Below, piece by piece: positions 1 through 64,000 of a stretch of 64,000 nucleotides of DNA (positions are counted from its first letter, which is position 1; every line of letters begins with the position of its first letter). Source of the stretch: Roseovarius gaetbuli (GTDB lineage: Bacteria > Pseudomonadota > Alphaproteobacteria > Rhodobacterales > Rhodobacteraceae); assembly GCF_900172365.1 (NCBI RefSeq), contig NZ_FWFJ01000002.1, positions 1-64,000 of the forward strand, written 5' to 3'. Under the pieces are notes generated by a model. It was not told where the DNA came from, did not search any database, and saw nothing but the letters and a program-made list of their open reading frames with translations. The translations under genes and the position numbers were made by a program.

Positions 1-183
1 CCTCCGCAAACTGGCCAAGATCCTTCCTGCACCGCAGCAAACGCGCAAAGCCTGATAGAAAAGGCGCTCGCGCTCTGTTCAGAACCACACTTTCTGCAAC
101 AGCAACACGTTGTTTTTCCACAGAATCGGCTCAGAACCGCCGCTCGCTGCGGATTGCACGAATGACCGAGTTGCGGGGCGGTC

Positions 184-678
184 TCAAAGGGTCGCTGCAA
201 CACAGGCATTGAAACGCTCGGCGGGTGTTTCGTAGTTGAGCGTTTTTCGGGGTCGTTCGTTGAGCTGCCTTGCGACGGCGCTGAGCTTTGCTTGACTATG
301 TATCGACAAATCCGTGCCCTTTGGGAAGTACTGTCGCAGCAGGCGGTTAGTATTTTCGTTGGTGCCGCGTTGCCATGGGCTGTGAGGTTCACACAAAAAG
401 ACATCAATATCCGTCGCCATGGTGAACGTCTTATGTCCGGCCATCTCTGTTCCGCGATCCCATGTCAGAGAACGATACAGCTCCTTGGGTAACTTGCGGG
501 ATTGTTTGATCAACGCCTGGATGACACTGTGGCTGTCTTTATTGCCAACCTTTGCCAGCATCACAAACCGCGTGCGCCGCTCGACGAGAGTAGCAATGAA
601 GCTGTTGCCGGAGCCTGCGATCAGGTCTCCCTCCCAATGTCCGGGCACGGCGGCGGTTTCAACGGGTCGACGCACCAA
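184..678 (-). pseudogene. IS30-family transposase, 5'-truncated remnant
   Basis: The 164 readable codons match the C-terminal catalytic core of IS30-family transposases. The DDE acidic residues are at about D18 (in WEGD), D74 (in WDRGTE) and E108 (in NENTNR), with the usual spacing of about 33 residues between the last two. The N-terminal helix-turn-helix half, some 150 residues in intact members, is missing. Upstream the same frame runs only some 25 codons to a stop at about 754-756, and the only nearby start is a TTG. The copy is therefore inactive. It marks an old insertion at the left side of the island, and the sequence at 1-183 may be its 3' flank. Confidence 0.8.
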
Positions 679-818
679 TGACCGCAGTGCGGAAAACCGG
701 TCGATCGCTGCGCACGCCTCGGATGTCTCAGATGCGGACGAAGCAGACGCTTTTCAGCAGGTGAGACAGCCAGTCACTGCGTGTGGAAAACATCAACTGC
801 CGAACGGCAACATCAGCG

Positions 819-1454
819 CTAATGAACGACGCCGTGCGGCCCGTGCTTCATGAAATGCCACTGACCGTAGCTATCCTTCAAATCAAGCGCGATGGCCGTA
901 GTGCCTTTGGTCGATGCGTTGCCCACTTCGGCAACTGAAAATTCGATACCGTTGGGCATGTCGATGCGAACACGATGCTCACCATCGCTATGTGGCGGCT
1001 TGATTGGGCGCCCAGAAGATGCCAGCACATCGCCGATTTTCACCGATGCCGTACGCGCTTCCATGTCTGAGGTGAAGTCGATGGACTCAAAAACGGTGTC
1101 ATGCAGCGTCGGACACATGGCGCGGAATACCCACCAATGTGTTGCCTCCTCATCGGTCTCGCCGCCGGTGAGAACCGTCTCAAGAGCTGCACGCTGAGCG
1201 GGCGATGCCGCAGGATCAATGATCAACTGCATCTCGCCCTTACCCTCGTAGATTGGCCCGGGCCACGCATAAAGCACAGCGACTTTCAAACCCGTGAGTT
1301 CAAAGTCCTCAAAGTGCCCCTTGGTGATCTCCATCACCTCAAATCCGCGGCAGTTGCCATGGGTTGGGTCCTCCTCGAACTGGCAAGGGCATGAATAGCC
1401 GCAATTGCAGTTCCCGAATGCCGGTCCTTCGACATACCAATCCTTGTAAGCCAT
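819..1454 (-). CDS. DUF1326 domain protein
   Basis: This is a 211-residue cytoplasmic protein of the DUF1326 family, whose function is unknown. Near the N terminus (residues about 16-25) it has the family's cysteine cluster, N-C-N-C-x3-C-P-C, which looks like a metal or thiol site. Later conserved features are a YAWPGPIYEGKG segment and an MQLIIDP strand. It is the last gene of a three-gene minus-strand operon, 25 bp after the DUF2182 membrane protein and downstream of a second DUF1326 paralogue (2310-2948). The ATG is preceded by AAAGGA. DUF1326 and DUF2182 genes commonly occur side by side, which suggests one system of membrane and soluble parts. The substrate is unknown. Confidence 0.85.
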   Translation of the reverse strand: MAYKDWYVEGPAFGNCNCGYSCPCQFEEDPTHGNCRGFEVMEITKGHFEDFELTGLKVAVLYAWPGPIYEGKGEMQLIIDPAASPAQRAALETVLTGGETDEEATHWWVFRAMCPTLHDTVFESIDFTSDMEARTASVKIGDVLASSGRPIKPPHSDGEHRVRIDMPNGIEFSVAEVGNASTKGTTAIALDLKDSYGQWHFMKHGPHGVVH

Positions 1455-1479
1455 GAGTCATCCTTTCTTTTTGTCGCAG

Positions 1480-2298
1480 TTACACAGATGTAAAAATGCA
1501 CCAAATTCCCCAGCCAATCAGGAGGGCTCCTGTTAGTCTCGAGAAGAAGCGCGGTTTAGGAATGATTTTTTCGGCCAGCACGTACAGAGCAAGGCCAACA
1601 ATCCAGTAAAGGTTCATGATGCCGCCGACAAAGAGCAGCGCCATCAACGCCCAGCAACAGCCAAAGCAGAAAGCGCCGTGATGCATCCCCATCAGAAGCG
1701 CGCCTCCGCTGCCTTTCCTGCGATGACGTGTCAGAAAGGCTGCGGGCGAACTGCATTGTTTCAGACACGCCGTCTTTAGCGCTGAAAATTGAAAGAGACC
1801 CGCTGAGATCAGCACTACGCCCGCGGTGGGCCGTGACGCGAGAACCATCATCGGCCCATCAACCAGACCAAGTTTTTCCGTTCCCCAATGCGCCCCTGTC
1901 GCCAGCAGGCTGAAGCCACCCCAAATTAGAAGATAGCCGGCAAGGAAGATCAGGCTGAGTTTCGTCGCCGACGCGCGTTCCGAACTGTGCCGTTTCAGTG
2001 CAGTGTAGAGCAAAAGCGTTGGTGCGGCACTTGGCGTCATCATAGCGATCATCATTACCCACCACATCAGAAAGACGAGGAGCGCGTAGCCAAATGCCCA
2101 GGTCTGCGCTTCACCCATTGCCATGGGGTCGCCGATCGGGCCCGCCATCCTCGTCATGTCCAGCGCCGACATGTTCATGCCGACGCCGTTAACTGTGTAA
2201 AGACCGGCCAACAGCACGATCGTTAAAACAGCAACAGTCACCACCAATGTGTCGCGCGCCATTACCCTTTCGACGGGCCCTATCGAACCTTGCATCAC
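1480..2298 (-). CDS. DUF2182 integral membrane protein
   Basis: This 272-residue polytopic membrane protein belongs to DUF2182, which is described as a predicted metal-binding integral membrane family. I count roughly six to seven hydrophobic segments. Features seen are a Met-rich stretch (MWWVMMIAMMTPS, about residues 78-90), a C-x3-C pair (about 174-178), and a GMHHGAFCFGCCW motif (about 203-215) carrying His and Cys that could bind metal. It starts 11 bp after the upstream DUF1326 gene and ends 25 bp before the other, so the three are surely co-transcribed. A start at 2262 (MARDTL) is also possible. The role may be transport or maturation linked to the Cys-rich DUF1326 proteins, but this is inferred only from the pairing. 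Confidence 0.85.
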   Translation of the reverse strand: MMQGSIGPVERVMARDTLVVTVAVLTIVLLAGLYTVNGVGMNMSALDMTRMAGPIGDPMAMGEAQTWAFGYALLVFLMWWVMMIAMMTPSAAPTLLLYTALKRHSSERASATKLSLIFLAGYLLIWGGFSLLATGAHWGTEKLGLVDGPMMVLASRPTAGVVLISAGLFQFSALKTACLKQCSSPAAFLTRHRRKGSGGALLMGMHHGAFCFGCCWALMALLFVGGIMNLYWIVGLALYVLAEKIIPKPRFFSRLTGALLIGWGIWCIFTSV

Positions 2299-2309
2299 AG
2301 GTCAGACCA

Positions 2310-2948
2310 TTATGCGGCGACGCGGCCTTGGCCAGTTAGGTGCAAGCTTGCCATATGAGCGTGGGTGCCAGTGTTTTTGTTCAGGTCCAGATCGCCACCC
2401 GAGGTTTTGGTTTGGCCCTTGGCCATTTCGGCAAACCCGAACTCGAATCCGTGAGGCAACCTGATGCCGATGCGGTGTGGCTCCCCTGTGACGATGTTAG
2501 GTATTGGCTCCGCGTTGATTTCGAAAACGCCTTCGGCAACTCCCTTGCCAACGCGATCCTCAATCTTCATTTCCAATGAAACTGGTGCGTAGATCGTGTC
2601 ATGTCTGTTAGGACTCATCGCACCAAAGACAAACCACATGGTGGCCATTTCTTCCGTGTCAGCCCCGGTCATGATCGCCTGAAGCGCTGCGCGCTGGTCT
2701 GCATCCGCATTTGAGTCAATAATGAGCTGCATGTGACCGTTGCCCTCGTGAATCGGGCCAGGCCACTTGTAGACGCCCGCCGCCGTCAAACCGTCAAGTG
2801 ACGTATTGCCATAATGCCCCTTGTGAATTTTGTAGACAACTGCGGCTTCGCAAGTGCCATCCGTCGGCAAGACGCCGAACTGGCATGGGCATCCGAAGTT
2901 ACAATTACAGTTCGCGAGCTCTTCGCCCCTTATCTCCCAATCAATCAT
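2310..2948 (-). CDS. DUF1326 domain protein
   Basis: This 212-residue protein is the first gene of the DUF1326-DUF2182-DUF1326 operon. It shares the N-terminal N-C-N-C-x3-C-P-C cluster (about residues 13-22) and the WPGPIHEGNG and MQLIID segments with its paralogue at 819-1454. The two are clearly diverged, so this is not a recent tandem duplication. It has no signal peptide, so both copies should be cytosolic and could act on the cytoplasmic face of the DUF2182 protein. The two copies may form a heteromer. Function is unknown for the family. Confidence 0.85.
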   Translation of the reverse strand: MIDWEIRGEELANCNCNFGCPCQFGVLPTDGTCEAAVVYKIHKGHYGNTSLDGLTAAGVYKWPGPIHEGNGHMQLIIDSNADADQRAALQAIMTGADTEEMATMWFVFGAMSPNRHDTIYAPVSLEMKIEDRVGKGVAEGVFEINAEPIPNIVTGEPHRIGIRLPHGFEFGFAEMAKGQTKTSGGDLDLNKNTGTHAHMASLHLTGQGRVAA

Positions 2949-3231
2949 GTTTCCGTCCCCTTGGAGTAACTGCCACTAAAGTTGGCAGCGATGTGTTTTG
3001 CCCGAAGGTTTGGAGATCGTTAACTTTGTTTGTTCTATAGCCTCACCATATCGCGACTTATACCAGAAAACTGGCCCCGTGTCATCAAAGCCGAAATCGG
3101 CGAAGACTGGCGTCAGATATGTGTCTGCATCGGGCTCGAAGGCGACATCTGAGTTTTTCTGTCAGATGACCTCTTTGGCGTGCTTTGCGGACGCCTGTGG
3201 GCGATTTAAGCCACCGGGGGGAGGGCTGAGC

Positions 3232-3510
3232 ATGAAAAGTGACGGTAATCCCATAGACCCCGCCCAAAGGCTCAGAGATGCGCCTAGATGCAGCGCAACG
3301 TCAAAGAGGACCGGAGGGCGTTGCAAGGCTCCCGCCGTTCGAGGCTGGTGCGTCTGTCGCATGCATGGCGCTGGCGGTGGAGCGCCGTCCGGCAAAGCGC
3401 ATCCTAACTATCGCCAGGGACTGCGGACCCGACAGATGGAAACCATTCGCCGGTTGGCTTCGTTTCTGGGCAAAGAAGCGCGAGAGATGGGCTGGGTTCG
3501 GAGCCTGTGA
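3232..3510 (+). CDS. Small Cys/His (HGGxTP-like) protein
   Basis: This 92-residue protein has the pattern RCSATSKRTGGRCKAPAVRG followed by WCVCRMHGAGGGAPSGK. The spaced cysteines and the C-R-M-H-G motif resemble a small zinc-binding family found on alphaproteobacterial phage and mobile DNA (often annotated HGGxTP-motif protein). The frame is open further upstream, to 2998, but the start at 3232 has a strong GGGGGGAGGG ribosome binding site, and the upstream codons show no conserved features. No operon partner is evident. The family has no established biochemical role. I am confident of the motif and moderately confident that the gene is real. Confidence 0.6.
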   Translation: MKSDGNPIDPAQRLRDAPRCSATSKRTGGRCKAPAVRGWCVCRMHGAGGGAPSGKAHPNYRQGLRTRQMETIRRLASFLGKEAREMGWVRSL

Positions 3511-3701
3511 ATCGGAGGCAACGGCGATGACTGCTTGTTCTGATAGCGGACGTTCGGCAAATCCGCTCAAATGACGGCTCTGCCGGACCAAGCTGCCCTT
3601 ACCTCCAATCACTTCAACGTCTGCTTTGCGAACACGATCAAGTTTGGAGTTGGAGGCTGGTTCAGAAATAGTTTAGCATAATGCATGAAGGGAGAGGACT
3701 C

Positions 3702-4109
3702 GTGCAGCTTAGAATGATTTTGGCAGCAATAACCTTGTCAGGGGCAGCCTCTGCCCAAAACATCGACGTACAGAATGGACAGGACCTCTTCTTATATTTT
3801 TGCGCGGAATGTCATGGAAAAGATGCCGAGAGCATTGGGCCAATGGCAGAAATGCTGGCTATTGATCCACCAGAACTGACGACGCTTGCGGAACGAAATG
3901 ACGGGGAATTTCCGGCCGAAGCGGTTGCCAAGCAAATCGACGGCAGACTAATCGTTGCCAACCACGGTGATATGCCTATTTTTGGACCGTATTTGGAGAC
4001 CGCGCAGTCAGTTGCGATCAAACTGCCCAGCGGTCAACCTATGATGGTAACGCAGCATCTCGCTGACCTGATCGCCTATATAAAAAGCGTTCAAACTGAA
4101 CGGCATTGA
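3702..4109 (+). CDS. Periplasmic class I cytochrome c
   Basis: From a GTG start this is a 135-residue protein with an N-terminal signal peptide (hydrophobic run ILAAITLSGAASA, cleavage likely after ASA near residue 18). It has one heme c site, C-A-E-C-H at residues 34-38. The probable axial methionine is in the later HGDMPIFG segment, as in small monoheme cytochromes c. The GTG is chosen over an ATG seven codons earlier because GGGAGAGGA sits directly before it, and the shorter N terminus gives a proper signal peptide. It stands alone between the DUF1326 operon and a gene-poor stretch. Its redox partner cannot be told from the context. Confidence 0.82.
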   Translation: MQLRMILAAITLSGAASAQNIDVQNGQDLFLYFCAECHGKDAESIGPMAEMLAIDPPELTTLAERNDGEFPAEAVAKQIDGRLIVANHGDMPIFGPYLETAQSVAIKLPSGQPMMVTQHLADLIAYIKSVQTERH

Positions 4110-4627
4110 GCGAAACATCAGGTGACAGCATCGATTTCGGCGGCACACATGCCTAAAAGCTGACCGTCTGCGCGCCCCTACTTGGCTTTTGAGCTCAACC
4201 GGGCAAGGTATCAACAGCAGCTTTAATCAAATTTCGTTGAAAAACTCTGCAATCTGAAATTCGCCTCAAAATTTTGGAACAGCGTTCCTTCATGTCACCT
4301 TTGGGCAAACTTTGTTTGCTCGACGGAGCTTTCGCGGAAGGGTGTTCTGCAGATTTACGTCTTCTTTGCAGCACACCGGCTTTTTCAACACGAACGGCCC
4401 AACCTGACCTTGGTCGGGTTCGCAACGATCGACCGCTTCGAGCGCTGCAATGCCCATCAGAATACCTTGGAAATCCGGACGCAAGAGCGAAGCATTCGAA
4501 AATCAGTCGAGATCAAGAAAAGAAAGGACGCCACCTTGGCAGATCAAGGTGGCCAACGCAACGTCGAGGCGATCGTCAATCCGCCATCGACATTCATTCG
4601 GTTCTGCCGGTATTCGATTCTGCAGGC
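4110..4627. other. No convincing gene
   Basis: Several short open frames on both strands cover this 518-bp stretch. None has a recognisable domain, a ribosome binding site or codon use like its neighbours. It is probably decayed or intergenic island DNA. I see no tRNA, no clear long inverted repeat and no strong terminator in it. Confidence 0.5.
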
Positions 4628-5140
4628 CTAAACGGAGTTTCCACCGCTAGACCGAAATAGCCCGGCTACTGACGACACGACGGAGTTCATCCGCGTTGGT
4701 ATCTCAAGATCGGGGATGTCGGATGCAGCGTCTTTCATGAAGTCCCAGATGGTCTGATCGACCTCGTTCAGACCGTCATCCAACTCGCGGGCCTTGTTGT
4801 AGATGTCGGGGTGCGTATCTATCCAGTCCATCAAACCATACCTTATCTGCTCGTCATCTAGGGGGATTGCATCCCGAAGCGCCCTTGTTGCCTCGGCTGC
4901 ATCTGTAGCCCCTATGCGTGCAAGCTGGTCTGGCAGATCATCGATCCGTTTTGCGCAATCTTGGTGGAGAACACATCCAAGTAACCCGGCGGCTCCGCTC
5001 GTGCAGCGTTGCCAAACCAAAGCCTCCAAAACGGCTACTTGATCGGCGGATAACTCATCTTGGGATCGCAATGCTCGTTCGATCCGAAGCAAGTCGGTTG
5101 GACTATCTTGCTCGAGAAGGTCATGTAACTTTTTGCCCAT
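4628..5140 (-). CDS. Hypothetical protein, possibly DMP19/DUF4375-like
   Basis: This 170-residue soluble, acidic and largely helical protein is given from an ATG at 5140. A TTG at 5185 would add 15 residues, and neither start has a strong ribosome binding site. The central part (QVAVLEALVWQ, then LARIGATDAAEATRALRDAI) recalls DMP19/DUF4375 proteins, in which a helix bundle is followed by IGA...A. The similarity is weak by eye. It sits between a gene-poor stretch and the IS110 copy, with no operon partner. It has no signal peptide and no membrane segment. Its function is unknown. Confidence 0.55.
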   Translation of the reverse strand: MGKKLHDLLEQDSPTDLLRIERALRSQDELSADQVAVLEALVWQRCTSGAAGLLGCVLHQDCAKRIDDLPDQLARIGATDAAEATRALRDAIPLDDEQIRYGLMDWIDTHPDIYNKARELDDGLNEVDQTIWDFMKDAASDIPDLEIPTRMNSVVSSVAGLFRSSGGNSV

Positions 5141-5500
5141 CCGATCACTATAATGTGTTTCCGGAAATTCGCAAATCCGGCCCAAGAACCAAGCCGCCGT
5201 TCGCGCATCTCGCAGCGAGCTTCCGCTTCGGGCTCGAAGCCGTCATTCGCAGAAACTTGACTGAAGGTTCTCTATCTGCGGCCTTAATTTCAAGGGCGTA
5301 TTTCAGTCTCATCGGGCTCATGGTTCTCTCCGAGGTCGGCGGTGCCGCCTCATAATGGCGTCGGGGACTGGTGCCTCAAAAAGGTCCGCTGCGAGGTCGC
5401 CTGAGTTCAGGCGCATCGACATTCGACGGCGAGGTCATCCGGCCACCGTCCCGATGGGACGTCGTTACACCTGGACGGGCGTATTCGTTTGTTGGCTATC
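5141..5500. other. Non-coding stretch beside IS110 transposase
   Basis: These 360 bp lie directly 3' of the IS110 transposase gene and hold no credible coding sequence on either strand. IS110-family elements carry long non-coding ends, one of which encodes the bridge RNA that guides target choice. This stretch or the 136 bp at 6545-6680 would be where such an RNA lies. I cannot place the element's ends exactly. Confidence 0.4.
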
Positions 5501-6544
5501 TCATGCAGGTAGCTCCTCCTTGGTCCAGGCGAAGGTTGTCCTGTCGCGCCAGATGCGAGTCATGATGACAGCCAGTTTTCGGGCCGTAGCAACGATAGCC
5601 TTCTTCAAACCCCTTCGTGCGACAAGCCGCATGGCCCATGCTTTGAGCGGCGAGAAGCGCGCTACACGTTGGATCAGGATGTTGGCCGCTTCATAAAGCA
5701 GTTTGCGCATGCCCCCGTCACCGCGTTTAGAGATACGTCCCGACCAATCTGTTTCACCGGATTGATATCGTCGTGGGGTCAGGCCCAAGTAAGCGCCAAC
5801 ATCCGTTGCTTTACGAAACCGCGTCACATCGTCGATTGTCGCGATGAAGTTGAGGCTAACGATTGGACCGACTCCAGGGATGCTGGTCAGCCTCCGTGCA
5901 AGAGTGTTGTCTTTGGCAAGCTGCTGGACCTTTGCATCGATCGCTGTGGCCTCAATGCAGACAGTCTCATGCACGGCGATCAATGAGGCGAAGATCATCT
6001 GCAAACTTTGATCTCCCTTGATGGCCAGGCCAAGCTGATCGCGGAAGCTCTTTCGGCTGTAGCCCGCATTTACCGGCCCAAGCCGGATCCCATAGGCCTT
6101 CAAAAGACCGCGCACTTGTCCTTCGATATCCATCCGGATACGGATCAACCGCTCTCGTGCCGCAAGCAGTAGGCGTAACTGATCGCTCGACTCGCTCTTG
6201 ATGTGCACCGCGCCATACCAACCCGTGCGCGCCAATTGTGCCAACCCGACAGCGTCCGATTTATCAGACTTATTCATGCGCGCGGAGAGCACTTTGTGAG
6301 CAGCACGGGCATCAATACAGACCACCGGTGCCCCCCGTTTGACCAGCTCCCGCGTTAACCAAATCGACAGTGGGCCGGTTTCGTGCACGATCTTTTCAAC
6401 ATCATCGGCAATAGTAGCGATGGTGCGCACAATTTCATCAGGGTCCGTCGCACAGGTCCCCTCGAACAAGATCGCGCCTGCATCATCCACAATGCAAAGG
6501 GCACATTGCTCTTGGGCGACATCAATTCCAACGTAGCGTTTCAT
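5501..6544 (-). CDS. IS110-family transposase (DEDD recombinase)
   Basis: This intact 347-residue transposase has the two IS110-family domains. The N-terminal RuvC-like DEDD domain carries the acidic residues at D8 (YVGIDVA), E55 (VHETGP), D94 and D97 (NKSDKSD). The C-terminal Tnp20-type domain carries the helix-hairpin-helix LTSIPGVGP motif and the conserved serine in WSGRISKRGDGG. Length and both domains are complete, so the element may be active. IS110 elements make no long terminal inverted repeats and use an RNA guide from a non-coding end. The gene is antisense to nothing recognisable and is followed upstream by a large serine recombinase gene only 136 bp away. Confidence 0.92.
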   Translation of the reverse strand: MKRYVGIDVAQEQCALCIVDDAGAILFEGTCATDPDEIVRTIATIADDVEKIVHETGPLSIWLTRELVKRGAPVVCIDARAAHKVLSARMNKSDKSDAVGLAQLARTGWYGAVHIKSESSDQLRLLLAARERLIRIRMDIEGQVRGLLKAYGIRLGPVNAGYSRKSFRDQLGLAIKGDQSLQMIFASLIAVHETVCIEATAIDAKVQQLAKDNTLARRLTSIPGVGPIVSLNFIATIDDVTRFRKATDVGAYLGLTPRRYQSGETDWSGRISKRGDGGMRKLLYEAANILIQRVARFSPLKAWAMRLVARRGLKKAIVATARKLAVIMTRIWRDRTTFAWTKEELPA

Positions 6545-6680
6545 GGTCGTTCTCCTCTGGCTTCAAGGTTACACCATCCACAATAGCGATGTTTGAAACC
6601 TCAAAAGCTGGATTCGCCGCAGATACGCCATGTCCGCTATCGCCAAATTCATCGGTCTGGAAATTCACGGGGTGCTGACC

Positions 6681-8117
6681 CTAGTTGACTACCCGCTCAC
6701 GATTAACCTGCGGCACGGATGTTTGATGGTCGGTCCAGGCGCGGAGCTCGAGATCCACGCCTTCCGGCCTGATCAGGCGCGTCTCAAATGTATTCTCAAT
6801 CAATTGGCGGCGCTCGAACAAGTTGGCAGCCTTATAGAGAGATGACAGTCGGGACATCTTGCGGATATACGCATCACGGGCGGAATTCATGGCTTTTGGA
6901 TCGGGTAGATTGTCGAGATCTTCGCGCAACCTGCCCAAAGCAAATTCCGCGTCGCGTTTCTTGTCATTATAGGTTTGGCGATCCAAAGCCCCTTCGATCA
7001 ACAGGTCTGCTGCCCGCGCCAGCCGGGTTTCTTCAACCTCAATTCTGGAGGCAAGAGAACGACGTTTCTGCACAAGCTCTTCTTGAACCCGACCGGATTT
7101 CCAGCGCTTTTTCTGCTCAGCCACAGTGTCTTTGTTCAGCTGAATCTCCGCCAGCCGGTTCACAATTGCATCCTCCAGCCGATCTTCACGGATAGTTTTC
7201 ATCGGGCAGCTTTTCAGTGTGCACCGATAGTACACATGCACGACCTTTTGCCGCTCCGGCACCATTGGCCCCTGACAAAGCCCGCATCGGAACAGTCCCA
7301 TGAACCGGTGGCTATGTCGTGTCACTTTGGGCCCACAGCGGCGTGATTTGATCTTTTGCGCCTGACGGAAGGCCGTTTTAGATACCATTGGTTCGTGAAT
7401 CCCCTCATAGGTTTCACCCGTGCGCGCGATGGTGATGAGGCCATGATAAAACGTGTTGCTGAGGATCTTTTCGATGCCATGCAAGCTCACGGGCTTTCCG
7501 CTATATCCCGTCAATCCCCGTAGCTGCATTTCCGTATGCAGGCTGCGAAGCGAGTGCTGACCGGAGAGATAAAGCTGATACAGTTCCTTGATCAGCGGCG
7601 CTTTGATCGGGCAAGGCGCCTTGGGCTCTCCTCGCCCCATGTCCAAATACCCCAAAGGCGCTCTGAAGGGATAAAGGCCCTGCTTGAGACGCCCATTGAG
7701 CCCTTTTTTGGTTTCTTCACGTTGGTTGCGGATAAAATCAGCCGCAATCACAGCAAGAAAGTCTGCTGTCATGCGGCCACCCCGCGTGTTGAAGTCGAGA
7801 CTTTCGGTCGCGATGTGGACGTCGATGCCCTCGTCGGGTAGTTCAGACACCAACGCCCAGTCTTTAAGGTTGCGGGCGGAGCGGTCAATCTTATGGACCA
7901 CGAACCCTTGCGCATGCCCTTTGCGCAACCGTGCGATCATCCGGTTGAATATCGGTCGCCCCGACTTGGCTGCTGTTTCCAGTTCTTCAAACCATTCAAT
8001 GATCTGCAGGTTTCGCAGGGCCGCACAGGCTATAATCGCGTCTTTCTGCTCCTGAAGCGAGACTCCCTCCCCCTGGCGCAGGGTACTTACTCGGATGTAG
8101 CCAAAACAGGGTTTCAT
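6681..8117 (-). CDS. Large serine recombinase (integrase/resolvase)
   Basis: This 478-residue site-specific recombinase is built like phage and ICE large serine integrases. It has an N-terminal resolvase domain with the nucleophile S11 in YIRVST and the R-S-A-R-N motif near residue 80, then a Recombinase domain (about 165-275). Next is a zinc ribbon (CGLC ... CTLKSC, about 283-310), then a long charged coiled coil (about 345-420) used for synapsis. It is complete. It probably inserted the block running to 16.1 kb, where an enoyl-CoA hydratase gene is cut. No excision factor is evident nearby. No good ribosome binding site is seen before the ATG. Confidence 0.92.
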   Translation of the reverse strand: MKPCFGYIRVSTLRQGEGVSLQEQKDAIIACAALRNLQIIEWFEELETAAKSGRPIFNRMIARLRKGHAQGFVVHKIDRSARNLKDWALVSELPDEGIDVHIATESLDFNTRGGRMTADFLAVIAADFIRNQREETKKGLNGRLKQGLYPFRAPLGYLDMGRGEPKAPCPIKAPLIKELYQLYLSGQHSLRSLHTEMQLRGLTGYSGKPVSLHGIEKILSNTFYHGLITIARTGETYEGIHEPMVSKTAFRQAQKIKSRRCGPKVTRHSHRFMGLFRCGLCQGPMVPERQKVVHVYYRCTLKSCPMKTIREDRLEDAIVNRLAEIQLNKDTVAEQKKRWKSGRVQEELVQKRRSLASRIEVEETRLARAADLLIEGALDRQTYNDKKRDAEFALGRLREDLDNLPDPKAMNSARDAYIRKMSRLSSLYKAANLFERRQLIENTFETRLIRPEGVDLELRAWTDHQTSVPQVNRERVVN

Positions 8118-8300
8118 AATGGAGGATCTATGGATTGGACTCTATCACAGGAGTCGGATTCAGACGAATCTTCGGGTATCTCAAACGGCCAAGCACCCTC
8201 AGCCAAGAGCCGGAGATATACCCGTTCACAAAGTTCAAAATGCGCTTGTAATCTTTCCTCATTGGTCATCCATCAAGAATACCAGGCAGGAATTACACAA

Positions 8301-9476
8301 CTAGGACCGCCGATGTATCCGACGAGACGGATGGAGGTCGGCAGAGAACGGCATCTGCTTTTGGCCCTGCACGATCATCTGCACAAAGGCGCGGTGGTTT
8401 GGTTGCATGATCAGCTGTTCGGGCGACACAGCGAGGAGCTGCTGCGCAATCATAGGTGCATCAAGCGCGCCGACGCGCAGGGCCAGGATGGTGCCGACAT
8501 TGCCGAAGATCGCCTCCAGAACGTCCCTGTCGGTCTGTGTGGTATATTGCTGCGCCAGAACCACACCTAACCCGTATTTCCGACATTCCGACAGCGCATC
8601 GGCAAAGACGGCAGTGCTAAAGTGGTGGAACTCGTCGACGTAGAGAATGAAGGGCCTGCGCCTGGCGGCCTCGGTATCCGCTCTCGAGAACGCCGCGTTG
8701 ACGATACTTGCAAGAAGAAGACCGCCCATCACATTGGCCGTATCCGCGCCCAGCTGGCCCTTGCTGAGATTTATGACGAGGTGCTGCTGCGTATCCATCA
8801 GCTTGCGGAACCACAGCGGCTGTTCGGGTTCACAAAGTGTTTTGCGCGCCACCGGGTTTGAGAGAAGAGCGCCCAACTTGTTGGCCAGTGGGGCTACCCC
8901 ATCCGCAGAGGTGCGGTAGTTCATTGCCGGGTATTCCCGGCTCCAGAAGGCGTGCACCTGCGGATCAATGATCCGGGTGACGGCCTGACGTCGGAAATCG
9001 CTTTCCAGAAACAACCGCATGATGTCGCGCAGATCGGCCTGTGGCTGCTCCAGCAGGGCCAGAACCGCGTAGCGCAGCAAATGCTCCATGCGCGGACCCC
9101 AGGCATCCGCCCATTGCTTTCTGAGCGCCTCAATCAGCCCGGAGGTGACCAGATGACGGCGGCTGGCGCTGACGCCCAGCAGGGGGTTGTATCCGAGCCG
9201 AGACTCCGGATCAGCCACACGCCAGTTCAGGACATCTGGGTGATCAGAAAGCGTTTCGGCCAGCTCGCCGTGTGGGTCAATCAGGCAGAACCCCTGCCCC
9301 CGGTCGATATCCTGTCGCGCGAGGTTTTCAATGAGGGTGGATTTGCCAGTGCCAGTCTGGCCGATCACATAGGTATGCAGCAACCGATCCGGCAACGTCT
9401 GCCCAAAAGCATATGGCGTGTAATGGTGATAGGCCGTGCCAAGGGTCACCTGGGCGATAAGGTTCGCGGTTCGCAT
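8301..9476 (-). CDS. TraD/VirD4-like conjugative ATPase (short form)
   Basis: This 391-residue P-loop ATPase has Walker A GQTGTGKST (about residues 38-46) and Walker B FILYVDEFHHF. It also has a DPHGE motif and a late AQQYTTQ segment, the pattern of HerA/VirD4-type DNA-pumping ATPases. No membrane segment is seen, unlike classical coupling proteins. The frame is open to 9641, but the ATG at 9476 follows GCTGAGGGT and starts the conserved region. The role is probably DNA transfer or processing of the mobile block. It is convergent with the recombinase-side DNA and divergent from the DUF3768 operon. A second, membrane-anchored ATPase lies at 13164-15239. Confidence 0.82.
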   Translation of the reverse strand: MRTANLIAQVTLGTAYHHYTPYAFGQTLPDRLLHTYVIGQTGTGKSTLIENLARQDIDRGQGFCLIDPHGELAETLSDHPDVLNWRVADPESRLGYNPLLGVSASRRHLVTSGLIEALRKQWADAWGPRMEHLLRYAVLALLEQPQADLRDIMRLFLESDFRRQAVTRIIDPQVHAFWSREYPAMNYRTSADGVAPLANKLGALLSNPVARKTLCEPEQPLWFRKLMDTQQHLVINLSKGQLGADTANVMGGLLLASIVNAAFSRADTEAARRRPFILYVDEFHHFSTAVFADALSECRKYGLGVVLAQQYTTQTDRDVLEAIFGNVGTILALRVGALDAPMIAQQLLAVSPEQLIMQPNHRAFVQMIVQGQKQMPFSADLHPSRRIHRRS

Positions 9477-9663
9477 ACCCTCAGCTTGCCAGACCCGGAC
9501 AGTAGCACCAGGCCCGCGCATGGCACTCCAAAGAACACGAGGGGTCCTGGCCCTGTCTTCGCACGACCGGCATAATAGAGGCAGGTTCGTTCTTTCGTTC
9601 GCCTTCCGCAGGGTGCGTCCGGGATAATCCCGGGCGGCCACCCATACGGAAGGAGAACCAGCG

Positions 9664-10194
9664 ATGGGTACTTTGCAAGAAGATGTCGCAGGCGATGTCG
9701 GGTCTGTCCCACATTGCCGGACCTGTGGATCGACGCGCGTGACAAAAGACGCCTGGGCGGGCTGGAATTCCGAGGCAGGTCTGTGGGAACTCGAGACGGT
9801 GCTCGACCAGGAGTTCTGCCATCAATGCGAAGCCGACACCACATTCGTTTGGCGGCGTGCAGAGACGGTTCCAAGCCAGAAAGTGCAGGAGCTGAATGAT
9901 CGCTTCCGCACCTCTGGTCAGGGCAAGGGGTCCGTGATGATAACCTCGGGCCTGCAGGAGAAAGGCGGCGCCTTCATTGTCGCCGCCGTCAATGCAGTTC
10001 GCACTTTTGATGACTTCTCAGAAGGCAACGATCCCTGGGGCGAGCATGATTTTGGTGCTGTCGAGATTGAGGGCGAGAAGGTCTTCTGGAAGATCGACTG
10101 CTACGATCCGACCCTGACAATGGGTTCGGAAAATCCGGCCAATGAAGCTGTGACACATCGCGTTCTGACCATCATGCTGGCCAGTGAATACTAG
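9664..10194 (+). CDS. DUF3768 protein with N-terminal zinc ribbon
   Basis: This is a 176-residue protein. Residues 18-54 have two C-x2-C pairs (HCRTCGS and FCHQCEAD), making a zinc ribbon. From about residue 75 it matches DUF3768: LNDRFR, then NDPWGEHDFG, then FWKIDCYD, and the C-terminal RVLTIMLASEY. DUF3768 proteins are common on plasmids and integrative elements of alphaproteobacteria, and their function is unknown. AAGGAG precedes the ATG. A second small gene follows 2 bp after its stop, so the two are an operon closed by the terminator at 10498-10530. The ribbon suggests nucleic-acid binding, which is inference. Confidence 0.85.
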   Translation: MGTLQEDVAGDVGSVPHCRTCGSTRVTKDAWAGWNSEAGLWELETVLDQEFCHQCEADTTFVWRRAETVPSQKVQELNDRFRTSGQGKGSVMITSGLQEKGGAFIVAAVNAVRTFDDFSEGNDPWGEHDFGAVEIEGEKVFWKIDCYDPTLTMGSENPANEAVTHRVLTIMLASEY

Positions 10195-10196
10195 CC

Positions 10197-10481
10197 ATGG
10201 GTGACGGTTATGACAGTTTTGACTTGGTCTGGTGCGAGCGTGACATCGAGGTCAGATATCAGGCCAACTGGCTGAACACCGATCACTGTCACATCGAGCT
10301 GCACTGCGCAGAACGGTTACCAGTCACGGAAACCGGCTATCGCTCGCACTTCGTGCCGGGTGACGCGGTCACAGACGAAGATGATGTCCGCAGGTACATT
10401 CTGGCCTGGCTGGATGAAGTCGCGCGGGATCCGAGCTGGGCGCGCCACCTCGAAGACAGCAAGCAGCTCAACCTCTTCTGA
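10197..10481 (+). CDS. Small hypothetical protein in DUF3768 operon
   Basis: This 94-residue acidic protein has no domain I recognise. The N-terminal half is predicted strand-rich (DIEVRYQANWLN, then CHIELHC) and the C-terminal half helical (DDVRRYILAWLDEVA). The ATG follows the DUF3768 stop by 2 bp, so the two are translationally coupled and the product may act with DUF3768. It is followed directly by a strong terminator. It resembles small accessory proteins of conjugative plasmids in being short and acidic, but no function should be inferred from that. Confidence 0.7.
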   Translation: MGDGYDSFDLVWCERDIEVRYQANWLNTDHCHIELHCAERLPVTETGYRSHFVPGDAVTDEDDVRRYILAWLDEVARDPSWARHLEDSKQLNLF

Positions 10482-10497
10482 GCCTCCAATCAAACAC

Positions 10498-10530
10498 ACG
10501 CCATCCTGCTACAGGCAGGGTGGCGTTTTC
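10498..10530 (+). terminator. Rho-independent terminator of DUF3768 operon
   Basis: A 12-bp stem, ACGCCATCCTGC against GCAGGGTGGCGT, with one G-T pair and a 5-base loop (TACAG), is followed by TTTTC. It starts about 17 bp after the stop codon at 10481. Confidence 0.85.
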
Positions 10531-10582
10531 TCATCCCTGTTCAAAAGCACAACGAAATATGATCTAGCACCTCATACGCCGT

Positions 10583-10625
10583 GACCTGACATCGCCCCCA
10601 CCCAAAAGGGGCGATTGTTCAGGTC
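10583..10625. repeat. Long imperfect hairpin
   Basis: GACCTGACATCGCCCC and GGGGCGATTGTTCAGGTC pair with one small bulge around the loop CACCCAAAA. There is no T-tract on either side, so this is not a plain terminator. It lies in a gene-free stretch of the mobile block and may be a protein-binding or nicking-region structure. Confidence 0.6.
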
Positions 10626-10676
10626 GTCACAGCGCGCGTGAAAGAAAACGACGCCGCCACGCGTACCAACTGGTAG

Positions 10677-10777
10677 GGCTGGTCCGCCGGTTCGGCAGAT
10701 CATCCTGGCACAAACAGAATGCTGCGAGATTGGGCTGACGCCCAGTCCGGCCAGGAAGCGCCAGCGGCGGACCAGCC
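10677..10777. repeat. Perfect 13-bp inverted repeat, 75-bp spacer
   Basis: GGCTGGTCCGCCG at 10677-10689 is exactly inverted at 10765-10777. The spacer also holds a small palindrome, TGGGCtgacGCCCA. With the hairpin at 10583-10625 this makes the interval 10531-10866 the densest inverted-repeat region in the block. It lies just upstream of an XRE regulator, and no gene is seen inside. It is a candidate origin of transfer or replication, or an operator region. Confidence 0.6.
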
Positions 10778-10866
10778 TCCAGAGTGACATCAGCGGTCCT
10801 GTACGCTTTTTGGGAAAGTGATATCATCTCAATGAGGCTTAAAAGTTAATTTGTTTTTCTCGTTCT

Positions 10867-11217
10867 ATGACCACACAATTTGCTCTTGATGTGTATCTGG
10901 CACGTATCAAATCCGGGTACACACAATCTGACGTGGCACATCTTCTGGATATCAGCCGCGTCACCATTTCGCGTTTTGAACGCGGCAATTCCGAACCCTC
11001 GCTTCAGGACATCCTGGCCCTGTCGCTGGTTTATGGCAGAAGCTTTGAAAGCTTCTTTGCCGACAAGCTGCGCAGACGGCGACAGCGGCTTTTGAAACGG
11101 CTGCAAAACCTGCAGCCGCTGACGCAGCCGACGACAAAACATGCCAACCGCGAAGCGAACTTGCAGCGGCTGGCGCGACGTTTAGAAGCTGATCTTGCGA
11201 TTCATGACTGGGCTTAA
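10867..11217 (+). CDS. XRE-family HTH regulator
   Basis: This 116-residue protein has an N-terminal Cro/C1-type helix-turn-helix (residues about 8-62). The recognition region is YTQSDVAHLLDISRVTISRFERG. A basic tail follows (DKLRRRRQRLLKRLQ), then a short C-terminal segment. The downstream RuvC-like gene overlaps its end by 14 bp, so the two are translationally coupled. It probably represses its own operon or transfer genes by binding the inverted repeats directly upstream (10583-10777), which is inference from position. Confidence 0.82.
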   Translation: MTTQFALDVYLARIKSGYTQSDVAHLLDISRVTISRFERGNSEPSLQDILALSLVYGRSFESFFADKLRRRRQRLLKRLQNLQPLTQPTTKHANREANLQRLARRLEADLAIHDWA

Positions 11218-11695
11218 AGTGCTGGCGGTTGCCGCCGCCAACCGGCGCGTCGGATACGCCTATTTTGAGAACTGGGATCTGGTGTACTGGACGATTTCCA
11301 CCAAAGCCGGTGAAAAACCGCTGAACGCAGTTGCTGTCACTCAGGACCTGATCACGCGGTTTGCTCCGGATGTGCTCGTATCCCAAAAGGTGACCCCCGC
11401 CCTGACCAAAAGCAAGAACACCAAAAAAGTAATCTCTGCCATAGCGCGCACCGGCAAACAGAATGACCTGATCTGCATTGCCGTGCCGCGCCTGCGCAAA
11501 CATAAAAACAAGTACGAAGAAGCTGAGGCGCTTGCCAAGATCTTTCCGCAAGTCGCCGATTACCTGCCGCAACCACGGCAACTGCACCACAGCAAGGAGC
11601 CGCGCAATACGGTACTCTTTGAGGCCATCGCTTTGGCCGTGACGCTGTTTGAGGATGAAGACCAAAATCTGCTGATGGCGCAGGCGATGGGATAG
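11204..11695 (+). CDS. RuvC/YqgF-like RNase H-fold protein
   Basis: This 163-residue protein is read from the ATG at 11204; an ATG at 11195 would add 3 residues. The pattern is that of small RuvC-like resolvases: a first strand (LAVAAANRRVGYAYFE), then PDVLVSQKV at about residue 55, a KHKNKYEEAEALAKIFP segment, and a final EPRNTVLFEAIALAV helix. The first-strand aspartate of classical RuvC appears to be replaced, so catalytic activity is uncertain. It overlaps the XRE regulator gene. The pair looks like a regulator-nuclease module of the mobile element. Its substrate, for example a Holliday junction at transfer or excision, is unknown. Confidence 0.6.
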   Translation: MTGLKVLAVAAANRRVGYAYFENWDLVYWTISTKAGEKPLNAVAVTQDLITRFAPDVLVSQKVTPALTKSKNTKKVISAIARTGKQNDLICIAVPRLRKHKNKYEEAEALAKIFPQVADYLPQPRQLHHSKEPRNTVLFEAIALAVTLFEDEDQNLLMAQAMG

Positions 11696-11783
11696 CCCTC
11701 GGTTCGCGATATCAGAGAAAACAATTGACTCGCGTTAGCGTCAGCTTGCAGCCTCACTCCTATTGTTTTGAGGAGATATTGAT

Positions 11784-12611
11784 ATGAGATCATATGAAGC
11801 GGCGCGTGGCTTATTCAGCTTTCTGGGGCTTTGCAGTTGGGCAGTTATTGTAATTGGCGCGATCCTGGCATTCTCAGGCGGCACTATTGCAGGTACCGGT
11901 TTTGGGCGTGGCGCCAACGGCATGAGCGCGCTGCTGGGTGCAGCGCCTGGTTTCATTTTGGCCATGCTGGGCTTTTATGGATTAGCTTTGGTTCAGATGG
12001 GCCGCGCGAGCGTCGATAGCGCTGAATACGGCCAGCAGTCACTGGAGGTGGCCAGGCAACAGCTGGAAGTGTCGCGTGAGGTTCTCGATCAGGGCAAGAA
12101 AACAGCCGCATCGTATGCCTCTTTGGTCGCGTCAAACCAGCCCCGTTCAAAGACGAAAGCTAAAGATCCTGCGAGCGACAGTTCAGAAATTTCATATGCC
12201 AGCAAAGCCAAATCCGAGCCGAAGAAAGAGCCTCCCGCAGATGCAACGCCCGCTCAACCGAAACTGGAAAAGCCAGAGCCAGTAGCTGTCAAAGAAGATC
12301 CAAAACCAGCACTGCCAGAGCCTCCCATTGAGCTGAGCTTGCCTCAATTCGAGCCAGAACCAATCGCTGTGCAGACAAACAAACAACCGGAACCGAAAAA
12401 GGCCGTAGCGCACTCGAAGGCATCTGAACCAAAAGCTGTCGTGGCCTCAAAGAAACCTGAGCCAAAGAAAGAGCCCTACGTTTCGAAGCAAATCGAGGAA
12501 AAGGACGGCGTGTTTTCCTACGGCTCCACAACCTTTTCATCAGAAGCCGCTGCCAGACGATACGTGGCGCAACTGGGAGTCAATCCAAACGTCAAATTGC
12601 CTGATGCCTGA
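11784..12611 (+). CDS. Membrane protein with long Pro/Lys/Glu-rich region
   Basis: This 275-residue protein has two hydrophobic segments (about 12-35 and 48-72), then a helical stretch (SLEVARQQLEVSREVLDQ). A disordered, strongly repetitive Lys-Pro-Glu region (about 115-235) follows. The end is a short ordered tail with FSYGSTTFSSEAAARRYVAQLG. GAGGAG precedes the ATG. The layout resembles envelope-spanning proteins that reach through the periplasm, such as TonB- or TrbI-like scaffolds, but no known domain is seen. The C-terminal SEAAARRY pattern looks like a small binding module. It lies between the XRE/RuvC pair and the ATPase operon of the mobile block. Function is unknown. Confidence 0.75.
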   Translation: MRSYEAARGLFSFLGLCSWAVIVIGAILAFSGGTIAGTGFGRGANGMSALLGAAPGFILAMLGFYGLALVQMGRASVDSAEYGQQSLEVARQQLEVSREVLDQGKKTAASYASLVASNQPRSKTKAKDPASDSSEISYASKAKSEPKKEPPADATPAQPKLEKPEPVAVKEDPKPALPEPPIELSLPQFEPEPIAVQTNKQPEPKKAVAHSKASEPKAVVASKKPEPKKEPYVSKQIEEKDGVFSYGSTTFSSEAAARRYVAQLGVNPNVKLPDA

Positions 12612-12645
12612 CCCCCATACAGACCCCCAACCCCTATGGGGGTCA
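12609..12645 (+). terminator. Stem-loop after the membrane-protein gene
   Basis: A perfect 11-bp stem, TGACCCCCATA at 12609-12619 and TATGGGGGTCA at 12635-12645, begins at the stop codon of the preceding gene. There is no T-tract, so it may slow transcription or protect the 3' end rather than be a strong terminator. Confidence 0.55.
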
Positions 12646-12804
12646 TGTGTGGGTACCAGCGTGGCACATGGCTGAACATGGCAGCATAATTTGCAAGAAA
12701 CCACTGCGCGACTTCATCTGTTTTACAGCTGAATAACCCCACCCTCCCGTGCGTGATACTCCCTTATCCGGTCTGACAGGCCCAACCCTAAAAAGCAGCC
12801 TTCA

Positions 12805-13164
12805 ATGCGTATCTCAATCAAACATGAAACCGTCCGGCGCGGGCTGCTCTTCAAGACCACGTTTTACGAGGTATCACTCACCGTGCTCTTTACCCATGAA
12901 GAGATCCAGATCATTCGCCAACGTAAACTGATGCAGACCAAGTTGCTGGATCGGCGTCCCGCGACGGCCAAGGTAGATGACCGCGATAGCAAGTTTGCAC
13001 TGAATGTGGGTGATATTGTGAATGGTAAGACAGACCGGTTTTTATGCGCCACCCCATCAGCATCAAAACGCTACGAAGAGATGCTGCTCGACACGCTGCA
13101 GCAACTCAAGCTCTGGATCAGCGACAACGCCGAGGAGGCCGAAGACTTCGTGGTTGAGATTTAA
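12805..13164 (+). CDS. Hypothetical protein upstream of TraD-like ATPase
   Basis: This 119-residue protein has no known domain. The N-terminal half is strand-rich (MRISIKHETVRRGLLFKTTF), and the C-terminal half ends in an acidic helix (QQLKLWISDNAEEAED). Its stop codon overlaps the ATG of the 691-residue ATPase (TAATG), so the two are translated together. That suggests an accessory role in the same transfer machinery. No strong ribosome binding site is seen before its own ATG. A small N-terminal shift of the start is possible. Confidence 0.7.
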   Translation: MRISIKHETVRRGLLFKTTFYEVSLTVLFTHEEIQIIRQRKLMQTKLLDRRPATAKVDDRDSKFALNVGDIVNGKTDRFLCATPSASKRYEEMLLDTLQQLKLWISDNAEEAEDFVVEI

Positions 13165-15239
13165 TGGGGCGCGAGTTCGGCGATCTCTTCGGCAGCCTGG
13201 TTGGGGCCGCCATTATTGTAACCGGCTTGCTCCTGGCTGCGGTGATCATCACACCGTTGTTCCTGATCGGGATAGCCGCTTATGTCGGGTTCCGTCTCTG
13301 GCACGAAAGCCCGGCGCGCGCTGAGCGTCTGGCCCATGAAGAGACGATGCGCCTCTATCATCATGCCCAGAGTGGACAGGTTTGGTTGAGCGAGGCTGAG
13401 ATCGACCAGGCACTCTCGGACCGCTGGCCTGCGACCACACCGGAGCCGCTGCGCGTGCAGCTACTAGAGGTGGGGCAGGCGCTCTATGCAGACGAAGGGT
13501 TGAGCCCCGACATCCCACCACCGCCGACGCTTTGTAACACGGTCGAAGGCGGACGGTATCGCGACCTGCTGGCCAAGCAGGGGCAGGCGCGCAACGATCG
13601 GAACATGCTGGTGTCGGCTTTGGGTGTGATCTCAGAAGCACTCGCGCCCATTGCGCGGGCAGCCCCGCCGATGCAAGGCGATGTGCTGGTTTCCGTGGCG
13701 CAGTTCCTGACGCCGCTGGGGCCAACCATCGATCAGGTGATCTCGCCCTTTTTTGCCGACAACGGATACAACCATTTTAAAGCCCTGCGGCAACAGCTAG
13801 ATGCGAACCTGCGCGGCACCCATCGCGCCACCCCGCTTTTTCCCCGCGACTACAAAGGTGACGATGCCATAGACACCTATCTGGCAGGTACCAGGTTGGC
13901 CGATCTCTTCATGCTGCGCACCCCATTCGAGATCCCGGCAGAGCTCAGGTTCGAGCACATGCATATCGTTGCGGGCAGCGGCCATGGCAAAACCCAGACC
14001 CTGCAGTATCTGATCGCCAAGGATTTGCCAGCAGTCGCCGCCGGTGACAAATCCGTGGTGGTGATCGACAGCCAGGGCGATCTGATTGGCAATATTCTCC
14101 GCGCCAAGGCCCTTGAGCCAGACCAGATCGTGCTGATCAACCCTGAGGACATCGCCTATCCGGTTAGTCTTAACCTCTTCTCCATCGGGCAGGAACGATT
14201 GGACGGCTATTCGCCCCTGGAGAAAGAACGGCTGACCAACTCCATCATCGAGCTCTATGACTTCGTTCTGGGGTCACTGTTGTCAGCCGGGATGACCGCC
14301 AAGCAAAGCGTCGTCTTCCGCTACGTGACCCGGCTGATGTTCCACATACCGGACGCCACCATCCACACCCTGCGCGATCTGATGGAGCCTGGCGGGACCG
14401 AAAAATACCGCGAACACATCGAAAAGCTCGAAGGCACGCCGCGTCGCTTTTTTGAGACAGAGTTCGAGAGCAAGGAATTTGCCGCCACCAAGACCCAAGT
14501 CCTGCGTCGCCTTTACGGCGTGCTGGAAAACCAGACCTTCGAGCGCATGTTTGCGAACCCGCAATCCAAGTTCGACATGTTCACGGAGCTGAATGCAGGC
14601 AAGCTGATCCTGATCAACACCTCGAAATCCCTGCTTAAGGAACAGGGTACCGAGATCTTTGGCCGTTTCTTTGTGGCCCTGATCGCGCAGGCGGCGCAGG
14701 AACGTGCGGTGTTGCGCCAACAGGACCGCCTGCCCGCGATGATCTATATCGATGAAGCACAGGATTACTTCGACGCCAATATTGGTGTAATCCTGTCTCA
14801 GGCGCGCAAATACCGCGTTGGCATGGTGATGGCGCATCAATACCTCGGCCAGCTCTCTAACGGGCTTCAAGAGGCCTTTGAGGCCAATACCTCGATCAAG
14901 CTGGCCGGTGGTGTCTCTGCTCGTGATGCACGAGCGCTGGCCAGCCAGATGCACGCCACGCCTGAGATGGTCCAGCAACAGCCCAAGGGCACCTTCGCCA
15001 CCTACCTGCGTGGATTGACTGACAAGGCCGTGCCAATCGCCTTTCCGTTTTTTGAATTAGAGAACCTGCCCCGCACCACAAAAGAAGAGCGTGCGGCTAT
15101 CCTGCAACACAGCCGCGACACTTACGCGGAACCATGGCAACCCAAGGCTGACCATAGCGAACCACAATCCGAAGACGCCAAAATCATTCCGCCGAAAAAA
15201 GACGATGATGACCCTCTTGCACCTTCTCCCGAGCTCTAA
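13164..15239 (+). CDS. Membrane-anchored TraD/VirD4-like DNA transfer ATPase
   Basis: This 691-residue ATPase has an N-terminal membrane anchor (residues about 10-45, one or two segments). A linker domain is followed by the motor domain: Walker A AGSGHGKTQ at about 270, DSQGD, then Walker B MIYIDEAQDYF, and a late AHQYLGQL motif. The last 30 residues are charged and disordered (DDDDPL). This is the plan of type IV coupling proteins that feed DNA into a conjugation channel. No relaxase or mating-pair genes are in the window, so the block may be mobilisable only, or a remnant. It overlaps the 119-residue gene by 1 bp and is followed by the replication-relaxation gene. Confidence 0.85.
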   Translation: MGREFGDLFGSLVGAAIIVTGLLLAAVIITPLFLIGIAAYVGFRLWHESPARAERLAHEETMRLYHHAQSGQVWLSEAEIDQALSDRWPATTPEPLRVQLLEVGQALYADEGLSPDIPPPPTLCNTVEGGRYRDLLAKQGQARNDRNMLVSALGVISEALAPIARAAPPMQGDVLVSVAQFLTPLGPTIDQVISPFFADNGYNHFKALRQQLDANLRGTHRATPLFPRDYKGDDAIDTYLAGTRLADLFMLRTPFEIPAELRFEHMHIVAGSGHGKTQTLQYLIAKDLPAVAAGDKSVVVIDSQGDLIGNILRAKALEPDQIVLINPEDIAYPVSLNLFSIGQERLDGYSPLEKERLTNSIIELYDFVLGSLLSAGMTAKQSVVFRYVTRLMFHIPDATIHTLRDLMEPGGTEKYREHIEKLEGTPRRFFETEFESKEFAATKTQVLRRLYGVLENQTFERMFANPQSKFDMFTELNAGKLILINTSKSLLKEQGTEIFGRFFVALIAQAAQERAVLRQQDRLPAMIYIDEAQDYFDANIGVILSQARKYRVGMVMAHQYLGQLSNGLQEAFEANTSIKLAGGVSARDARALASQMHATPEMVQQQPKGTFATYLRGLTDKAVPIAFPFFELENLPRTTKEERAAILQHSRDTYAEPWQPKADHSEPQSEDAKIIPPKKDDDDPLAPSPEL

Positions 15240-15258
15240 GCCACGCCATGCTGGGTCC

Positions 15259-16104
15259 ATGGCACAGCATCTGAAATCCCCGAAAGCATCTCGACCGGAC
15301 AGCCATCCCACCGCGCGCGAGCTACGCTGGTTTGCCCATATTGATCGGCACGGGCCGCAATCCTCGGAGTTCCTCTATGAGCTGACCCGCGACACGCACC
15401 GCTGCCGCGACACCAGCCTGCGACGATTGCGGGCTTTACGGGAGGCAGGGTACCTGCGACTGCCCCCGCAGCAACGCCAGATCGCCAAAGCTGATTTCAA
15501 TCCTTATGTCTATGACTTGACACCGCTTGGGTGGGACGTGCTGTCCTGTGAAAAAGACCTTGAACGCTATTGCCGTCCAACCGGTCACTGGTGGCACGTA
15601 TACTGGGTTTCCACGCTTACCAGCGCCATTGAGATTCAAGGAACCCGAGCCGGTCTTGAGTACATTCCCGCCGCCAGCATACTGGCGCTTAAGAATGCCC
15701 CACTGGCCATTCCGGTCGACAGCTACAAACTGATCCCAGATCAACTCTTCGCGATCAAATACCCAGATGGCTATCGAGCCTTCGCGGTTGAAGTAGACCG
15801 AGGTACCGAGCCAGTGCGCTCTGCCTCAGCTCGAAAGTCCCTGCTCGCGTCCTTGGAGCAGTATCGCGAAATCAAAGCACAGCGACTGCACAGCAAGCAC
15901 TACGGCCTAAAATCACCACTGTTTGTGCTTTGGCTCTTTGCAGCCGAGACCCGCAGAAAAGCTTTCGTGACCCTGCTCGGTCCCGAACACCCCGCGACAT
16001 TCACGTCGGTGACCTCGAACTTAGTGCCGAAGTGGGACGACATGATGAACATCTCCAAAGCTAGCTGGAGCGGAGCGGAGGACGGACGATTCTTCATCGT
16101 ATGA
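15259..16104 (+). CDS. Replication-relaxation family protein
   Basis: This 281-residue protein matches the replication-relaxation (Replic_Relax) family found on plasmids and conjugative elements. It begins with a winged-helix region (RELRWFAHIDRHGPQ, then LYELTRDTHRC, then LRRLRALREAGYLRLP). This is followed by the typical YVYDLTPLGWDVL strand pair and a C-terminal nuclease-like half with FAVEVDRGTEP. The frame is open upstream into the ATPase gene; 15259 is the first ATG after that gene's stop, while 15205 is an alternative. It probably acts in initiation of DNA processing for transfer. It is the last intact gene before the truncated enoyl-CoA hydratase. Confidence 0.75.
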   Translation: MAQHLKSPKASRPDSHPTARELRWFAHIDRHGPQSSEFLYELTRDTHRCRDTSLRRLRALREAGYLRLPPQQRQIAKADFNPYVYDLTPLGWDVLSCEKDLERYCRPTGHWWHVYWVSTLTSAIEIQGTRAGLEYIPAASILALKNAPLAIPVDSYKLIPDQLFAIKYPDGYRAFAVEVDRGTEPVRSASARKSLLASLEQYREIKAQRLHSKHYGLKSPLFVLWLFAAETRRKAFVTLLGPEHPATFTSVTSNLVPKWDDMMNISKASWSGAEDGRFFIV

Positions 16105-16156
16105 GGCAAAAGCATTTGGAAGTAAGGGCAGGGAGCGACGGCATGCAAATGTAGAT

Positions 16157-16639
16157 ATGTACGGTCTCTCGGGGCATGCGGTTGGCGGAAGCTGTGAACT
16201 GGCTATGATGAGCTACATCATCGTGGCGGCGGAATGTGCGTGCTTCGCCCTGCCCGAAACAACGATCGGGATCATTCCCGGCGCCGGTGGCACACAGCGT
16301 CTGACCCGTGTCGTCGGCAAGGCGCTAGCAATGGACATGGTCCTGACTGGTCACGCGATGAGCGTCGAAGAGGCTCGCGCGGCGGGGCTGGTCGCGCGTG
16401 TCATGGCGGATGGCGCGCATGTGGACACCGCAGTAGAGATGGCAGAGCGGATCGCGCGTAACTCGCAGCCCATTGTCATGATGGCGAAAGAAGCCGTCAA
16501 CAAGGCCTATGAGGCCCACCTCGCCGAAGGTATCCACCTTGAACGACGTTTGCTTTATGCGACTTTTGCAATCGAATATTGCCGGGAAGGCATGACTGCA
16601 TTCAAAGAAAAGAGGCCCCCAAACTTCCTTGATCGCTAA
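16157..16639 (+). pseudogene. Enoyl-CoA hydratase, 5'-truncated
   Basis: The 160 codons correspond to the C-terminal two thirds of an enoyl-CoA hydratase/isomerase of about 258 residues. Seen are the oxyanion-hole region in weakened form (LSGHAVGGSCELAMM), the catalytic-loop segment PETTIGIIPGAGGTQRL, and the C-terminal helices to FKEKRPPNF. The first 95 or so residues, including the first oxyanion strand, are missing, and the sequence changes to element DNA between about 16105 and 16160. The gene was cut, most simply by insertion of the element carrying the serine recombinase. I did not find the missing 5' part elsewhere in the window. Confidence 0.8.
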
Positions 16640-16663
16640 CCAGCACCGGATCAGACCGCGCCA

Positions 16664-17866
16664 TCATTCACCCATAAAGGCCTGTCGAATGAAACGCGTC
16701 AAATGTAAAGCGATCAGGCCAACAACAACGCCCCAAAACGCCGTGCCGATTCCCCCCAAGGTTACGCCGGATGTTGTAACGAGAAAGGTCAGCAAACCGA
16801 TCTGAGCATCCTCTGAGGCCATCAAGTCCGAAAGGCTCTTCTGAATCGCGCTCAACAGGGCGAGCCCTGCCAAAAGCGAGATCATTGCTGAAGGAAGCAG
16901 CACCAGGACGTTGACAATCGTGCCTGAAAAGATGCCCCCAAGACAGAAGAAGACGCCACACGCGACGCCCGCAATATAGCGGCGCGATGGATTCTCGTGA
17001 CACTCGGGTCCAGCACAAAAGGCCGCCGTAATAGAGGCCAGTGCGGTCGTCACGCCGCCAAAGAAAGCTCCGACAAGCGATGCGGCACCTGCGACAATAA
17101 GGATAGGGCGCGCCGATGTGGCATAGCCATGCGAGCGCAGGATCGCCATGCCCGGAAGAAACTGTCCGCTAAGCGTTGTGATGAACAACGGCAAGGCCAG
17201 GCCAAGGATGGCGGCCATCGAAAACTCTGGCAAAACCGTTCCGGGCGCGGCCAACGAGAGGTCGACATGCCCAATCGGTGTGTCATAGACCGTCGCGCTC
17301 AAGATCATGGACAGCCCGACAAGGCACAGGAGCGCGTATCGCGGAATAATCACGCTTAGAACAACGAAGGCTGTCAGAAGGGTTGCAAAGATGAATGGAT
17401 CGGTGGCCAGACTGCGGGCCGCCTTTAGGCCAAAGCCAAAGAGGATGCCTGCCATCATGCCGTTGGTTACGGCAGGTGGCAGAAAGCCAATTAGTCGCTC
17501 GAACCATCCAGAGAGACCAAGCAAGAGAAGAGTCGTTGCGACCAGAAGATAGGCGCCCACGACTTCTCCAAGCGGGAGGCTTGTCCCGATGGATATGAGC
17601 AAAACGGTTCCTGGCGCCGACCAAGCCATCGCAATTGGGGCTCTGAACCACGCGCTCAGCGTGATGCTAGAAAGACCGGCGGCGATTGAGATGGCGAAGA
17701 CCCAAGACGAAAACACCGCCGTGGGCATATCCATGGCCTGGGCGGCCTGAAGGTAGATCAAAAGTGGTCCAGCATAGGACACAAGCACGGCCAGAAACCC
17801 CGCCACTGCGGCCGTCGCGGAGATGTCCCGCCAAAAGACCCTCCGGACTTCAGTGACCTCAGACAA
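16664..17866 (-). CDS. benE: Benzoate:H+ symporter, BenE family
   Basis: This 400-residue inner-membrane protein has about 12 hydrophobic segments and matches the BenE family throughout. The conserved stretch [27 protein letters not shown] is in its usual place at about residue 270. BenE proteins bring benzoate in with protons. It overlaps the CoA-transferase B gene by 8 bp and is the last gene of the minus-strand cat operon that starts at 21301. With the LivKHMGF system at 23.5-28 kb, the cell would have both a secondary and an ATP-driven route for aromatic acids. Confidence 0.88.
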
Positions 17867-18488
17867 TTGTCGCCTCGGTGGCGGCGATCATTTCTTCGCG
17901 GGTGACGCCCGGTGCCAGTTCCTGAATGTGCAGGCCCTTGTGGGTGACGTCCAGCACGCCCAGGTTGGTGATGATCCGGTCAACGACCCCGGTCCCGGTC
18001 AGGGGCAGGGTGCAGGCCTTGAGGATTTTTGACTCACCATGTTTGCTGGTGTGATCCATGACCACCACCACACGGCCGACGCCTGCCACGAGATCCATCG
18101 CGCCGCCCATGCCTTTGACAAGCTTGCCAGGGATCATCCAGTTCGCCAGGTCGCCGTTCTCGGCCACTTCCATCGCGCCAAGGATCGCCATGGCGATCTT
18201 GCCGCCCCGGATCATGCCGAAGGAAAGCGCGGAATCGAAATAGGCGGTCTGCGGCAATTCGGTGATCGTCTGCTTGCCTGCGTTGATAAGGTCGGGGTCT
18301 TCCTCGCCCTCATAGGGAAACGGGCCCATGCCAAGCATGCCGTTTTCCGACTGAAGCGTAACCTCGACCCCCTCGGGGATATAGTTGGACACCAGCGTCG
18401 GGATGCCGATGCCGAGATTGACATAGGTGCCATCTTCAAGTTCTTGCGCCGCGCGGGCGGCCATTTGATCGCGATCCCAAGGCATCAT
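17859..18488 (-). CDS. catJ: 3-Oxoacid CoA-transferase subunit B
   Basis: This 209-residue beta subunit of a heterodimeric CoA-transferase has the catalytic glutamate in [10 protein letters not shown] (about residue 45). The family transfers CoA from succinyl-CoA to 3-oxoadipate (CatJ/PcaJ) or acetoacetate (AtoA/ScoB). It overlaps subunit A by 4 bp (ATGA). In a benzoate cluster 3-oxoadipate is the expected substrate. But the neighbouring beta-keto acid cleavage enzyme makes acetoacetate, so an acetoacetate CoA-transferase is equally possible. Confidence 0.88.
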
Positions 18489-19189
18489 GCGGCTCCCTTC
18501 TGGCGGGTTGTGACTTTTTCGATGCGTTTCTCGTGCTCGCCCTGAATGATCCGGTGCACATAGATGCCCGGCAGGTGAATGTGATCGGGGTCGATTGACC
18601 CGGTCGGCACGATTTCTTCGACCTCGACAACACAGACCTTACCGCACATCGCGGCGGGCGGGTTGAAGTTGCGCGCGGTCTTGCGGAACACCAGGTTGCC
18701 GGTGGCATCGGCCTTCCAGGCCTTGACGATCGAAAGGTCGGCAAAGATGCCCTCTTCGAGAATATAGGTCTCGCCGTTGAAATCCTTGTGTTCCTTGCCC
18801 TCGGCGATCACCGTGCCGACACCGGTTTTGGTGTAAAAGCCGGGAATGCCACAGCCACCGGCGCGCATGCGCTCTGCCAGGGTGCCCTGCGGGTTGAACT
18901 CCAGCTCAAGCTCGCCGCTCAGGTACTGGCGCATGAATTCGGCGTTCTCGCCCACGTAAGAGCTTAGCATTTTCTTGACCTGCTTGGTCTGCAGCAGGAT
19001 GCCGATGCCGAAATCATCCACGCCCGCGTTGTTGCTGGCAAAGGTCAGGTCCTTGGTCCCGGCCTCCTTGATCGCCTGCAACAGAAGTTCCGGGATGCCG
19101 CAAAGACCAAACCCGCCCGCCGCGATCGTCATACCATCGAATAGCAGCCCATCCAGCGCTGCCCCTGCGTTCGGAAAAACCTTGTTCAT
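18485..19189 (-). CDS. catI: 3-Oxoacid CoA-transferase subunit A
   Basis: This 234-residue alpha subunit has the CoA-binding [10 protein letters not shown] motif near residue 25, then [15 protein letters not shown]. The ATG at 19189 overlaps the stop of the beta-keto acid cleavage gene (ATGA). The frame is open 25 codons further, but that part lies inside the upstream gene. It pairs with the subunit at 17859-18488. See that entry for the question of 3-oxoadipate against acetoacetate as substrate. Confidence 0.88.
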
Positions 19190-20022
19190 GCCGCGACCTT
19201 TCGTAGCCCAAGTATGTCGCGCGCCTGTCGCCATGTGGCAACGGGACGCTCGTATTTCTCGCACAGATCCACCGCGCGTTTGACCAATGCTGCGTTTGAA
19301 GGGGCGAGCCGCTCACGATCCAGTCGCACATTATCCTCAAGACCCGTGCGGGTGTGGCCGCCCTTGGCAATCGACCATTCGTTTATCGTCAGTTGTGTCG
19401 GACCAATGCCCGCCGCACACCATTGCGCATCCGGCGCAAGACGTTTGAGTGTCTCGATGTAGAATTCGAAAATCGGTTCATCCGCGGGCATGGAATTCTT
19501 CACCCCCATGACGAATTGCACGTAAAGCGGACCTTTCAGCCTACCGTCGGCCGCCATCCGCGTGGCCTGAACAATATGGCCAAGATCAAATGCCTCGATT
19601 TCGGGTTTCACATCATGTTCGATCATCTCGGACGCGAGCCAGTCGACGAGGTCAGGGCTATTCTCATAGACCCGCGTGGGGAAGTTGTTAGAACCAACCG
19701 ACAAAGAGGCCATATCCGGTGACAACGGCAGCATCCCACCACGCTCGCGCCCTGCGCCGGATCGCCCCCCGGTCGACAATTGTACGATCATACCAGGGCA
19801 ATGATGCTCCAGCCCTTCCTTGAGCCTTGCAAAACGCTCGGGGTCGGAAGTCGGCTTGCCCGCCTCGTCGCGGACATGGCAATGGGCAATTGCCGCACCG
19901 GCCTCGAAAGCCTCATGAGTGCTTTCGATCTGTTCCGAAAGTGTGATCGGTACCGCCGGATTGTTGTACTTTGTCGGTAATGATCCGGTGATGGCAACGC
20001 AGATGATGCAGGGGTTGGTCAT
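19186..20022 (-). CDS. Beta-keto acid cleavage enzyme (BKACE, DUF849)
   Basis: This 278-residue zinc enzyme of the BKACE family has the zinc ligands HCHVRD (about residues 46-48), then LSTGGRSG, a FDLGH segment and the C-terminal [19 protein letters not shown]. BKACEs condense a beta-keto acid with acetyl-CoA to give acetoacetate and a new acyl-CoA. With 3-oxoadipate the products would be acetoacetate and succinyl-CoA, which would stand in for the thiolase CatF/PcaF, not found in this window. The start at 20022 ([13 protein letters not shown]) is where the conserved part begins. It overlaps catI by 4 bp, so it belongs to the same operon. Confidence 0.85.
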
Positions 20023-20066
20023 GGCTTTTCTTAAGGCTCCAGTAGAGTAGGCAAATTCAGCGGCGA

Positions 20067-20924
20067 TCAAGCCGCCTTGACCGCGTGGACCGGCATTTTG
20101 CAAAGCGCGTCGGCAAAGAACGGGCGGAACCCTTCGGGGTGCTCGCTCATCGGGAAATGCCCGAGCTCGTCCATAACCGCGAGTGTCGCGCCCGGAATCG
20201 CATCGGCGGTGCGCTTGGCATCCTCCGGCGTACAGGTCAGATCATAGGCCCCCACGATGATATGCACGGGCGTCTTTTCCGTATCAATCTGTCCCAGGCG
20301 TGCAATCAGGCTCTCGTCGCGAGTATAAAAGCTTAGGTCGCCGCGAAACACACCGGGGCCGGACTGCTTGAACATCCAAAGCGTGTTCTCACGCTCGGCC
20401 CGGGGCGCGAAGGGCGAGATATTGGCCGAGACCAGGGCCGCGCCCATCTCGCCACCATGGGCGTCGGGGCGGTCGAACCAGTCGATGTCATACCATGCCG
20501 CCTGAAAGTCCGAGGCCTCGATCGCGATGAAACCGCTGAATTTATCCGGGTGAAGCGCGGCAAGCTGAAGGGCGATACGCCCGCCCATCGAACAGCCCGC
20601 AAGGACAGGGCGATCAAGACCAAGCCCGTCGACCACGGCCAATATGGTTTCGATATAGGCTTGAGTCGTCAGCAGATATTCCTGCGTCTCGAACCCTTCC
20701 GGCGGCAGCGACTTGCCGTGCCAGGGCATGTCAAAAGCAATCAGGCGGTTCGTGGCGGTGATGTCGGCGTCGTTCATTAGATGGCGCCATTGGCGGGTAT
20801 CCGCGCCCGCCGTGTGAAGGCAGATGACAGGTCGCCCCTGCCCGGCCTCTTCAAAATAGATGCGACGCGGTGCGCCCTCGACCGTGATGGTAAGGTAACG
20901 TCCAGTGATGGGTTCAATGCTCAT
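20067..20924 (-). CDS. catD: Alpha/beta hydrolase, probable 3-oxoadipate enol-lactonase
   Basis: This 285-residue alpha/beta-hydrolase has the nucleophile elbow AGCSMGGR (Ser at about 116) and an oxyanion segment near LHTAGADTRQW. The catalytic Asp is near GAYDLTCTPEDA, and the catalytic His is in DELGHFPMSEHPEGF. In this place in a ben-cat cluster the expected activity is opening of 3-oxoadipate enol-lactone to 3-oxoadipate (CatD/PcaD). The family is broad, so the symbol rests on context. It overlaps the SCP2-like gene by 4 bp. The next gene follows after 44 bp. Confidence 0.7.
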   Translation of the reverse strand: MSIEPITGRYLTITVEGAPRRIYFEEAGQGRPVICLHTAGADTRQWRHLMNDADITATNRLIAFDMPWHGKSLPPEGFETQEYLLTTQAYIETILAVVDGLGLDRPVLAGCSMGGRIALQLAALHPDKFSGFIAIEASDFQAAWYDIDWFDRPDAHGGEMGAALVSANISPFAPRAERENTLWMFKQSGPGVFRGDLSFYTRDESLIARLGQIDTEKTPVHIIVGAYDLTCTPEDAKRTADAIPGATLAVMDELGHFPMSEHPEGFRPFFADALCKMPVHAVKAA

Positions 20925-21301
20925 GCTGCCAACTCCTTTGACGGGCGCGCAAGCGCCATGACGTCCTTGAAGAACCGCAGGTTCTTGACCAAGCACAGAA
21001 TATCGCCGTCGATCCGACCGCGACCGATTTTGACAAGGCCGAAAATGTCATGGAATCCAGCCTCGGGAATGGGTTGCCAGAATTTCTGCAAGGCCTCCGC
21101 GTCGGTGCGAAAGGCAAAGCGCCAGGGCGTTTTGCGGCTTGGTCCGGGAGTCACTTCAATAAGTCTGCCCTTGTCGAAACCAAGGTAGATTTCTTCGCCG
21201 CAGATCTCGATCAGGACGGTTTCAGAGAAGAGGCGGCCCAAACGCAAAAGATGTGGCGTGCCGTTCAGTTGCGACTGAATGTTCTGGAATATCTCGATCA
21301 C
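20921..21301 (-). CDS. SCP2-like small protein of the cat operon
   Basis: This 126-residue protein begins at a GTG, chosen because GAAGGAG lies 6 bp before it. The open frame reaches 21430, but that longer region holds operator-like repeats. The order of predicted strands and helices (IEICGEEIYLGFDKGRLIEVTPG, then WRFAFRTDAEALQKFW, then GDILCLVKNLRFFKDV) recalls SCP2-type lipid-carrier folds. It is the first gene of the operon with the enol-lactonase, BKACE, CatIJ and BenE. CatC (muconolactone isomerase, about 95 residues) is missing from the cluster, and this protein sits where it would be useful. Function is otherwise unknown. Confidence 0.6.
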   Translation of the reverse strand: MIEIFQNIQSQLNGTPHLLRLGRLFSETVLIEICGEEIYLGFDKGRLIEVTPGPSRKTPWRFAFRTDAEALQKFWQPIPEAGFHDIFGLVKIGRGRIDGDILCLVKNLRFFKDVMALARPSKELAA

Positions 21302-21374
21302 CTGGATCTCCTTCAAAGAAACTTGATGCGCCGTTGGTGCCACGTCGAGGGGCGTTCTTACCATGCCGATACGG

Positions 21375-21388
21375 GTATGGGGTGATAC
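21375..21388. promoter_or_regulatory. Operator-like palindrome, copy 1
   Basis: GTATGGGGTGATAC matches GTATC-N4-GATAC at all but one position. It lies in the divergent region between the SCP2-like gene (start 21301) and catA (start 21571). A perfect copy lies 60 bp away at 21449-21462 and a third one upstream of catB at 33134-33147. Confidence 0.5.
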
Positions 21389-21447
21389 TCTGAAACTGAA
21401 GCGCCATGTTTCACCGTCGGGATGGAACACCCTGCAGCAAATGACTG

Positions 21448-21463
21448 GGTATCACCCGATACC
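21448..21463. promoter_or_regulatory. Operator-like palindrome, copy 2
   Basis: GGTATCACCCGATACC is a perfect 6-bp dyad around 4 bases and is the best copy of the motif. It sits 108 bp before the catA start. It is a candidate binding site for the LysR regulator encoded at 22562-23452, or another regulator of the benzoate genes. Confidence 0.55.
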
Positions 21464-21570
21464 GCAAGCGGCATTGGTTTAAGCGACTTCTTAGCGGATG
21501 AATAGGTAGCGAAAGACGCCCCCAAAGCGTCCCGGACCACTGACAGAATCGCCAATTTGGAGGAGAAACC

Positions 21571-22446
21571 ATGGGCATTGTAAATCTTGAAAACATCACG
21601 GATGTCGTGATCGCCAGCCTTGGAAAGTCCGGTGATATCACCGAACGTCAACGCGAAATCATGACCTCGCTCATCAAGCACTTGCACGGGTTCTGCAAAG
21701 ACGTGAACCTGCAACATGGCGAATTCCTGGAAGGCTGCGAATATCTCAAGCGCGCGGGCCAGACCTGTGACGAGAACCGGCAGGAATTCATCCTGCTTGG
21801 CGACATCGTCGGTGTTGAGGTTCTGGTCGACATGCTCTCGAACCCCGTTGAAGGCACCGAAAGCGAATCCACCGTTCTCGGCCCGTTCTACCGTGAAAAT
21901 CCGCCGGTTCTGCCTAAGGGTGGTTCGACCATCCAGAAACATTATGACAATGAGGAAACCGCCTATTACGAAGGCTATATCCGCGATGCCGATGGCAATG
22001 GCGTTGCGAATGTGACGCTTGACGTCTGGGAAGATGCGCCAAACGGCATCTACGAAAACCTCGACCCCGATCAGCCCGAATACAACCTGCGCGGCCGCCT
22101 TGAGACTGATGAAAACGGGCATTACGCCTTTGTGGCGGTGCGCCCCGTGCCCTACCCGATCCCGGACAATGAAACCGCTGGTGAATTGCTGCGCTTCATG
22201 GGGCATCACCCCTATCGGCCCGGGCATATGCATTTCATCATCTCGAAAGAGGGCTACCGTCCGCTGATCAGCCAGATCTATGACGCCGACAGCAAATGGT
22301 TGGACAATGACAGCGTTTTCGCGGTCAAAGACAGCCTGATCGGCAAGTTCAAGCCCGCCCCCAAGGAGCTTGGCACCGATCTGCACTTCGAGTTCGATTT
22401 CGTTCTCAAGGCAGAGGACAAAGCCCAATCTGTTGCGGCCGAGTAA
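21571..22446 (+). CDS. catA: Intradiol ring-cleavage dioxygenase, probable catechol 1,2-dioxygenase
   Basis: This 291-residue Fe(III) intradiol dioxygenase has an N-terminal helical dimer domain (residues about 5-90, with TCDENRQEFILLGDIVGV) and a catalytic beta domain from ESTVLGPFYREN. Likely iron ligands are the Tyr in NGIYEN, the Tyr in RPVPYPIPD, and the His pair in HPYRPGHMHF. GGAGGA precedes the ATG. It would cleave catechol to cis,cis-muconate, the link between BenD and CatB. Hydroxyquinol 1,2-dioxygenases look alike. The presence of benABCD and catB favours catechol. A strong terminator follows. Confidence 0.82.
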   Translation: MGIVNLENITDVVIASLGKSGDITERQREIMTSLIKHLHGFCKDVNLQHGEFLEGCEYLKRAGQTCDENRQEFILLGDIVGVEVLVDMLSNPVEGTESESTVLGPFYRENPPVLPKGGSTIQKHYDNEETAYYEGYIRDADGNGVANVTLDVWEDAPNGIYENLDPDQPEYNLRGRLETDENGHYAFVAVRPVPYPIPDNETAGELLRFMGHHPYRPGHMHFIISKEGYRPLISQIYDADSKWLDNDSVFAVKDSLIGKFKPAPKELGTDLHFEFDFVLKAEDKAQSVAAE

Positions 22447-22469
22447 GACTTCCAACCTCCCTGTAGACT

Positions 22470-22499
22470 GGCCCCCGTGTTGCGGGGGCCTTTTTTTAT
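22470..22499 (+). terminator. Rho-independent terminator of catA
   Basis: GGCCCCCG and CGGGGGCC pair around the loop TGTTG and are followed by seven T. It lies 24 bp after the catA stop and separates catA from the LysR gene. Confidence 0.92.
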
Positions 22500-22561
22500 T
22501 TAAAGTGCTGAACTACTGTTCATCTCGCATATGTTGATTTGACGCTGGAGGGGAGGCCGCG

Positions 22562-23452
22562 ATGAATTTCAAGCAAATGACCTATTTCATCGCGGTGGCC
22601 GAAGAATTGCACTTTGGGCGCGCGGCGGAACGGCTTGACATGGCGCAGCCGCCGCTGAGCCGCCAGATAAAACAGATCGAGGAAGACCTGGGCGCGATCC
22701 TTTTCAATCGTGGCCGCAGCGCGATTAGTCTGACACAGGCCGGTGAGAAGCTGCTTGAAAGAAGCAAATCCATCATCGCCCAGCTTGACGATACAAAGCT
22801 GGAAATTCGACGGATCGGTCAGGGAGCCGAGGGTCGGCTTCGGATCGGGTTTGTCGGCTCTTCGACCTATGGCATTTTTCCCAATATCATAAAATCGTTT
22901 CGCGCCGCCTACCCTTCGGTCAATATGAACCTGATCCCGATGAACAATGCCCAGCTTCACAGGCAACTCGTCTCTCGGATGATTGATGTCGCCTTTGCAA
23001 GGCCTGCACTGAGCGACCCGGAATTTGCGGTGAAGAAGCTTCTCGAAGAAGATCTTATCCTTGCCTTGCCCGACACATTGGATACGGGATCGCGCAGGAT
23101 TGCGGACCTGCGCAGGCTGGCGACGCACAACCTGATCCTCTATCCTGAATACCCTCGGCCCAGCTATGCCGACCTGGTGCTAAAAGCCTGCCAGGACGCC
23201 GGTTTCGAAGTCCCTATGCGCATTTTCACCATGGACCTGCACACCGCGCTTAGCCTCGTCGCAATCGGTGAAGGGGTTTGTATCGTCCCGGCCTCTGTGG
23301 GATCGGCCCCGCGTAACGGGATCAAGTTCCTGAAGATCGAGCCTGAGATCGCGCGCACTGCCCTGTCCATCAATTACCGTCTGGATGAACAGGGCGTGCA
23401 TGTTCAGAATTTTGTCAAGATCGCACAAAGTGTCGCACGAAAGCTGATCTGA
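22562..23452 (+). CDS. LysR-type regulator of the benzoate/catechol genes
   Basis: This 296-residue LysR-family activator has an N-terminal winged helix (MNFKQMTYFIAVAEELHFGRAAERLD, then PPLSRQIKQIEEDLG) and a periplasmic-binding-like effector domain (about 90-290). The opening residues resemble CatR/BenM/CatM-type regulators, which respond to muconate or benzoate. GGAGG precedes the ATG. It lies between catA and livF and is convergent with livF (stop at 23459). Its probable targets are the GTATC-N4-GATAC sites before catA and catB. The effector is inferred. Confidence 0.85.
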   Translation: MNFKQMTYFIAVAEELHFGRAAERLDMAQPPLSRQIKQIEEDLGAILFNRGRSAISLTQAGEKLLERSKSIIAQLDDTKLEIRRIGQGAEGRLRIGFVGSSTYGIFPNIIKSFRAAYPSVNMNLIPMNNAQLHRQLVSRMIDVAFARPALSDPEFAVKKLLEEDLILALPDTLDTGSRRIADLRRLATHNLILYPEYPRPSYADLVLKACQDAGFEVPMRIFTMDLHTALSLVAIGEGVCIVPASVGSAPRNGIKFLKIEPEIARTALSINYRLDEQGVHVQNFVKIAQSVARKLI

Positions 23453-23458
23453 GAGGGC

Positions 23459-24157
23459 TCAGACACCCAGCCACTTATGCTGGGCGTCTTCATCTGCGCG
23501 GATGTCCTGTGCGCTGCCTGTCCAGACCACCTGCCCTTTGCTGACGACGACAACATCGTCGGCCAGCGATGTGGCAAAGCCGAAATTCTGCTCGACAAGC
23601 ACCATCGACAACCCTTCGGCCTTGAGCTCCTGAAGCTTGTCATGAATGAGCTTGACGATGATTGGCGCAAGCCCTTCGGTCGGCTCGTCAAGAATAAGCA
23701 GGCGTGGATTCATCAACAAAGCCCGCGCGATCGCAAGCATCTGCTGCTCGCCCCCCGAAAGCTGTGCTCCGCCATTGTCGAGGCGCTCTCCGAGGCGGGG
23801 AAAGAGATCTAGGACGCGCTCGAACGTCCAGTCCGCGCCGTCTCCGCCAAAGCGTTTTGCGGCGATTTCAAGGTTCTCGCGCACAGAGAGCGATGGAAAA
23901 ATATCGCGTGTCTCGGGCACATAGGCGATGCCCGCCTTGGCGACATCAAACGACCGTTTGGCAATCGGCTTGCCTTCAAACCGTATCTCGCCAGAGCGGG
24001 TTGGCAACAGGCCCATAATCGTCTTGAGGGTGGTGGATTTTCCAGCTCCATTTCGCCCAAGAACGGCAAGAACCCTGCCTTTTTGGGCGCAAAGGCTCAT
24101 GCCGTACAGGACCTGCGTTTCGCCATATCCGGAATTGATTGCGTTCAGTTCAAGCAT
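23459..24157 (-). CDS. livF: Branched-chain/aromatic ABC transporter ATPase (LivF type)
   Basis: This 232-residue ATPase has Walker A GRNGAGKST (about 36-44), the signature LSGGEQQML and Walker B LLILDEPTEGL, the LivF form. It overlaps livG by 8 bp and closes the livKHMGF set. HAAT-family transporters beside ben genes usually carry aromatic acids rather than leucine, so benzoate is the likely substrate. The assignment of substrate rests on context alone. Confidence 0.88.
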   Translation of the reverse strand: MLELNAINSGYGETQVLYGMSLCAQKGRVLAVLGRNGAGKSTTLKTIMGLLPTRSGEIRFEGKPIAKRSFDVAKAGIAYVPETRDIFPSLSVRENLEIAAKRFGGDGADWTFERVLDLFPRLGERLDNGGAQLSGGEQQMLAIARALLMNPRLLILDEPTEGLAPIIVKLIHDKLQELKAEGLSMVLVEQNFGFATSLADDVVVVSKGQVVWTGSAQDIRADEDAQHKWLGV

Positions 24158-24893
24158 CTTCCCAGCTCCCCAGATAAATCTCTTTCAAAAGGCTCGACCC
24201 GCGCGCCTCTTGCGGCAATCCGTCAAACACCACCTCGCCGTAGTTGAGCACCGTGATCGTATCGGCCACGTCAAAGGCCAGATCCATATCGTGCTCGATG
24301 ATCAGAAGCGTCAGGTCACGCGGCAGATTGTTCAGCAGGTCGTGAAACCCCTTCGCCATCTCGGGGCCGACGCCGCTTGTCGGCTCGTCCATCAACAAGA
24401 CCAGCGGACGGGTCGCAAGCGCGACGCCCACCTCAAGCTGCCGACGCACACCATAGCTGATCTCAGACACATTGGCGTGCAGGAAGGGCATCAGGTTGAC
24501 CTGATTGGCAACGTCCTGAACGATCTCGCGCACTTCGGGTTTCGCCAGACTGTCACTCCACAGCGTCGTCGCATGTCCGGTGTGGATCGACGCCGCCAGA
24601 CCGAGGTTTTCCTCGACCGTCAGGCCATCGAACAGCGTGTTCTTCTGATAGCTGCGCGATAGACCCCGGCGCGCCCGTTTTGCGACTGCAAGCGCGGTAA
24701 CATCCTCGCCCGCCAGATGAACCGAGCCTTTGTCAGAGGCAAGTTCACCGACCAACTGGTTGAAAAGCGTTGTTTTTCCGGCACCGTTAGGCCCAAGAAT
24801 GACCCGCCGTTCACCGCGTTCCAGTTTGAGCGAGACATCACGCGTGACGTGCACAGCCCCAAAACTCTTGTCCAGATTTCTTGTCTCAAGCAT
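24150..24893 (-). CDS. livG: Branched-chain/aromatic ABC transporter ATPase (LivG type)
   Basis: This 247-residue ATPase has Walker A GPNGAGKTT, the family form ISYGVRRQLEV in place of the usual LSGGQ, and Walker B LVLLMDEPTSGVG. The open frame is longer, but the ATG at 24893 (MLETRNLDKSFG) is the normal LivG start and overlaps the end of livM by 8 bp. It would form the ATPase pair with LivF. Confidence 0.88.
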   Translation of the reverse strand: MLETRNLDKSFGAVHVTRDVSLKLERGERRVILGPNGAGKTTLFNQLVGELASDKGSVHLAGEDVTALAVAKRARRGLSRSYQKNTLFDGLTVEENLGLAASIHTGHATTLWSDSLAKPEVREIVQDVANQVNLMPFLHANVSEISYGVRRQLEVGVALATRPLVLLMDEPTSGVGPEMAKGFHDLLNNLPRDLTLLIIEHDMDLAFDVADTITVLNYGEVVFDGLPQEARGSSLLKEIYLGSWEDA

Positions 24894-25890
24894 CGCTGGC
24901 AACCTCCTCGGTTTTTTGATTGCGCGTGGCATCTGCGGCACGGCGGTCGATCCGGGCACCCCATCGGTCTTCGAGCCAGCCAAAGATACCGTTCGCGCGG
25001 CTCATCACCACTGCGATCAAGATACAGCCCACAACAAGGTGCCAATAGGTCGTGACCGCGCTCAACTCGTGTTTGAGCATGACAAAGGCCACAGCCCCCA
25101 CCAGCGGGCCAATCAAGGTTCCCACGCCGCCAAGGATGACAACCACAAGCGCCTCGCCTGAAACGGTCCAGCTAAGAAGACCGGGTGAAATATACATGAT
25201 GTGCTGGGCCGCCAAGACACCGGCCAACCCGGCGATCATTCCCGAAAGTCCGAAAACATCCGCCTTGACCCGCCAGACCGTAAGACCAAGCGCGCGCATG
25301 CGCTGTTCGTTGTGCATCACACCACTCAGCGAACGCCCAAGACCCGAGCGCAGGATTAGAACCGCCGTGCCATAGACCGCCGCAAGGATCGCGAGGCAGA
25401 AAAACGCAAAGCTGCGGCTGTCATTGAGATCAATCCCGACAAAGGACAGATCAAGCCGCGATATTCCGCCAAGCCCGTCATCGCCACCGAAAATCGGGGC
25501 CTCGAAGACATAGGAATAGGCCATCTGCCCAAAGGCGAGCGTTGCCATGATGAAGTAGATGCCATGGCTGCGGGCGCAGATCGCCCCGATAACCCAGGCC
25601 GCGACCCCGGTGACTGCAATCGCCCCGGCCATCGCAACCGGAGGCGCAATCCCCGCTATGGTCGAAAGCATCACATAAGCGTAGGCGCCGACGCCCATCA
25701 GCGCCCCGTGACAGAGCGAAACCATGCCGCCAAAGCCTGCCACCATGTCAAGCGCCAGAACCAGCACTGCGAGTATGAAAATTTCAGTCAGTATCTCAAG
25801 CCCGAAATACTCGGCCGTGAAGACCCTGAACAGGGCCACGGATGCCAGCAGCACCAGCGTGGCATAGCGAAGCGGTGTATGACGAAACAT
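24886..25890 (-). CDS. livM: Branched-chain/aromatic ABC transporter permease (LivM type)
   Basis: This 334-residue inner-membrane permease has about nine hydrophobic segments. The family motif GLSGMIAGLAGVLAA is at about 215-230, followed by a VVILGGVGTLIGP segment. The C terminus is a charged tail (WLEDRWGARIDRRAAD). It starts 4 bp after livH and overlaps livG. It forms the membrane channel with LivH. Confidence 0.88.
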   Translation of the reverse strand: MFRHTPLRYATLVLLASVALFRVFTAEYFGLEILTEIFILAVLVLALDMVAGFGGMVSLCHGALMGVGAYAYVMLSTIAGIAPPVAMAGAIAVTGVAAWVIGAICARSHGIYFIMATLAFGQMAYSYVFEAPIFGGDDGLGGISRLDLSFVGIDLNDSRSFAFFCLAILAAVYGTAVLILRSGLGRSLSGVMHNEQRMRALGLTVWRVKADVFGLSGMIAGLAGVLAAQHIMYISPGLLSWTVSGEALVVVILGGVGTLIGPLVGAVAFVMLKHELSAVTTYWHLVVGCILIAVVMSRANGIFGWLEDRWGARIDRRAADATRNQKTEEVASDA

Positions 25891-25894
25891 CGAC

Positions 25895-26764
25895 TTATCC
25901 TTTCGCGGGAAACAGGCCCACAGGCTTGATCACGAGGACCGCAGCCAGCAGGGCATAGATGAGAACCGACGCGAGTTGCGGCGCCAGCACGGCGCCAAAC
26001 GTCTGAACAAAGCCGTAGATCAATGACCCGGCAATCGCGCCTTTCAGGGATCCAAGGCCGCCAATCACGATGACGATCAAGGTCGGGATCAGGATTTGCA
26101 GCCCCATTTCAGGGGTCACGCTCAAAAGCGGTGCGGCAACCGCCCCGGCAAGACCGGCCAAAGCACAACCGACACAGAAAACGATAAAGAACAAGCGCTC
26201 GACATTGATCCCGAGGCAAGCCGCCATGGCATCATTGTCCACACCCGCACGGATCATCGCGCCAATCTGCGTCCGGCTCAGAACCAGCGAGAGGGCAGCT
26301 AAAATAGCTGTTCCGAGAACGATGATGAACAAGCGGTATGTCGGGTATTCGACACCAAGAAAGGCAAGGCGACCCGAGAGGATGCCGGGCACCTCGATCG
26401 CCAGGGCTAGGTCGCCCCAAAAGATGCGGGTGAGATCCAACAGCGCGAAGATAAGGCCAAAGGTCACCAGAACCTGCGCCATCGGCCCGGATTTGCGCAT
26501 CCGCTGAATAAGCCCGGTATAAAGCAGCACACCAACCCCGGCGACAGCGACGGGAGCAAGGAAAAAGCCCATCCAGTAGCCGCCCACCGCCGCCAGCGAC
26601 GCCGCGAAATAAGCGCCAAGCGCATAGAGCGCACCATGGGCGAGATTCACGAAATGCATCAGGCCGAAGATGACCGTCAGGCCGACGGATAGAAGAAATA
26701 GAAGCATCGACAGCTGCAGCGCATTGAGGGTCTGAAGCGTCCAGAAGCCAAGATCGATTGTCAT
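25895..26764 (-). CDS. livH: Branched-chain/aromatic ABC transporter permease (LivH type)
   Basis: This 289-residue permease has the typical LivH opening (LQTLNALQLSMLLFLLSVGLTV), GLMHFVNLAHGALY and the later VIVIGGLGSLKGAI. The ATG at 26764 is used, preceded by GGAGGTCCC. It follows livK after 68 bp that hold a stem-loop, and precedes livM. Confidence 0.88.
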   Translation of the reverse strand: MTIDLGFWTLQTLNALQLSMLLFLLSVGLTVIFGLMHFVNLAHGALYALGAYFAASLAAVGGYWMGFFLAPVAVAGVGVLLYTGLIQRMRKSGPMAQVLVTFGLIFALLDLTRIFWGDLALAIEVPGILSGRLAFLGVEYPTYRLFIIVLGTAILAALSLVLSRTQIGAMIRAGVDNDAMAACLGINVERLFFIVFCVGCALAGLAGAVAAPLLSVTPEMGLQILIPTLIVIVIGGLGSLKGAIAGSLIYGFVQTFGAVLAPQLASVLIYALLAAVLVIKPVGLFPAKG

Positions 26765-26788
26765 TTTGGGACCTCCTCCCGAGAGTTT

Positions 26789-26813
26789 GCCCGGCGGCAT
26801 TTTGCAGCCGGGC
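26789..26813 (-). terminator. Intercistronic stem-loop between livK and livH
   Basis: GCCCGGC and GCCGGGC form a perfect 7-bp stem around 11 bases. On the minus strand it has no T-tract, so it probably sets partial read-through or protects the livK message, giving more binding protein than permease. That is a common arrangement. Confidence 0.55.
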
Positions 26814-26832
26814 GCAGTTTTTTTGCTGTGAT

Positions 26833-28008
26833 TTAGTTGGAGACCGGCGCCGCCATCTCGCAGCCATTGACCGGATCGGCCTCGGCTGGAAGCTGTGCGA
26901 GCACCTTCTGGGTCAGACCACCTTCACCGGCAACGGTTTCATACACATAGATCGGCTGAACGATGTTGTTGGTCGCGGGGTCGATGGAAAGCTGACCACG
27001 CGGGCCTTCAAAGCTCACCTGACGCAGCGCATTGGCAAGTGACGCCCGATCGGTGGCGCCCGCCTTTGTTGCCTCGATCAGAGCGCGCGCCGCATCATAC
27101 CCCTGCACGGCGAATTCCGACGGCATGCGGTCTGTCTTGGCTTTGAACGCTTCGACAAAGGCTGCATTTGCAGGGCTGTCGATCGTGGGCACATAGTGCA
27201 GCGCCGTGATCACACCTTCGGCTGCGGGGCCTTCGGCATTCACGTAAAGCGGCGATGTCAGGAAGCCCGAGCCATAAAGCGGCAGCTCTGCCTTGAGACC
27301 GAAGCTGTCATACTGCTTGACGAAGGAAATCGCCTCGCCACCCGCGTAGAACACGTAGACGGCATCCGCGCCGCTGGATTTTGCCTGCGTCAGATAGGGC
27401 CCGAAATCCTGGGTCTTCTGGAACGGGGTAAAGTCCTGGCCGACGATCTCGCCACCTGCGGCGGTAAAGGTCGCCGCAAAGCCTTCAATCATCTGGCGAC
27501 CCGCCGCATAGTCGGGTGCAAGCGTATAGATTTTGCGGATGCCCTGATCGTACATCCATTGCCCCATCGGACGGTTTACCTGACCGTTGGAAAACGACAT
27601 GCGCGTGATGAAGGGCGAGCAGGACTCGCCTGTTGCGCCGTCATTTCCGGCATTGGCCACGATCAGCGGCACGCCCGCACCATGTACCATGTCGCGCACG
27701 GCGCCGAGCACGCCAGAGCTGACAACCCCGACCATCACGTCAACCTTGTCCTGAAGGATCAGCTTTTTGGCCTTGCCGAGGGCAACCGGCGGTTTGACCT
27801 CGGTGTCTTCGTTGACGATGTCAAAGGTTGCATCGGTTTCGCCGCCGAATTGCTCCAGTCCCAGAGCAAATCCAGCCTCGATCTCATTTCCCAATGATGC
27901 ATAAACACCCGAGAATGGCAGAAGCAGCCCGACTTTGATATCTTCAGCGGCTGCAGGCATAGCAAGGCCAGTGGCAAGCCCGAGGGCCGTCAGAATAGAA
28001 CGTTTCAT
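26833..28008 (-). CDS. livK: ABC transporter substrate-binding protein (LivK type)
   Basis: This 391-residue periplasmic binding protein has a signal peptide (MKRSILTALGLATGLAMPAAA, cleavage near residue 21). The type I binding fold starts with IKVGLLLPFSGVYASLGNE, and a single C..C pair is seen near residues 130 and 384. It is the first gene of the livKHMGF run, 40 bp after benD. Binding proteins of this class next to ben genes generally recognise benzoate-like aromatic acids. Confidence 0.88.
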   Translation of the reverse strand: MKRSILTALGLATGLAMPAAAEDIKVGLLLPFSGVYASLGNEIEAGFALGLEQFGGETDATFDIVNEDTEVKPPVALGKAKKLILQDKVDVMVGVVSSGVLGAVRDMVHGAGVPLIVANAGNDGATGESCSPFITRMSFSNGQVNRPMGQWMYDQGIRKIYTLAPDYAAGRQMIEGFAATFTAAGGEIVGQDFTPFQKTQDFGPYLTQAKSSGADAVYVFYAGGEAISFVKQYDSFGLKAELPLYGSGFLTSPLYVNAEGPAAEGVITALHYVPTIDSPANAAFVEAFKAKTDRMPSEFAVQGYDAARALIEATKAGATDRASLANALRQVSFEGPRGQLSIDPATNNIVQPIYVYETVAGEGGLTQKVLAQLPAEADPVNGCEMAAPVSN

Positions 28009-28048
28009 TTTATATCCTCCAGTTGAGTTTCAGACCCCTCCTCAGGGC

Positions 28049-28828
28049 CTATCCAAGATCGCCCCCACCAACCGGCACCGTAACGCCAGTGATGTAGGAG
28101 GCATCATCCGACGCCAGAAACAGGATCGGACCTGCCTGTTCGTCGAGTGTTCCGTATCGTTTCATGAACGACGACTGGATCGTCTGATCGACGATGGTCT
28201 GGTACCAGTCTTCGCGTTGTTCCTCGGCCGCGTTGGCATTGCGCGGCACCACACGGGGCGGTGCCTCAGTGCCGCCGGGCGCGGTGGCCACGACACGGAT
28301 ACCGCGTTCCGCCACTTCCCAGGCAAGGCTTGCAGTAAGGGCATTCACCCCGCCCTTGGCCGCCGCATAGGGTACGCGGTTGAGCCCACGTGACGCGATT
28401 GACGAGACATTGACGATGACGCCACTGCCCTGCGGCAACATGATCTCGATCGCGGCGCGACAACAATAAAGCGTCGGGAAGAGCGAGCGGCGCACCTCGG
28501 CATCAATCTGTTCGGGCTCGTAATGCTCGAACGGTTTGGCCCAGATCGTGCCGCCAACGTTGTTCACAAGAATGTCGATCCGCCCCCAGAGGTCCACGGC
28601 TTTGGCCATCGCCGCAGCGCAGCCTGTCCATGTCTCAAGATCGGCGGATATCGCTTCGACACTGCCACCTGCGGCGCGGATATGCGTAACGACCTCGTCG
28701 CGTGCGGGCGAACGATCCACGATCAAGACGCGCGCGCCCTCGGCTGCCGCGCGCTCGGCGACGCGGCGGCCGATGCCTTGCGCGGCTCCGGTGACGACCA
28801 TGACCTTATTGTCGAAACGGCGGCTCAT
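28049..28828 (-). CDS. benD: Benzoate diol dehydrogenase
   Basis: This 259-residue short-chain dehydrogenase has the NAD-binding TGAAQGIG (about residues 13-20), NNVGG, a catalytic Ser in VNVSSIA and Y-A-A-A-K (about 154-158). It best fits BenD, which oxidises the cis-diol 1,6-dihydroxycyclohexa-2,4-diene-1-carboxylate to catechol with loss of CO2. A long C-terminal segment (PRVVPRNANAAEEQREDWYQ) is typical of BenD/XylL rather than general SDRs. It overlaps benC by 4 bp. Confidence 0.9.
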   Translation of the reverse strand: MSRRFDNKVMVVTGAAQGIGRRVAERAAAEGARVLIVDRSPARDEVVTHIRAAGGSVEAISADLETWTGCAAAMAKAVDLWGRIDILVNNVGGTIWAKPFEHYEPEQIDAEVRRSLFPTLYCCRAAIEIMLPQGSGVIVNVSSIASRGLNRVPYAAAKGGVNALTASLAWEVAERGIRVVATAPGGTEAPPRVVPRNANAAEEQREDWYQTIVDQTIQSSFMKRYGTLDEQAGPILFLASDDASYITGVTVPVGGGDLG

Positions 28829-29847
28829 GTGGCAACGCCCTCTGCTTCGGTCGGGTTGAATTTTTCAAAGTAGAAATTGGCGGGCTCGACACCCAGCTTG
28901 CCGAAATGCGTACGCACCGCATCGACCATCGGCGGCGGACCACAGAGGTAGACATCGCAATCGCCTCCATTAAGGTCTTCCGCAGTCACGTGATCGGTCA
29001 CGAAGCCCTTGCGCTCATGGGTATCTTCCTCGGCGGCCAGCACCGTAATGACGGTGACGTTGCCGATTTTCCCGGCCAATGCGTTGACGCGGTCCAGCTC
29101 GACCAGATCGGCGGCGTTTGTCACGGCATAAAAGAGTGTGATCGGCTGATCCGTCCCCTGCTCTGCGACCTGTTCCAGCATGGACAGGAAAGGCGCAAGC
29201 CCGGTGCCACCGGCAAGCCAGAGCTGCGCGCGCTCCATCGGGCGCAGATAGAACGCCCCCATCGGCCCAGTCAGCGTCACGCTGTCGCCAGTCTTGGCGC
29301 CCTCGCCCAGATAAGAGCTCATCACGCCGCCCGGAATATTGCGCACGAGGAAGGTCGCGATGTCGGCGCCGGGCGCAGAAGAGAACGAATAGGACCGGTG
29401 CTTTTGTGTGCCCGGAACCGTGACATTCACATACTGCCCTGGCAAAAAGCCGATGGGCTTGGCGGGTTTCACACGCAAGCTGAAGGAGGTCTCGGACAGT
29501 CGGTCAACGCCCAGAACCTCGGCCTGCACCGCCTCGGGCGCCGTCTTGCAGACCGCTGACGAGGCCGGGACGCGCAGAACGCAGTCACTTTCCGGGATCA
29601 TCTGGCAGGTGAGGACGTAGCCCTGTTCGGCCTCTTCGTCGCTCATCGACTCGTCCATGTAGAATTCAAGCTCGTACTCGCCTTTTTCGGCGAAGCATTT
29701 GCAGGTGCCGCAGACGCCATCACGGCAATCCATGGGCAAGTTGATCTTTTGGCGAAAGGCAGCGTCTGTCACCTTCTCGTCGTCTTCGCACTCGATGACG
29801 CGCGTAACGCCGTCTTCGAAATTCAAGGCAATGTTGTAATGGGTCAT
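28825..29847 (-). CDS. benC: Benzoate 1,2-dioxygenase reductase
   Basis: This 340-residue electron-transfer flavoprotein has an N-terminal plant-type 2Fe-2S ferredoxin domain (C-x4-C-x2-C in DCRDGVCGTC, with the fourth Cys in LTCQM). An FAD domain follows (RSYSFSS motif), then an NADH domain (LAGGTGLAPFLSM, and C-terminal YLCGPPPMVDAV). It passes electrons from NADH to the BenAB oxygenase. The ATG at 29847 follows GGGAGGAGC. It lies 73 bp after benB. Confidence 0.92.
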   Translation of the reverse strand: MTHYNIALNFEDGVTRVIECEDDEKVTDAAFRQKINLPMDCRDGVCGTCKCFAEKGEYELEFYMDESMSDEEAEQGYVLTCQMIPESDCVLRVPASSAVCKTAPEAVQAEVLGVDRLSETSFSLRVKPAKPIGFLPGQYVNVTVPGTQKHRSYSFSSAPGADIATFLVRNIPGGVMSSYLGEGAKTGDSVTLTGPMGAFYLRPMERAQLWLAGGTGLAPFLSMLEQVAEQGTDQPITLFYAVTNAADLVELDRVNALAGKIGNVTVITVLAAEEDTHERKGFVTDHVTAEDLNGGDCDVYLCGPPPMVDAVRTHFGKLGVEPANFYFEKFNPTEAEGVAT

Positions 29848-29920
29848 AGCGTGCTCCTCCCTTGTCCACGCACCCTCGCAAGGGATGCGTGGTCGTTCAA
29901 TGTGATCGATGTGAACCGGA

Positions 29921-30442
29921 TCAGATGTGGTAGACGTCAATCACGTGATGAATCTTGTCGTTTTTCAGTACGACTTTCTTATTCGTGATCAGAGGCTTTG
30001 GACCGGTCGCATCTATGGTGTAAAACGACGTTCCCCAATGCTGGTCCGTTGTCCCGTAGCGGTAGGTCAGCGTAATCCAGTTGAAGCGCAGCTTGATCTC
30101 CCCGCCCTCTTGGCTCAGAACTTCGATGTTGCTGAGGTTGTGCATCGTGCGCGGCTCGGGCAGCGAGGTTGACGATGATCGGTCAGTCTGGATCCGAAAG
30201 ACACGATCCTCAATCCCCGATTTGTCGGGGTAAAAGATCAGCGACATCTCGTTTTGCGGATCCTCGGTAAGCTGATCCTCATCATCCCAGGCGGGCATCC
30301 AGAACGGGCAGTCAGCATGATAAAAGCTCAGCCAAGTGTCCCATTGACGGTCGTCAAGCGCGCGTGTCTCGGCAAACAGGAATGCCTGAATTTCGTCAAA
30401 ACCAAGAGCTGTGTCGGCACGGTTAATTGTATCGGTTGTCAT
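29921..30442 (-). CDS. benB: Benzoate 1,2-dioxygenase beta subunit
   Basis: This 173-residue small subunit of a ring-hydroxylating oxygenase has a cone-shaped NTF2-like fold. Typical segments are IQAFLFAETRALDDRQWDTW at the start, then WDDEDQLTEDPQNEMSLIFY, and a C-terminal KPLITNKKVVLKNDKI. It supports the alpha3beta3 hexamer and has no cofactor. GAGGAG precedes the ATG, 12 bp after the end of benA. Confidence 0.92.
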   Translation of the reverse strand: MTTDTINRADTALGFDEIQAFLFAETRALDDRQWDTWLSFYHADCPFWMPAWDDEDQLTEDPQNEMSLIFYPDKSGIEDRVFRIQTDRSSSTSLPEPRTMHNLSNIEVLSQEGGEIKLRFNWITLTYRYGTTDQHWGTSFYTIDATGPKPLITNKKVVLKNDKIHHVIDVYHI

Positions 30443-30454
30443 GGTTCTATCTCC

Positions 30455-31843
30455 TCATTCTGCCGCAACGGATGCATCAGGTGCATCTTCGCGTTCCTTG
30501 GCGATGGCTGCCGCCATGCGTTCTGTCCACTGCGTGTGCTGAATAACAAACAGGCCCTCGTCTTCGGTCCGCGCCCCCGACAGGATCGGGTTGATACCAA
30601 GTTCCTTGGCATCCTCATCCGGCCCTTCAATCCACTGGGTCGCACCCCGGCTCAGGTCGTTCCATTTGGCATGAGCGCCACCCGCATAGCCCCGCTGCGT
30701 CGCGCGGAATTCTTCTGTGTCATCCGGCGTCGCCATGCCGGAGGCGTTGAAAAAGTCTTCATACTGGCGAATGCGCAGCGAGCGCGATGCCTGGTCTTCG
30801 CCTTTCGGCGCGATGCAGTAGATCGTAACTTCGGTCTTATCGACGCTGATCGGGCGGAACACGCGGATCTGGCTGCTGAACTGGTCCATCAGGAAGACGT
30901 TCGGGTAGATGCACAGGTTGCGCAACACGCCGACCATCCATTCGGCCTTGGTCTTGCCGTAGGTCTTGGTCCACTCTTCAAGGCGCGCATAGTTCGGGCG
31001 GGTGCTCGGATCGGCCCAGGTTGTCCAGAGCAGCAGGTGACCATTCTCATAGGAATGAAAGCCGCCCTTCTGCTTTGACCATTTCGACGCATCGGTCGCT
31101 TTGATCTTGTCTTCCTTGCCGTCCACTGTGCGGTGTGAGGTGGTGGCGACATAGTTCCAATGCACGGCAGAGACGTGATAGCCGTCCGCGCCGTTCTCGG
31201 CCTGAAGCTTCCAGTTACCGTCATAGGTGTAGGTTGATGATCCGCGCAGGACTTCCATGCCCTCCTCGGATTGATCAACGATCATGTCGATCATCTTACA
31301 CGCCTCGCCAAGATATTCCTCCAGCGGTTGCACATCCGCATTGAGCGAGCCGAACAGGAAGCCGCGATAGTTCTGAAAGCGGGCGACCTTGGTCAGGTCG
31401 TGACTGCCGTCCTGATTGAACTGCTCGGGATAGCCGCCGCCCTTGGGGTCTTTTACCTTGAGAAGCTTGCCGGTGTTCGAGAAGGTCCAGCCGTGGAAAG
31501 GGCAAGTAAATGTCTTCTGGTTGCGCCGCTTGAAACGGCAGAGCATTGCGCCGCGGTGTGAACAGGCGTTGACCAGTGCATGCAGCTCGCCATCCTTGTC
31601 GCGGGTGATCACGACAGGCGTCCGGCCCATGTGAAGCGAAAAATAATCGCCAGGATTCGGGATCTGGCTTTCATGCGCCATATAGATCCAGTTGCCCTCG
31701 AAAATATGCTTCATCTCGAGCTCAAACAGTTCCTCATCGGTGAACATGTCGCGGCGCGCGCGGAAGATGCCTTTTTCCGGATCATCCTGCACTATACCGT
31801 CAAGACGGCTTTCGAGTTCATCCAGATTAGATTGCGTGAACAT
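30455..31843 (-). CDS. benA: Benzoate 1,2-dioxygenase alpha subunit
   Basis: This 462-residue catalytic subunit has the Rieske 2Fe-2S centre at CSHRGAMLC to CPFHGW (about 92-115) and the mononuclear iron ligands D-G-Y-H-x4-H in [11 protein letters not shown] (about 218-228). It adds O2 to benzoate to make the cis-1,2-diol. Length and motifs match the benzoate/toluate dioxygenase branch. A strong AGGAGGAGAA precedes the ATG, and the gene follows catB after 64 bp on the same strand. Confidence 0.93.
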
Positions 31844-31907
31844 GGGTCTTCTCCTCCTTAGGGGCCAATGCAGGGTTTCGGCATTGGCAAATTGCTTTGC
31901 CCGTGGG

Positions 31908-33065
31908 TTATTCCCCAGCGGCAGACTTCAGTATCCGGCTACCGCCGCGGCGGTAGAATTCAATCTTGTCAGGGTCCAGTGTGACACCGATCCCGTTGCC
32001 TTGCGGAACCTCAACGCAGAAGTCGCGATAGACGATCGGTTCGGCCAGTATCTCGTCGGTCAAAAGCAGCGGGCCAAAAAGCTCTGTTCCCCAGTGCAGC
32101 GTTTCAACCGTCGAAAAGAGCTGAAGTGCGGCCGCCGTGCTGAGACCGGTCTCAAGCATTGTGCCCGCATAAAGTCCAAGCCCTGCAGCCTGACCGACGG
32201 AGATCACTTCAGACGCCCGTTTCAGGCCACCCGATTGGGCAATCTTCACGGCGAACACATCAGCGGCACGGTGCGTGGCAACGGCCAAAGCGTCTTCAGG
32301 TCCGTTCAGTGCTTCATCTGCCATGACCGCAATTTCATAAGAACTGGTCAATTCGGCCATTGCATCCAGATATCGGGCCGGAACCGGTTGTTCGACCAAT
32401 TCGCATCCGACCTCCTGCAGGCCCTTCAATCCCCAACGCGCGTCTTGCAGTGACCATGCCGTATTTACGTCCACACGGATGCTCGCCGCGTCACCGACCG
32501 CTTCTTTAATGCGAGCCACATGCGCCACGTCATCACGCACCGCACGCTTGCCAATTTTGAGCTTGAAAATATTGTGGCGGCGCGTCTCGATCATTTCCAG
32601 CGCTTCGGCGATATCGGTCTCTGAATTTCCTGATGCCAGTGTCCAGGCGACCGGCATCTTGGTCGTCACGGCACCGCCGAACAACTGCGAGACTGGCACC
32701 CCAAGGCGCTTGCCCAGGCCATCCCAAAGGGCAATTTCCACCGCTGTTTTCGCAATACGGTTACCGCGAACCAACTTGTCCAAAAGCTGGAGGGCACCAT
32801 TTACGTCGTCGGCATCCCAATCGGCCAGCGCGGGCGCGATATAGGTATCAATTGCGGACTGAATGCTTTCGGGACTTTCCGGGCCATATGCCAGCCCACC
32901 AATTGTTGTCCCTTCACCAATCCCCTCGGAGCCATCGGAAAACTTGATGCGCACAAGGACTGCTGCTTGTGACCGCATTGTCGCCATAGACAACACATGC
33001 CCCCGGATAGTTGGGATGTCGAGGATCATGGTCTCGATTTGGTCGATCTTTGTCACGTCAATCAC
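31908..33065 (-). CDS. catB: Muconate cycloisomerase
   Basis: This 385-residue enolase-superfamily enzyme of the muconate lactonising group has the catalytic K-x-K in FKLKIGK (about 166-170). Metal ligands lie in [14 protein letters not shown] and MADEALN, with the later Lys in [11 protein letters not shown]. It turns cis,cis-muconate into muconolactone. It is the first gene of the catB-benABCD-livKHMGF run on the minus strand, with an operator-like palindrome at 33134-33147 before it. The next enzyme, CatC, is not in the window. Confidence 0.9.
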
Positions 33066-33133
33066 CGCATTTGTTTGATTTTGTTAAGATGCAGATTGCG
33101 CGTTAAAGTGGCTCTGTGTCGATGACGGTTGGG

Positions 33134-33147
33134 GTCTCGGGTGATAC
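33134..33147. promoter_or_regulatory. Operator-like palindrome, copy 3 (before catB)
   Basis: GTCTCGGGTGATAC differs at one base from the perfect site at 21449-21462 read on the other strand (GTATCGGGTGATAC). It lies 69 bp upstream of catB in the 203-bp gap before bhcD, so the catB-ben-liv run and catA may answer to one regulator. Confidence 0.5.
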
Positions 33148-33268
33148 CCTTATTGGCACCACCTCGCGTTTCTCGAACCGACCGACAACGCTGAAATGAA
33201 ATCAAGCGCCGCACTTCGCGACGCCTGAACATAATGTGTCTTAGATCTGATCCGGTTTGTTGCACCAC

Positions 33269-34234
33269 TCAGAAATCCACCTCGATAGCGATGCCTTTTT
33301 TAACCGCCAGGTCAACCACGACAGCGGCGACCGCCAGGTCCTGAAGGCCAACACCGGTGCCATCGAATAACGTCAATTCCGCATCCGCCGTTCGGCCCGG
33401 ATCGGTGCCGTTGATGACCTCACCCAACTGCGCGATGTCACTTTCCGCCAGCAAGCCTTGCGTCACAGCATGCTGGGCCTCGCCGATGGTGACGGATTGC
33501 GCCACCTCATCGGTGTACACCTTGGCCCGCGCAACCAGAGCGGCCTCGACCTCCTGCTTGCCCTTGGTATCAGTGCCCATGCAGGCAATATGCGTGCCAT
33601 CCGAGACGTGATCCGCCATAAGCGAAGGAGAGAATGCCGAGGTGATCGAAATAATCACGTCCGCTTCGGCCATGCCGGGCAAGTCGACCGGCTCGAAAGG
33701 AAGTCCTGCCTCGGTCGCAACCTTTTCGATATTGGGCAGCATCTCGGGGTGAAAATTCCAACCAATCACCTTTTCGAAAGCCCTTTGTTCCAGCGCCGCG
33801 CGCAGCTGGAACGTCGCCTGATGGCCCGCGCCGATCATTCCGATCACCTTGGCATCGGCACGCGCCAGATACTTGATAGAGACTGAGGATGCCGCAGCGG
33901 TTCGCAGCGCGGTCAGAAGGTTGCCACCGATCATTGCCACTGGTTTTCCCGTATCGGGATCAAAAAGGAAAACCGTGGACTGGTGATTGATCAACCCGTG
34001 TTTCTCCAGGTTGTTCGGCCAATAGCCCCCAGCTTTGAGTCCGAGCGTGAAACCGGCGCGGTCAAACCCGCCCTTGAAGCCATAAAGAGCATCCTTATGA
34101 CCGATCGCCTCGCGCACGACAGGAAAGTTGTAGGCATCGCCCGACGACATCGCAGCAAATACATCTTCGACGGCTTCAAAGGCTGCTTTGCTGGTTATCA
34201 AGCCCGCAATTTCCCTTTCAGGTACGATCAGCAT
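33269..34234 (-). CDS. bhcD: Iminosuccinate reductase
   Basis: This 321-residue enzyme of the ornithine cyclodeaminase/mu-crystallin family has a Rossmann motif IGMIGAGHQA (about 129-138). The segments YGFKGGFDR, GLKAGGYWP, GMTAMRT-like GGNLLTALRTAAA and HIACMGTDTKGKQEV match BhcD of the beta-hydroxyaspartate cycle closely. BhcD reduces iminosuccinate to L-aspartate with NADH. It is the last gene of the riboswitch-led operon with bhcB and bhcC, 62 bp after bhcC with a stem-loop between. Ornithine cyclodeaminase is unlikely given these partners. Confidence 0.9.
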   Translation of the reverse strand: MLIVPEREIAGLITSKAAFEAVEDVFAAMSSGDAYNFPVVREAIGHKDALYGFKGGFDRAGFTLGLKAGGYWPNNLEKHGLINHQSTVFLFDPDTGKPVAMIGGNLLTALRTAAASSVSIKYLARADAKVIGMIGAGHQATFQLRAALEQRAFEKVIGWNFHPEMLPNIEKVATEAGLPFEPVDLPGMAEADVIISITSAFSPSLMADHVSDGTHIACMGTDTKGKQEVEAALVARAKVYTDEVAQSVTIGEAQHAVTQGLLAESDIAQLGEVINGTDPGRTADAELTLFDGTGVGLQDLAVAAVVVDLAVKKGIAIEVDF

Positions 34235-34257
34235 GATTTGGTCTCCTCAAAATATAG

Positions 34258-34282
34258 GCGGGCCGACATGACCGGCCCGCCT
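34258..34282 (-). terminator. Intercistronic stem-loop between bhcC and bhcD
   Basis: GGCGGGCC at 34258-34265 and GGCCCGCC at 34275-34282 are perfect inverted 8-mers around nine bases. No T-tract follows on the minus strand. It probably acts as a partial attenuator or mRNA-stability element before bhcD. Confidence 0.55.
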
Positions 34283-34296
34283 TGTGACAAGCATGA

Positions 34297-35463
34297 TCAG
34301 TAAGCGCGGCCGCGCGCGGAAACGGGCCAGACACATTCGACCTTGCCGTTCCGCACGCCGACATACCAATCATGTACGTTGGCTGTCGGATCGCAGTGGC
34401 CGGGCACAAGCTTCAGCTTGTCGTTGACCTTCAGAACGCCCTGGGGATCCGAGATCACGCCATGCTCGTCCGAGCATTTAATGTATTCCACATCATCGCG
34501 CCCATAAATGAAAGGCAGCCCGCTATCGACCGACTGCGCTTTGAGCCCTGCATCGCAGATCGCCTTGTCGGCCTTGGCGTGGCTCATCACGCTGGTCAAA
34601 ATGAAGAAGGCATTTTCCCATTCGCCCGCATCGATGCGCTTGCCATCCTTGTCAAGGATACGGCCATAATCGGCATCCATGAAGGCGTAGGATCCACACT
34701 GCAACTCGTTGTAGATGCCCGAATTCGACTCGAAATAATACGAGCCGGTGCCGCCGCCGGAGACCAACTCCGTTTCGATGCCTTCAGCCTTCAGGGCATC
34801 GACTGCGTCTTTTACCTGCGCCACGGCGCCATCGATCTTGGCCTTGCGGGCCTCAAAGCTGTCTATATGCTGCATCGCGCCCTGATAGGCTTGGATGCCC
34901 TTGTACGTCAGGTTGTCAGCCACTTTTACGGCCCGTGCAATCTCGACAACCGCGGGGGTCGTGGTCACGCCGCAACGCCCCGCGCCACAATCGATCTCAA
35001 TGAAGACGCCCAGGTTCGTCCCATGCTTTTTCGCAGCCGCAGACAGGTCGGAGACGTTGGCGACATCGTCAACACAGACGATGACCTCGCCGCCGCTCAT
35101 CTGCGGGAGTTGCGCAAGCCGTTCGATCTTGGCAAGGTCCCGAACTTGATTGGAAACGAGGATCTCCTTGACGCCAGCGCGCGCGAAAACCTCCGCCTCG
35201 GACACCTTCTGACAGCAGACACCAACCGCGCCGCCAACTTCCAGTTGCAGTTTCAGAACATCGACGGACTTGTGCATCTTGCCATGGGCGCGGTGCCGCA
35301 TGCCGTGTGCCTTGGCGTAATCACCCATCTTCTTGATGTTGCGCTCTAGCGCATCGAGATCCAGTACCAGCGCGGGGGTCTGGATATCCGCTGCGTCCAT
35401 GCCGGGTTTGGCGGGAATGTCAAAGCCTACCTCATATGTGTCGAAATCAATCAAGTCTTTCAT
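34297..35463 (-). CDS. bhcC: Beta-hydroxyaspartate aldolase
   Basis: This 388-residue PLP enzyme has an alanine-racemase-type fold (D-threonine aldolase family). Conserved segments are HRAHGKMHKS (Lys for PLP, near residue 60), EIDCGAGRCGV, and QAYQGAMQHIDS. The C-terminal metal site is in CSDEHGV and VPGHCDPT. It matches Paracoccus 3-hydroxy-D-aspartate aldolase over the whole length. It joins glycine and glyoxylate to beta-hydroxyaspartate, and the reverse. It lies 11 bp after bhcB. The need for glycine fits the glycine riboswitch ahead of the operon. Confidence 0.93.
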   Translation of the reverse strand: MKDLIDFDTYEVGFDIPAKPGMDAADIQTPALVLDLDALERNIKKMGDYAKAHGMRHRAHGKMHKSVDVLKLQLEVGGAVGVCCQKVSEAEVFARAGVKEILVSNQVRDLAKIERLAQLPQMSGGEVIVCVDDVANVSDLSAAAKKHGTNLGVFIEIDCGAGRCGVTTTPAVVEIARAVKVADNLTYKGIQAYQGAMQHIDSFEARKAKIDGAVAQVKDAVDALKAEGIETELVSGGGTGSYYFESNSGIYNELQCGSYAFMDADYGRILDKDGKRIDAGEWENAFFILTSVMSHAKADKAICDAGLKAQSVDSGLPFIYGRDDVEYIKCSDEHGVISDPQGVLKVNDKLKLVPGHCDPTANVHDWYVGVRNGKVECVWPVSARGRAY

Positions 35464-35474
35464 GGGAAGTCTCC

Positions 35475-36431
35475 TTATGAGCCCAGCATCCAGGGCAATT
35501 TGTCCAGATCGACGTTGCCGCCGGTGATGATGACGCCTACGCGTTTGCCGCGAAATGCGTCCGGTTGTTTCAGAATGGTGGCGAGAGGGACCGCACTTGA
35601 GGGTTCCATGACCACGCGCAGGTGCTTCCAGATCAGTTTCATTGCATCGATGATCTCTTGGTCGGAGGCCGTGTAGATTTCGGTCACGTGGTTCGACACG
35701 AAATGCCAGGTCAGGTCCTTGAGTGGCACCAGAAGCCCGTCGGCAATAGTCTTGGGAGCATCGTCTGCGATGATATACCCGGCCTTAAAACTGCGATAGG
35801 CGTCGTCCGCCTGCTCGGGCTCTGCCGCAATCACCTTGGTTTCAGGAGCAAACTTCGAGAGCGTCAGGCAGGTCCCCGAAATCATGCCGCCACCACCGAT
35901 CGGGGCTACGACCATATCCAGCCCGCCGGTCTGTTCCATGAACTCCTTTGAACAGGTCCCCTGCCCGGCGATCACGCGCGGATCGTTGTAAGGGTGCACG
36001 AAATCGCCGCCTGTCTCGGCCTGCACCTTGGCAAAGGTCGCCTCGCGCGAGGTGGTGGACGGCTCACATTCGGTGATCTTGCCGCCATATCGGCGCACCG
36101 TGTCTTTCTTGGCCTGCGGGGCGGTGCGCGGCATGACCACATTACAAGGGATACCGCGCAGCATGGCCGCGTAGCTCAGGCAAGAGGCATGGTTGCCCGA
36201 GGAATGCGTCGCCACGCCCTTCTTCGCCTGACCCTCGTTCAACCCGAACACAGCGTTGGCCGCGCCGCGAACCTTGAAAGCCCCGGGCTCCTGAAAGTTT
36301 TCGCATTTGAAGAACAGCTGACAGCCTGCCAACTCGTTCAAATAGTCAGACGTCCGAACAGGTGTGCAGCGGATGTGCGGGGCAATCCGAACGTGTGCGT
36401 CAAGCATGTCGTCGTATGTAGGAATATACAT
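35475..36431 (-). CDS. bhcB: Beta-hydroxyaspartate dehydratase
   Basis: This 318-residue fold-type II PLP enzyme has the PLP lysine in GAFKVRGA (about residue 53) and a phosphate loop GGGGMISG (about 180). The opening MYIPTYDDMLDAH matches BhcB of the beta-hydroxyaspartate cycle. It dehydrates beta-hydroxyaspartate to iminosuccinate. The ATG overlaps the stop of the FAD dehydrogenase (TGATG), so the two are translationally coupled under the riboswitch. Generic threonine dehydratase is possible by family but not by context. Confidence 0.92.
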   Translation of the reverse strand: MYIPTYDDMLDAHVRIAPHIRCTPVRTSDYLNELAGCQLFFKCENFQEPGAFKVRGAANAVFGLNEGQAKKGVATHSSGNHASCLSYAAMLRGIPCNVVMPRTAPQAKKDTVRRYGGKITECEPSTTSREATFAKVQAETGGDFVHPYNDPRVIAGQGTCSKEFMEQTGGLDMVVAPIGGGGMISGTCLTLSKFAPETKVIAAEPEQADDAYRSFKAGYIIADDAPKTIADGLLVPLKDLTWHFVSNHVTEIYTASDQEIIDAMKLIWKHLRVVMEPSSAVPLATILKQPDAFRGKRVGVIITGGNVDLDKLPWMLGS

Positions 36432-37714
36432 CACACAGCCCTCTGCGCTTTCAACGGTGACGAGGTGGAGAAGGTTACACCCTTGAGCGTATTGATGATG
36501 CGCGAACCCGCGATCTTTTCAGCGACTATCTCGGCGGTCACGGCCGATAGCGTCCAACCAAGATGGCCGTGCCCGGTGTTGTAGAAAACGCGATCGCGCG
36601 CGCCTTGCCCCACCTTCGGCATCATGTTTGGCATCATCGGGCGCAGTCCTGCCCAAGGGACTGAATGCTCGGTGCTGACACCGGGAAAGAACCGTTCACA
36701 CCATTTCACCAGCGGGCGAATTCGGTCATCGCGGATGTCGAGGTTGTAGCCATTGAACTCTGCCGTACCCGCGATCCGGAAGCGATCCTTGCCCAAGCGG
36801 CTTGTGACGACCTTGGCTTCGTCATCCAGCAGGCTGATCCAGGGCGCGGCGCTCTGGCTTTCCTCATCATCGAGGCGCACGGTGATCGAATAGCCCTTGA
36901 CCGGGTAGACATTCACGCGGTCGCCCAGCAGCGCGGCAAGGGAACGGCTTTCAACGCCCGCGCAAACGACTATGGCGTCAAAGATCTCGGTTTGGCTTTC
37001 GTTATTCCGGCTCCAAGTCAGGCGCACTTCATTCTTGTCAACCTGGAGTGCGTCGACATCGGTGCCAAAACGAAGCACTGCACCGCCTGCCTCGATGGAT
37101 TTGGCAAGGCCGGTGGTGTAACGGTGGATGTCACCGGTAAAGTCGCTTTCGGTATAGTAACCACCATAGAAATCTCCGCTTATCGCGGGTTCAATCTGGC
37201 GCACCTCTTCGGGGGCGACCGCGCGGCGCTCCAGCCCGCCTTCAGCCAGCAGATTGTTCACCTCGGTGGCGTGATTGAACTCGGCCTTGTTGGTGTAAAT
37301 GTGCAGAATACCGCGGTTCTCACAGTCGAAATCAAATCCGTGGCGTTCCGCCTTTTCAGTCAGCAACCCGCGCGCAGCGATCGCCATGCGGGTCGTCTCA
37401 ACCGTATTGGCGCGGTATTGCGGGATCGCGGCGACAAATTCGGCCATCCAGCTGTACTTGTGCCAGCTCGGCTTGGGGTTCACCAAAAGCGGCGCGCCCC
37501 GTATCATCATCCACTTCATGCCCTTGAAAACCGTGGCCCACCGGTTCCAGGTTTCGGCATTCGAGGCGGAGAGTTGCCCGCCATTGGCAAACGAGGTCTG
37601 CATTGCCGCGTAACGGTTGCGATCGAATAAAGTTACGTCATAGCCCCGATCCATAAGGCTTGACGCGGTGGTGACGCCGGTAATTCCGGCGCCGATAACG
37701 GCAATTCTGGTCAT
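36431..37714 (-). CDS. FAD-dependent D-amino-acid (glycine?) dehydrogenase, DadA family
   Basis: This 427-residue flavoprotein of the DAO family has the N-terminal dinucleotide motif VIGAGITGVTTASSL, then FANGGQLSASNAETW. The C-terminal substrate-side motif is WAGLRPMMPNMMPKVG, then YNTGHGHLGWT, as in DadA. It is the first gene after the glycine riboswitch and is coupled to bhcB. In the standard beta-hydroxyaspartate cycle this place is held by the aminotransferase BhcA, so oxidation of glycine to glyoxylate is the attractive role. D-alanine or sarcosine cannot be excluded. GGGAGG sits 5 bp before the ATG, inside a possible blocking helix. Confidence 0.8.
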   Translation of the reverse strand: MTRIAVIGAGITGVTTASSLMDRGYDVTLFDRNRYAAMQTSFANGGQLSASNAETWNRWATVFKGMKWMMIRGAPLLVNPKPSWHKYSWMAEFVAAIPQYRANTVETTRMAIAARGLLTEKAERHGFDFDCENRGILHIYTNKAEFNHATEVNNLLAEGGLERRAVAPEEVRQIEPAISGDFYGGYYTESDFTGDIHRYTTGLAKSIEAGGAVLRFGTDVDALQVDKNEVRLTWSRNNESQTEIFDAIVVCAGVESRSLAALLGDRVNVYPVKGYSITVRLDDEESQSAAPWISLLDDEAKVVTSRLGKDRFRIAGTAEFNGYNLDIRDDRIRPLVKWCERFFPGVSTEHSVPWAGLRPMMPNMMPKVGQGARDRVFYNTGHGHLGWTLSAVTAEIVAEKIAGSRIINTLKGVTFSTSSPLKAQRAV

Positions 37715-37719
37715 GGTAT

Positions 37720-37780
37720 CCTCCCGCGACCCAAGGTTTCGTCCTGCCGGATGGCAGGTCCAATCCCCTCTGTCGCGAGG
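37720..37780 (-). promoter_or_regulatory. Possible ribosome-site-blocking helix (riboswitch platform)
   Basis: On the minus strand CCTCGCGAC (37780-37772) can pair with GTCGCGGGAGG (37730-37720), which contains the ribosome binding site GGGAGG of the FAD dehydrogenase, with a two-base bulge. A small CTGCC/GGCAG hairpin lies inside the loop. No run of T marks a terminator between aptamer and gene, so control of translation is the simpler model. Confidence 0.45.
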
Positions 37781-37868
37781 CACGTAGCTGACTGCGGCAG
37801 TTGCCATCGCCAGTTTCGTGACGTGCGCGCAATGATGCACGCACCACACTTCAGATCGCCGCGCTGAT

Positions 37869-37940
37869 TGCAGTCCTTTTGCCTGAGAGGTTCCGGGGGG
37901 TTGCTCCTTCGGCGTCGGCCACGGCCGATCTCTCCTGCCT
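37869..37940 (-). promoter_or_regulatory. Glycine riboswitch (single aptamer)
   Basis: Read on the minus strand the element has the hallmark blocks in order: GGCAGGAGAG, a GC-rich P2 arm, CGCCGAAGGAGCAA, a short P3, and CTCTCAGGCAAAAGGACTGC. These are the conserved core of the gcvT-type glycine aptamer. Only one aptamer is visible; a small hairpin, GCTATcgcATAGC (37951-37963), precedes it. It lies about 155 bp ahead of the FAD dehydrogenase-bhcB-bhcC-bhcD operon, so glycine should control that operon. Glycine is a substrate of BhcC. Confidence 0.93.
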
Positions 37941-38020
37941 CAGCTTGCTAGGCTATCGCATAGCTTTAGAGCAATTTCCATCTCACTGCAAGACTATTTT
38001 TCAGAAAGACCAGTTTGCTT

Positions 38021-38494
38021 TCAGGCATTCTGTAGCGTTGATCGATATTCTTCGGAAGTGACCCAATTGCCAAGGCGCTCCAGAATTTCGTTGAATATAT
38101 GTAGTTCCTGCGCGGAAAGCGGATCCGTAAGGATGACCTCCAACCTGTCTGAAAGCTGGCGCGCCACCTTACGAACCTCAGCGCCCTTCTCCGTCGTACT
38201 AAGCAAGAAGACGCGCGCGTCCTCACTTGAGTTCTCCCGCTTGATCAAACCATTTCCAAGCAGGCTCTGGATGATGCGCGACGTCAAACTTCGCTCAAAA
38301 CCGGTTATTTTCGAGATTTCCGCGAAGGTTGTCCCCGGATTGTCATCTACCAGACGCAAAACTCTCAGCTCTCTGATCCGACAGCCTGTTTCACGAAGGA
38401 AAATCTCGTCGTTCGCAGTGATCGCCTCCTGAGCCACAATACTGAGCTTGTATGTAAGGCGTTCGTTGCTAAAGGTCTTGTTCGTCTGCATCAT
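38021..38494 (-). CDS. MarR-family regulator
   Basis: This 157-residue protein has the MarR winged-helix plan: an N-terminal dimer helix, then RELRVLRLVDDNPGTTFAEI, the recognition helix ERSLTSRIIQSLLGNGLI, and the wing KRENSSEDARVFLLS. Helices for dimerisation close the protein. It is divergent from the M20 amidohydrolase (start 38638) and convergent in no obvious way with the riboswitch operon. It probably controls the amidohydrolase and TRAP genes through the 143-bp gap, which holds a TTGCA-N15-TGCAA repeat. The ligand may be an aromatic acid, as is common in MarR proteins, but that is inference. Confidence 0.85.
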   Translation of the reverse strand: MMQTNKTFSNERLTYKLSIVAQEAITANDEIFLRETGCRIRELRVLRLVDDNPGTTFAEISKITGFERSLTSRIIQSLLGNGLIKRENSSEDARVFLLSTTEKGAEVRKVARQLSDRLEVILTDPLSAQELHIFNEILERLGNWVTSEEYRSTLQNA

Positions 38495-38578
38495 ATGTCC
38501 CTTTGCTTGATCCTGGCACTGGAAAAGTATCACGCCTCACCCTGCCTTCCGAAAAAACCCTCTTATATTGAAACTATC

Positions 38579-38603
38579 TTGCATGACAAATACCTTTGTG
38601 CAA
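38579..38603. promoter_or_regulatory. Inverted repeat in MarR/amidohydrolase gap
   Basis: TTGCA and TGCAA stand 15 bp apart in the A/T-rich space between the divergent MarR gene and the amidohydrolase gene. It is a plausible, but short, operator for the MarR protein. Confidence 0.35.
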
Positions 38604-38637
38604 TATTCTCAACATAAGACTACTTGGAGGGATGGCG

Positions 38638-39819
38638 ATGTTCAAACACTGGTATGAGAGCCAACGAGACACCTCGGCTGAATGGCTGCAACACCTCCAT
38701 CGCAATCCAGAGGTTGGCTTTGAGGAAGTCCTCACATCAGCCTTTGTTGCTGATCGGCTTACAGAGCTTGGCTATGACGTGGCCACGGGCATTGGCGGAA
38801 CCGGCGTTGTCGCAACACTGCACGGAGCAGGCACCGGTGCGACAGAATCCGAGCGGTGTATCGGATTTCGCGCTGAGCTTGATGCGCTTCCGATGGCAGA
38901 AAAGTCCAAGGTCGCATATGCATCCAGAAATGCAGGGCGATTTCATGGCTGCGGCCACGATGGTCATGCAACCACGGCCCTGACTGCCGCTGCCTATCTG
39001 GCACAGCATCGGGATTTCGACGGCGCGGTGCGCTTTATCTTTCAGCCCGCCGAGGAGTTGCTGAGCGGGGCACGCGCGATGATCGCAGACAAACTGTTCG
39101 AGCGTTTCCCCTGCGATGAAATCTATGCGCTGCACAATCTGCCCGGCCTTCCGGTTGGCCATGTGGGCGTGCCTGCAACTGCGGCTCTGTCATCTGCGGA
39201 CAACATTGACATCACGATCCGCGCAACCGGAGCGCACGGGTCAATGCCGCATACCGGCGAGGATGCCATCACCGCGGGGGCCAGTTTGATCACTTCAGTG
39301 CAGCAAGCGGCCACCCGAGTCGCGGATGCACGGAATGCAGGAGTGATCTCTTTCGGCCTGTTTTCCGGCGGGACCGTCCGGAATGTCCTGCCCGACGAGG
39401 TTCTCATCGAAGGCACCATGCGCACCAACGCAGTCGAGGTGCGCGACCGCCTGGCACAACTCCTTGAGGATGCGGCCAAAGCAACCGAATTGCTGTTTGG
39501 CGTGCAAATCGAAATTGACGTGACCAAGGTTGCCCCCGTGACGATGAACGATCCTGCCACGGTCGCTGCGGTCGTTTCCGCGGCGTGCCAAACGGTTGGT
39601 GCCGACAAGGTGATCGAAAACGCGCGGAGCATCATGGCGTCCGAGGATTTTTCAGAACTCGCGACGCGGGTGCCCGGGGCATATTTCTTTATCGGCCAAG
39701 ACGGGAGAACACCGCACCATCCGGAATATGTCTTCGATCCGGACATCATTCCGATTGGGGCCGAAATCTTCGTAAATCTGGCAAAAGCCCGCACGAGCAA
39801 GACCCTCAACGCACAATAA
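38638..39819 (+). CDS. M20D amidohydrolase, candidate hippurate hydrolase
   Basis: This 393-residue zinc amidohydrolase has HRNPEVGFEE, the metal sites CGHDGHATT (about 99-107), QPAEE and YALHNLPG, and a dimerisation domain with GAHGSMPHTGEDA. The start at 38638 is chosen because GGAGG lies 7 bp before it; the ATG two codons earlier is too close. The family includes hippurate hydrolase, N-acyl-amino-acid and indole-acetyl-amino-acid hydrolases. Here benABCD-cat genes and a glycine-controlled operon lie next door, so benzoylglycine, which yields benzoate and glycine, is the best-fitting substrate. It begins an operon with the TRAP genes. Confidence 0.78.
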   Translation: MFKHWYESQRDTSAEWLQHLHRNPEVGFEEVLTSAFVADRLTELGYDVATGIGGTGVVATLHGAGTGATESERCIGFRAELDALPMAEKSKVAYASRNAGRFHGCGHDGHATTALTAAAYLAQHRDFDGAVRFIFQPAEELLSGARAMIADKLFERFPCDEIYALHNLPGLPVGHVGVPATAALSSADNIDITIRATGAHGSMPHTGEDAITAGASLITSVQQAATRVADARNAGVISFGLFSGGTVRNVLPDEVLIEGTMRTNAVEVRDRLAQLLEDAAKATELLFGVQIEIDVTKVAPVTMNDPATVAAVVSAACQTVGADKVIENARSIMASEDFSELATRVPGAYFFIGQDGRTPHHPEYVFDPDIIPIGAEIFVNLAKARTSKTLNAQ

Positions 39820-39860
39820 CCAACCTGATCAAAACACGTTCAATCCAAGGGAGAAGCCAT

Positions 39861-40898
39861 ATGTTTGATAAAATATCCAAAATGGTAAAAGGCGCGGCTG
39901 CTGCCACTGCAATACTTGCAGTCACACCGCAGGTCGCCAGCGCCGAGATGCTCACCATGTCATCATGGGTTCCGCCGACCCACTTCATACACACTGATTT
40001 CCTCGTGCCGTTCACCGAAAAGGTAGCAGAAGTCACCGAAGGTCGTGTGACCGTGATGATCCTGCCAGCCCCGCTCGCAAGCCCGCCGCAGCACTGGGAA
40101 CTCGCCCGCACTGGCGTGGCAGACATCACATGGGGCAATTTCACCTATGAACCGGAACGCTTCACCTCGATGTGGTTCGCTGAATTCCCCAACGCTGGCA
40201 CCAAAGCCGAATCGCAAAGCCGCGCGCTTTGGCGGACATACGAAAAATTCCTTGCGGACAATGGTGTGTTTGACGGGGTGAAGATGCTTGCAGTTGGCAT
40301 GTTCGGTGGCGGTCAGCTACATCACGCTTCAAACTCCATCACCACACCTGCTGATGTCCAAAACCAGAAATTCCGCATGGGCGGTCCGATTCAGGAACAG
40401 CTTATTTCTGCGCTCGGTGCCGTTCCGGTGGCCGCACCCGCAACAAAAGCCTACGAGATGCTCGAAAGCGGCGTCATCGACGGCTCGTTGCACACGATGG
40501 AATCGGTTGTAAACTTCAGGCTGGAAGACAGCCTGAAGCATCATACAATCTTTCCGAATGGTTTCTATGATGCGGCTTTCTTTGTCATCATGAACGGCGC
40601 AAAGTGGGACGGCCTCCGCGATGAGGACAAGACAGCCATCAGTGCAATTATCGGCGAAACGCTTTCGGCTGAATGGGGTAAGAACTTCGACGCCCAAAGC
40701 CCGGCTGCGACCGAAAAGCTGGCCGCTGCAGGACATGAGATTGTTGATGCCTCACCAGAGCTGATCGCAGCGGTGAATACTATCAACGATCAGATGGTTG
40801 CGAACTGGATCATTGCGGCCAAGGCGGCGGGTGTGACAGACCCCGAGGCTATGCGAGCGTTTTACAACGACACATACAACGCGCTCGCTGCCGAATAA
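39861..40898 (+). CDS. dctP: TRAP transporter substrate-binding protein (DctP)
   Basis: This 345-residue periplasmic protein has a signal peptide (MFDKISKMVKGAAAATAILAV, cleavage near ASA at about residue 28) and a DctP-family fold. Family segments are SWVPPTHFIHTD, RVTVMILPAPLAS, NQKFRMGG (the conserved Arg that grips a carboxylate) and the SGVIDGSLHTMESV stretch. AAGGGAGAAG precedes the ATG, 41 bp after the amidohydrolase stop. TRAP systems import organic acids with Na+. Hippurate or a related acyl-amino acid is likely from the neighbours. Confidence 0.88.
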   Translation: MFDKISKMVKGAAAATAILAVTPQVASAEMLTMSSWVPPTHFIHTDFLVPFTEKVAEVTEGRVTVMILPAPLASPPQHWELARTGVADITWGNFTYEPERFTSMWFAEFPNAGTKAESQSRALWRTYEKFLADNGVFDGVKMLAVGMFGGGQLHHASNSITTPADVQNQKFRMGGPIQEQLISALGAVPVAAPATKAYEMLESGVIDGSLHTMESVVNFRLEDSLKHHTIFPNGFYDAAFFVIMNGAKWDGLRDEDKTAISAIIGETLSAEWGKNFDAQSPAATEKLAAAGHEIVDASPELIAAVNTINDQMVANWIIAAKAAGVTDPEAMRAFYNDTYNALAAE

Positions 40899-40968
40899 GC
40901 CAAATTACCGAAAATCAAAGCGAGGGACGACACGACCGCCCCTCGCCCACACGGGAGGAGACTGGATC

Positions 40969-41469
40969 ATGCAGACGATCGTATGGAAAATCCGCTGGTT
41001 GACCGAGACGTTAATGGCACTGTTCTTGTTGTCGATGGTGGCACTTACATTCGCCGACGTCATTGGGCGGCGGCTATTGAACAAACCGATCTATGGATCG
41101 AATGACATTACCGAGCATCTGATGGCGCTTGTCATCTTCGCAGGTCTGCCTCTTGTCACCGTCGCAGGCGCACATCTGACAATCGATCTGCTGGACAAGT
41201 TCGTCAAAGGCCCATCGATGGCATGGTGGCGTGCGCTTACGACCGTGCTGGTCACTTTGGTTCTAGCACTCATTGCCTGGCTCTTTGTCAAACACGGCCT
41301 GAATGCCTCTCGGATTTCCGAGGTCAGTCAGGCGCTCCGGGTGCCGCGCGCACCGCTATATTTTTTCATGGCCCTGAGTTGCGCATTATCAGCTCTGGCC
41401 GCCCTCGTTATCGGCATTAGCGGCCCGATGGTCGACCCGACCGATACCCACGAAGAGGAAGCGCTATGA
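40969..41469 (+). CDS. dctQ: TRAP transporter small membrane subunit (DctQ)
   Basis: This 166-residue membrane protein has four hydrophobic segments and the DctQ motif ADVIGRRLLNKPIYGSNDITEHL at about 29-51. GGGAGGAG precedes the ATG. It overlaps dctM by 4 bp (ATGA). It forms the membrane complex with DctM and receives ligand from the DctP protein encoded just before it. Confidence 0.9.
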   Translation: MQTIVWKIRWLTETLMALFLLSMVALTFADVIGRRLLNKPIYGSNDITEHLMALVIFAGLPLVTVAGAHLTIDLLDKFVKGPSMAWWRALTTVLVTLVLALIAWLFVKHGLNASRISEVSQALRVPRAPLYFFMALSCALSALAALVIGISGPMVDPTDTHEEEAL

Positions 41470-42758
41470 TTGTTGGATCCTTCGCTATGGCGGCAGCGAT
41501 TGTTCTCGCCTTCCTCCGCGTTCCGCTCGCCTTTGCACTCTTGGCTGTCTCGATCGTCGGCATCGGTTTTGCAATCAACTGGAACATTGCATTTCAGCTT
41601 TTGCCGCTGACTATTTCCGATGCGGTTCTGTCCTACGACCTTGCCGTCGTGCCGATGTTTATTCTCATGGGCAATGTCATTTCAAAGACCGGAATCGCAC
41701 AGGATCTATTCCGGGCGGCTTACGCCTTTGTCGGAAATGTGCGCGGTGGCTTGGCGCTATCTACCATGGTTGCCTGCTCCGGCTTCTCCGCCGTCTGCGG
41801 GTCCAGTTATGCCACTGCCGCGACAATGGCCAAGGTCGCATACCCAAGCATGAAGAAATACAAATATTCCGATGAGTTGGCAGCAGGCACCATTGCCGCA
41901 GGTGGAACTCTAGGTATCCTGATTCCGCCATCGATCATCATGGTCGTCTACGGCATCCTGACCCAGACGAATATCGGGGATCTGTTTATCGCAGGGGTCG
42001 TACCCGGACTTTTGGGGCTTGCGATGTACATGCTTGCAATCCGTTTCATTGCCGCGCGCGATCCCGCCCAAGCCCCCAAAGGCGAATACACGCCCTGGAG
42101 CGAAAAGCTGAGTGCCCTGTCCGGCGTCTGGCCGTTTCTCCTGCTTTTCGGCCTGATCATAGGCGGGCTTTACGCCAAGCTTTTCACGCCAACCGAGGCA
42201 GCAGGCATGGGTGCTGGCCTCGCCGTCATAATCGCGACGCTACACGGTCGCCTCAGCCTTTCGGTCCTGCGCAAGATCATCATCGACACCGCTTATACGT
42301 CAATTTCGCTTTATACCGTGTTGTTCGGCGCACTGATGCTGTCCAAGCTGCTTACTCTGTCCGGCCTAGCCGCCGGGGTTCTCGCCCTTGTCCAATCGAC
42401 CGGGCTGGAAGGTATCGCGCTGATCATGGTGATCATGCTGGTGTTCCTCGTACTGGGCTGCGTGATGGATTCCATGGCGATCATCCTGATCTTCGTCCCC
42501 CTCTTCGCCCCAATCGTGGTGGCTCAGGGGTTCGATCTGGTTTGGTTCGGTATCATCGTTATCGTCGTCACCGAAATCGCGCTCATCACTCCACCGGTTG
42601 GGATGAATGTCTTCGTGCTCAAAGCCGTGCTGCCGGATGTGCCTGTGGTTCGTATTTTCAGGGGTCTCGTTCCGTTCATCGCAGTTGATGTCGTGCGGCT
42701 TGCCTTTCTGGTCGCGTTCCCCGGGATTACGCTATGGTTGGGCAGCACGGTGGGTTAG
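41466..42758 (+). CDS. dctM: TRAP transporter large membrane subunit (DctM)
   Basis: This 430-residue permease has about 12 hydrophobic segments and family motifs: LPLTISDAVLSYDLAVVPMF, CSGFSAVCGSSYATAATM, IPPSIIMVVYG, and PTEAAGMGAG. It would carry the Na+-coupled transport step. It is the last gene of the amidohydrolase-TRAP operon. No clear terminator is seen right after it; a gene-poor 500-bp stretch follows. Confidence 0.92.
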   Translation: MIVGSFAMAAAIVLAFLRVPLAFALLAVSIVGIGFAINWNIAFQLLPLTISDAVLSYDLAVVPMFILMGNVISKTGIAQDLFRAAYAFVGNVRGGLALSTMVACSGFSAVCGSSYATAATMAKVAYPSMKKYKYSDELAAGTIAAGGTLGILIPPSIIMVVYGILTQTNIGDLFIAGVVPGLLGLAMYMLAIRFIAARDPAQAPKGEYTPWSEKLSALSGVWPFLLLFGLIIGGLYAKLFTPTEAAGMGAGLAVIIATLHGRLSLSVLRKIIIDTAYTSISLYTVLFGALMLSKLLTLSGLAAGVLALVQSTGLEGIALIMVIMLVFLVLGCVMDSMAIILIFVPLFAPIVVAQGFDLVWFGIIVIVVTEIALITPPVGMNVFVLKAVLPDVPVVRIFRGLVPFIAVDVVRLAFLVAFPGITLWLGSTVG

Positions 42759-43263
42759 AATCCAGACGCGGTACGAAATGATCGGAGTTGGGACGGTTTC
42801 GCTGTTTTTCGACACCAACTCCGAATCACACCGAAAATCTACGAAAGAACTGTGCAAACCGCTGGACGCGTCGAAACTGGTTCAATCGACTCTGCATTTC
42901 AGGATTTCCCGTTCCAAAGACGCCAAACAGCCCTGTCCGCCGTGAAATCTTACGAATGGCCATCTTGTGCCTCAAGCGCCTTCGTCAAAAAACGCGGATG
43001 AAACCCATGTCGATAACACGTTGGCGTCAGACAAGTGCCACCCCATCTGCGCACGAAAAGTGAGCCCGACCCTTATGCCAGGCCAAGACCACGCCACGTG
43101 ACAAGAGCGGCGGCGCGCTACATTCGAGAATATTTGAAAGCGCGCTGCAAAAGCTCACGCTCGTTATCCCGCATTTGCGATCATAATTGGAAAAATCCAG
43201 ACCAAAACTGTCCGGCTTTTAGCCAATGGGTCATGATCTTTGGGTGACGCCGACCTGCCAATG
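42759..43263. other. No convincing gene between the TRAP and creatinase clusters
   Basis: This 505-bp stretch between convergent operons has only short frames without domains or ribosome binding sites. It may be the scar where two gene clusters were joined. I see no recognisable IS end, tRNA or long repeat. Confidence 0.5.
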
Positions 43264-43425
43264 TCAGTCTTCAGCAACCTGGCGAGGCACTGGGGCGACT
43301 TGGGTAAACGCGCCATATCGAAAGACGGCGACACGTCCATCTCCCGCTTGATTCAGAATGAATAATGCGGCCAGCGTCAATCCGACGCTGACCGCAGCAA
43401 TAAGTCTATCGAGGGCTTTGCGCAC
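43264..43425 (-). CDS. Small single-span membrane protein after creatinase
   Basis: This possible 53-residue protein starts at a GTG 7 bp after the creatinase stop. It has one hydrophobic segment (LIAAVSVGLTLAALFIL, about residues 7-24) and a polar tail ending in PRQVAED. The tight spacing suggests co-transcription with creatinase. No family is recognised, and the ribosome binding site is weak. The gene is uncertain. Confidence 0.4.
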   Translation of the reverse strand: MRKALDRLIAAVSVGLTLAALFILNQAGDGRVAVFRYGAFTQVAPVPRQVAED

Positions 43426-43432
43426 GGAACGC

Positions 43433-44653
43433 TCAGCCCTTGCCCACGATGTTATGCTCGGGACCAAAGGGGAAGCCGGTGATGTTCTCGGCCCCATCTT
43501 CGCCAATCACCAGAATATCATGCTCGCGGTATCCGCCCGCGCCGGGGCGACCCTCTGGGATCATGACCATCGGCTCCATCGAGACGACCATTCCGGGTTT
43601 CAGCTCCGTGTCGATATCCTCGCGCAGCTCAACCCCTGCCTCGCGGCCATAATAGTGGCTCAGCACGCCAAAGCTGTGGCCATAGCCAAAGGAACGGTAC
43701 TTGAGCAGATCCCATTCGCGATACATCTCGTTGAGTTCCTTGGCGATATCCATGCAGCGCGCGCCCGGCTTCATCAGTTCAAGCCCGCGCTCATGCACCG
43801 CGACGTTCTTTTGCCAGATATCGAGGCTGGCATCATCGACGCTATCGCAAAACAAAGTCCGCTCAAGTGCCGTGTAGTAGCCAAAGATCATCGGAAAGGT
43901 GTTGAGGCTGAGGATATCGCCCGACTGCACCACGCGATTGGTCACCGGGTTATGGGCGCCATCCGTGTTGATACCCGACTGAAACCATGTCCAGGTGTCC
44001 ATCAACTCTACAAACGGAAAGGATTTGGCTATCTCGCGGATCATCGCATTGGTGCCAGCGATGGCAACCTCATGCTCGGGCACGCCCGCCTGGACGGCAC
44101 CGGCGACAGCATAGCCGCCCACGTCGCAGATCCGCGCGCCTTCCTTGATAAGCGTGATTTCTTCGGCTGATTTGATGGTGCGCATCCACATCGACGCCTG
44201 GCTGATATCGACCAGTTCGACGCCAGGCAGAGCATCCTGAATCAACTGGCGATACTCAAGCGATACGTGGTCGAACTCGATCCCGACCCGCTTGGCGCCC
44301 TTGGTCAGCCCCTGCACCGCGCGGTAGAAGTTGTCGCGCCGCCAGTCGGTATAGGTGATGTTGCTGCCAAAGGTCCGGCGCCACGGCTGACCACCATCAA
44401 TACCCGCCGAAATCGTTGTGGCATTCTTTTGATCAACAACCATGCCATATTTACGTCCGAAATAGCAGTAGAGCCAACCCGAGTAATAATTGATGCAGTG
44501 ATACGAAGTGAACAACGCCGCATCGACGTTGTTACCGGCCATCCAGACGCGCAACTCGTTTTGGCGACGCGCCATTTCTGTGTCTGAAAAGGGTGAAAAT
44601 TCCTTTTCACCATTATGCCACTCCGTGACGTGCAGCATTTCATCATCAAGCAT
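43433..44653 (-). CDS. Creatinase (creatine amidinohydrolase)
   Basis: This 406-residue pita-bread enzyme of the M24 family follows creatinase of Pseudomonas and Flavobacterium almost motif for motif. Seen are MARRQNELR, FTSYHCINYYSGWLY, PWRRTFGSNITYTDWRRDNF and SGINTDGAHN (catalytic His). Also present are TALERTLFC (Glu) and SMEPMVMIPEGRPGAGGY (Glu). Its length agrees with the usual 400 or so. It splits creatine into sarcosine and urea, and being a hydrolase it lacks the metal ligands of M24 peptidases. The ATG at 44653 has GAGGAG before it. A LysR gene lies upstream on the same strand, with creatininase divergent from that. Confidence 0.92.
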   Translation of the reverse strand: MLDDEMLHVTEWHNGEKEFSPFSDTEMARRQNELRVWMAGNNVDAALFTSYHCINYYSGWLYCYFGRKYGMVVDQKNATTISAGIDGGQPWRRTFGSNITYTDWRRDNFYRAVQGLTKGAKRVGIEFDHVSLEYRQLIQDALPGVELVDISQASMWMRTIKSAEEITLIKEGARICDVGGYAVAGAVQAGVPEHEVAIAGTNAMIREIAKSFPFVELMDTWTWFQSGINTDGAHNPVTNRVVQSGDILSLNTFPMIFGYYTALERTLFCDSVDDASLDIWQKNVAVHERGLELMKPGARCMDIAKELNEMYREWDLLKYRSFGYGHSFGVLSHYYGREAGVELREDIDTELKPGMVVSMEPMVMIPEGRPGAGGYREHDILVIGEDGAENITGFPFGPEHNIVGKG

Positions 44654-44718
44654 TTCGGTATCTCCTCGCTGTCTTCGATACCAATCGGCTAACAGCAAAG
44701 ATGACCAAAGCATAATTA

Positions 44719-44754
44719 ATAGGTTTGATTTTAGAATAAGAAATCCAAATCTAT
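44719..44754. promoter_or_regulatory. Inverted repeat before creatinase
   Basis: ATAGGTTTGATTT is nearly inverted as AAATCCAAATCTAT about 9 bp later. It is AT-rich and lies 66 bp upstream of the creatinase start. It may be a binding site for the LysR protein encoded at 44768-45658. Confidence 0.4.
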
Positions 44755-44767
44755 AGACTGAGCCGCA

Positions 44768-45658
44768 TTAGCTGCGTGCATACGTAAGCTTGCGAAAGGC
44801 GCCTACCCCTTCGGTGATTTGTTCGATCAATTTCAACGCGGCGTCAGAGGCCTTGATGTGCTTATAGAAGAGGCCGACATGCAGGTTGGCCAGCGGAGGA
44901 AACCCCTCTTTTGGGGAAAGCACACGCATCCCCGGCAAGAGTGTTTTCTTTGTCAGGGCTGTCACCCCCATCCCGTCAAGCACTGCGTTTTGCAGAGCGG
45001 ATATGCCGGGACTCTCAAAACAAATCCGCCATTCGCGACCTTCCGTATTGAGGGCATCAATCATCCGTTTACGATAGAAACACCCCTTGGGATGGGCAAT
45101 TATCTGAACCGGCTTGTCAAGGCTGAATTGATAGTCACGCCCACAGACCCAGAATGGCCGCTCGGACCAGTAGAGCGACACATAAGGTGCAGGCATTGTA
45201 TCGGTGATCGCTATGGCAAGATCCAGCTCGTCAACATGCAGCTGCCCCAGGATATCACTGCTCCTGTCGCAACGTATATCCAATGAGACATCGGGATTCG
45301 CCCGCGAAAAATCGGCAATGATGCGCTGAAAATATTCAATCGCGTAATCTGTAGGCAAACCCACGCGGAGGGTGCCCATGAACTTGGCTTGCTGCAAATT
45401 GGCCACCGCCCTGTCATTCAGACGCAGCATCTCGCGGGCATAGCCGATAAGAGCATGCCCCTGCGGCGTCAAATCCAGGACCTTGCCTTTGTGATGCAAA
45501 AGTTTGGCCCCTACTAGATCCTCCAACCTCTTGACCTGCAATGAAATAGCGGGCTGCGTGCGGCCGAGAACCTGTCCGGTTTCGGTATAGCTCCCAAGAT
45601 CCACAACCGTGACAAAGGTGCGGATAAGGTCGATCTGTAAGTTCACAAAATGACGCAT
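44768..45658 (-). CDS. LysR-type regulator of creatinine genes
   Basis: This 296-residue LysR protein has the N-terminal winged helix (IDLIRTFVTVVDLGSYTETG, then RTQPAISLQVKRLEDLVG) and a C-terminal effector domain. AAGGA lies 9 bp before the ATG. It stands between creatinase (same strand, downstream) and creatininase (divergent, start 45753). The AT-rich gaps on both sides carry inverted repeats (44719-44754 and 45688-45706). It probably activates both genes in response to creatinine or creatine, which is inference from position. Confidence 0.85.
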   Translation of the reverse strand: MRHFVNLQIDLIRTFVTVVDLGSYTETGQVLGRTQPAISLQVKRLEDLVGAKLLHHKGKVLDLTPQGHALIGYAREMLRLNDRAVANLQQAKFMGTLRVGLPTDYAIEYFQRIIADFSRANPDVSLDIRCDRSSDILGQLHVDELDLAIAITDTMPAPYVSLYWSERPFWVCGRDYQFSLDKPVQIIAHPKGCFYRKRMIDALNTEGREWRICFESPGISALQNAVLDGMGVTALTKKTLLPGMRVLSPKEGFPPLANLHVGLFYKHIKASDAALKLIEQITEGVGAFRKLTYARS

Positions 45659-45687
45659 GATTAATAATCCTTATTCAAACATTGATA

Positions 45688-45706
45688 CTATGAATTTTAC
45701 GCATAG
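45688..45706. promoter_or_regulatory. LysR-box-like dyad before creatininase
   Basis: CTATG and CATAG stand 9 bp apart inside a T-N-rich segment with a LysR-type T-N-A spacing. It lies 46 bp before the creatininase start and 30 bp from the LysR start. A second small dyad, AATAAtccTTATT, overlaps the LysR side. Confidence 0.4.
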
Positions 45707-45752
45707 AGCAAGCCGTTCTAAGCTCCAGCAACCTAGAAGAAAAGAGGGAAAC

Positions 45753-46553
45753 ATGGCCCAAGATACGGCTTTTGCAGCAGAATTACCCTGGCCCGAGTAT
45801 CAGCGCCGCGTTCAAGGCGGGGCTGTCCCCATCTTTATCCCGCTCGGATCAATGGAACAGCACGGCCACCACATGCCGATGCATGTCGATGTCCTCTTGC
45901 CCACTGAATTCGCCCGTCGGGCGGCGGTGGCGACGGGTGGTCTTGTCGCTCCGCCATTCACCTACGGATACAAATCCCAACAAAAGTCGGGGGGTGGCAA
46001 TTTCTTTCCGGGCACCACCAGCCTGGACGGCGCAAGCCTCGTGAACGCGCTCAAGGATGTCATCCGCGAGTTCGCCCGTCACGGCAATCGCCAGCTTTGC
46101 ATCGTCAATGGACATTTCGAGAATTCCTGGTTCATCGCCGAAGGCATTGACCTCGCGTTGCGTGAACTGGGCTGGAGTGGCATTCACGACACCAAGGTTG
46201 TGGTGCTCTCTTATTGGGATTTCGTCGATCAGGCGGCGATCGACAAGCTTTACCCCGAGGGTTTTCTGGGCTGGGACATTGAGCATGGCGGGGTTCTGGA
46301 AACCTCGCTGATGCTGCGCCTCTATCCCGACATGGTGGCCCTGGAAAAGGCAGTCGATCATCCGCCTGCCGAATTCCCGCCCTATGACGTTTATCCGCCG
46401 CATCCTGAATGGACACCGGCAAGCGGCACGCTGTCCTCCCCCAAAAACGCCTCTGCCGAAAAGGGCGACATCCTGCTGGACGTCTGCACGCGCGGCATCG
46501 TGAAAGCGCTGCGCACAGAGTTCTCATTCAAAGATCAGATTGCCGCCGAGTGA
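45753..46553 (+). CDS. Creatininase (creatinine amidohydrolase)
   Basis: This 266-residue metal enzyme has the metal ligands in GSMEQHGHH, then MHVDVLLPTEFA, and VNGHFENSWF. The segment YGYKSQQKSGGGNFFPGTTS and GFLGWDIEHGG are nearly identical to those of Pseudomonas creatininase. It interconverts creatinine and creatine by opening the ring. The start at 45753 is chosen for AAAAGAGGGAAA ahead of it; the frame extends upstream but holds the regulatory dyads. It leads an operon with the Pot-like transporter. Confidence 0.93.
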   Translation: MAQDTAFAAELPWPEYQRRVQGGAVPIFIPLGSMEQHGHHMPMHVDVLLPTEFARRAAVATGGLVAPPFTYGYKSQQKSGGGNFFPGTTSLDGASLVNALKDVIREFARHGNRQLCIVNGHFENSWFIAEGIDLALRELGWSGIHDTKVVVLSYWDFVDQAAIDKLYPEGFLGWDIEHGGVLETSLMLRLYPDMVALEKAVDHPPAEFPPYDVYPPHPEWTPASGTLSSPKNASAEKGDILLDVCTRGIVKALRTEFSFKDQIAAE

Positions 46554-46604
46554 GGCGTTGAGAGACCAAGAACAAAAACCGTTTTGACCACCAAGGAGAT
46601 ATCC

Positions 46605-47723
46605 ATGACCAAGACCACGCACGCCCCGACCCGCCGCCGACTGCTCCAGATGACCGCTGGTGCGGCGCTGGCCACTCCCTTCCTGTCGATCCGCGCCGCG
46701 GCCCAGACCGTCAACCTGTCAATGCTGGCATGGTATGGCCATGCAGAGCCCGATATCGTCGGAGAGTTCGAAGACGCCAACAACGCGAAGTTCACGCCGA
46801 AGTACTATACCGGCGGCGACAACATGCTTGGCCTGATCGCACAATCGCCCGCTGGCACCTATGACCTCATCCTTTCGGATGCCGAGTATGTTCAACAGCT
46901 GAACGCCGCTGGCTATATCGAACAGCTCGATCCGGCGGATTACGCGTTTGACGATTTCTACCCCGAGTTCCAGAAATTCCCCGGCCACTGGCAGGACGAC
47001 AAGCTGTATTCGGTGATCACGCGGTTCGGCTTCCTCGGCATCGCCCATAACACCGACGTGCTGAGCGAGAAGGACGCGTCAAGCTATGGCGTATTCTCCG
47101 ATCCACGCGTCACCGGCAAGCTGGGCCACTTTGACTGGCACCTTCCGAACCTGGGTCAGATGAGTCTCGCGGTCGGCAACCCCTCGCCTTATGACATCGA
47201 CGAGGCGGCCTGGGAAAAGGTGCAGGAGGCCACCATGGCCCTGCGCGGACAGGTCGGCGGCTTTTTTGACTATGGCGGCACCTTCTCGTCGCTCAATGAC
47301 GGACAGATGGTTGCCTTTGGCGGGATCGGCGACTGGATCACCGGCGTTCTGGAAAAGAACGGCGCAAAGGTGCGCACCACGATCCCCGAAGAAGGCGGGC
47401 TGCAATGGACCGAATCCTTCTCGATCGGCAAGGGTTCGCGCAATCACGAGATGGCCCGCAAGTGGATCCAGTGGATCACGTCGCCCGACGGCCAGGCAAA
47501 ATCCGCGGATATGGCCGCATACCCAGCGCTTGTCCCCAGCAAGAAGGGTTGGGAGGTTCTGAACAGCACCAACCCCGCAGAGGCCAAGCGCCAGAACATG
47601 GTTCTGGGCCAACACAATGCCATGGATATGATCCGCGAGGGGCGTATCAAGTACCGCCAACTGCCCGTGCAACAGAGCCTTGAGGACTGGAACGACTTCT
47701 GGTCCGACTATAAGGGCGCCTGA
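46605..47723 (+). CDS. Pot-like ABC transporter substrate-binding protein
   Basis: This 372-residue periplasmic binding protein of the PotD/spermidine family has a Tat-type signal (PTRRRLLQM, then TAGAALATPFLSI, cleavage near AAA at about 34). AAGGAGATATCC sits directly before the ATG. It is 51 bp after creatininase and is followed by two permeases and an ATPase. Although similar proteins bind polyamines, the operon places it with creatinine breakdown, so creatinine or creatine is the more likely ligand. Confidence 0.85.
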   Translation: MTKTTHAPTRRRLLQMTAGAALATPFLSIRAAAQTVNLSMLAWYGHAEPDIVGEFEDANNAKFTPKYYTGGDNMLGLIAQSPAGTYDLILSDAEYVQQLNAAGYIEQLDPADYAFDDFYPEFQKFPGHWQDDKLYSVITRFGFLGIAHNTDVLSEKDASSYGVFSDPRVTGKLGHFDWHLPNLGQMSLAVGNPSPYDIDEAAWEKVQEATMALRGQVGGFFDYGGTFSSLNDGQMVAFGGIGDWITGVLEKNGAKVRTTIPEEGGLQWTESFSIGKGSRNHEMARKWIQWITSPDGQAKSADMAAYPALVPSKKGWEVLNSTNPAEAKRQNMVLGQHNAMDMIREGRIKYRQLPVQQSLEDWNDFWSDYKGA

Positions 47724-47797
47724 CGCGGGCCTTGCCGGGGTCTTTCATCTCCCAGACCCCGGCGCATCCGCTCCTGCCTCCGAGAAAGCCGCATAAA

Positions 47798-48646
47798 ATG
47801 ACCCGATCCCGCCCCAGTCTCTTTTCTCTCGTGCTGTCCCTGCCGCTCTTGATCTGGCAGGTGGCCTTCTTCCTCTTTCCGCTGATCTTCCTCGTGGCAA
47901 TCAGCTTCTGGACGGTACGCAATTTCCAGATGACGCCGGACCTGAATTTCGGCAATTGGGACCGCATCCTGACGCGTGGCACCTTTTGGGATGCCTATGC
48001 GCGCACCGCAATGCTCGCCACGGCGTCGGCGGCATTGACCAGCGCCATCGCCTTTCCCGCTGCCTATGCGATTTCATTCAAGCTCTCGGAGAGGGCCAAG
48101 CAATGGCTGGTCTTCGTCCTGATAATTCCCTTTTTCACCAGCTATCTGGTGCGGGTTTATTCGCTTCAGGTGTTTCTGTCGGATGCGGGAATTATCAACG
48201 CATTCCTGGACATGTTCGGAATTGGGCCGTTCCTAATGCTTAACACCACCTTTGGCACGCTGGTGGGAATGGTCACGCTCTGCCTGCCGCTGGTGATCCT
48301 GCTTCAGGTGTTCAGCCTCAATTTCGTCAACCGAGATTTTGTCGAGGCTGCGCATAACTTGCGCTGCGGACGGCTGCGCACGGTGCTGGCGGTGATCGTG
48401 CCCTCGGCACGGGTGGGGCTTGTGATTGCCGCGCTGTTCGCCTTCATCCTCTCGTTCGGCGATTTCGTGAGCCCGCTTTACCTGGGTGGAGGCAACCCGC
48501 CGACGCTCTCGATCATGATCACCGATATCACAAAATCCGGGCAGCAATGGCCCCGCGCCGCCGTCGTCGCGCTAATGATGATCGGCACGCTGCTCACCGT
48601 GGCCTTCGGCGCCATCACTTATGCCTACAAGGAGCGCGGCAAATGA
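47798..48646 (+). CDS. Pot-like ABC transporter permease (PotB type)
   Basis: This 282-residue inner-membrane permease has about six hydrophobic segments. The EAA-type loop VEAAHNLRCGRLRTVLAVIVPSA is at about 197-219. It shares the transporter operon and overlaps the next permease by 4 bp (ATGA). The ATG at 47798 is preceded by a weak AGAAAG. The substrate would be the one bound by the protein at 46605-47723. Confidence 0.87.
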   Translation: MTRSRPSLFSLVLSLPLLIWQVAFFLFPLIFLVAISFWTVRNFQMTPDLNFGNWDRILTRGTFWDAYARTAMLATASAALTSAIAFPAAYAISFKLSERAKQWLVFVLIIPFFTSYLVRVYSLQVFLSDAGIINAFLDMFGIGPFLMLNTTFGTLVGMVTLCLPLVILLQVFSLNFVNRDFVEAAHNLRCGRLRTVLAVIVPSARVGLVIAALFAFILSFGDFVSPLYLGGGNPPTLSIMITDITKSGQQWPRAAVVALMMIGTLLTVAFGAITYAYKERGK

Positions 48647-49443
48647 CCGGCAACCGCAATCGCCTGATCAACGCGGCCCTGAAACTGCACATCGCGGCCT
48701 GCGTGATCTTTATCTTCGCGCCGATCCTCGGCAGTTTCGTGTTCTCGCTCAACTCGGATCGCTTTCCCTCGCTCCCCCTGGGGCATTTCTCGACCGAGTG
48801 GTATCGCCTGATCTGGGAGGATCCGTTCGTCTGGGCCGGATTCTTCAACACCGTCGTCGTCGGGCTCATTGTGGCGGTGATTGCCACGGTGCTGGGTTTT
48901 GGCGGGGCCTACACCGATTTTCGATACAACTTTTTCGGAAAGAACATATACCTCGCCCTCGCCCTTTTGCCGCCGACCATCCCGGTGGTAATCATGGGGC
49001 TGGCAATGCTGGCGTTCCTGTCTCGGGTAAACCTGTCGGGCAGCACGATCTCGATCATCATCGCTCATGGCGTGATGTGCAGCCCCTTTGCCATGGCCAT
49101 TATTCGCCTGCGCCTGTCGCAGATGGACCCCGATCTTGAGGCCGCCGCGTGGAACCTTGGCGGCAATGAATGGGCGACCTTGCGCCACGTGATAATTCCC
49201 TTCACCAAGCCAGCACTTTTTGCCGCGCTCTTCATCACTATGGCTGTGTCCTTCGATGAATTCGCGGTCGCTTGGTTCGTCTCGGGCCTCAATGAAACCC
49301 TGCCGGTAAAAATCCTCGGCTTTCTTCAGGGACAGGTCAGCCCGCGCATCAACGCAATCGGCTCTCTGGCCTTCGTTAGTTCCATCACACTGATCATTCT
49401 GGCGCAGATGCTCTTGCGCAATTCGTCAAAGGATAAGTCATGA
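48643..49443 (+). CDS. Pot-like ABC transporter permease (PotC type)
   Basis: This 266-residue permease has about six hydrophobic segments and the loop EAAAWNLGGNEWATLRHVIIP that contacts the ATPase. The PotC-like opening has FIFAPILGSFVFSLN. It starts in the ATGA overlap with the preceding permease and ends overlapping the ATPase gene. It forms a heterodimer with the PotB-type subunit. Confidence 0.87.
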   Translation: MTGNRNRLINAALKLHIAACVIFIFAPILGSFVFSLNSDRFPSLPLGHFSTEWYRLIWEDPFVWAGFFNTVVVGLIVAVIATVLGFGGAYTDFRYNFFGKNIYLALALLPPTIPVVIMGLAMLAFLSRVNLSGSTISIIIAHGVMCSPFAMAIIRLRLSQMDPDLEAAAWNLGGNEWATLRHVIIPFTKPALFAALFITMAVSFDEFAVAWFVSGLNETLPVKILGFLQGQVSPRINAIGSLAFVSSITLIILAQMLLRNSSKDKS

Positions 49444-50540
49444 CCATGCACATGAACACCGACGCCATCGTCAAGCTTGATGGGGTCGTCAAGCAATTCG
49501 GCACTTTCACCGCCGTGGAGCGGGTCGATTTCGAGATCGGGCGCGGCGAGTTTCTGGCGATCATGGGCTCATCGGGTTGTGGCAAGACAACCACCCTCAG
49601 GATGCTGGCGGGATTGGATGATCCAACCGAGGGCGATATATGGCTTGATGGCGAGCGGGTGAACGGCAAGGCCACATGGGACCGCGACACGCCGATGGTC
49701 TGGCAGAGCCTTGCGCTTTTCCCCTTCCTCACGGTGCAGGAAAACGTCGAATTCAGCCTGAAGATGCGCGGCGTGGGCAAGACCGAGCGTATCGCCCGGG
49801 CGCGCAACTGGCTCGACAAGATGCAGATTCTCGAATTCGCCGACCGCAACATCTCGCAACTTTCAGGTGGTCAAAGGCAGCGCGTGGCCCTTGCACGCGC
49901 CCTAGTGACCGAACCCAAGATATTGCTCCTTGATGAACCACTCTCGGCGCTTGACGCGCATCTCAAGGTACGGATGCAGGCGGTGCTGTCGAGCCTGCAA
50001 AAAGACCTTGGCATCACCTTTGTCTATGTCACTCACTCCATGTCCGAGGCATTTTCAATGGCGGATCGGGTGGTGATCATGAGCCGGGGCAAGATCGAGC
50101 AGATCGGGTCGCCCCAGGAAATCTATCACGCGCCGCGCAATCGGTTCGTGGCCGAATTTCTCGGTTCTTCCAATATCTTCACTGGACGGCTGGTAGAGAA
50201 ATCAGGTGACGATTGGCTGGTCGAGACTGTTCATGGCCGCTTTGCGGTCACTGCAAGCAATGCGCCCGCGAAATCTCTGGGAGACGCGGTAACCTTTACC
50301 GTCAGCGCCGAGAACATGCATATCAGCCCCGAGGGGGCCCACACGCCAGGTATCCGGGCCAAGGTGGTGGGCGAGGAGTTCGTCGGTGCCACTGCCATTG
50401 TATTTCTAGAGACAGAAACAGGAGAAGAGTTGAAGGTGCAGAAAAGTCATGTTGAACTGACTTCGGTAAATCTGCATCCGGGGAGCACCCTGAATCTGCA
50501 TTGGGAGTCTCATAGCTGTCATGTCCTGCCAGGCGAATGA
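49440..50540 (+). CDS. Pot-like ABC transporter ATPase (PotA type)
   Basis: This 366-residue ATPase has Walker A GSSGCGKTT (about 42-50), the signature LSGGQRQRV and Walker B LLLDEPLSALD. A C-terminal TOBE-type regulatory domain spans about 240-366. The ATG overlaps the stop of the PotC-type gene. It overlaps the next gene, a GlxA-type regulator, by 20 bp, so the regulator belongs to the same operon. Confidence 0.9.
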   Translation: MTMHMNTDAIVKLDGVVKQFGTFTAVERVDFEIGRGEFLAIMGSSGCGKTTTLRMLAGLDDPTEGDIWLDGERVNGKATWDRDTPMVWQSLALFPFLTVQENVEFSLKMRGVGKTERIARARNWLDKMQILEFADRNISQLSGGQRQRVALARALVTEPKILLLDEPLSALDAHLKVRMQAVLSSLQKDLGITFVYVTHSMSEAFSMADRVVIMSRGKIEQIGSPQEIYHAPRNRFVAEFLGSSNIFTGRLVEKSGDDWLVETVHGRFAVTASNAPAKSLGDAVTFTVSAENMHISPEGAHTPGIRAKVVGEEFVGATAIVFLETETGEELKVQKSHVELTSVNLHPGSTLNLHWESHSCHVLPGE

Positions 50541-51549
50541 CACCGAAAAGCGCCGCGAGGCCATTATTCCGCAAGGCGCGGCTTACTTTGCTGTAGAGAC
50601 AACCAAATCCGCGCGGCATTTCGCCTTTCACCTGCTCCCCGAGTTCACCCTTCTAGCGTTCAGCGCAGCGCTTGACCCTCTGAGGATCGCCAACCAACTG
50701 GCACAGCGCCCGCTCTATCGCTGGACTGTGTCCTCGCAGGATGGCGCCGCGGCTACCAGTTCTTGCGGGATGTCGGTGAATGTCGATCAGCCGCTAAGCC
50801 CGAGCGCGCGCGATACCGATCTCGTGGTCTGTGGCGGCACTGTGCGAAGTGGCGAGGGCCATAAGGAATTGCAGGCGGTCCTACGCCAGCATGCCCGCTT
50901 TGGTGGTCGTGTGGGGGGGATCTGCACGGGGGCGATTGCCCTCGCGCAGGCGGGGTTGTTGGCTGGGCGCAAGGCCACATTGCACTGGGAAAACCAACCC
51001 GCGTTTCGCGAAAAGTTTCCCGACGTGGAGGTAACCGGAAACACCTATGAGGTGGATGGCAGGATTTTCACTTGTGGTGGCGGCGTGGGCGCAACCGACA
51101 TGATGCTAGAGATCATCGAAGACGATTACGGCCGACCTTTTGCCGATCTGGTCGCCGACATGTGCCTCTACGCTCAGCGCCGCAGCGAGCGATCCCCTCA
51201 GCGCACATCGATCAGCAATGCAATCGAAAGCCGCAACCCTTTGCTTGTCCGCGCAATCAAGCTGATGCAAGCCAATATTGAAACGCCAACGGCGATGGAA
51301 GATCTGGCAGATGCCACAGGATGTTCACGCCGACAAATGGAACGGCTTTTCATGAAATATCTCGACAAGACCCCCTACAGGTTCTTTCGCGACCTCAGGC
51401 TTGACCATGGCCATAGTCTTTTGCGAGAGACCGACATGAGCGTGACAGAGATAGCCGTCGCCTCGGGCTTTGCCTCGCCGGTTGTTTTCATAAAATGCTT
51501 TCGCGAACGCTTTGGCCACTCTCCCGGAAAATACCGAAAAACGAACTAG
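50521..51549 (+). CDS. GlxA-type AraC-family regulator
   Basis: This 342-residue regulator has an N-terminal DJ-1/PfpI amidotransferase-like domain (about 25-200, with GICTGAIALAQAGLL where the nucleophile would be). A C-terminal AraC double helix-turn-helix spans about 235-340 (MEDLADATGCSRRQMERLF, then MSVTEIAVASGFASPVVFIKCF). GlxA-type proteins control carnitine, betaine, arginine and creatine-like pathways. As the last gene of the creatininase-transporter operon it probably senses creatine, sarcosine or a related compound. It is followed by a 536-bp gap without genes. Confidence 0.88.
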   Translation: MSCQANDTEKRREAIIPQGAAYFAVETTKSARHFAFHLLPEFTLLAFSAALDPLRIANQLAQRPLYRWTVSSQDGAAATSSCGMSVNVDQPLSPSARDTDLVVCGGTVRSGEGHKELQAVLRQHARFGGRVGGICTGAIALAQAGLLAGRKATLHWENQPAFREKFPDVEVTGNTYEVDGRIFTCGGGVGATDMMLEIIEDDYGRPFADLVADMCLYAQRRSERSPQRTSISNAIESRNPLLVRAIKLMQANIETPTAMEDLADATGCSRRQMERLFMKYLDKTPYRFFRDLRLDHGHSLLRETDMSVTEIAVASGFASPVVFIKCFRERFGHSPGKYRKTN

Positions 51550-52085
51550 CTTGAATGCATCAGGGTTTGGTACCGCCGCAAGGGTCAATCTATACCATAT
51601 TGGCCTGTTGGAAGATCGATGTTTGCCGCCACTCCATGTGAGCAAATGAGGCCAATTGCGCCGAAGATGGGGACTATCTTAGTTTGAGAATTTAAACTTC
51701 ACAGCCCGACTTTCAGCGCTCGTCCAGTCGATCACACCTAAACTAAAGGGCAACTAAAGCCGCCCCGAATGGTCTTACTCGGCGTTCCGCGCAGCGTAAT
51801 TGTCCCAGGCATAACGTCGAAATAACATACGCCGTTCTAAGAGAAACAGAGCGTCCCTGAACATGTGCAGTAAAATAGTTTTGGGGAGTATCGCTCCGGG
51901 TCCTTATACTGCACATAATCACAATCTTTGTCGGAATGTCTTCCAAAGCGACACAGCACTCGTGACCTTTTAGGAATGTTCTTCTCACCCTTCTGGTAAG
52001 TAACTGACTGAATAGCCTTGTAGGCGCTTCGGTTGTCGGGTGGCCGGGTTTGCAACCCCGACCACCCAGCTCCCTTTCAGGAGTG
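51550..52085. other. Gene-free stretch with a hairpin
   Basis: No convincing coding sequence is seen. An imperfect hairpin, GGGTGG...CCACCC, lies at 52038-52067, just downstream of the AlpA-like gene on the minus strand. It has no T-tract. The rest is low in features and may be the junction between the creatinine cluster and the integrase module. Confidence 0.5.
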
Positions 52086-52274
52086 TCAGTTCGGCACCTC
52101 GCGGCGCGCAAGCCGTTCTTCGAGCCAATCCAGCACCTCACTCTCCAACCAACCCACGCGGTTCGGACCCAGCTGTACCCGCTTGGGGAATAGGCCTGCC
52201 TTCTCCAGACGTGCGATGTGTTGCGGTGAGTACAAGACTAATTCCTTGACCTGGCGTTTTGAAAGTATCCTCAT
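52086..52274 (-). CDS. AlpA-family excisionase/regulator
   Basis: This 62-residue protein is a MerR-like winged helix of the AlpA family (MRILSKRQVKELVLYSPQHI, then LEKAGLFPKRVQLG, then VGWLESEVLDWLEERL). It is preceded by GGAGAG at a proper distance. It lies 70 bp after the integrase on the same strand. AlpA-type proteins act as regulators or directionality factors for neighbouring integrases, so it probably helps excision at the tRNA site. Confidence 0.85.
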   Translation of the reverse strand: MRILSKRQVKELVLYSPQHIARLEKAGLFPKRVQLGPNRVGWLESEVLDWLEERLARREVPN

Positions 52275-52344
52275 CACGATCTCTCCATGATAGAAGAGCA
52301 TCGCGATGCTCGGGTTTCGACAAATCCCCCGAGGAAGTTTCAGA

Positions 52345-53454
52345 CTAGCAGTCGGCAAGCAAGTTGGCGAGATAATCGTCGTAAGCCTTCACGGCGAACC
52401 GCATTTCTGCAATGTATGAATGCCGGTTGTATACCGCAGCAACCCCGCTGATGGACCCAGAAACATGATTCAGCAGCTTTTCTGTGACATGAATTGGCGT
52501 GCCAAGTTTGGCATGAATTGTGGAGAAGGTCCGGCGCAAATCATGCAACGTGAAATGAGCTAACCCTGTATCTTCTACAATCCGTCGCTGTGCCTTCGAC
52601 CACCCATTATAAGGCTGATCGTCGCCTGGCGTACCGAAGACGTGAATCTGACCACCTTCGATGTCATGCAGCAGATCTACCGCTCTCGAACACACTGGCA
52701 CGCGATGCTCACGCTTGTTTTTTGTGCGGTCAGGTCCAAAGATCAGGGTGTCACCATCGACCTCTGACCATTGCAGCCCCGCGACCTCCCCTTTCCTCTG
52801 ACCGGTCAGTGCCAGCAGGCTGACGATGTCATGGAAGCGGCCCCGGTGCCCAAGGGTGAACTTCAACAGAGTCTTCAACTCTTCTTCAGAGAGCACCCTG
52901 TCACGTGAGACGGTCCGGTTTGGCCGTTTCAGTGCGTTGAGCGGGTTGCTTGCAACATACTGACGGCGCACAGCCCAGTTGAAAAACACCTTGAAAGTTG
53001 TGAAGGCGTAGTTTTGACTCGAAGGACTTTGGGTATATTGCTCAATTCCTTTGAGAATATCGGATTGGGTGATGCTGCCAATCGCACCACTGAATTCTAT
53101 GTTGCTCAGGTAGAGCACGTAGCCTTCAAGGGTGCTCACCCGCAATCGATTGCGACAGTCCTCTAAGTAGGCTTCGACTACCGCTTGATAATCATGATCA
53201 GCCTGAGGATCGGTCGAAAGCCCTTGAGTGGCCAAAAACAGCCGCGCACGTTTGCGTGCATCAGCTAAACTTAGATCCGGATAGCGACCCAAAGTCTTGA
53301 GCCGTCGATCTCTACCGTACATGACGACATAGGATTTTCGTTTGCTGGAGCAGCGAATGCCGAAGCCAGGTGTCGTAGCATCCCAGTGGGTCACCTGCCC
53401 CTTTTCCGTGAAAGACAGTTTCTTGACGCCTAGGTCTGTCAGTCTCATCTGCAT
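52345..53454 (-). CDS. Tyrosine integrase (P4-like/prophage type)
   Basis: This 369-residue tyrosine recombinase has an N-terminal DUF4102-type arm-binding domain (MRLTDLGVKKLSF, then PGFGIRCSSKRKSY). A core-binding domain (about 90-185) and a catalytic domain follow: the Arg in GQRKGEV, the H-x-x-R in HDLRRTF, the His in LNHVSG, and the nucleophile Tyr near the end in VAAVYNRHSY. All are intact, so the island may still move. It lies 140 bp from the tRNA-Arg fragment, its likely att site. It is followed by the AlpA-like gene. Confidence 0.92.
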   Translation of the reverse strand: MQMRLTDLGVKKLSFTEKGQVTHWDATTPGFGIRCSSKRKSYVVMYGRDRRLKTLGRYPDLSLADARKRARLFLATQGLSTDPQADHDYQAVVEAYLEDCRNRLRVSTLEGYVLYLSNIEFSGAIGSITQSDILKGIEQYTQSPSSQNYAFTTFKVFFNWAVRRQYVASNPLNALKRPNRTVSRDRVLSEEELKTLLKFTLGHRGRFHDIVSLLALTGQRKGEVAGLQWSEVDGDTLIFGPDRTKNKREHRVPVCSRAVDLLHDIEGGQIHVFGTPGDDQPYNGWSKAQRRIVEDTGLAHFTLHDLRRTFSTIHAKLGTPIHVTEKLLNHVSGSISGVAAVYNRHSYIAEMRFAVKAYDDYLANLLADC

Positions 53455-53594
53455 TTTAGTCTCTTTTTAGTCTCATGAATCATGTGCATAATGGTGATAT
53501 GCAGTGATTAGCTATGTTCATCTAAAAAGGTATAACCCCTTGTTTTTATATATGATAGGCGCATCAATGTACAGCAATGTGTACCCCCTGAATC

Positions 53595-53642
53595 TGACTA
53601 CGAATCAAGGGGTCGGGGGTTCGAATCCTCCTCGGTCCGCCA
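53595..53642 (+). repeat. attR: 3' fragment of tRNA-Arg (ACG)
   Basis: The 48 bases begin TGACTACGAATCA (anticodon loop with ACG), then a GGGGG-TTCGAAT-CCTCC T-arm, and end in the acceptor 3' strand TCGGTCC-G-CCA. No 5' half (acceptor 5' strand and D-arm) stands before it. The first two bases of the anticodon stem do not pair properly, which marks where the repeat begins. Beside an integrase this is an attachment site left by integration into a tRNA-Arg gene. It is not a working tRNA. Confidence 0.82.
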
Positions 53643-53775
53643 CTTGCCCCCTTGAAATGATCGTGCTCAGCCGCGCCTCTCGCACGCAGACCACCGAATG
53701 CGCTAGCGGAAACTTGGTTTTATTCCATAGCCATAGACAGCATTCTTAAAGTGAAGTGACCGCAGGATTGCGCCG

Positions 53776-54399
53776 TCAGGACAGCGACGTGACCCAGAGA
53801 ATGGTGGCGTCTTCGGTACTGACCGACACCACGTTATGACCCATGGTCGCGTCGTAATAGGCGCTGTCGCCTCGGCGCATCTCGATCGGTTCATAAAACT
53901 CGGTGTAAAGCCGGATCACCCCGGTCAACACATAGAGAAACTCTTCGCCGTCATGGCGGACCCAGCCGTCAAATTCATCAATGCTGCGGGCCCTGATCTG
54001 GGCGCGGTAGGGCAGCATGCGCTTGCGGCTGAGCACCTCGGCGAGCAATTCGTGCTCATAAGTCACCGTGGCCTTTTGCGCGCCCTCGCCCGAGCGTGTC
54101 ACCGCCATGCGCCCGTTGATCTGATCGCGCTGCGGTTGGGTGAAGAGCTGCGGCACCGAAATCTCAAGCCCGAGGGCCAGCTTTTTAAGCGCCTCATAGG
54201 TCGGCGACATCTGGCCGTTTTCGATCTTGGAAAGGGTCGAGCGGGCAAGCCCGGCCTGTTTTGCCGCCTGTTCCAGCGTCCAGCCGCGCGCCTTGCGCAA
54301 TTCGCGCACGCGCCCGCCAAGGTCGAGCGGCTCGGCCACCGGGCTCTGCCCGTCTTCGCGGTTGATGCTGATCAAGGAATGGATTGCTTTATCGGTCAT
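53776..54399 (-). CDS. XRE-cupin transcriptional regulator
   Basis: This 207-residue regulator has a Cro/C1-type helix-turn-helix (about 28-85; WTLEQAAKQAGLARSTLSKIENG). A C-terminal cupin spans about 120-205 (RHDGEEFLYVLTGVIRLYT, then MRRGDSAYYDATMGHNV). Such proteins sense small ligands such as amino acids or polyamines. It is divergent from the acyl-CoA ligase gene (start 54466) with a 66-bp gap, and probably controls it. This is the first gene of the host-like segment right of the att site. Confidence 0.88.
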   Translation of the reverse strand: MTDKAIHSLISINREDGQSPVAEPLDLGGRVRELRKARGWTLEQAAKQAGLARSTLSKIENGQMSPTYEALKKLALGLEISVPQLFTQPQRDQINGRMAVTRSGEGAQKATVTYEHELLAEVLSRKRMLPYRAQIRARSIDEFDGWVRHDGEEFLYVLTGVIRLYTEFYEPIEMRRGDSAYYDATMGHNVVSVSTEDATILWVTSLS

Positions 54400-54465
54400 G
54401 ACGCTTTTCTATACGCAGACCTCCCTGCACTTGCAACTAAGCCGCGCCCGGCCTAAGCCACCCCC

Positions 54466-55992
54466 ATGACATCGCTTTTCGATCAGGGCCCGCCCGCCCC
54501 CTGCCCTCGGCCATTCAACCTTGCCGCCCATGTTCTGGGCCGGGCCGATGCTTGCCCTGACAAGATCGCGCTTGCGGTTCTGGGGCTGGAAGGCACCGAG
54601 GCCTGGAGCTATGGGCGCCTGAAATCGGCGGTTCTCGGGACTGGTACCGGGCTTTTGCAGGCCGGATTGCGCCCCGGCGACCGGGTGTTGATACGCCTTG
54701 ATAACACGGTGGAATTTCCGATTGCCTATCTAGGGGCAATTGCCGTGGGCCTTGTGCCGGTGCCGACCTCGGCGCAGCTGACCGCGCCCGAGGTCGCGCG
54801 GATGATTACCACGCTCACCCCCGCTGCGATTCTGCGCGCGCCTGGCGTGGCCTGTCCCGAGACCGACGTGACGATCATCGACCAGCCCGCGCTTGAGGCA
54901 ATGCGCGATCTGCCCGCCGCGCGCTATGACATGGGCGACCCGGATCGCCTTGCCTATATCATCTATACCTCTGGCACCTCTGGCGTGCCGCGCGCGGTCT
55001 GCCACACGCATCGCGCGATCTGGGCGCGTCAGATGATGATTGAGGGCTGGTATGACCTGCGCTACACCGACCGGCTCTGTCATGCGGGCGCGTTCAACTG
55101 GACCTATACGCTTGGCACCGGGTTGATGGATCCCTGGACGATGGGCGCCACCGCCCTGATCCCCGCACCCGAGATCACTCCAGAGCAATTGCCGGGCCTG
55201 CTTGCCCAGCAAAAAGCGACGATTTTTGCAGCAGCTCCGGGGGTTTATCGCAAGCTCTTAAAGCCGGATCAGAGCTTTGATCTGCCTGATCTGCGCCACG
55301 GTCTCTCGGCTGGAGAAAAGCTGTCGCAGACGATCCGCCAGCATTGGCAAGACGCCACCGGCACCGCGATTTACGAGGCTTACGGCATGTCCGAATGCTC
55401 GACCTTTATCTCGGGCAGCCCCGCACATCCCGCCACGAACAACAGCCTTGGGCGCCCGCAGACCGGCCGCCGTGTCGCAATTCTCGGGCCGGATGGCCCG
55501 GTGCCGCTTGGCCATGAGGGCACCATCGCCGTACACCGCGATGATCCCGGCCTTATGCTTGGCTATCTCAACGCCCCCGAGGCGACGGCAGAGAAATTTG
55601 ACGGCGACTGGTTCGTGACCGGCGATCAGGGCGCGATGGACGGCGATGGCCAGATCACCTATCTCGGGCGCGCCGATGACATGATGAACGCCGGCGGCTT
55701 TCGCGTCTCGCCGCTTGAGGTCGAGGCGGCGCTGAACCGGCACCCCGGCATCACCCAATGCGCCGTGACCGACATCGAGGTAAAACAGGATGCACGCCTG
55801 ATCATGGCCTTCTATACTGGCCCCGAACCCTTGCCGCCCGAAACCCTGGATCAGTTCGCCACGGCAGAGCTGGCCGCCTATAAACGCCCGCGTGGCTATT
55901 TCCACGTGCCCGCCCTGCCGACCGGGGCCAATGGCAAACTCCTGCGTCGCGCATTGCGGCCCATTTACGAGGCTATGAATGGTCAAGCTTGA
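54466..55992 (+). CDS. AMP-forming acyl-CoA synthetase
   Basis: This 508-residue adenylate-forming ligase has the P-loop YIIYTSGTSGVPRAV (about 164-178), YEAYGMSECST, and TGDQGAMDGDGQITYLGRADDM. The C-terminal lysine is in PTGANGKLLRRAL. It would activate a carboxylic acid as its CoA thioester. The size and motifs fit the benzoate-CoA/medium-chain group, but the substrate is not clear. It overlaps the next gene by 14 bp and is divergent from the XRE-cupin regulator. Confidence 0.85.
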   Translation: MTSLFDQGPPAPCPRPFNLAAHVLGRADACPDKIALAVLGLEGTEAWSYGRLKSAVLGTGTGLLQAGLRPGDRVLIRLDNTVEFPIAYLGAIAVGLVPVPTSAQLTAPEVARMITTLTPAAILRAPGVACPETDVTIIDQPALEAMRDLPAARYDMGDPDRLAYIIYTSGTSGVPRAVCHTHRAIWARQMMIEGWYDLRYTDRLCHAGAFNWTYTLGTGLMDPWTMGATALIPAPEITPEQLPGLLAQQKATIFAAAPGVYRKLLKPDQSFDLPDLRHGLSAGEKLSQTIRQHWQDATGTAIYEAYGMSECSTFISGSPAHPATNNSLGRPQTGRRVAILGPDGPVPLGHEGTIAVHRDDPGLMLGYLNAPEATAEKFDGDWFVTGDQGAMDGDGQITYLGRADDMMNAGGFRVSPLEVEAALNRHPGITQCAVTDIEVKQDARLIMAFYTGPEPLPPETLDQFATAELAAYKRPRGYFHVPALPTGANGKLLRRALRPIYEAMNGQA

Positions 55993-56617
55993 TATCGTTT
56001 CCGATCCGATCTGTCCCTGGTGCTACATCGGGAAAACCCTTCTTGATCAGGCCCTTGCAGAGCGCCCCGATCATGGCTTCGAGATCGCCTGGCATCCGTT
56101 CCAGCTCAACCCCGAGATGCCCGCCGCGGGCATGGACCGGCGCGAGTATCTTGAACATAAATTCGGCGGCAAAGAGGGCGCGATGCGCGCCTATGCCCCG
56201 GTGGTCGAGCGCGCCGAGGCGGTTGGTCTCAAGATTGATTTCTCCGGGATCAAACGCACCCCCAACACGCTTGACGCGCATCGCCTGATCCATTGGGCGG
56301 GCATCGAGGACGTACAGAGCGACATGGCGATGGCGCTGTTCCGGGCCTATTTTGAGGAGGGGCGCGATATTGGCGATCACGAGGTTCTGGCCGATTTGGC
56401 CGATAGCCTGTCGATGGACGGCGCGATGATCCTGCGGCTTTTGCAGAGTGATGCGGACCGAGAGGATATCGCCAATCGCGACAAACAGTTTCGTGAAATG
56501 GGCATCACCGGCGTGCCGACCTTTATCGTCGCCGGCCAGCATGCCGTGCCCGGCTGTCAGCCCGCCGATCTCTGGCTCAAGGTGATCGACGAGCTTGGCG
56601 CACAGGCGGGGGCCTGA
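55979..56617 (+). CDS. DsbA-family oxidoreductase (FrnE-like)
   Basis: This 212-residue thioredoxin-fold protein with an inserted helical domain has the C-P-W-C active site (about 12-15) and the cis-Pro segment GITGVPTFIV. It has no signal peptide, so it acts in the cytosol, as in FrnE/2-hydroxychromene-2-carboxylate isomerase-like proteins. It overlaps the acyl-CoA ligase gene by 14 bp, hence co-translated. The exact substrate is unknown. Confidence 0.88.
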   Translation: MVKLDIVSDPICPWCYIGKTLLDQALAERPDHGFEIAWHPFQLNPEMPAAGMDRREYLEHKFGGKEGAMRAYAPVVERAEAVGLKIDFSGIKRTPNTLDAHRLIHWAGIEDVQSDMAMALFRAYFEEGRDIGDHEVLADLADSLSMDGAMILRLLQSDADREDIANRDKQFREMGITGVPTFIVAGQHAVPGCQPADLWLKVIDELGAQAGA

Positions 56618-56623
56618 CCCGGG

Positions 56624-57004
56624 ATGCAGCGCGCCAAAGCCCTTACCCTTGTGGCGATGCTTGTCCTGATCATCGCGGGGGGCACGGCGTTTTTTCATGC
56701 GGTCGAAGGCTGGAGCTGGCTTGACAGCTACTTCTTTACAGTCGTGACGCTTTCGACGGTCGGCTATGGCAACCTTGTGCCCGCCACGGCCCTCGGCAAG
56801 ATCGGCACCACGGTCTTTATCATGATCGGCCTTGGCATCTTTGCCGTCATCATTCAGCAATTCGGCTCTTTCGCGGTGAAAAAGCGCGAAGAGCATACCG
56901 AATGGCTGATTGCGCGGCTGGGGCACCACCACAAGGCCGCGCCAGAGTCGGAACAGGCCGAAGAAGCCCCCCCTTCGGCCAATCGCGACAGGCCTCCGCA
57001 GTAA
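56624..57004 (+). CDS. Two-TM potassium channel protein
   Basis: This 126-residue membrane protein has two hydrophobic segments (about 8-25 and 60-88) that flank a pore loop with the selectivity filter T-V-G-Y-G-N. The C-terminal tail is short and charged, with no RCK domain. It resembles the ion-channel (Ion_trans_2) family and may form a tetramer in the inner membrane. It follows the DsbA-like gene after 6 bp. Confidence 0.85.
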   Translation: MQRAKALTLVAMLVLIIAGGTAFFHAVEGWSWLDSYFFTVVTLSTVGYGNLVPATALGKIGTTVFIMIGLGIFAVIIQQFGSFAVKKREEHTEWLIARLGHHHKAAPESEQAEEAPPSANRDRPPQ

Positions 57005-57088
57005 CGCCCGCTCGGGATTTCAGGCGCAACTGCTGCCGTCTTGCGCGCCATGCTAAGCCGCCGCGGCAGACACCCCAAAGGACAGCCA

Positions 57089-58315
57089 ATGCCCGCCGCC
57101 CCCCTTCCCGCCTCGCGCCCGATGTCGCAGGCCGAATTCATCGCCATGATGGCGATGATGGTGGCGACGGTGGCGTTTTCCATCGACGCCATGCTGCCCG
57201 GCCTGCCCCATATCGCCGAGGCGCTGACCCCCGAGGTGCCGAACCGCGCCCAGCTTATCATCACCAGCTTTCTGATGGGGCTTGGCGCGGGCACGCTGAT
57301 CGCCGGGCCGCTGTCGGATTCCTTCGGGCGCAAACGCATCATCATGATCGGTGCGGTGATCTATGTCGCGGGCGCGCTTTTGGGGATGATCGCGCCAAGC
57401 CTGACCACGCTTTTGGCGGCGCGCGTCTTGCAAGGCCTTGGCGCGGCGGCGTTTCGGATCGTGTCGCTGGCGATCATCCGCGATATGTTCTCGGGGCGCG
57501 AAATGGCGCGGCTGATGTCCTTCGTGATGACGATCTTTGCCATGACCCCGGCGATGGCGCCGCTGCTTGGCGCGGGCATCATCTCGCTTGCAGGCTGGCG
57601 CGGGGTTTTTGGCGCATTCGTGGTTTTTGCCGGCATTCTGACGCTGTGGATGGCGCTGCGCCTGAACGAGCCCTTGGCGCCAGAGCGCCGCCGCCCGTTT
57701 CAAGCGCGCCCGATTGTGTCGGCCATAAAAGAGGTGCTGGCCAATCCGGTGACCCGGCTTGCCATTTTGGTGCAGACGCTCTGCATGACCACGCTGTTCA
57801 CCTCGCTCAGCATGGTTCAGCCGATTTTCGAGCTGACCTTTGACCGCGCCGAGAGCTTTCCGCGCTGGTTCTTTGTGATGGCGCTTGTCGCCGGAAGCGG
57901 CAGCTTTCTCAATGCCCGCCTGATCATGCGTTTGGGGATGGAGCGGATGATCGGCTTTGCCCTTGGCGCACAGATCATCCTGTCGGTCCTGGCGATCGCG
58001 CTCTGGATGATCGGCCTGCCGCCACAGGCGCAATTCGCCGTCTTCGTGATCTGGCAGACCAGTGTTTTCTTTCAGGCCGGCCTGACGCTTGGCAATCTCA
58101 ACGCGCTTGCGATGGCGCCGATGGGCGCGCTTGCGGGCACTGCCGCAAGCGTGATCGGCGCCGTCGCCACGATCGGAAGTGTCAGCCTCGCCATTCCCAT
58201 CGGGCAGATGTTTGAGGGCACGCCCCTGCCCTCGCATATCAGCGTTCTGATCGCCGTGCTTGCGGGCTATGCCCTGATGTTGCGGCTCAAACATCACGCG
58301 GCTCTGGCATTTTGA
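57089..58315 (+). CDS. MFS multidrug transporter, Bcr/CflA type
   Basis: This 408-residue transporter has 12 hydrophobic segments. The MFS motif GPLSDSFGRKRIIMIG follows segment 2, and the segment RVLQGLGAAAFRIVSLAIIRD is typical of the Bcr/CflA group. AAAGGA precedes the ATG at 57089; the frame is open a further 16 codons upstream. It likely exports small toxic compounds. A 414-codon antisense frame is an artefact of high GC. Confidence 0.88.
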   Translation: MPAAPLPASRPMSQAEFIAMMAMMVATVAFSIDAMLPGLPHIAEALTPEVPNRAQLIITSFLMGLGAGTLIAGPLSDSFGRKRIIMIGAVIYVAGALLGMIAPSLTTLLAARVLQGLGAAAFRIVSLAIIRDMFSGREMARLMSFVMTIFAMTPAMAPLLGAGIISLAGWRGVFGAFVVFAGILTLWMALRLNEPLAPERRRPFQARPIVSAIKEVLANPVTRLAILVQTLCMTTLFTSLSMVQPIFELTFDRAESFPRWFFVMALVAGSGSFLNARLIMRLGMERMIGFALGAQIILSVLAIALWMIGLPPQAQFAVFVIWQTSVFFQAGLTLGNLNALAMAPMGALAGTAASVIGAVATIGSVSLAIPIGQMFEGTPLPSHISVLIAVLAGYALMLRLKHHAALAF

Positions 58316-58472
58316 TGCAATTTAATTTTGTATACTGTCGCATACCGTCTTTCATGCACCACCGATTTGCGCTATGACCCGCCCAAGCAAACGATTCCGT
58401 GCCGCGCGTGTCTGCTCCGCCCCTGCGCCAGACCCACGGCACATTTCTTAACCTGATCGAGAGGTATGCCCG

Positions 58473-60677
<2,205 letters not shown>

Positions 60678-60723
60678 GCCAAAAGGAGCGTGGGTTTCAC
60701 CCACCCTACATGTGACAATGAGC

Positions 60724-60750
60724 GGGGGCCGATTTGGCCCCCGTTTTTAT
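60724..60750. terminator. Terminator shared by icd and the DUF6356 gene
   Basis: GGGGGCC and GGCCCCC pair around GATTT and are followed by GTTTTTA on the plus strand. The stop of the convergent DUF6356 gene lies at 60747, so the hairpin may serve both. Confidence 0.88.
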
Positions 60751-60953
60751 TGGCCGCGATTGTGGGTCTTTTCGTACATCTCGGCGATCATCCGGCTGGC
60801 GGTTTTATCAAACATCGCCGGGATAAGCGCATGGATCAGCGCCGCGAAACCCGCGCCAAACAGTTTCAGGCTGAACGTGCCGGCAAAGCGGGCATGCTCA
60901 AGATAGGTTTCATCGACAGACTTAGGATGATCGAGAAAGACTTTGGAAATCAT
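60747..60953 (-). CDS. DUF6356 family protein
   Basis: This 68-residue protein matches DUF6356: FLDHPKSVDETYLEHARFAG, then an amphipathic or membrane-near segment FGAGFAALIHALIPAMF, and TASRMIAEMYEKTHNR. The family is common in Rhodobacterales and its function is unknown. It may associate with the membrane through the central hydrophobic stretch. It is convergent with icd and divergent from the Lrp gene. Confidence 0.82.
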   Translation of the reverse strand: MISKVFLDHPKSVDETYLEHARFAGTFSLKLFGAGFAALIHALIPAMFDKTASRMIAEMYEKTHNRGQ

Positions 60954-61074
60954 GGCCTTGGCCCCCTTGGTTGATTGCTTGAATTGAAATTATCCCCGGG
61001 TCATGGCAATTTTTTCCCAAAGATGCGGGAAAATGCCGTAATTGTGGGATATTATCCCAAAATTAGAGGATTTC

Positions 61075-61542
61075 ATGAGCACTCTTGACGACATCGACCG
61101 CCGTATCCTCAAAGAATTCCAGCGCGACGCCGCCATGGCGCTTGATGCCTTGGGCGAAAGGGTCGGCCTGTCGCGCAATGCCTGCTGGCGCCGCGTCAAG
61201 GCGCTTGAGGCCTCGGGCGTGATCCGTGCTCGCGTGGCCCTGCTTGATCCGGCAAAGCTTGGGCTTGGGCTGACCGTGTTCCTGCAAATCCGCGCCGCGC
61301 GCCATGACGCCGAGTGGCTGGCGCAATTCGCCCGCGCCACCCGCGCCCTGCCCGAGGTTCAGGGGGTTTACCGCATGTCGGGGGATCTCGATTACCTGAT
61401 CCGCGCGCAGGTCGCCGATATGGCCGATTACGACCGTCTTTATCAGACCTTGATCGCGCGGGTACCGATGGGCGATGTCTCGGCCAGCTTCGTGATGGAA
61501 GAGATCAAACATACCACCGAACTCCCCCTGACCCACGCCTAG
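61075..61542 (+). CDS. Lrp/AsnC-family regulator
   Basis: This 155-residue regulator has an N-terminal helix-turn-helix (LDDIDRRILKEFQRDAAMALD, then RVGLSRNACWRRVKALEASGVI) and a C-terminal RAM ligand domain (about 70-150). GAGGATTTC precedes the ATG at 61075. It probably senses an amino acid. It is followed by an SMR gene after 72 bp. Confidence 0.88.
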   Translation: MSTLDDIDRRILKEFQRDAAMALDALGERVGLSRNACWRRVKALEASGVIRARVALLDPAKLGLGLTVFLQIRAARHDAEWLAQFARATRALPEVQGVYRMSGDLDYLIRAQVADMADYDRLYQTLIARVPMGDVSASFVMEEIKHTTELPLTHA

Positions 61543-61614
61543 ACATTTGCCAAATTGCGCCGTCGCGAAAAATTGGCTAGGGCTGGACGGGTTCAAGACG
61601 AAAGGTCGCGCATC

Positions 61615-61953
61615 ATGATCCCCCAAGTCTATCTCGTTCTCGCCTTCGCCATCCTTGCCGAGACCGCCGGCACCACCGCCTTGCAGGCCAGTCAGCAGTT
61701 CACCCGGCTCTGGCCCTCGGTGCTTGCCTTCGTCGCCTATGGCATCAGCTTTTACTTTCTGGCGCAGGCCCTTCGGGTGATGCCGGTCGGCGTGGTCTAT
61801 GCGATCTGGTCTGGCCTTGGCATCGTGTTCATCGCCGCCATCGGCTATCTGGTGTTTGGCCAGAAACTCGACCTGCCCGCGATCCTTGGCACCGCGATGA
61901 TCCTTGCCGGTATCGTGGTGATCCAGCTGTTTTCGCGCGCCGGGGCACATTAA
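61615..61953 (+). CDS. SMR-family drug/quaternary ammonium efflux protein
   Basis: This 112-residue protein has four hydrophobic segments and the essential glutamate in LAFAILAETAGTTALQAS (about residue 15). Also present are YFLAQALRVMPVGVVYAIWSGLG and LDLPAILGTAMILAGIVVIQ. This is the EmrE/QacE pattern, a proton antiporter. The start at 61615 is the normal SMR start. No neighbouring regulator other than the Lrp gene is seen. Confidence 0.88.
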   Translation: MIPQVYLVLAFAILAETAGTTALQASQQFTRLWPSVLAFVAYGISFYFLAQALRVMPVGVVYAIWSGLGIVFIAAIGYLVFGQKLDLPAILGTAMILAGIVVIQLFSRAGAH

Positions 61954-62072
61954 TCTGCCAAAGCGGGCAAAAAGCCTAGAATCCTGCGTCGCTTGCCGCT
62001 ATCCAGCGCGCGATGTTTAGACGCCCACCGTCCTGACACACACCGCAACCAAAAAGGCGGGGATTTGCCGCG

Positions 62073-62969
62073 ATGACACGAGTGATGAAGCTGGCCTTTG
62101 GCAGTGTGTTCATCGGCCTTCTGGTGATGGGTCTCAAGGTGATCGCCTGGTGGCTGACCGGGTCGCTGGCGCTGATGTCGGATGCGCTTGAAAGCCTTGT
62201 GAACGTGGCGGCGGCCCTCGCCGTGGTGGTTGCCCTGCGCGTGGCAGAGCGCCCCGCCGACAGCAACCACCCCTATGGCCACCACAAGGCCGAGTTCTTT
62301 TCCGCGGTTCTCGAAGGCGTTCTGATCGTGATCGCGGCGCTCTTTATCCTGCGCGAGGCCTACGGCGGCTTCATGGCGCCCTTCGCGCCGGACGCGCCCT
62401 TTGCGGGCATGCTGATCAACGCGGGCGCCAGCCTGATCAACGGGGCCTGGGCCTTTGTTTTGATCCGTGCCGGGCGCGCGCATCGCTCGCCGGCGCTTGT
62501 GGCCGATGGCAAGCACCTGATCACCGATGTTGTGTCCTCGGTCGGCGTGCTGATCGGGGTCGGGTTGGCGCTTGTCACCGGATGGTGGGTGCTTGACCCG
62601 GTGATGGCGGGGCTGGTGGCGCTCAATATCCTGTGGTCGGGCTGGGGCGTGATCAAGCAATCGCTGAGCGGGCTGATGGACGAGGCGGTTTCGAACGAGG
62701 AATTGACCAAGATCCGCGAGACCATCGCCCTTGCCGCCAGCAGCGGTGACGCCGTCGAGGCGCATGACCTGCGCACCCGCCACGCCGGCCAGGTCACCTT
62801 TATCGACTTTCACCTTGTCATGCCCGGCGCGACCACGGTGGATGAGGCGCACATGCTCTGCGACCGGATCGAGGCGGCCTTGATGGATGCCCTGCCCGAT
62901 GCCCGCGTCACTATCCATGTAGAGCCCGAACACAAGGCCAAGCATAACGGCATTGTCGTGCTGTCATAA
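62073..62969 (+). CDS. Cation diffusion facilitator (metal efflux)
   Basis: This 298-residue CDF transporter has six hydrophobic segments. Metal-site motifs are SLALMSDALESLVN (D-x3-E form), HPYGHHKAEFFSAV, and DGKHLITDVVSSVGVL (H-x3-D). A cytoplasmic C-terminal domain spans about 215-298 with ligands in DFHLVMPG. It probably exports zinc, iron or cobalt; the DALES form occurs in several CDF groups. AAAAAGGCGGGG precedes the ATG. Confidence 0.9.
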   Translation: MTRVMKLAFGSVFIGLLVMGLKVIAWWLTGSLALMSDALESLVNVAAALAVVVALRVAERPADSNHPYGHHKAEFFSAVLEGVLIVIAALFILREAYGGFMAPFAPDAPFAGMLINAGASLINGAWAFVLIRAGRAHRSPALVADGKHLITDVVSSVGVLIGVGLALVTGWWVLDPVMAGLVALNILWSGWGVIKQSLSGLMDEAVSNEELTKIRETIALAASSGDAVEAHDLRTRHAGQVTFIDFHLVMPGATTVDEAHMLCDRIEAALMDALPDARVTIHVEPEHKAKHNGIVVLS

Positions 62970-63045
62970 CGTCGGCTTTGGCGCTTTCCTTTGACAGGTA
63001 AGCCGGGCTAACAGGGGATGATCCTCTCACGAAAGACGGCGTTCA

Positions 63046-63945
63046 ATGGAAAACCTGCGCGGCAGCATTCTCATGGTTCTGGCGATGGCCGGTTTTGCGC
63101 TTGAGGATATGTTCATCAAGCGGCTTGCCGTCAATCTTCCGGTCGGCCAGATCGTGATTTTCCTCGGCATCGGCGGCGCGATCATCTTTGCCGCGATCAC
63201 CCTGTCGCAGGGCCACCGTCTTTTGTCGCGCGATGTGATATCGCGCCCGGTTCTGCTACGTAATTTCGGCGAGCTGATCGGCACCATCGGCTTTGTCACC
63301 GCGATTGCGCTCACGCCGCTGTCCTCGGCCTCGGCAATCTTGCAGGCGACGCCACTGGCGGTCACGCTCGGCGCGGCGCTTTTCCTTGGTGAGGCAGTCG
63401 GCTGGCGCCGCTGGAGCGCCATTCTGGTTGGCTTTTGCGGGGTCTTGATGGTGATCCGCCCCGGCGTGCAAGGCTTTGAACCTGCGTCACTTTTTGCCGT
63501 GCAGGGGGTGATCGGCCTTGCCATCCGCGACCTGGCCACCCGTGCCGTACCGCGCAGCATTTCGTCGATGCAGCTCTCGACCTATGCCTTTGCCACGCTG
63601 GTGCCGGCGGGCCTTATCCTGCTGGCGATCTCGGGCACGCCCGCCGTCCCCTCGGCGGTGGACTGGCGCGATTTCGGCTTTGCGATGATCACCGGGGTTG
63701 CCGCCTATTACGCGATTGTCGCGGCGATGCGGCTTGGCGATGTGGCGGTGATCACGCCGTTCCGCTACTCGCGGCTTGTTTTTGCCCTGATCATCGGCAC
63801 CACGCTGTTTGACGAGCGCCCCGATGTCTGGACCCTCACAGGCGCCGCGATCATCATCGCCTCTGGCCTCTACACGTTTCTGCGCGAGCGCCGCGTTGCG
63901 CGCCGCTCGGTCGCGCCAAGTGCTGCCAGCCTGCCGCGCGGCTAA
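63046..63945 (+). CDS. EamA/DMT-family transporter
   Basis: This 299-residue membrane protein has ten hydrophobic segments in two EamA repeats (about 5-135 and 150-285). The typical closing segment of each repeat is WRRWSAILVGFCGVLMVIRPG and WTLTGAAIIIASGLYTFLRE. It is an exporter or permease of unknown substrate, with family roles in amino-acid or metabolite efflux. Its stop is 55 bp from the window end, where no further feature is seen. Confidence 0.88.
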   Translation: MENLRGSILMVLAMAGFALEDMFIKRLAVNLPVGQIVIFLGIGGAIIFAAITLSQGHRLLSRDVISRPVLLRNFGELIGTIGFVTAIALTPLSSASAILQATPLAVTLGAALFLGEAVGWRRWSAILVGFCGVLMVIRPGVQGFEPASLFAVQGVIGLAIRDLATRAVPRSISSMQLSTYAFATLVPAGLILLAISGTPAVPSAVDWRDFGFAMITGVAAYYAIVAAMRLGDVAVITPFRYSRLVFALIIGTTLFDERPDVWTLTGAAIIIASGLYTFLRERRVARRSVAPSAASLPRG

Positions 63946-64000
63946 CGAAGCACGGCGCCTATGTTAGCACTACCTGTCGCAGTTTCCATTTCCCGTGAAA

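Follow-up and report, generated by a model that had tools for sequence, protein, structure and literature searches.

Why should a glycine riboswitch stand before genes of the beta-hydroxyaspartate cycle, and where would its glycine come from? The question is raised by an operon in the window, which is the whole stretch of 64,000 nucleotides of Roseovarius gaetbuli DNA that was analysed. The cycle, with its genes bhcABCD and bhcR, was reportedly described in Paracoccus denitrificans by Schada von Borzyskowski et al. in 2019. The locus in the window comprises the following features.

37861..37947, minus strand: single gcvT-type glycine riboswitch aptamer (RF00504)
37715..37860, minus strand: expression platform, with the motifs TCTGAA and ACAGAGGGGA and a stem into the Shine-Dalgarno sequence
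36431..37714, minus strand: FAD-dependent amino acid dehydrogenase, DadA/DAO family (NF009074, PF01266)
35475..36431, minus strand: bhcB, beta-hydroxyaspartate dehydratase, second copy (NF045641, 572.5 bits, cut-off 550)
34297..35463, minus strand: bhcC, 3-hydroxy-D-aspartate aldolase, second copy (NF045642, 734 bits, cut-off 690)
33269..34234, minus strand: bhcD, iminosuccinate reductase, second copy (NF045643, 575.5 bits, cut-off 500)
33202..33228, minus strand: terminator-like hairpin of 12 pairs, 3' of bhcD

An earlier note on this DNA had described a gcvT-type glycine aptamer on the minus strand, followed by an FAD enzyme, BhcB, BhcC and BhcD in coupled order and without bhcA, and this description was borne out. 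The RF00504 search that the note had proposed returned a match at 37861-37947 (minus strand) of 59.7 bits against a gathering score of 32 (E 7.8e-10), which spans positions 1-94 of the model and is not truncated. The three Bhc proteins are all over their NCBIfam equivalog cut-offs, and the contig of the window, C43, carries no match to the BhcA model. The FAD gene starts with the ATG at 37714, and its stop codon shares bases with the start codon of bhcB in TGATG (36433-36429), while the open reading frame coordinates leave gaps of 11 nt between bhcB and bhcC and 62 nt between bhcC and bhcD. A strong hairpin lies inside the latter gap and another after bhcD, so that bhcD may be partly uncoupled; the second of these is the probable end of the riboswitch operon. 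A similar hairpin follows bhcD in all five relatives inspected, and in the six gaps compared the next ten bases hold 6-9 T in five and 3 in L015; terminator-like sites are about as frequent in the region as chance would give (6 against an expected 5.5). The order BhcB-BhcC-BhcD is shared with the cluster of P. denitrificans, as given in passages of PMC11323563, whereas the cluster in the window lacks bhcA and bhcR and has a glycine riboswitch with the FAD gene instead. Glycine would enter the pathway here by oxidation and not by transamination of glyoxylate.

With a covariance model of our own (R1), the aptamer was found again ahead of the FAD gene in 76 of the 80 related loci (27 close and 53 more distant), and 53 of these 76 hits fall among the 57 loci that contributed no sequence to the model. 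Two-sided changes are found in 11 of its 22 pairs, P1 and P2 covary, and the covariation score of 0.317 compares with 0.154 in shuffles, none of 500 being as high. The alignment has 88.9% of its cells paired and exceeds slid controls on every measure; the pairs came from Rfam, so the test leans toward the three-way structure of Rfam, and P3 hardly varies. A chance similarity is ruled out by the RF00504 score taken together with the covariation and the recurrence before the same gene. Across the whole genome, RF00504 (E 0.001) finds three aptamers, the other two being a tandem pair on contig C39.

The leader was compared in an alignment of 27 rows, one for the window and 26 for the close loci, which are all represented except L036. 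All 27 leaders carry TCTGAA with ACAGAGGGGA, and the pattern ACAGAG[GC]GGA together with TCTGAA, likewise present in 27/27, resembles the ends of aptamer 2 in the genome's own tandem. Assigned by eye, TCTGAA and ACAGAGGGGA are the putative ghost of a second aptamer; such a remnant 3' of the aptamer would correspond to that of the type-1 singletons in the passages of PMC6944388. GTCGCGGGAGG occurs in 20/27 leaders and forms the exact stem with CCCGCGAC in 10/27, the version in the window having one G-U pair, and the 3' strand of the platform stem extends into the Shine-Dalgarno sequence GGGAGG. A hairpin scan found no terminator-like site in the leader. Upon folding of the 27 leaders, the accessibility of the Shine-Dalgarno sequence went up in 7, went down in 2 (including the window) and changed by no more than 0.05 in 18, which shows neither an ON nor an OFF direction. 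Going by its type and the catabolic use of its genes, the riboswitch is most likely an ON switch. Sequence, structure and covariation of the aptamer are those of the RF00504 singletons in the same passages, which give glycine cleavage and transport genes as targets, whereas in the window the switch would govern the FAD gene together with bhcBCD; the main text of that paper uses none of the terms oxidoreductase, dehydrogenase and malate synthase.

The FAD enzyme matches the family NF009074/PRK12409, ‘D-amino acid dehydrogenase’, with 697.2 bits (cut-off 494), the substrate in this name being a family label and not a test of substrate. The match to glycine oxidase ThiO (TIGR02352) is 131.8 bits, under the cut-off of 250.8. 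Its nearest structures are glycine and sarcosine oxidases and their relatives, with about 20% identity to ThiO and relatives (1NG3, 1RYI, 4YSH, 7CYX) in structural alignments. We propose that it is a glycine dehydrogenase, catabolic in role, whereas ThiO serves thiamine synthesis. A relative of the FAD enzyme in Aminobacter sp. MSH1, also led by the riboswitch, is directly followed by malate synthase G, another consumer of glyoxylate, and this one case supports a glycine-fed oxidative enzyme. By tblastn over 83 loci, malate synthase G lies beside the FAD gene once, at the query's own locus, and it adjoins that gene in none of 33 sampled genomes. It is encoded somewhere in 32 of 33 FAD genomes, a figure that comes without a background rate and is not counted as evidence. 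GlcG-like genes follow the FAD gene in L124 and L126. Plasmid records with an FAD relative number 64, and the surroundings were viewed in three.

The earlier note had also supposed that the aminotransferase BhcA is replaced by the oxidative enzyme. Matches to the BhcA model (E 1e-5) occur on contigs C29, C76, C69, C37 and C59, and C29 holds a complete bhcR-bhcABCD cluster (BhcA 736.1 bits, cut-off 650; BhcC 749.6 bits, cut-off 690), in which a bhcR-like gene, identified by position and reading, adjoins bhcA. The bhcBCD genes of the window are thus a second copy, BhcA could serve their pathway in trans, and replacement is unsupported for this genome; the idea of a glycine-fed oxidative enzyme in the place of BhcA does keep independent support, from four relatives and from Aminobacter sp. 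MSH1. Joint control of a bhcA elsewhere, which the note had considered, is answered in part: the gene is there, and the genome search found no riboswitch near the C29 cluster. No IclR-type BhcR stands next to the window cluster, where the neighbouring regulator is a MarR by its best Pfam matches.

The cassette of FAD and bhc genes is found in eight relatives, in one of them split over two contigs. Half of the eight (L012, L015 of Roseobacter sp. MED193, L026 and L036) have neither a bhcA match (E 1e-150) nor another BhcC, and bhcA was found in the genomes of L011, L013, L016 and L020; these searches took in 32 of the 80 loci. The riboswitch-linked BhcC forms a separate clade with support of 100/100, a statement that rests on a branch of 13 rows, and the label count of 5 changes for the riboswitch group in the tree is due to duplicate copies without a label. 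In this genome the set probably operates alongside the complete bhcR-bhcABCD, which has its own location, and in the four relatives it is the sole BhcC route found.

The earlier note had missed the island in which the cassette lies, formed by the TRAP, M20, MarR and catB-benABCD genes; these and the genes beyond benD are as follows.

39861..42758, plus strand: TRAP transporter, made up of a DctP-like binding protein with an inferred start and the small and large permease subunits (PF03480, TRAP_S1, TIGR00786 307.9 bits)
38596..39819, plus strand: M20 acyl-amino-acid hydrolase, divergent (TIGR01891, 307.1 bits, cut-off 153.75); its start codon may be at 38638
38021..38533, minus strand: MarR-family regulator, upstream of the riboswitch (PF12802, PF01047)
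31908..33065, minus strand: catB-like muconate cycloisomerase (TIGR02534, 494.1 bits, cut-off 334.95)
28049..31843, minus strand: benA, benB, benC and benD, benzoate dioxygenase and diol dehydrogenase
23459..28008, minus strand: ABC transporter set of branched-chain amino acid type, after benD (by reading and neighbourhood)
21571..23452, plus strand: catA-like intradiol dioxygenase and LysR regulator (TIGR02465, 153.8 bits, below the cut-off of 359.25 and so catA-like at family level only)
16664..20103, minus strand: end genes of the beta-ketoadipate pathway and BenE benzoate symporter

The TRAP and M20 genes thus lie on one side of the cassette and catB-benABCD on the other, and this setting suggests the source of the glycine. 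BenABC and BenD all exceed equivalog cut-offs (TIGR03229 788.6 against 780.95, TIGR03232 251.2 against 225.55, NF040810 511.1 against 430, NF040811 439.7 against 380), and over their own cut-offs are the 3-oxoadipate:acetyl-CoA acetyltransferase (NF053568, 488.6 bits, cut-off 350), the CoA-transferase subunits A and B (TIGR02429 231.7, cut-off 128.5; TIGR02428 331.9, cut-off 243.55) and BenE (TIGR00843 347.6, cut-off 203.4). The strong hairpin after bhcD makes the ben transcript probably a separate one. Among the 27 close loci, MarR is present at 24, the M20 hydrolase at 21 and the TRAP large subunit at 20; L033 and L035 have TRAP, MarR and ben, and no M20 was found there. Homologues of the ABC set follow benD in several related loci and are absent in L022 and L079; its binding protein has no NCBIfam match. 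Of the 27 genomes that carry the close type of FAD enzyme, 23 have BenA, against 9 of 248 genomes of the family, where the ‘close’ line in the family sample, at 86% identity, was drawn after seeing the list. A loosely defined FAD set (28/248) shows a weak link with benA (p 0.011), and its distant members show none (0/23, p 1); at the 53 distant loci, many on short contigs, a threshold of 55% identity yields no island gene in the stretch examined. The genomes of L012, L028, L034 and L036 gave no benA match; in L016, L017, L018 (below cut-off), L024, L027 and L032 the gene is located elsewhere in the genome. Neighbour annotation covers chosen genes of L012, L017, L018, L024, L027 and L036.

Hydrolysis of hippurate is known among M20 enzymes. 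The nearest solved relatives of the M20 protein are YxeP, an IAA-amino acid hydrolase and an acyl-glutamine aminoacylase, and the models used do not distinguish a hippuricase from other M20 acylases; we propose that it is a hippurate (aroylglycine) hydrolase. The reading that we favour, with a probability of about 0.6, is that the operon of riboswitch, FAD gene and bhcBCD is a glycine-controlled route of oxidative glycine assimilation, the glycine arm of an N-aroylglycine island. The TRAP transporter would import the N-aroylglycine, for which hippurate (benzoylglycine) is the best candidate, and the M20 hydrolase would split it into glycine and benzoate. The benzoate would be consumed by way of benABCD-catB and the ketoadipate genes, and the released glycine would switch on its own conversion to aspartate. 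In this conversion, the FAD enzyme would oxidise one glycine to glyoxylate and ammonia. Judging from the characterised families, BhcC would then join glyoxylate to a second glycine to give beta-hydroxyaspartate, BhcB would remove water to give iminosuccinate and BhcD would reduce this to aspartate. Such a route, which makes one aspartate from two glycines and can do without BhcA, is the most likely one for FAD-BhcC-BhcB-BhcD. The island shares benABCD, catB and the beta-ketoadipate genes with bacterial benzoate degradation by ben-cat, and the M20 amidohydrolase family with hippurate hydrolysis; it differs from both in that the same island also holds a glycine arm of its own, headed by a glycine riboswitch.

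Other readings concern either the FAD enzyme or the substrate of the island. The curated family name with its 697.2 bits favours a D-amino acid dehydrogenase acting on D-alanine or similar under glycine control, with bhcBCD as extra dosage and BhcA in trans, and the full bhc cluster with bhcA in this genome, like bhcA in L011, L013, L016 and L020, fits the extra dosage. This reading is unlikely in view of the glycine aptamer before the gene at 76/80 loci, among them distant loci, whose 53 members show no island genes, of the four cassette relatives without a bhcA match, and of the relative that precedes malate synthase G. A shade less likely again is an N-substituted glycine as substrate, for example sarcosine arising through the neighbouring creatinine/creatine genes, with glycine as the product and the riboswitch as a sensor of it. 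Creatinase and creatininase genes do lie about 6-9 kb away, and the nearest structures include sarcosine oxidases, but a search for creatinase, LysR, creatininase and the ABC binding protein gave, in the 32 related loci listed, a single weak match (27%), to LysR in L013; the flanks, of up to 8 kb, would reach creatinase and hardly creatininase. Conserved as neighbours are M20, TRAP, MarR and ben.

That bhcA has been lost from this organism, so that the window cluster is its only beta-hydroxyaspartate route, holds, within the searches made, for L012, L015, L026 and L036, but is refuted for this genome by the complete cluster on C29; a bhcA missing from the whole genome was rejected on the same ground. 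Less remote, though still improbable, is a different amide as the island substrate (phenylacetylglycine, hydroxybenzoylglycine or another acyl amino acid), with the glycine arm either the same or adjacent by chance. To judge from their names, the M20 relatives with solved structures have various acyl amino acids as substrates, L012 adjoins phenylacetate genes, and L017 and L024 carry the module without adjacent ben; against this, BenA, B, C and D score over benzoate-specific cut-offs, and benA is found elsewhere in the genomes already named, L017 and L024 among them.

What is new here is the cassette inside a conserved island of TRAP-M20 and catB-benABCD. In titles and abstracts, no description was found of a glycine riboswitch with hydroxyaspartate genes, and, among the matches listed, none of such a system under hippurate with riboswitch, under glycine riboswitch with oxidoreductase or glyoxylate, or under hippurate in Rhodobacteraceae, TRAP or Ruegeria; subscription journals lie mostly outside this search, and novelty is thus not proven. 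At about even odds, the operon is a glycine-only, riboswitch-governed variant of the beta-hydroxyaspartate pathway, an arm of an aroylglycine island, that has replaced the BhcA-dependent cycle in some bacteria. If the glycine arm originated in such an island, a metabolite riboswitch would here read the amino acid freed from an aromatic conjugate.

Animals excrete glycine conjugates of aromatic acids. If the favoured reading is true, glycine alone would be a way into a pathway that is known from glycolate use, and a large group of riboswitch-led FAD enzymes that are now named D-amino acid dehydrogenases would gain a substrate. Marine bacteria would then carry a full kit for the glycine conjugates of aromatic acids, with both halves assimilated.

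The glycine riboswitch and the gene order that the earlier note had described on the minus strand, an FAD dehydrogenase gene followed by bhcB, bhcC and bhcD, both hold within the window, as the aptamer score, the family scores and the order of the genes agree.

37861-37947, minus strand: single gcvT-type glycine aptamer, 59.7 bits in the covariance search (gathering score 32)
ATG at 37714, minus strand: FAD enzyme gene, D-amino acid dehydrogenase family NF009074, 697.2 bits (cut-off 494)

BhcB, BhcC and BhcD, encoded 3' of the FAD gene, each score above their own NCBIfam equivalog cut-offs; the FAD stop overlaps the BhcB start in TGATG, and the gene upstream of the aptamer encodes a MarR regulator. 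From the sequence, the cassette reads as a variant of the beta-hydroxyaspartate pathway under a glycine riboswitch, set in a putative aroylglycine island that goes beyond what the earlier note saw, with an oxidative entrance from glycine being probable. Each single part belongs to a known family, and no description of the combination of riboswitch, FAD enzyme, bhcBCD and aroylglycine island was found in the literature searched.

The further claim that the oxidative enzyme replaces bhcA does not stand for R. gaetbuli. The genome search for bhcA that the earlier note had called for (4.13 Mb, 144 contigs, completeness 99.98) gave a single match above the cut-off of the BhcA model, on another contig (C29:1243-2424, 736.1 bits against 650), along with four weaker relatives, all under the cut-off. 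This bhcA is flanked by a divergent gene of IclR type on its 5' side and by bhcB, bhcC and bhcD on its 3' side. Two BhcC copies in the genome exceed the cut-off, the C29 one with 749.6 bits and the window one with 733.5; they share 75% identity. Hence, the set in the window is a second, separately placed one. In P. denitrificans, BhcR is described as the glyoxylate-responsive activator of the bhc cluster (PMC11323563), and the C29 cluster, judged by its position, should respond likewise.

Named genomes were scanned with the FAD protein as query, and of the 271 encoding loci the best 80 were retained (27 close, 53 distant). Seven of these have FAD-bhcB-bhcC-bhcD contiguous (L011, L012, L013, L015, L020, L026 and L036). 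At L024 the FAD gene is followed just by a 127-residue BhcB match, probably a remnant. L016 stops 135 bases past the FAD gene; it is probably an eighth cassette divided by the assembly, because its genome also has a bhcB-C-D contig whose BhcC groups with the riboswitch-linked ones. The latter form one branch with a support of 100/100 (13 rows, including four duplicate sequences and L119 from the L016 genome). Of the 27 close genomes, 23 have BhcA above the cut-off; the other four, L012 (a MAG), L015, L026 and L036, had no match at E 1e-150, an absence that is not final as nearly all of the genomes are drafts. All four have the cassette and one BhcC each. The 19 close genomes without the cassette all have BhcA and BhcC above cut-off, with BhcC outside the riboswitch clade. 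Since bhcA is missing in 4/8 cassette genomes versus 0/19 others (p 0.004, relatedness ignored), the cassette can apparently stand alone, without bhcA.

Three lines, namely the pairing with the aptamer, the downstream users of glyoxylate and the predicted structure, point to the oxidation of glycine to glyoxylate by the FAD enzyme. A covariance model built from 26 aptamers (R1) detected a glycine aptamer a short way 5' of the FAD gene at 76/80 loci, 23 of which supplied model sequences and so match by construction; at loci outside the model the count was 53/57, and the aptamer was also present at 3/3 plasmid loci tested (Aminobacter, Cupriavidus and Shinella). The 53 distant loci have no adjoining island gene at >=55% identity, which suggests that the conserved unit is the pairing of glycine switch and FAD gene. 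The possible consumers of glyoxylate 3' of the FAD gene are bhcBCD in the window and, in one case, malate synthase G in Aminobacter sp. MSH1. On plasmid pUSP1 of that strain (L124:5764-9914), a glycine riboswitch leads consecutive genes for the FAD enzyme, malate synthase G and a GlcG-like protein. In the structural comparison, the predicted FAD enzyme (mean pLDDT 80.1) is best matched by glycine oxidases, sarcosine oxidases and their relatives, although matches whose Z differs by no more than 1 count as tied, L-proline dehydrogenase also ranks among the best and fold is no proof of function. Against glycine stand the curated name, D-amino acid dehydrogenase, and a score under the ThiO cut-off.

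The surroundings point to a source of this glycine. A TRAP transporter and a hydrolase of the M20 acyl-amino-acid type are encoded divergently from the MarR gene. On the other side, 3' of bhcD, lie catB and then benA, benB, benC and benD, all four above benzoate-specific cut-offs; beyond benD come an ABC transporter, a gene resembling catA, the ketoadipate genes and the symporter BenE. Of the 27 close loci, 24 have MarR, 21 have M20, 20 have the large TRAP subunit and 17 have benA, several misses being due to short contigs; with at least 5 kb downstream, benA is present at 17/22. At ten of the 17 benA loci and five window-like ones the gene order varies only in the presence of bhcBCD, and where ben occurs without bhcBCD, catB follows the FAD gene. 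At E 1e-150, BenA is found in 23/27 close genomes (22 above cut-off), including 6/10 in which benA is not adjacent, against a background of 9/248 family genomes (7 above cut-off; about one genome per genus, four common to the 27). In this family sample, benA accompanies a close FAD gene (>=86% identity) in 4/5 genomes versus 5/243 of the rest (p 4e-6, relatedness uncorrected) and distant FAD genes in 0/23. Some structurally characterised relatives of the M20 enzyme are acylases acting on aromatic acyl amino acids. Benzoate genes together with a glycine arm make hippurate (benzoylglycine) the candidate substrate, but L033 and L035 have TRAP, MarR and ben with no M20 at the locus. In L012 the module adjoins paaG, a paaZ-type dehydrogenase and pcaF in place of ben, which would fit phenylacetylglycine. 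This TRAP-M20-MarR-riboswitch-FAD-bhcBCD module beside phenylacetate genes (L012:3021-16203, MAG labelled Ahrensia) encodes proteins ~70-91% identical to those of the window, by between-order transfer or mis-binning.

A hairpin lies 3' of bhcD in the window and in 5/5 relatives compared, and all but the one in L015 have a T-rich tail, so ben is probably transcribed separately, with the switch governing the glycine arm only. The stretch before catB at 33066-33190 (GGGTATCACCC, ATCATCGACA) looks strongly conserved in six loci compared by eye, and seems likely to be the promoter or operator of the ben operon.

The aptamer shows covariation in P1 and P2, with P3 nearly invariant. TCTGAA and ACAGAG[GC]GGA are kept 3' of it in 27/27 leaders and resemble both ends of aptamer 2 of the genome's own tandem riboswitch (L092), and the window riboswitch would therefore fit a type-1 singleton. 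L092 precedes a gene that reads, by eye, as gcvT. Type-1 singletons are tied to glycine breakdown, where ON switches are expected (PMC6944388). L036 (7782-9226) has two adjoining aptamer matches, one by R1 and one by pattern, and is probably a tandem; the FAD gene after them looks stop-broken, bhcBCD follows, and none of M20, TRAP, MarR and ben adjoins. GTCGCGGGAGG lies 5' of the start codon in 20/27 leaders, and its exact partner, CCCGCGAC, occurs in 10, being changed elsewhere, e.g. to a G-U pair. In the window's leader, no site resembling a terminator was found, which makes translational control the more likely mode. Folds computed with the aptamer free and bound gave no ON or OFF direction, so that ON is what we infer.

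Beyond the cassette, the window has a creatinine and creatine locus and, close to a phage-integrase-like gene (52348-53454), a small RNA.

within 43433-51549: creatinase, 837 bits to the solved creatine amidinohydrolase 7yto
within 43433-51549: creatininase, TIGR04448, 353.8 bits (cut-off 235)
within 43433-51549: ABC transporter, best matches spermidine/putrescine types, under their cut-offs
within 43433-51549: GbdR-like regulator, under cut-off
52045-52308, minus strand: Trans44 sRNA of Ruegeria, RF02649, 191.1 bits

Judged by its genes, the window would hold two sets for urinary nitrogen compounds, one for creatinine and creatine and one for hippurate-like compounds, both leading to glycine.
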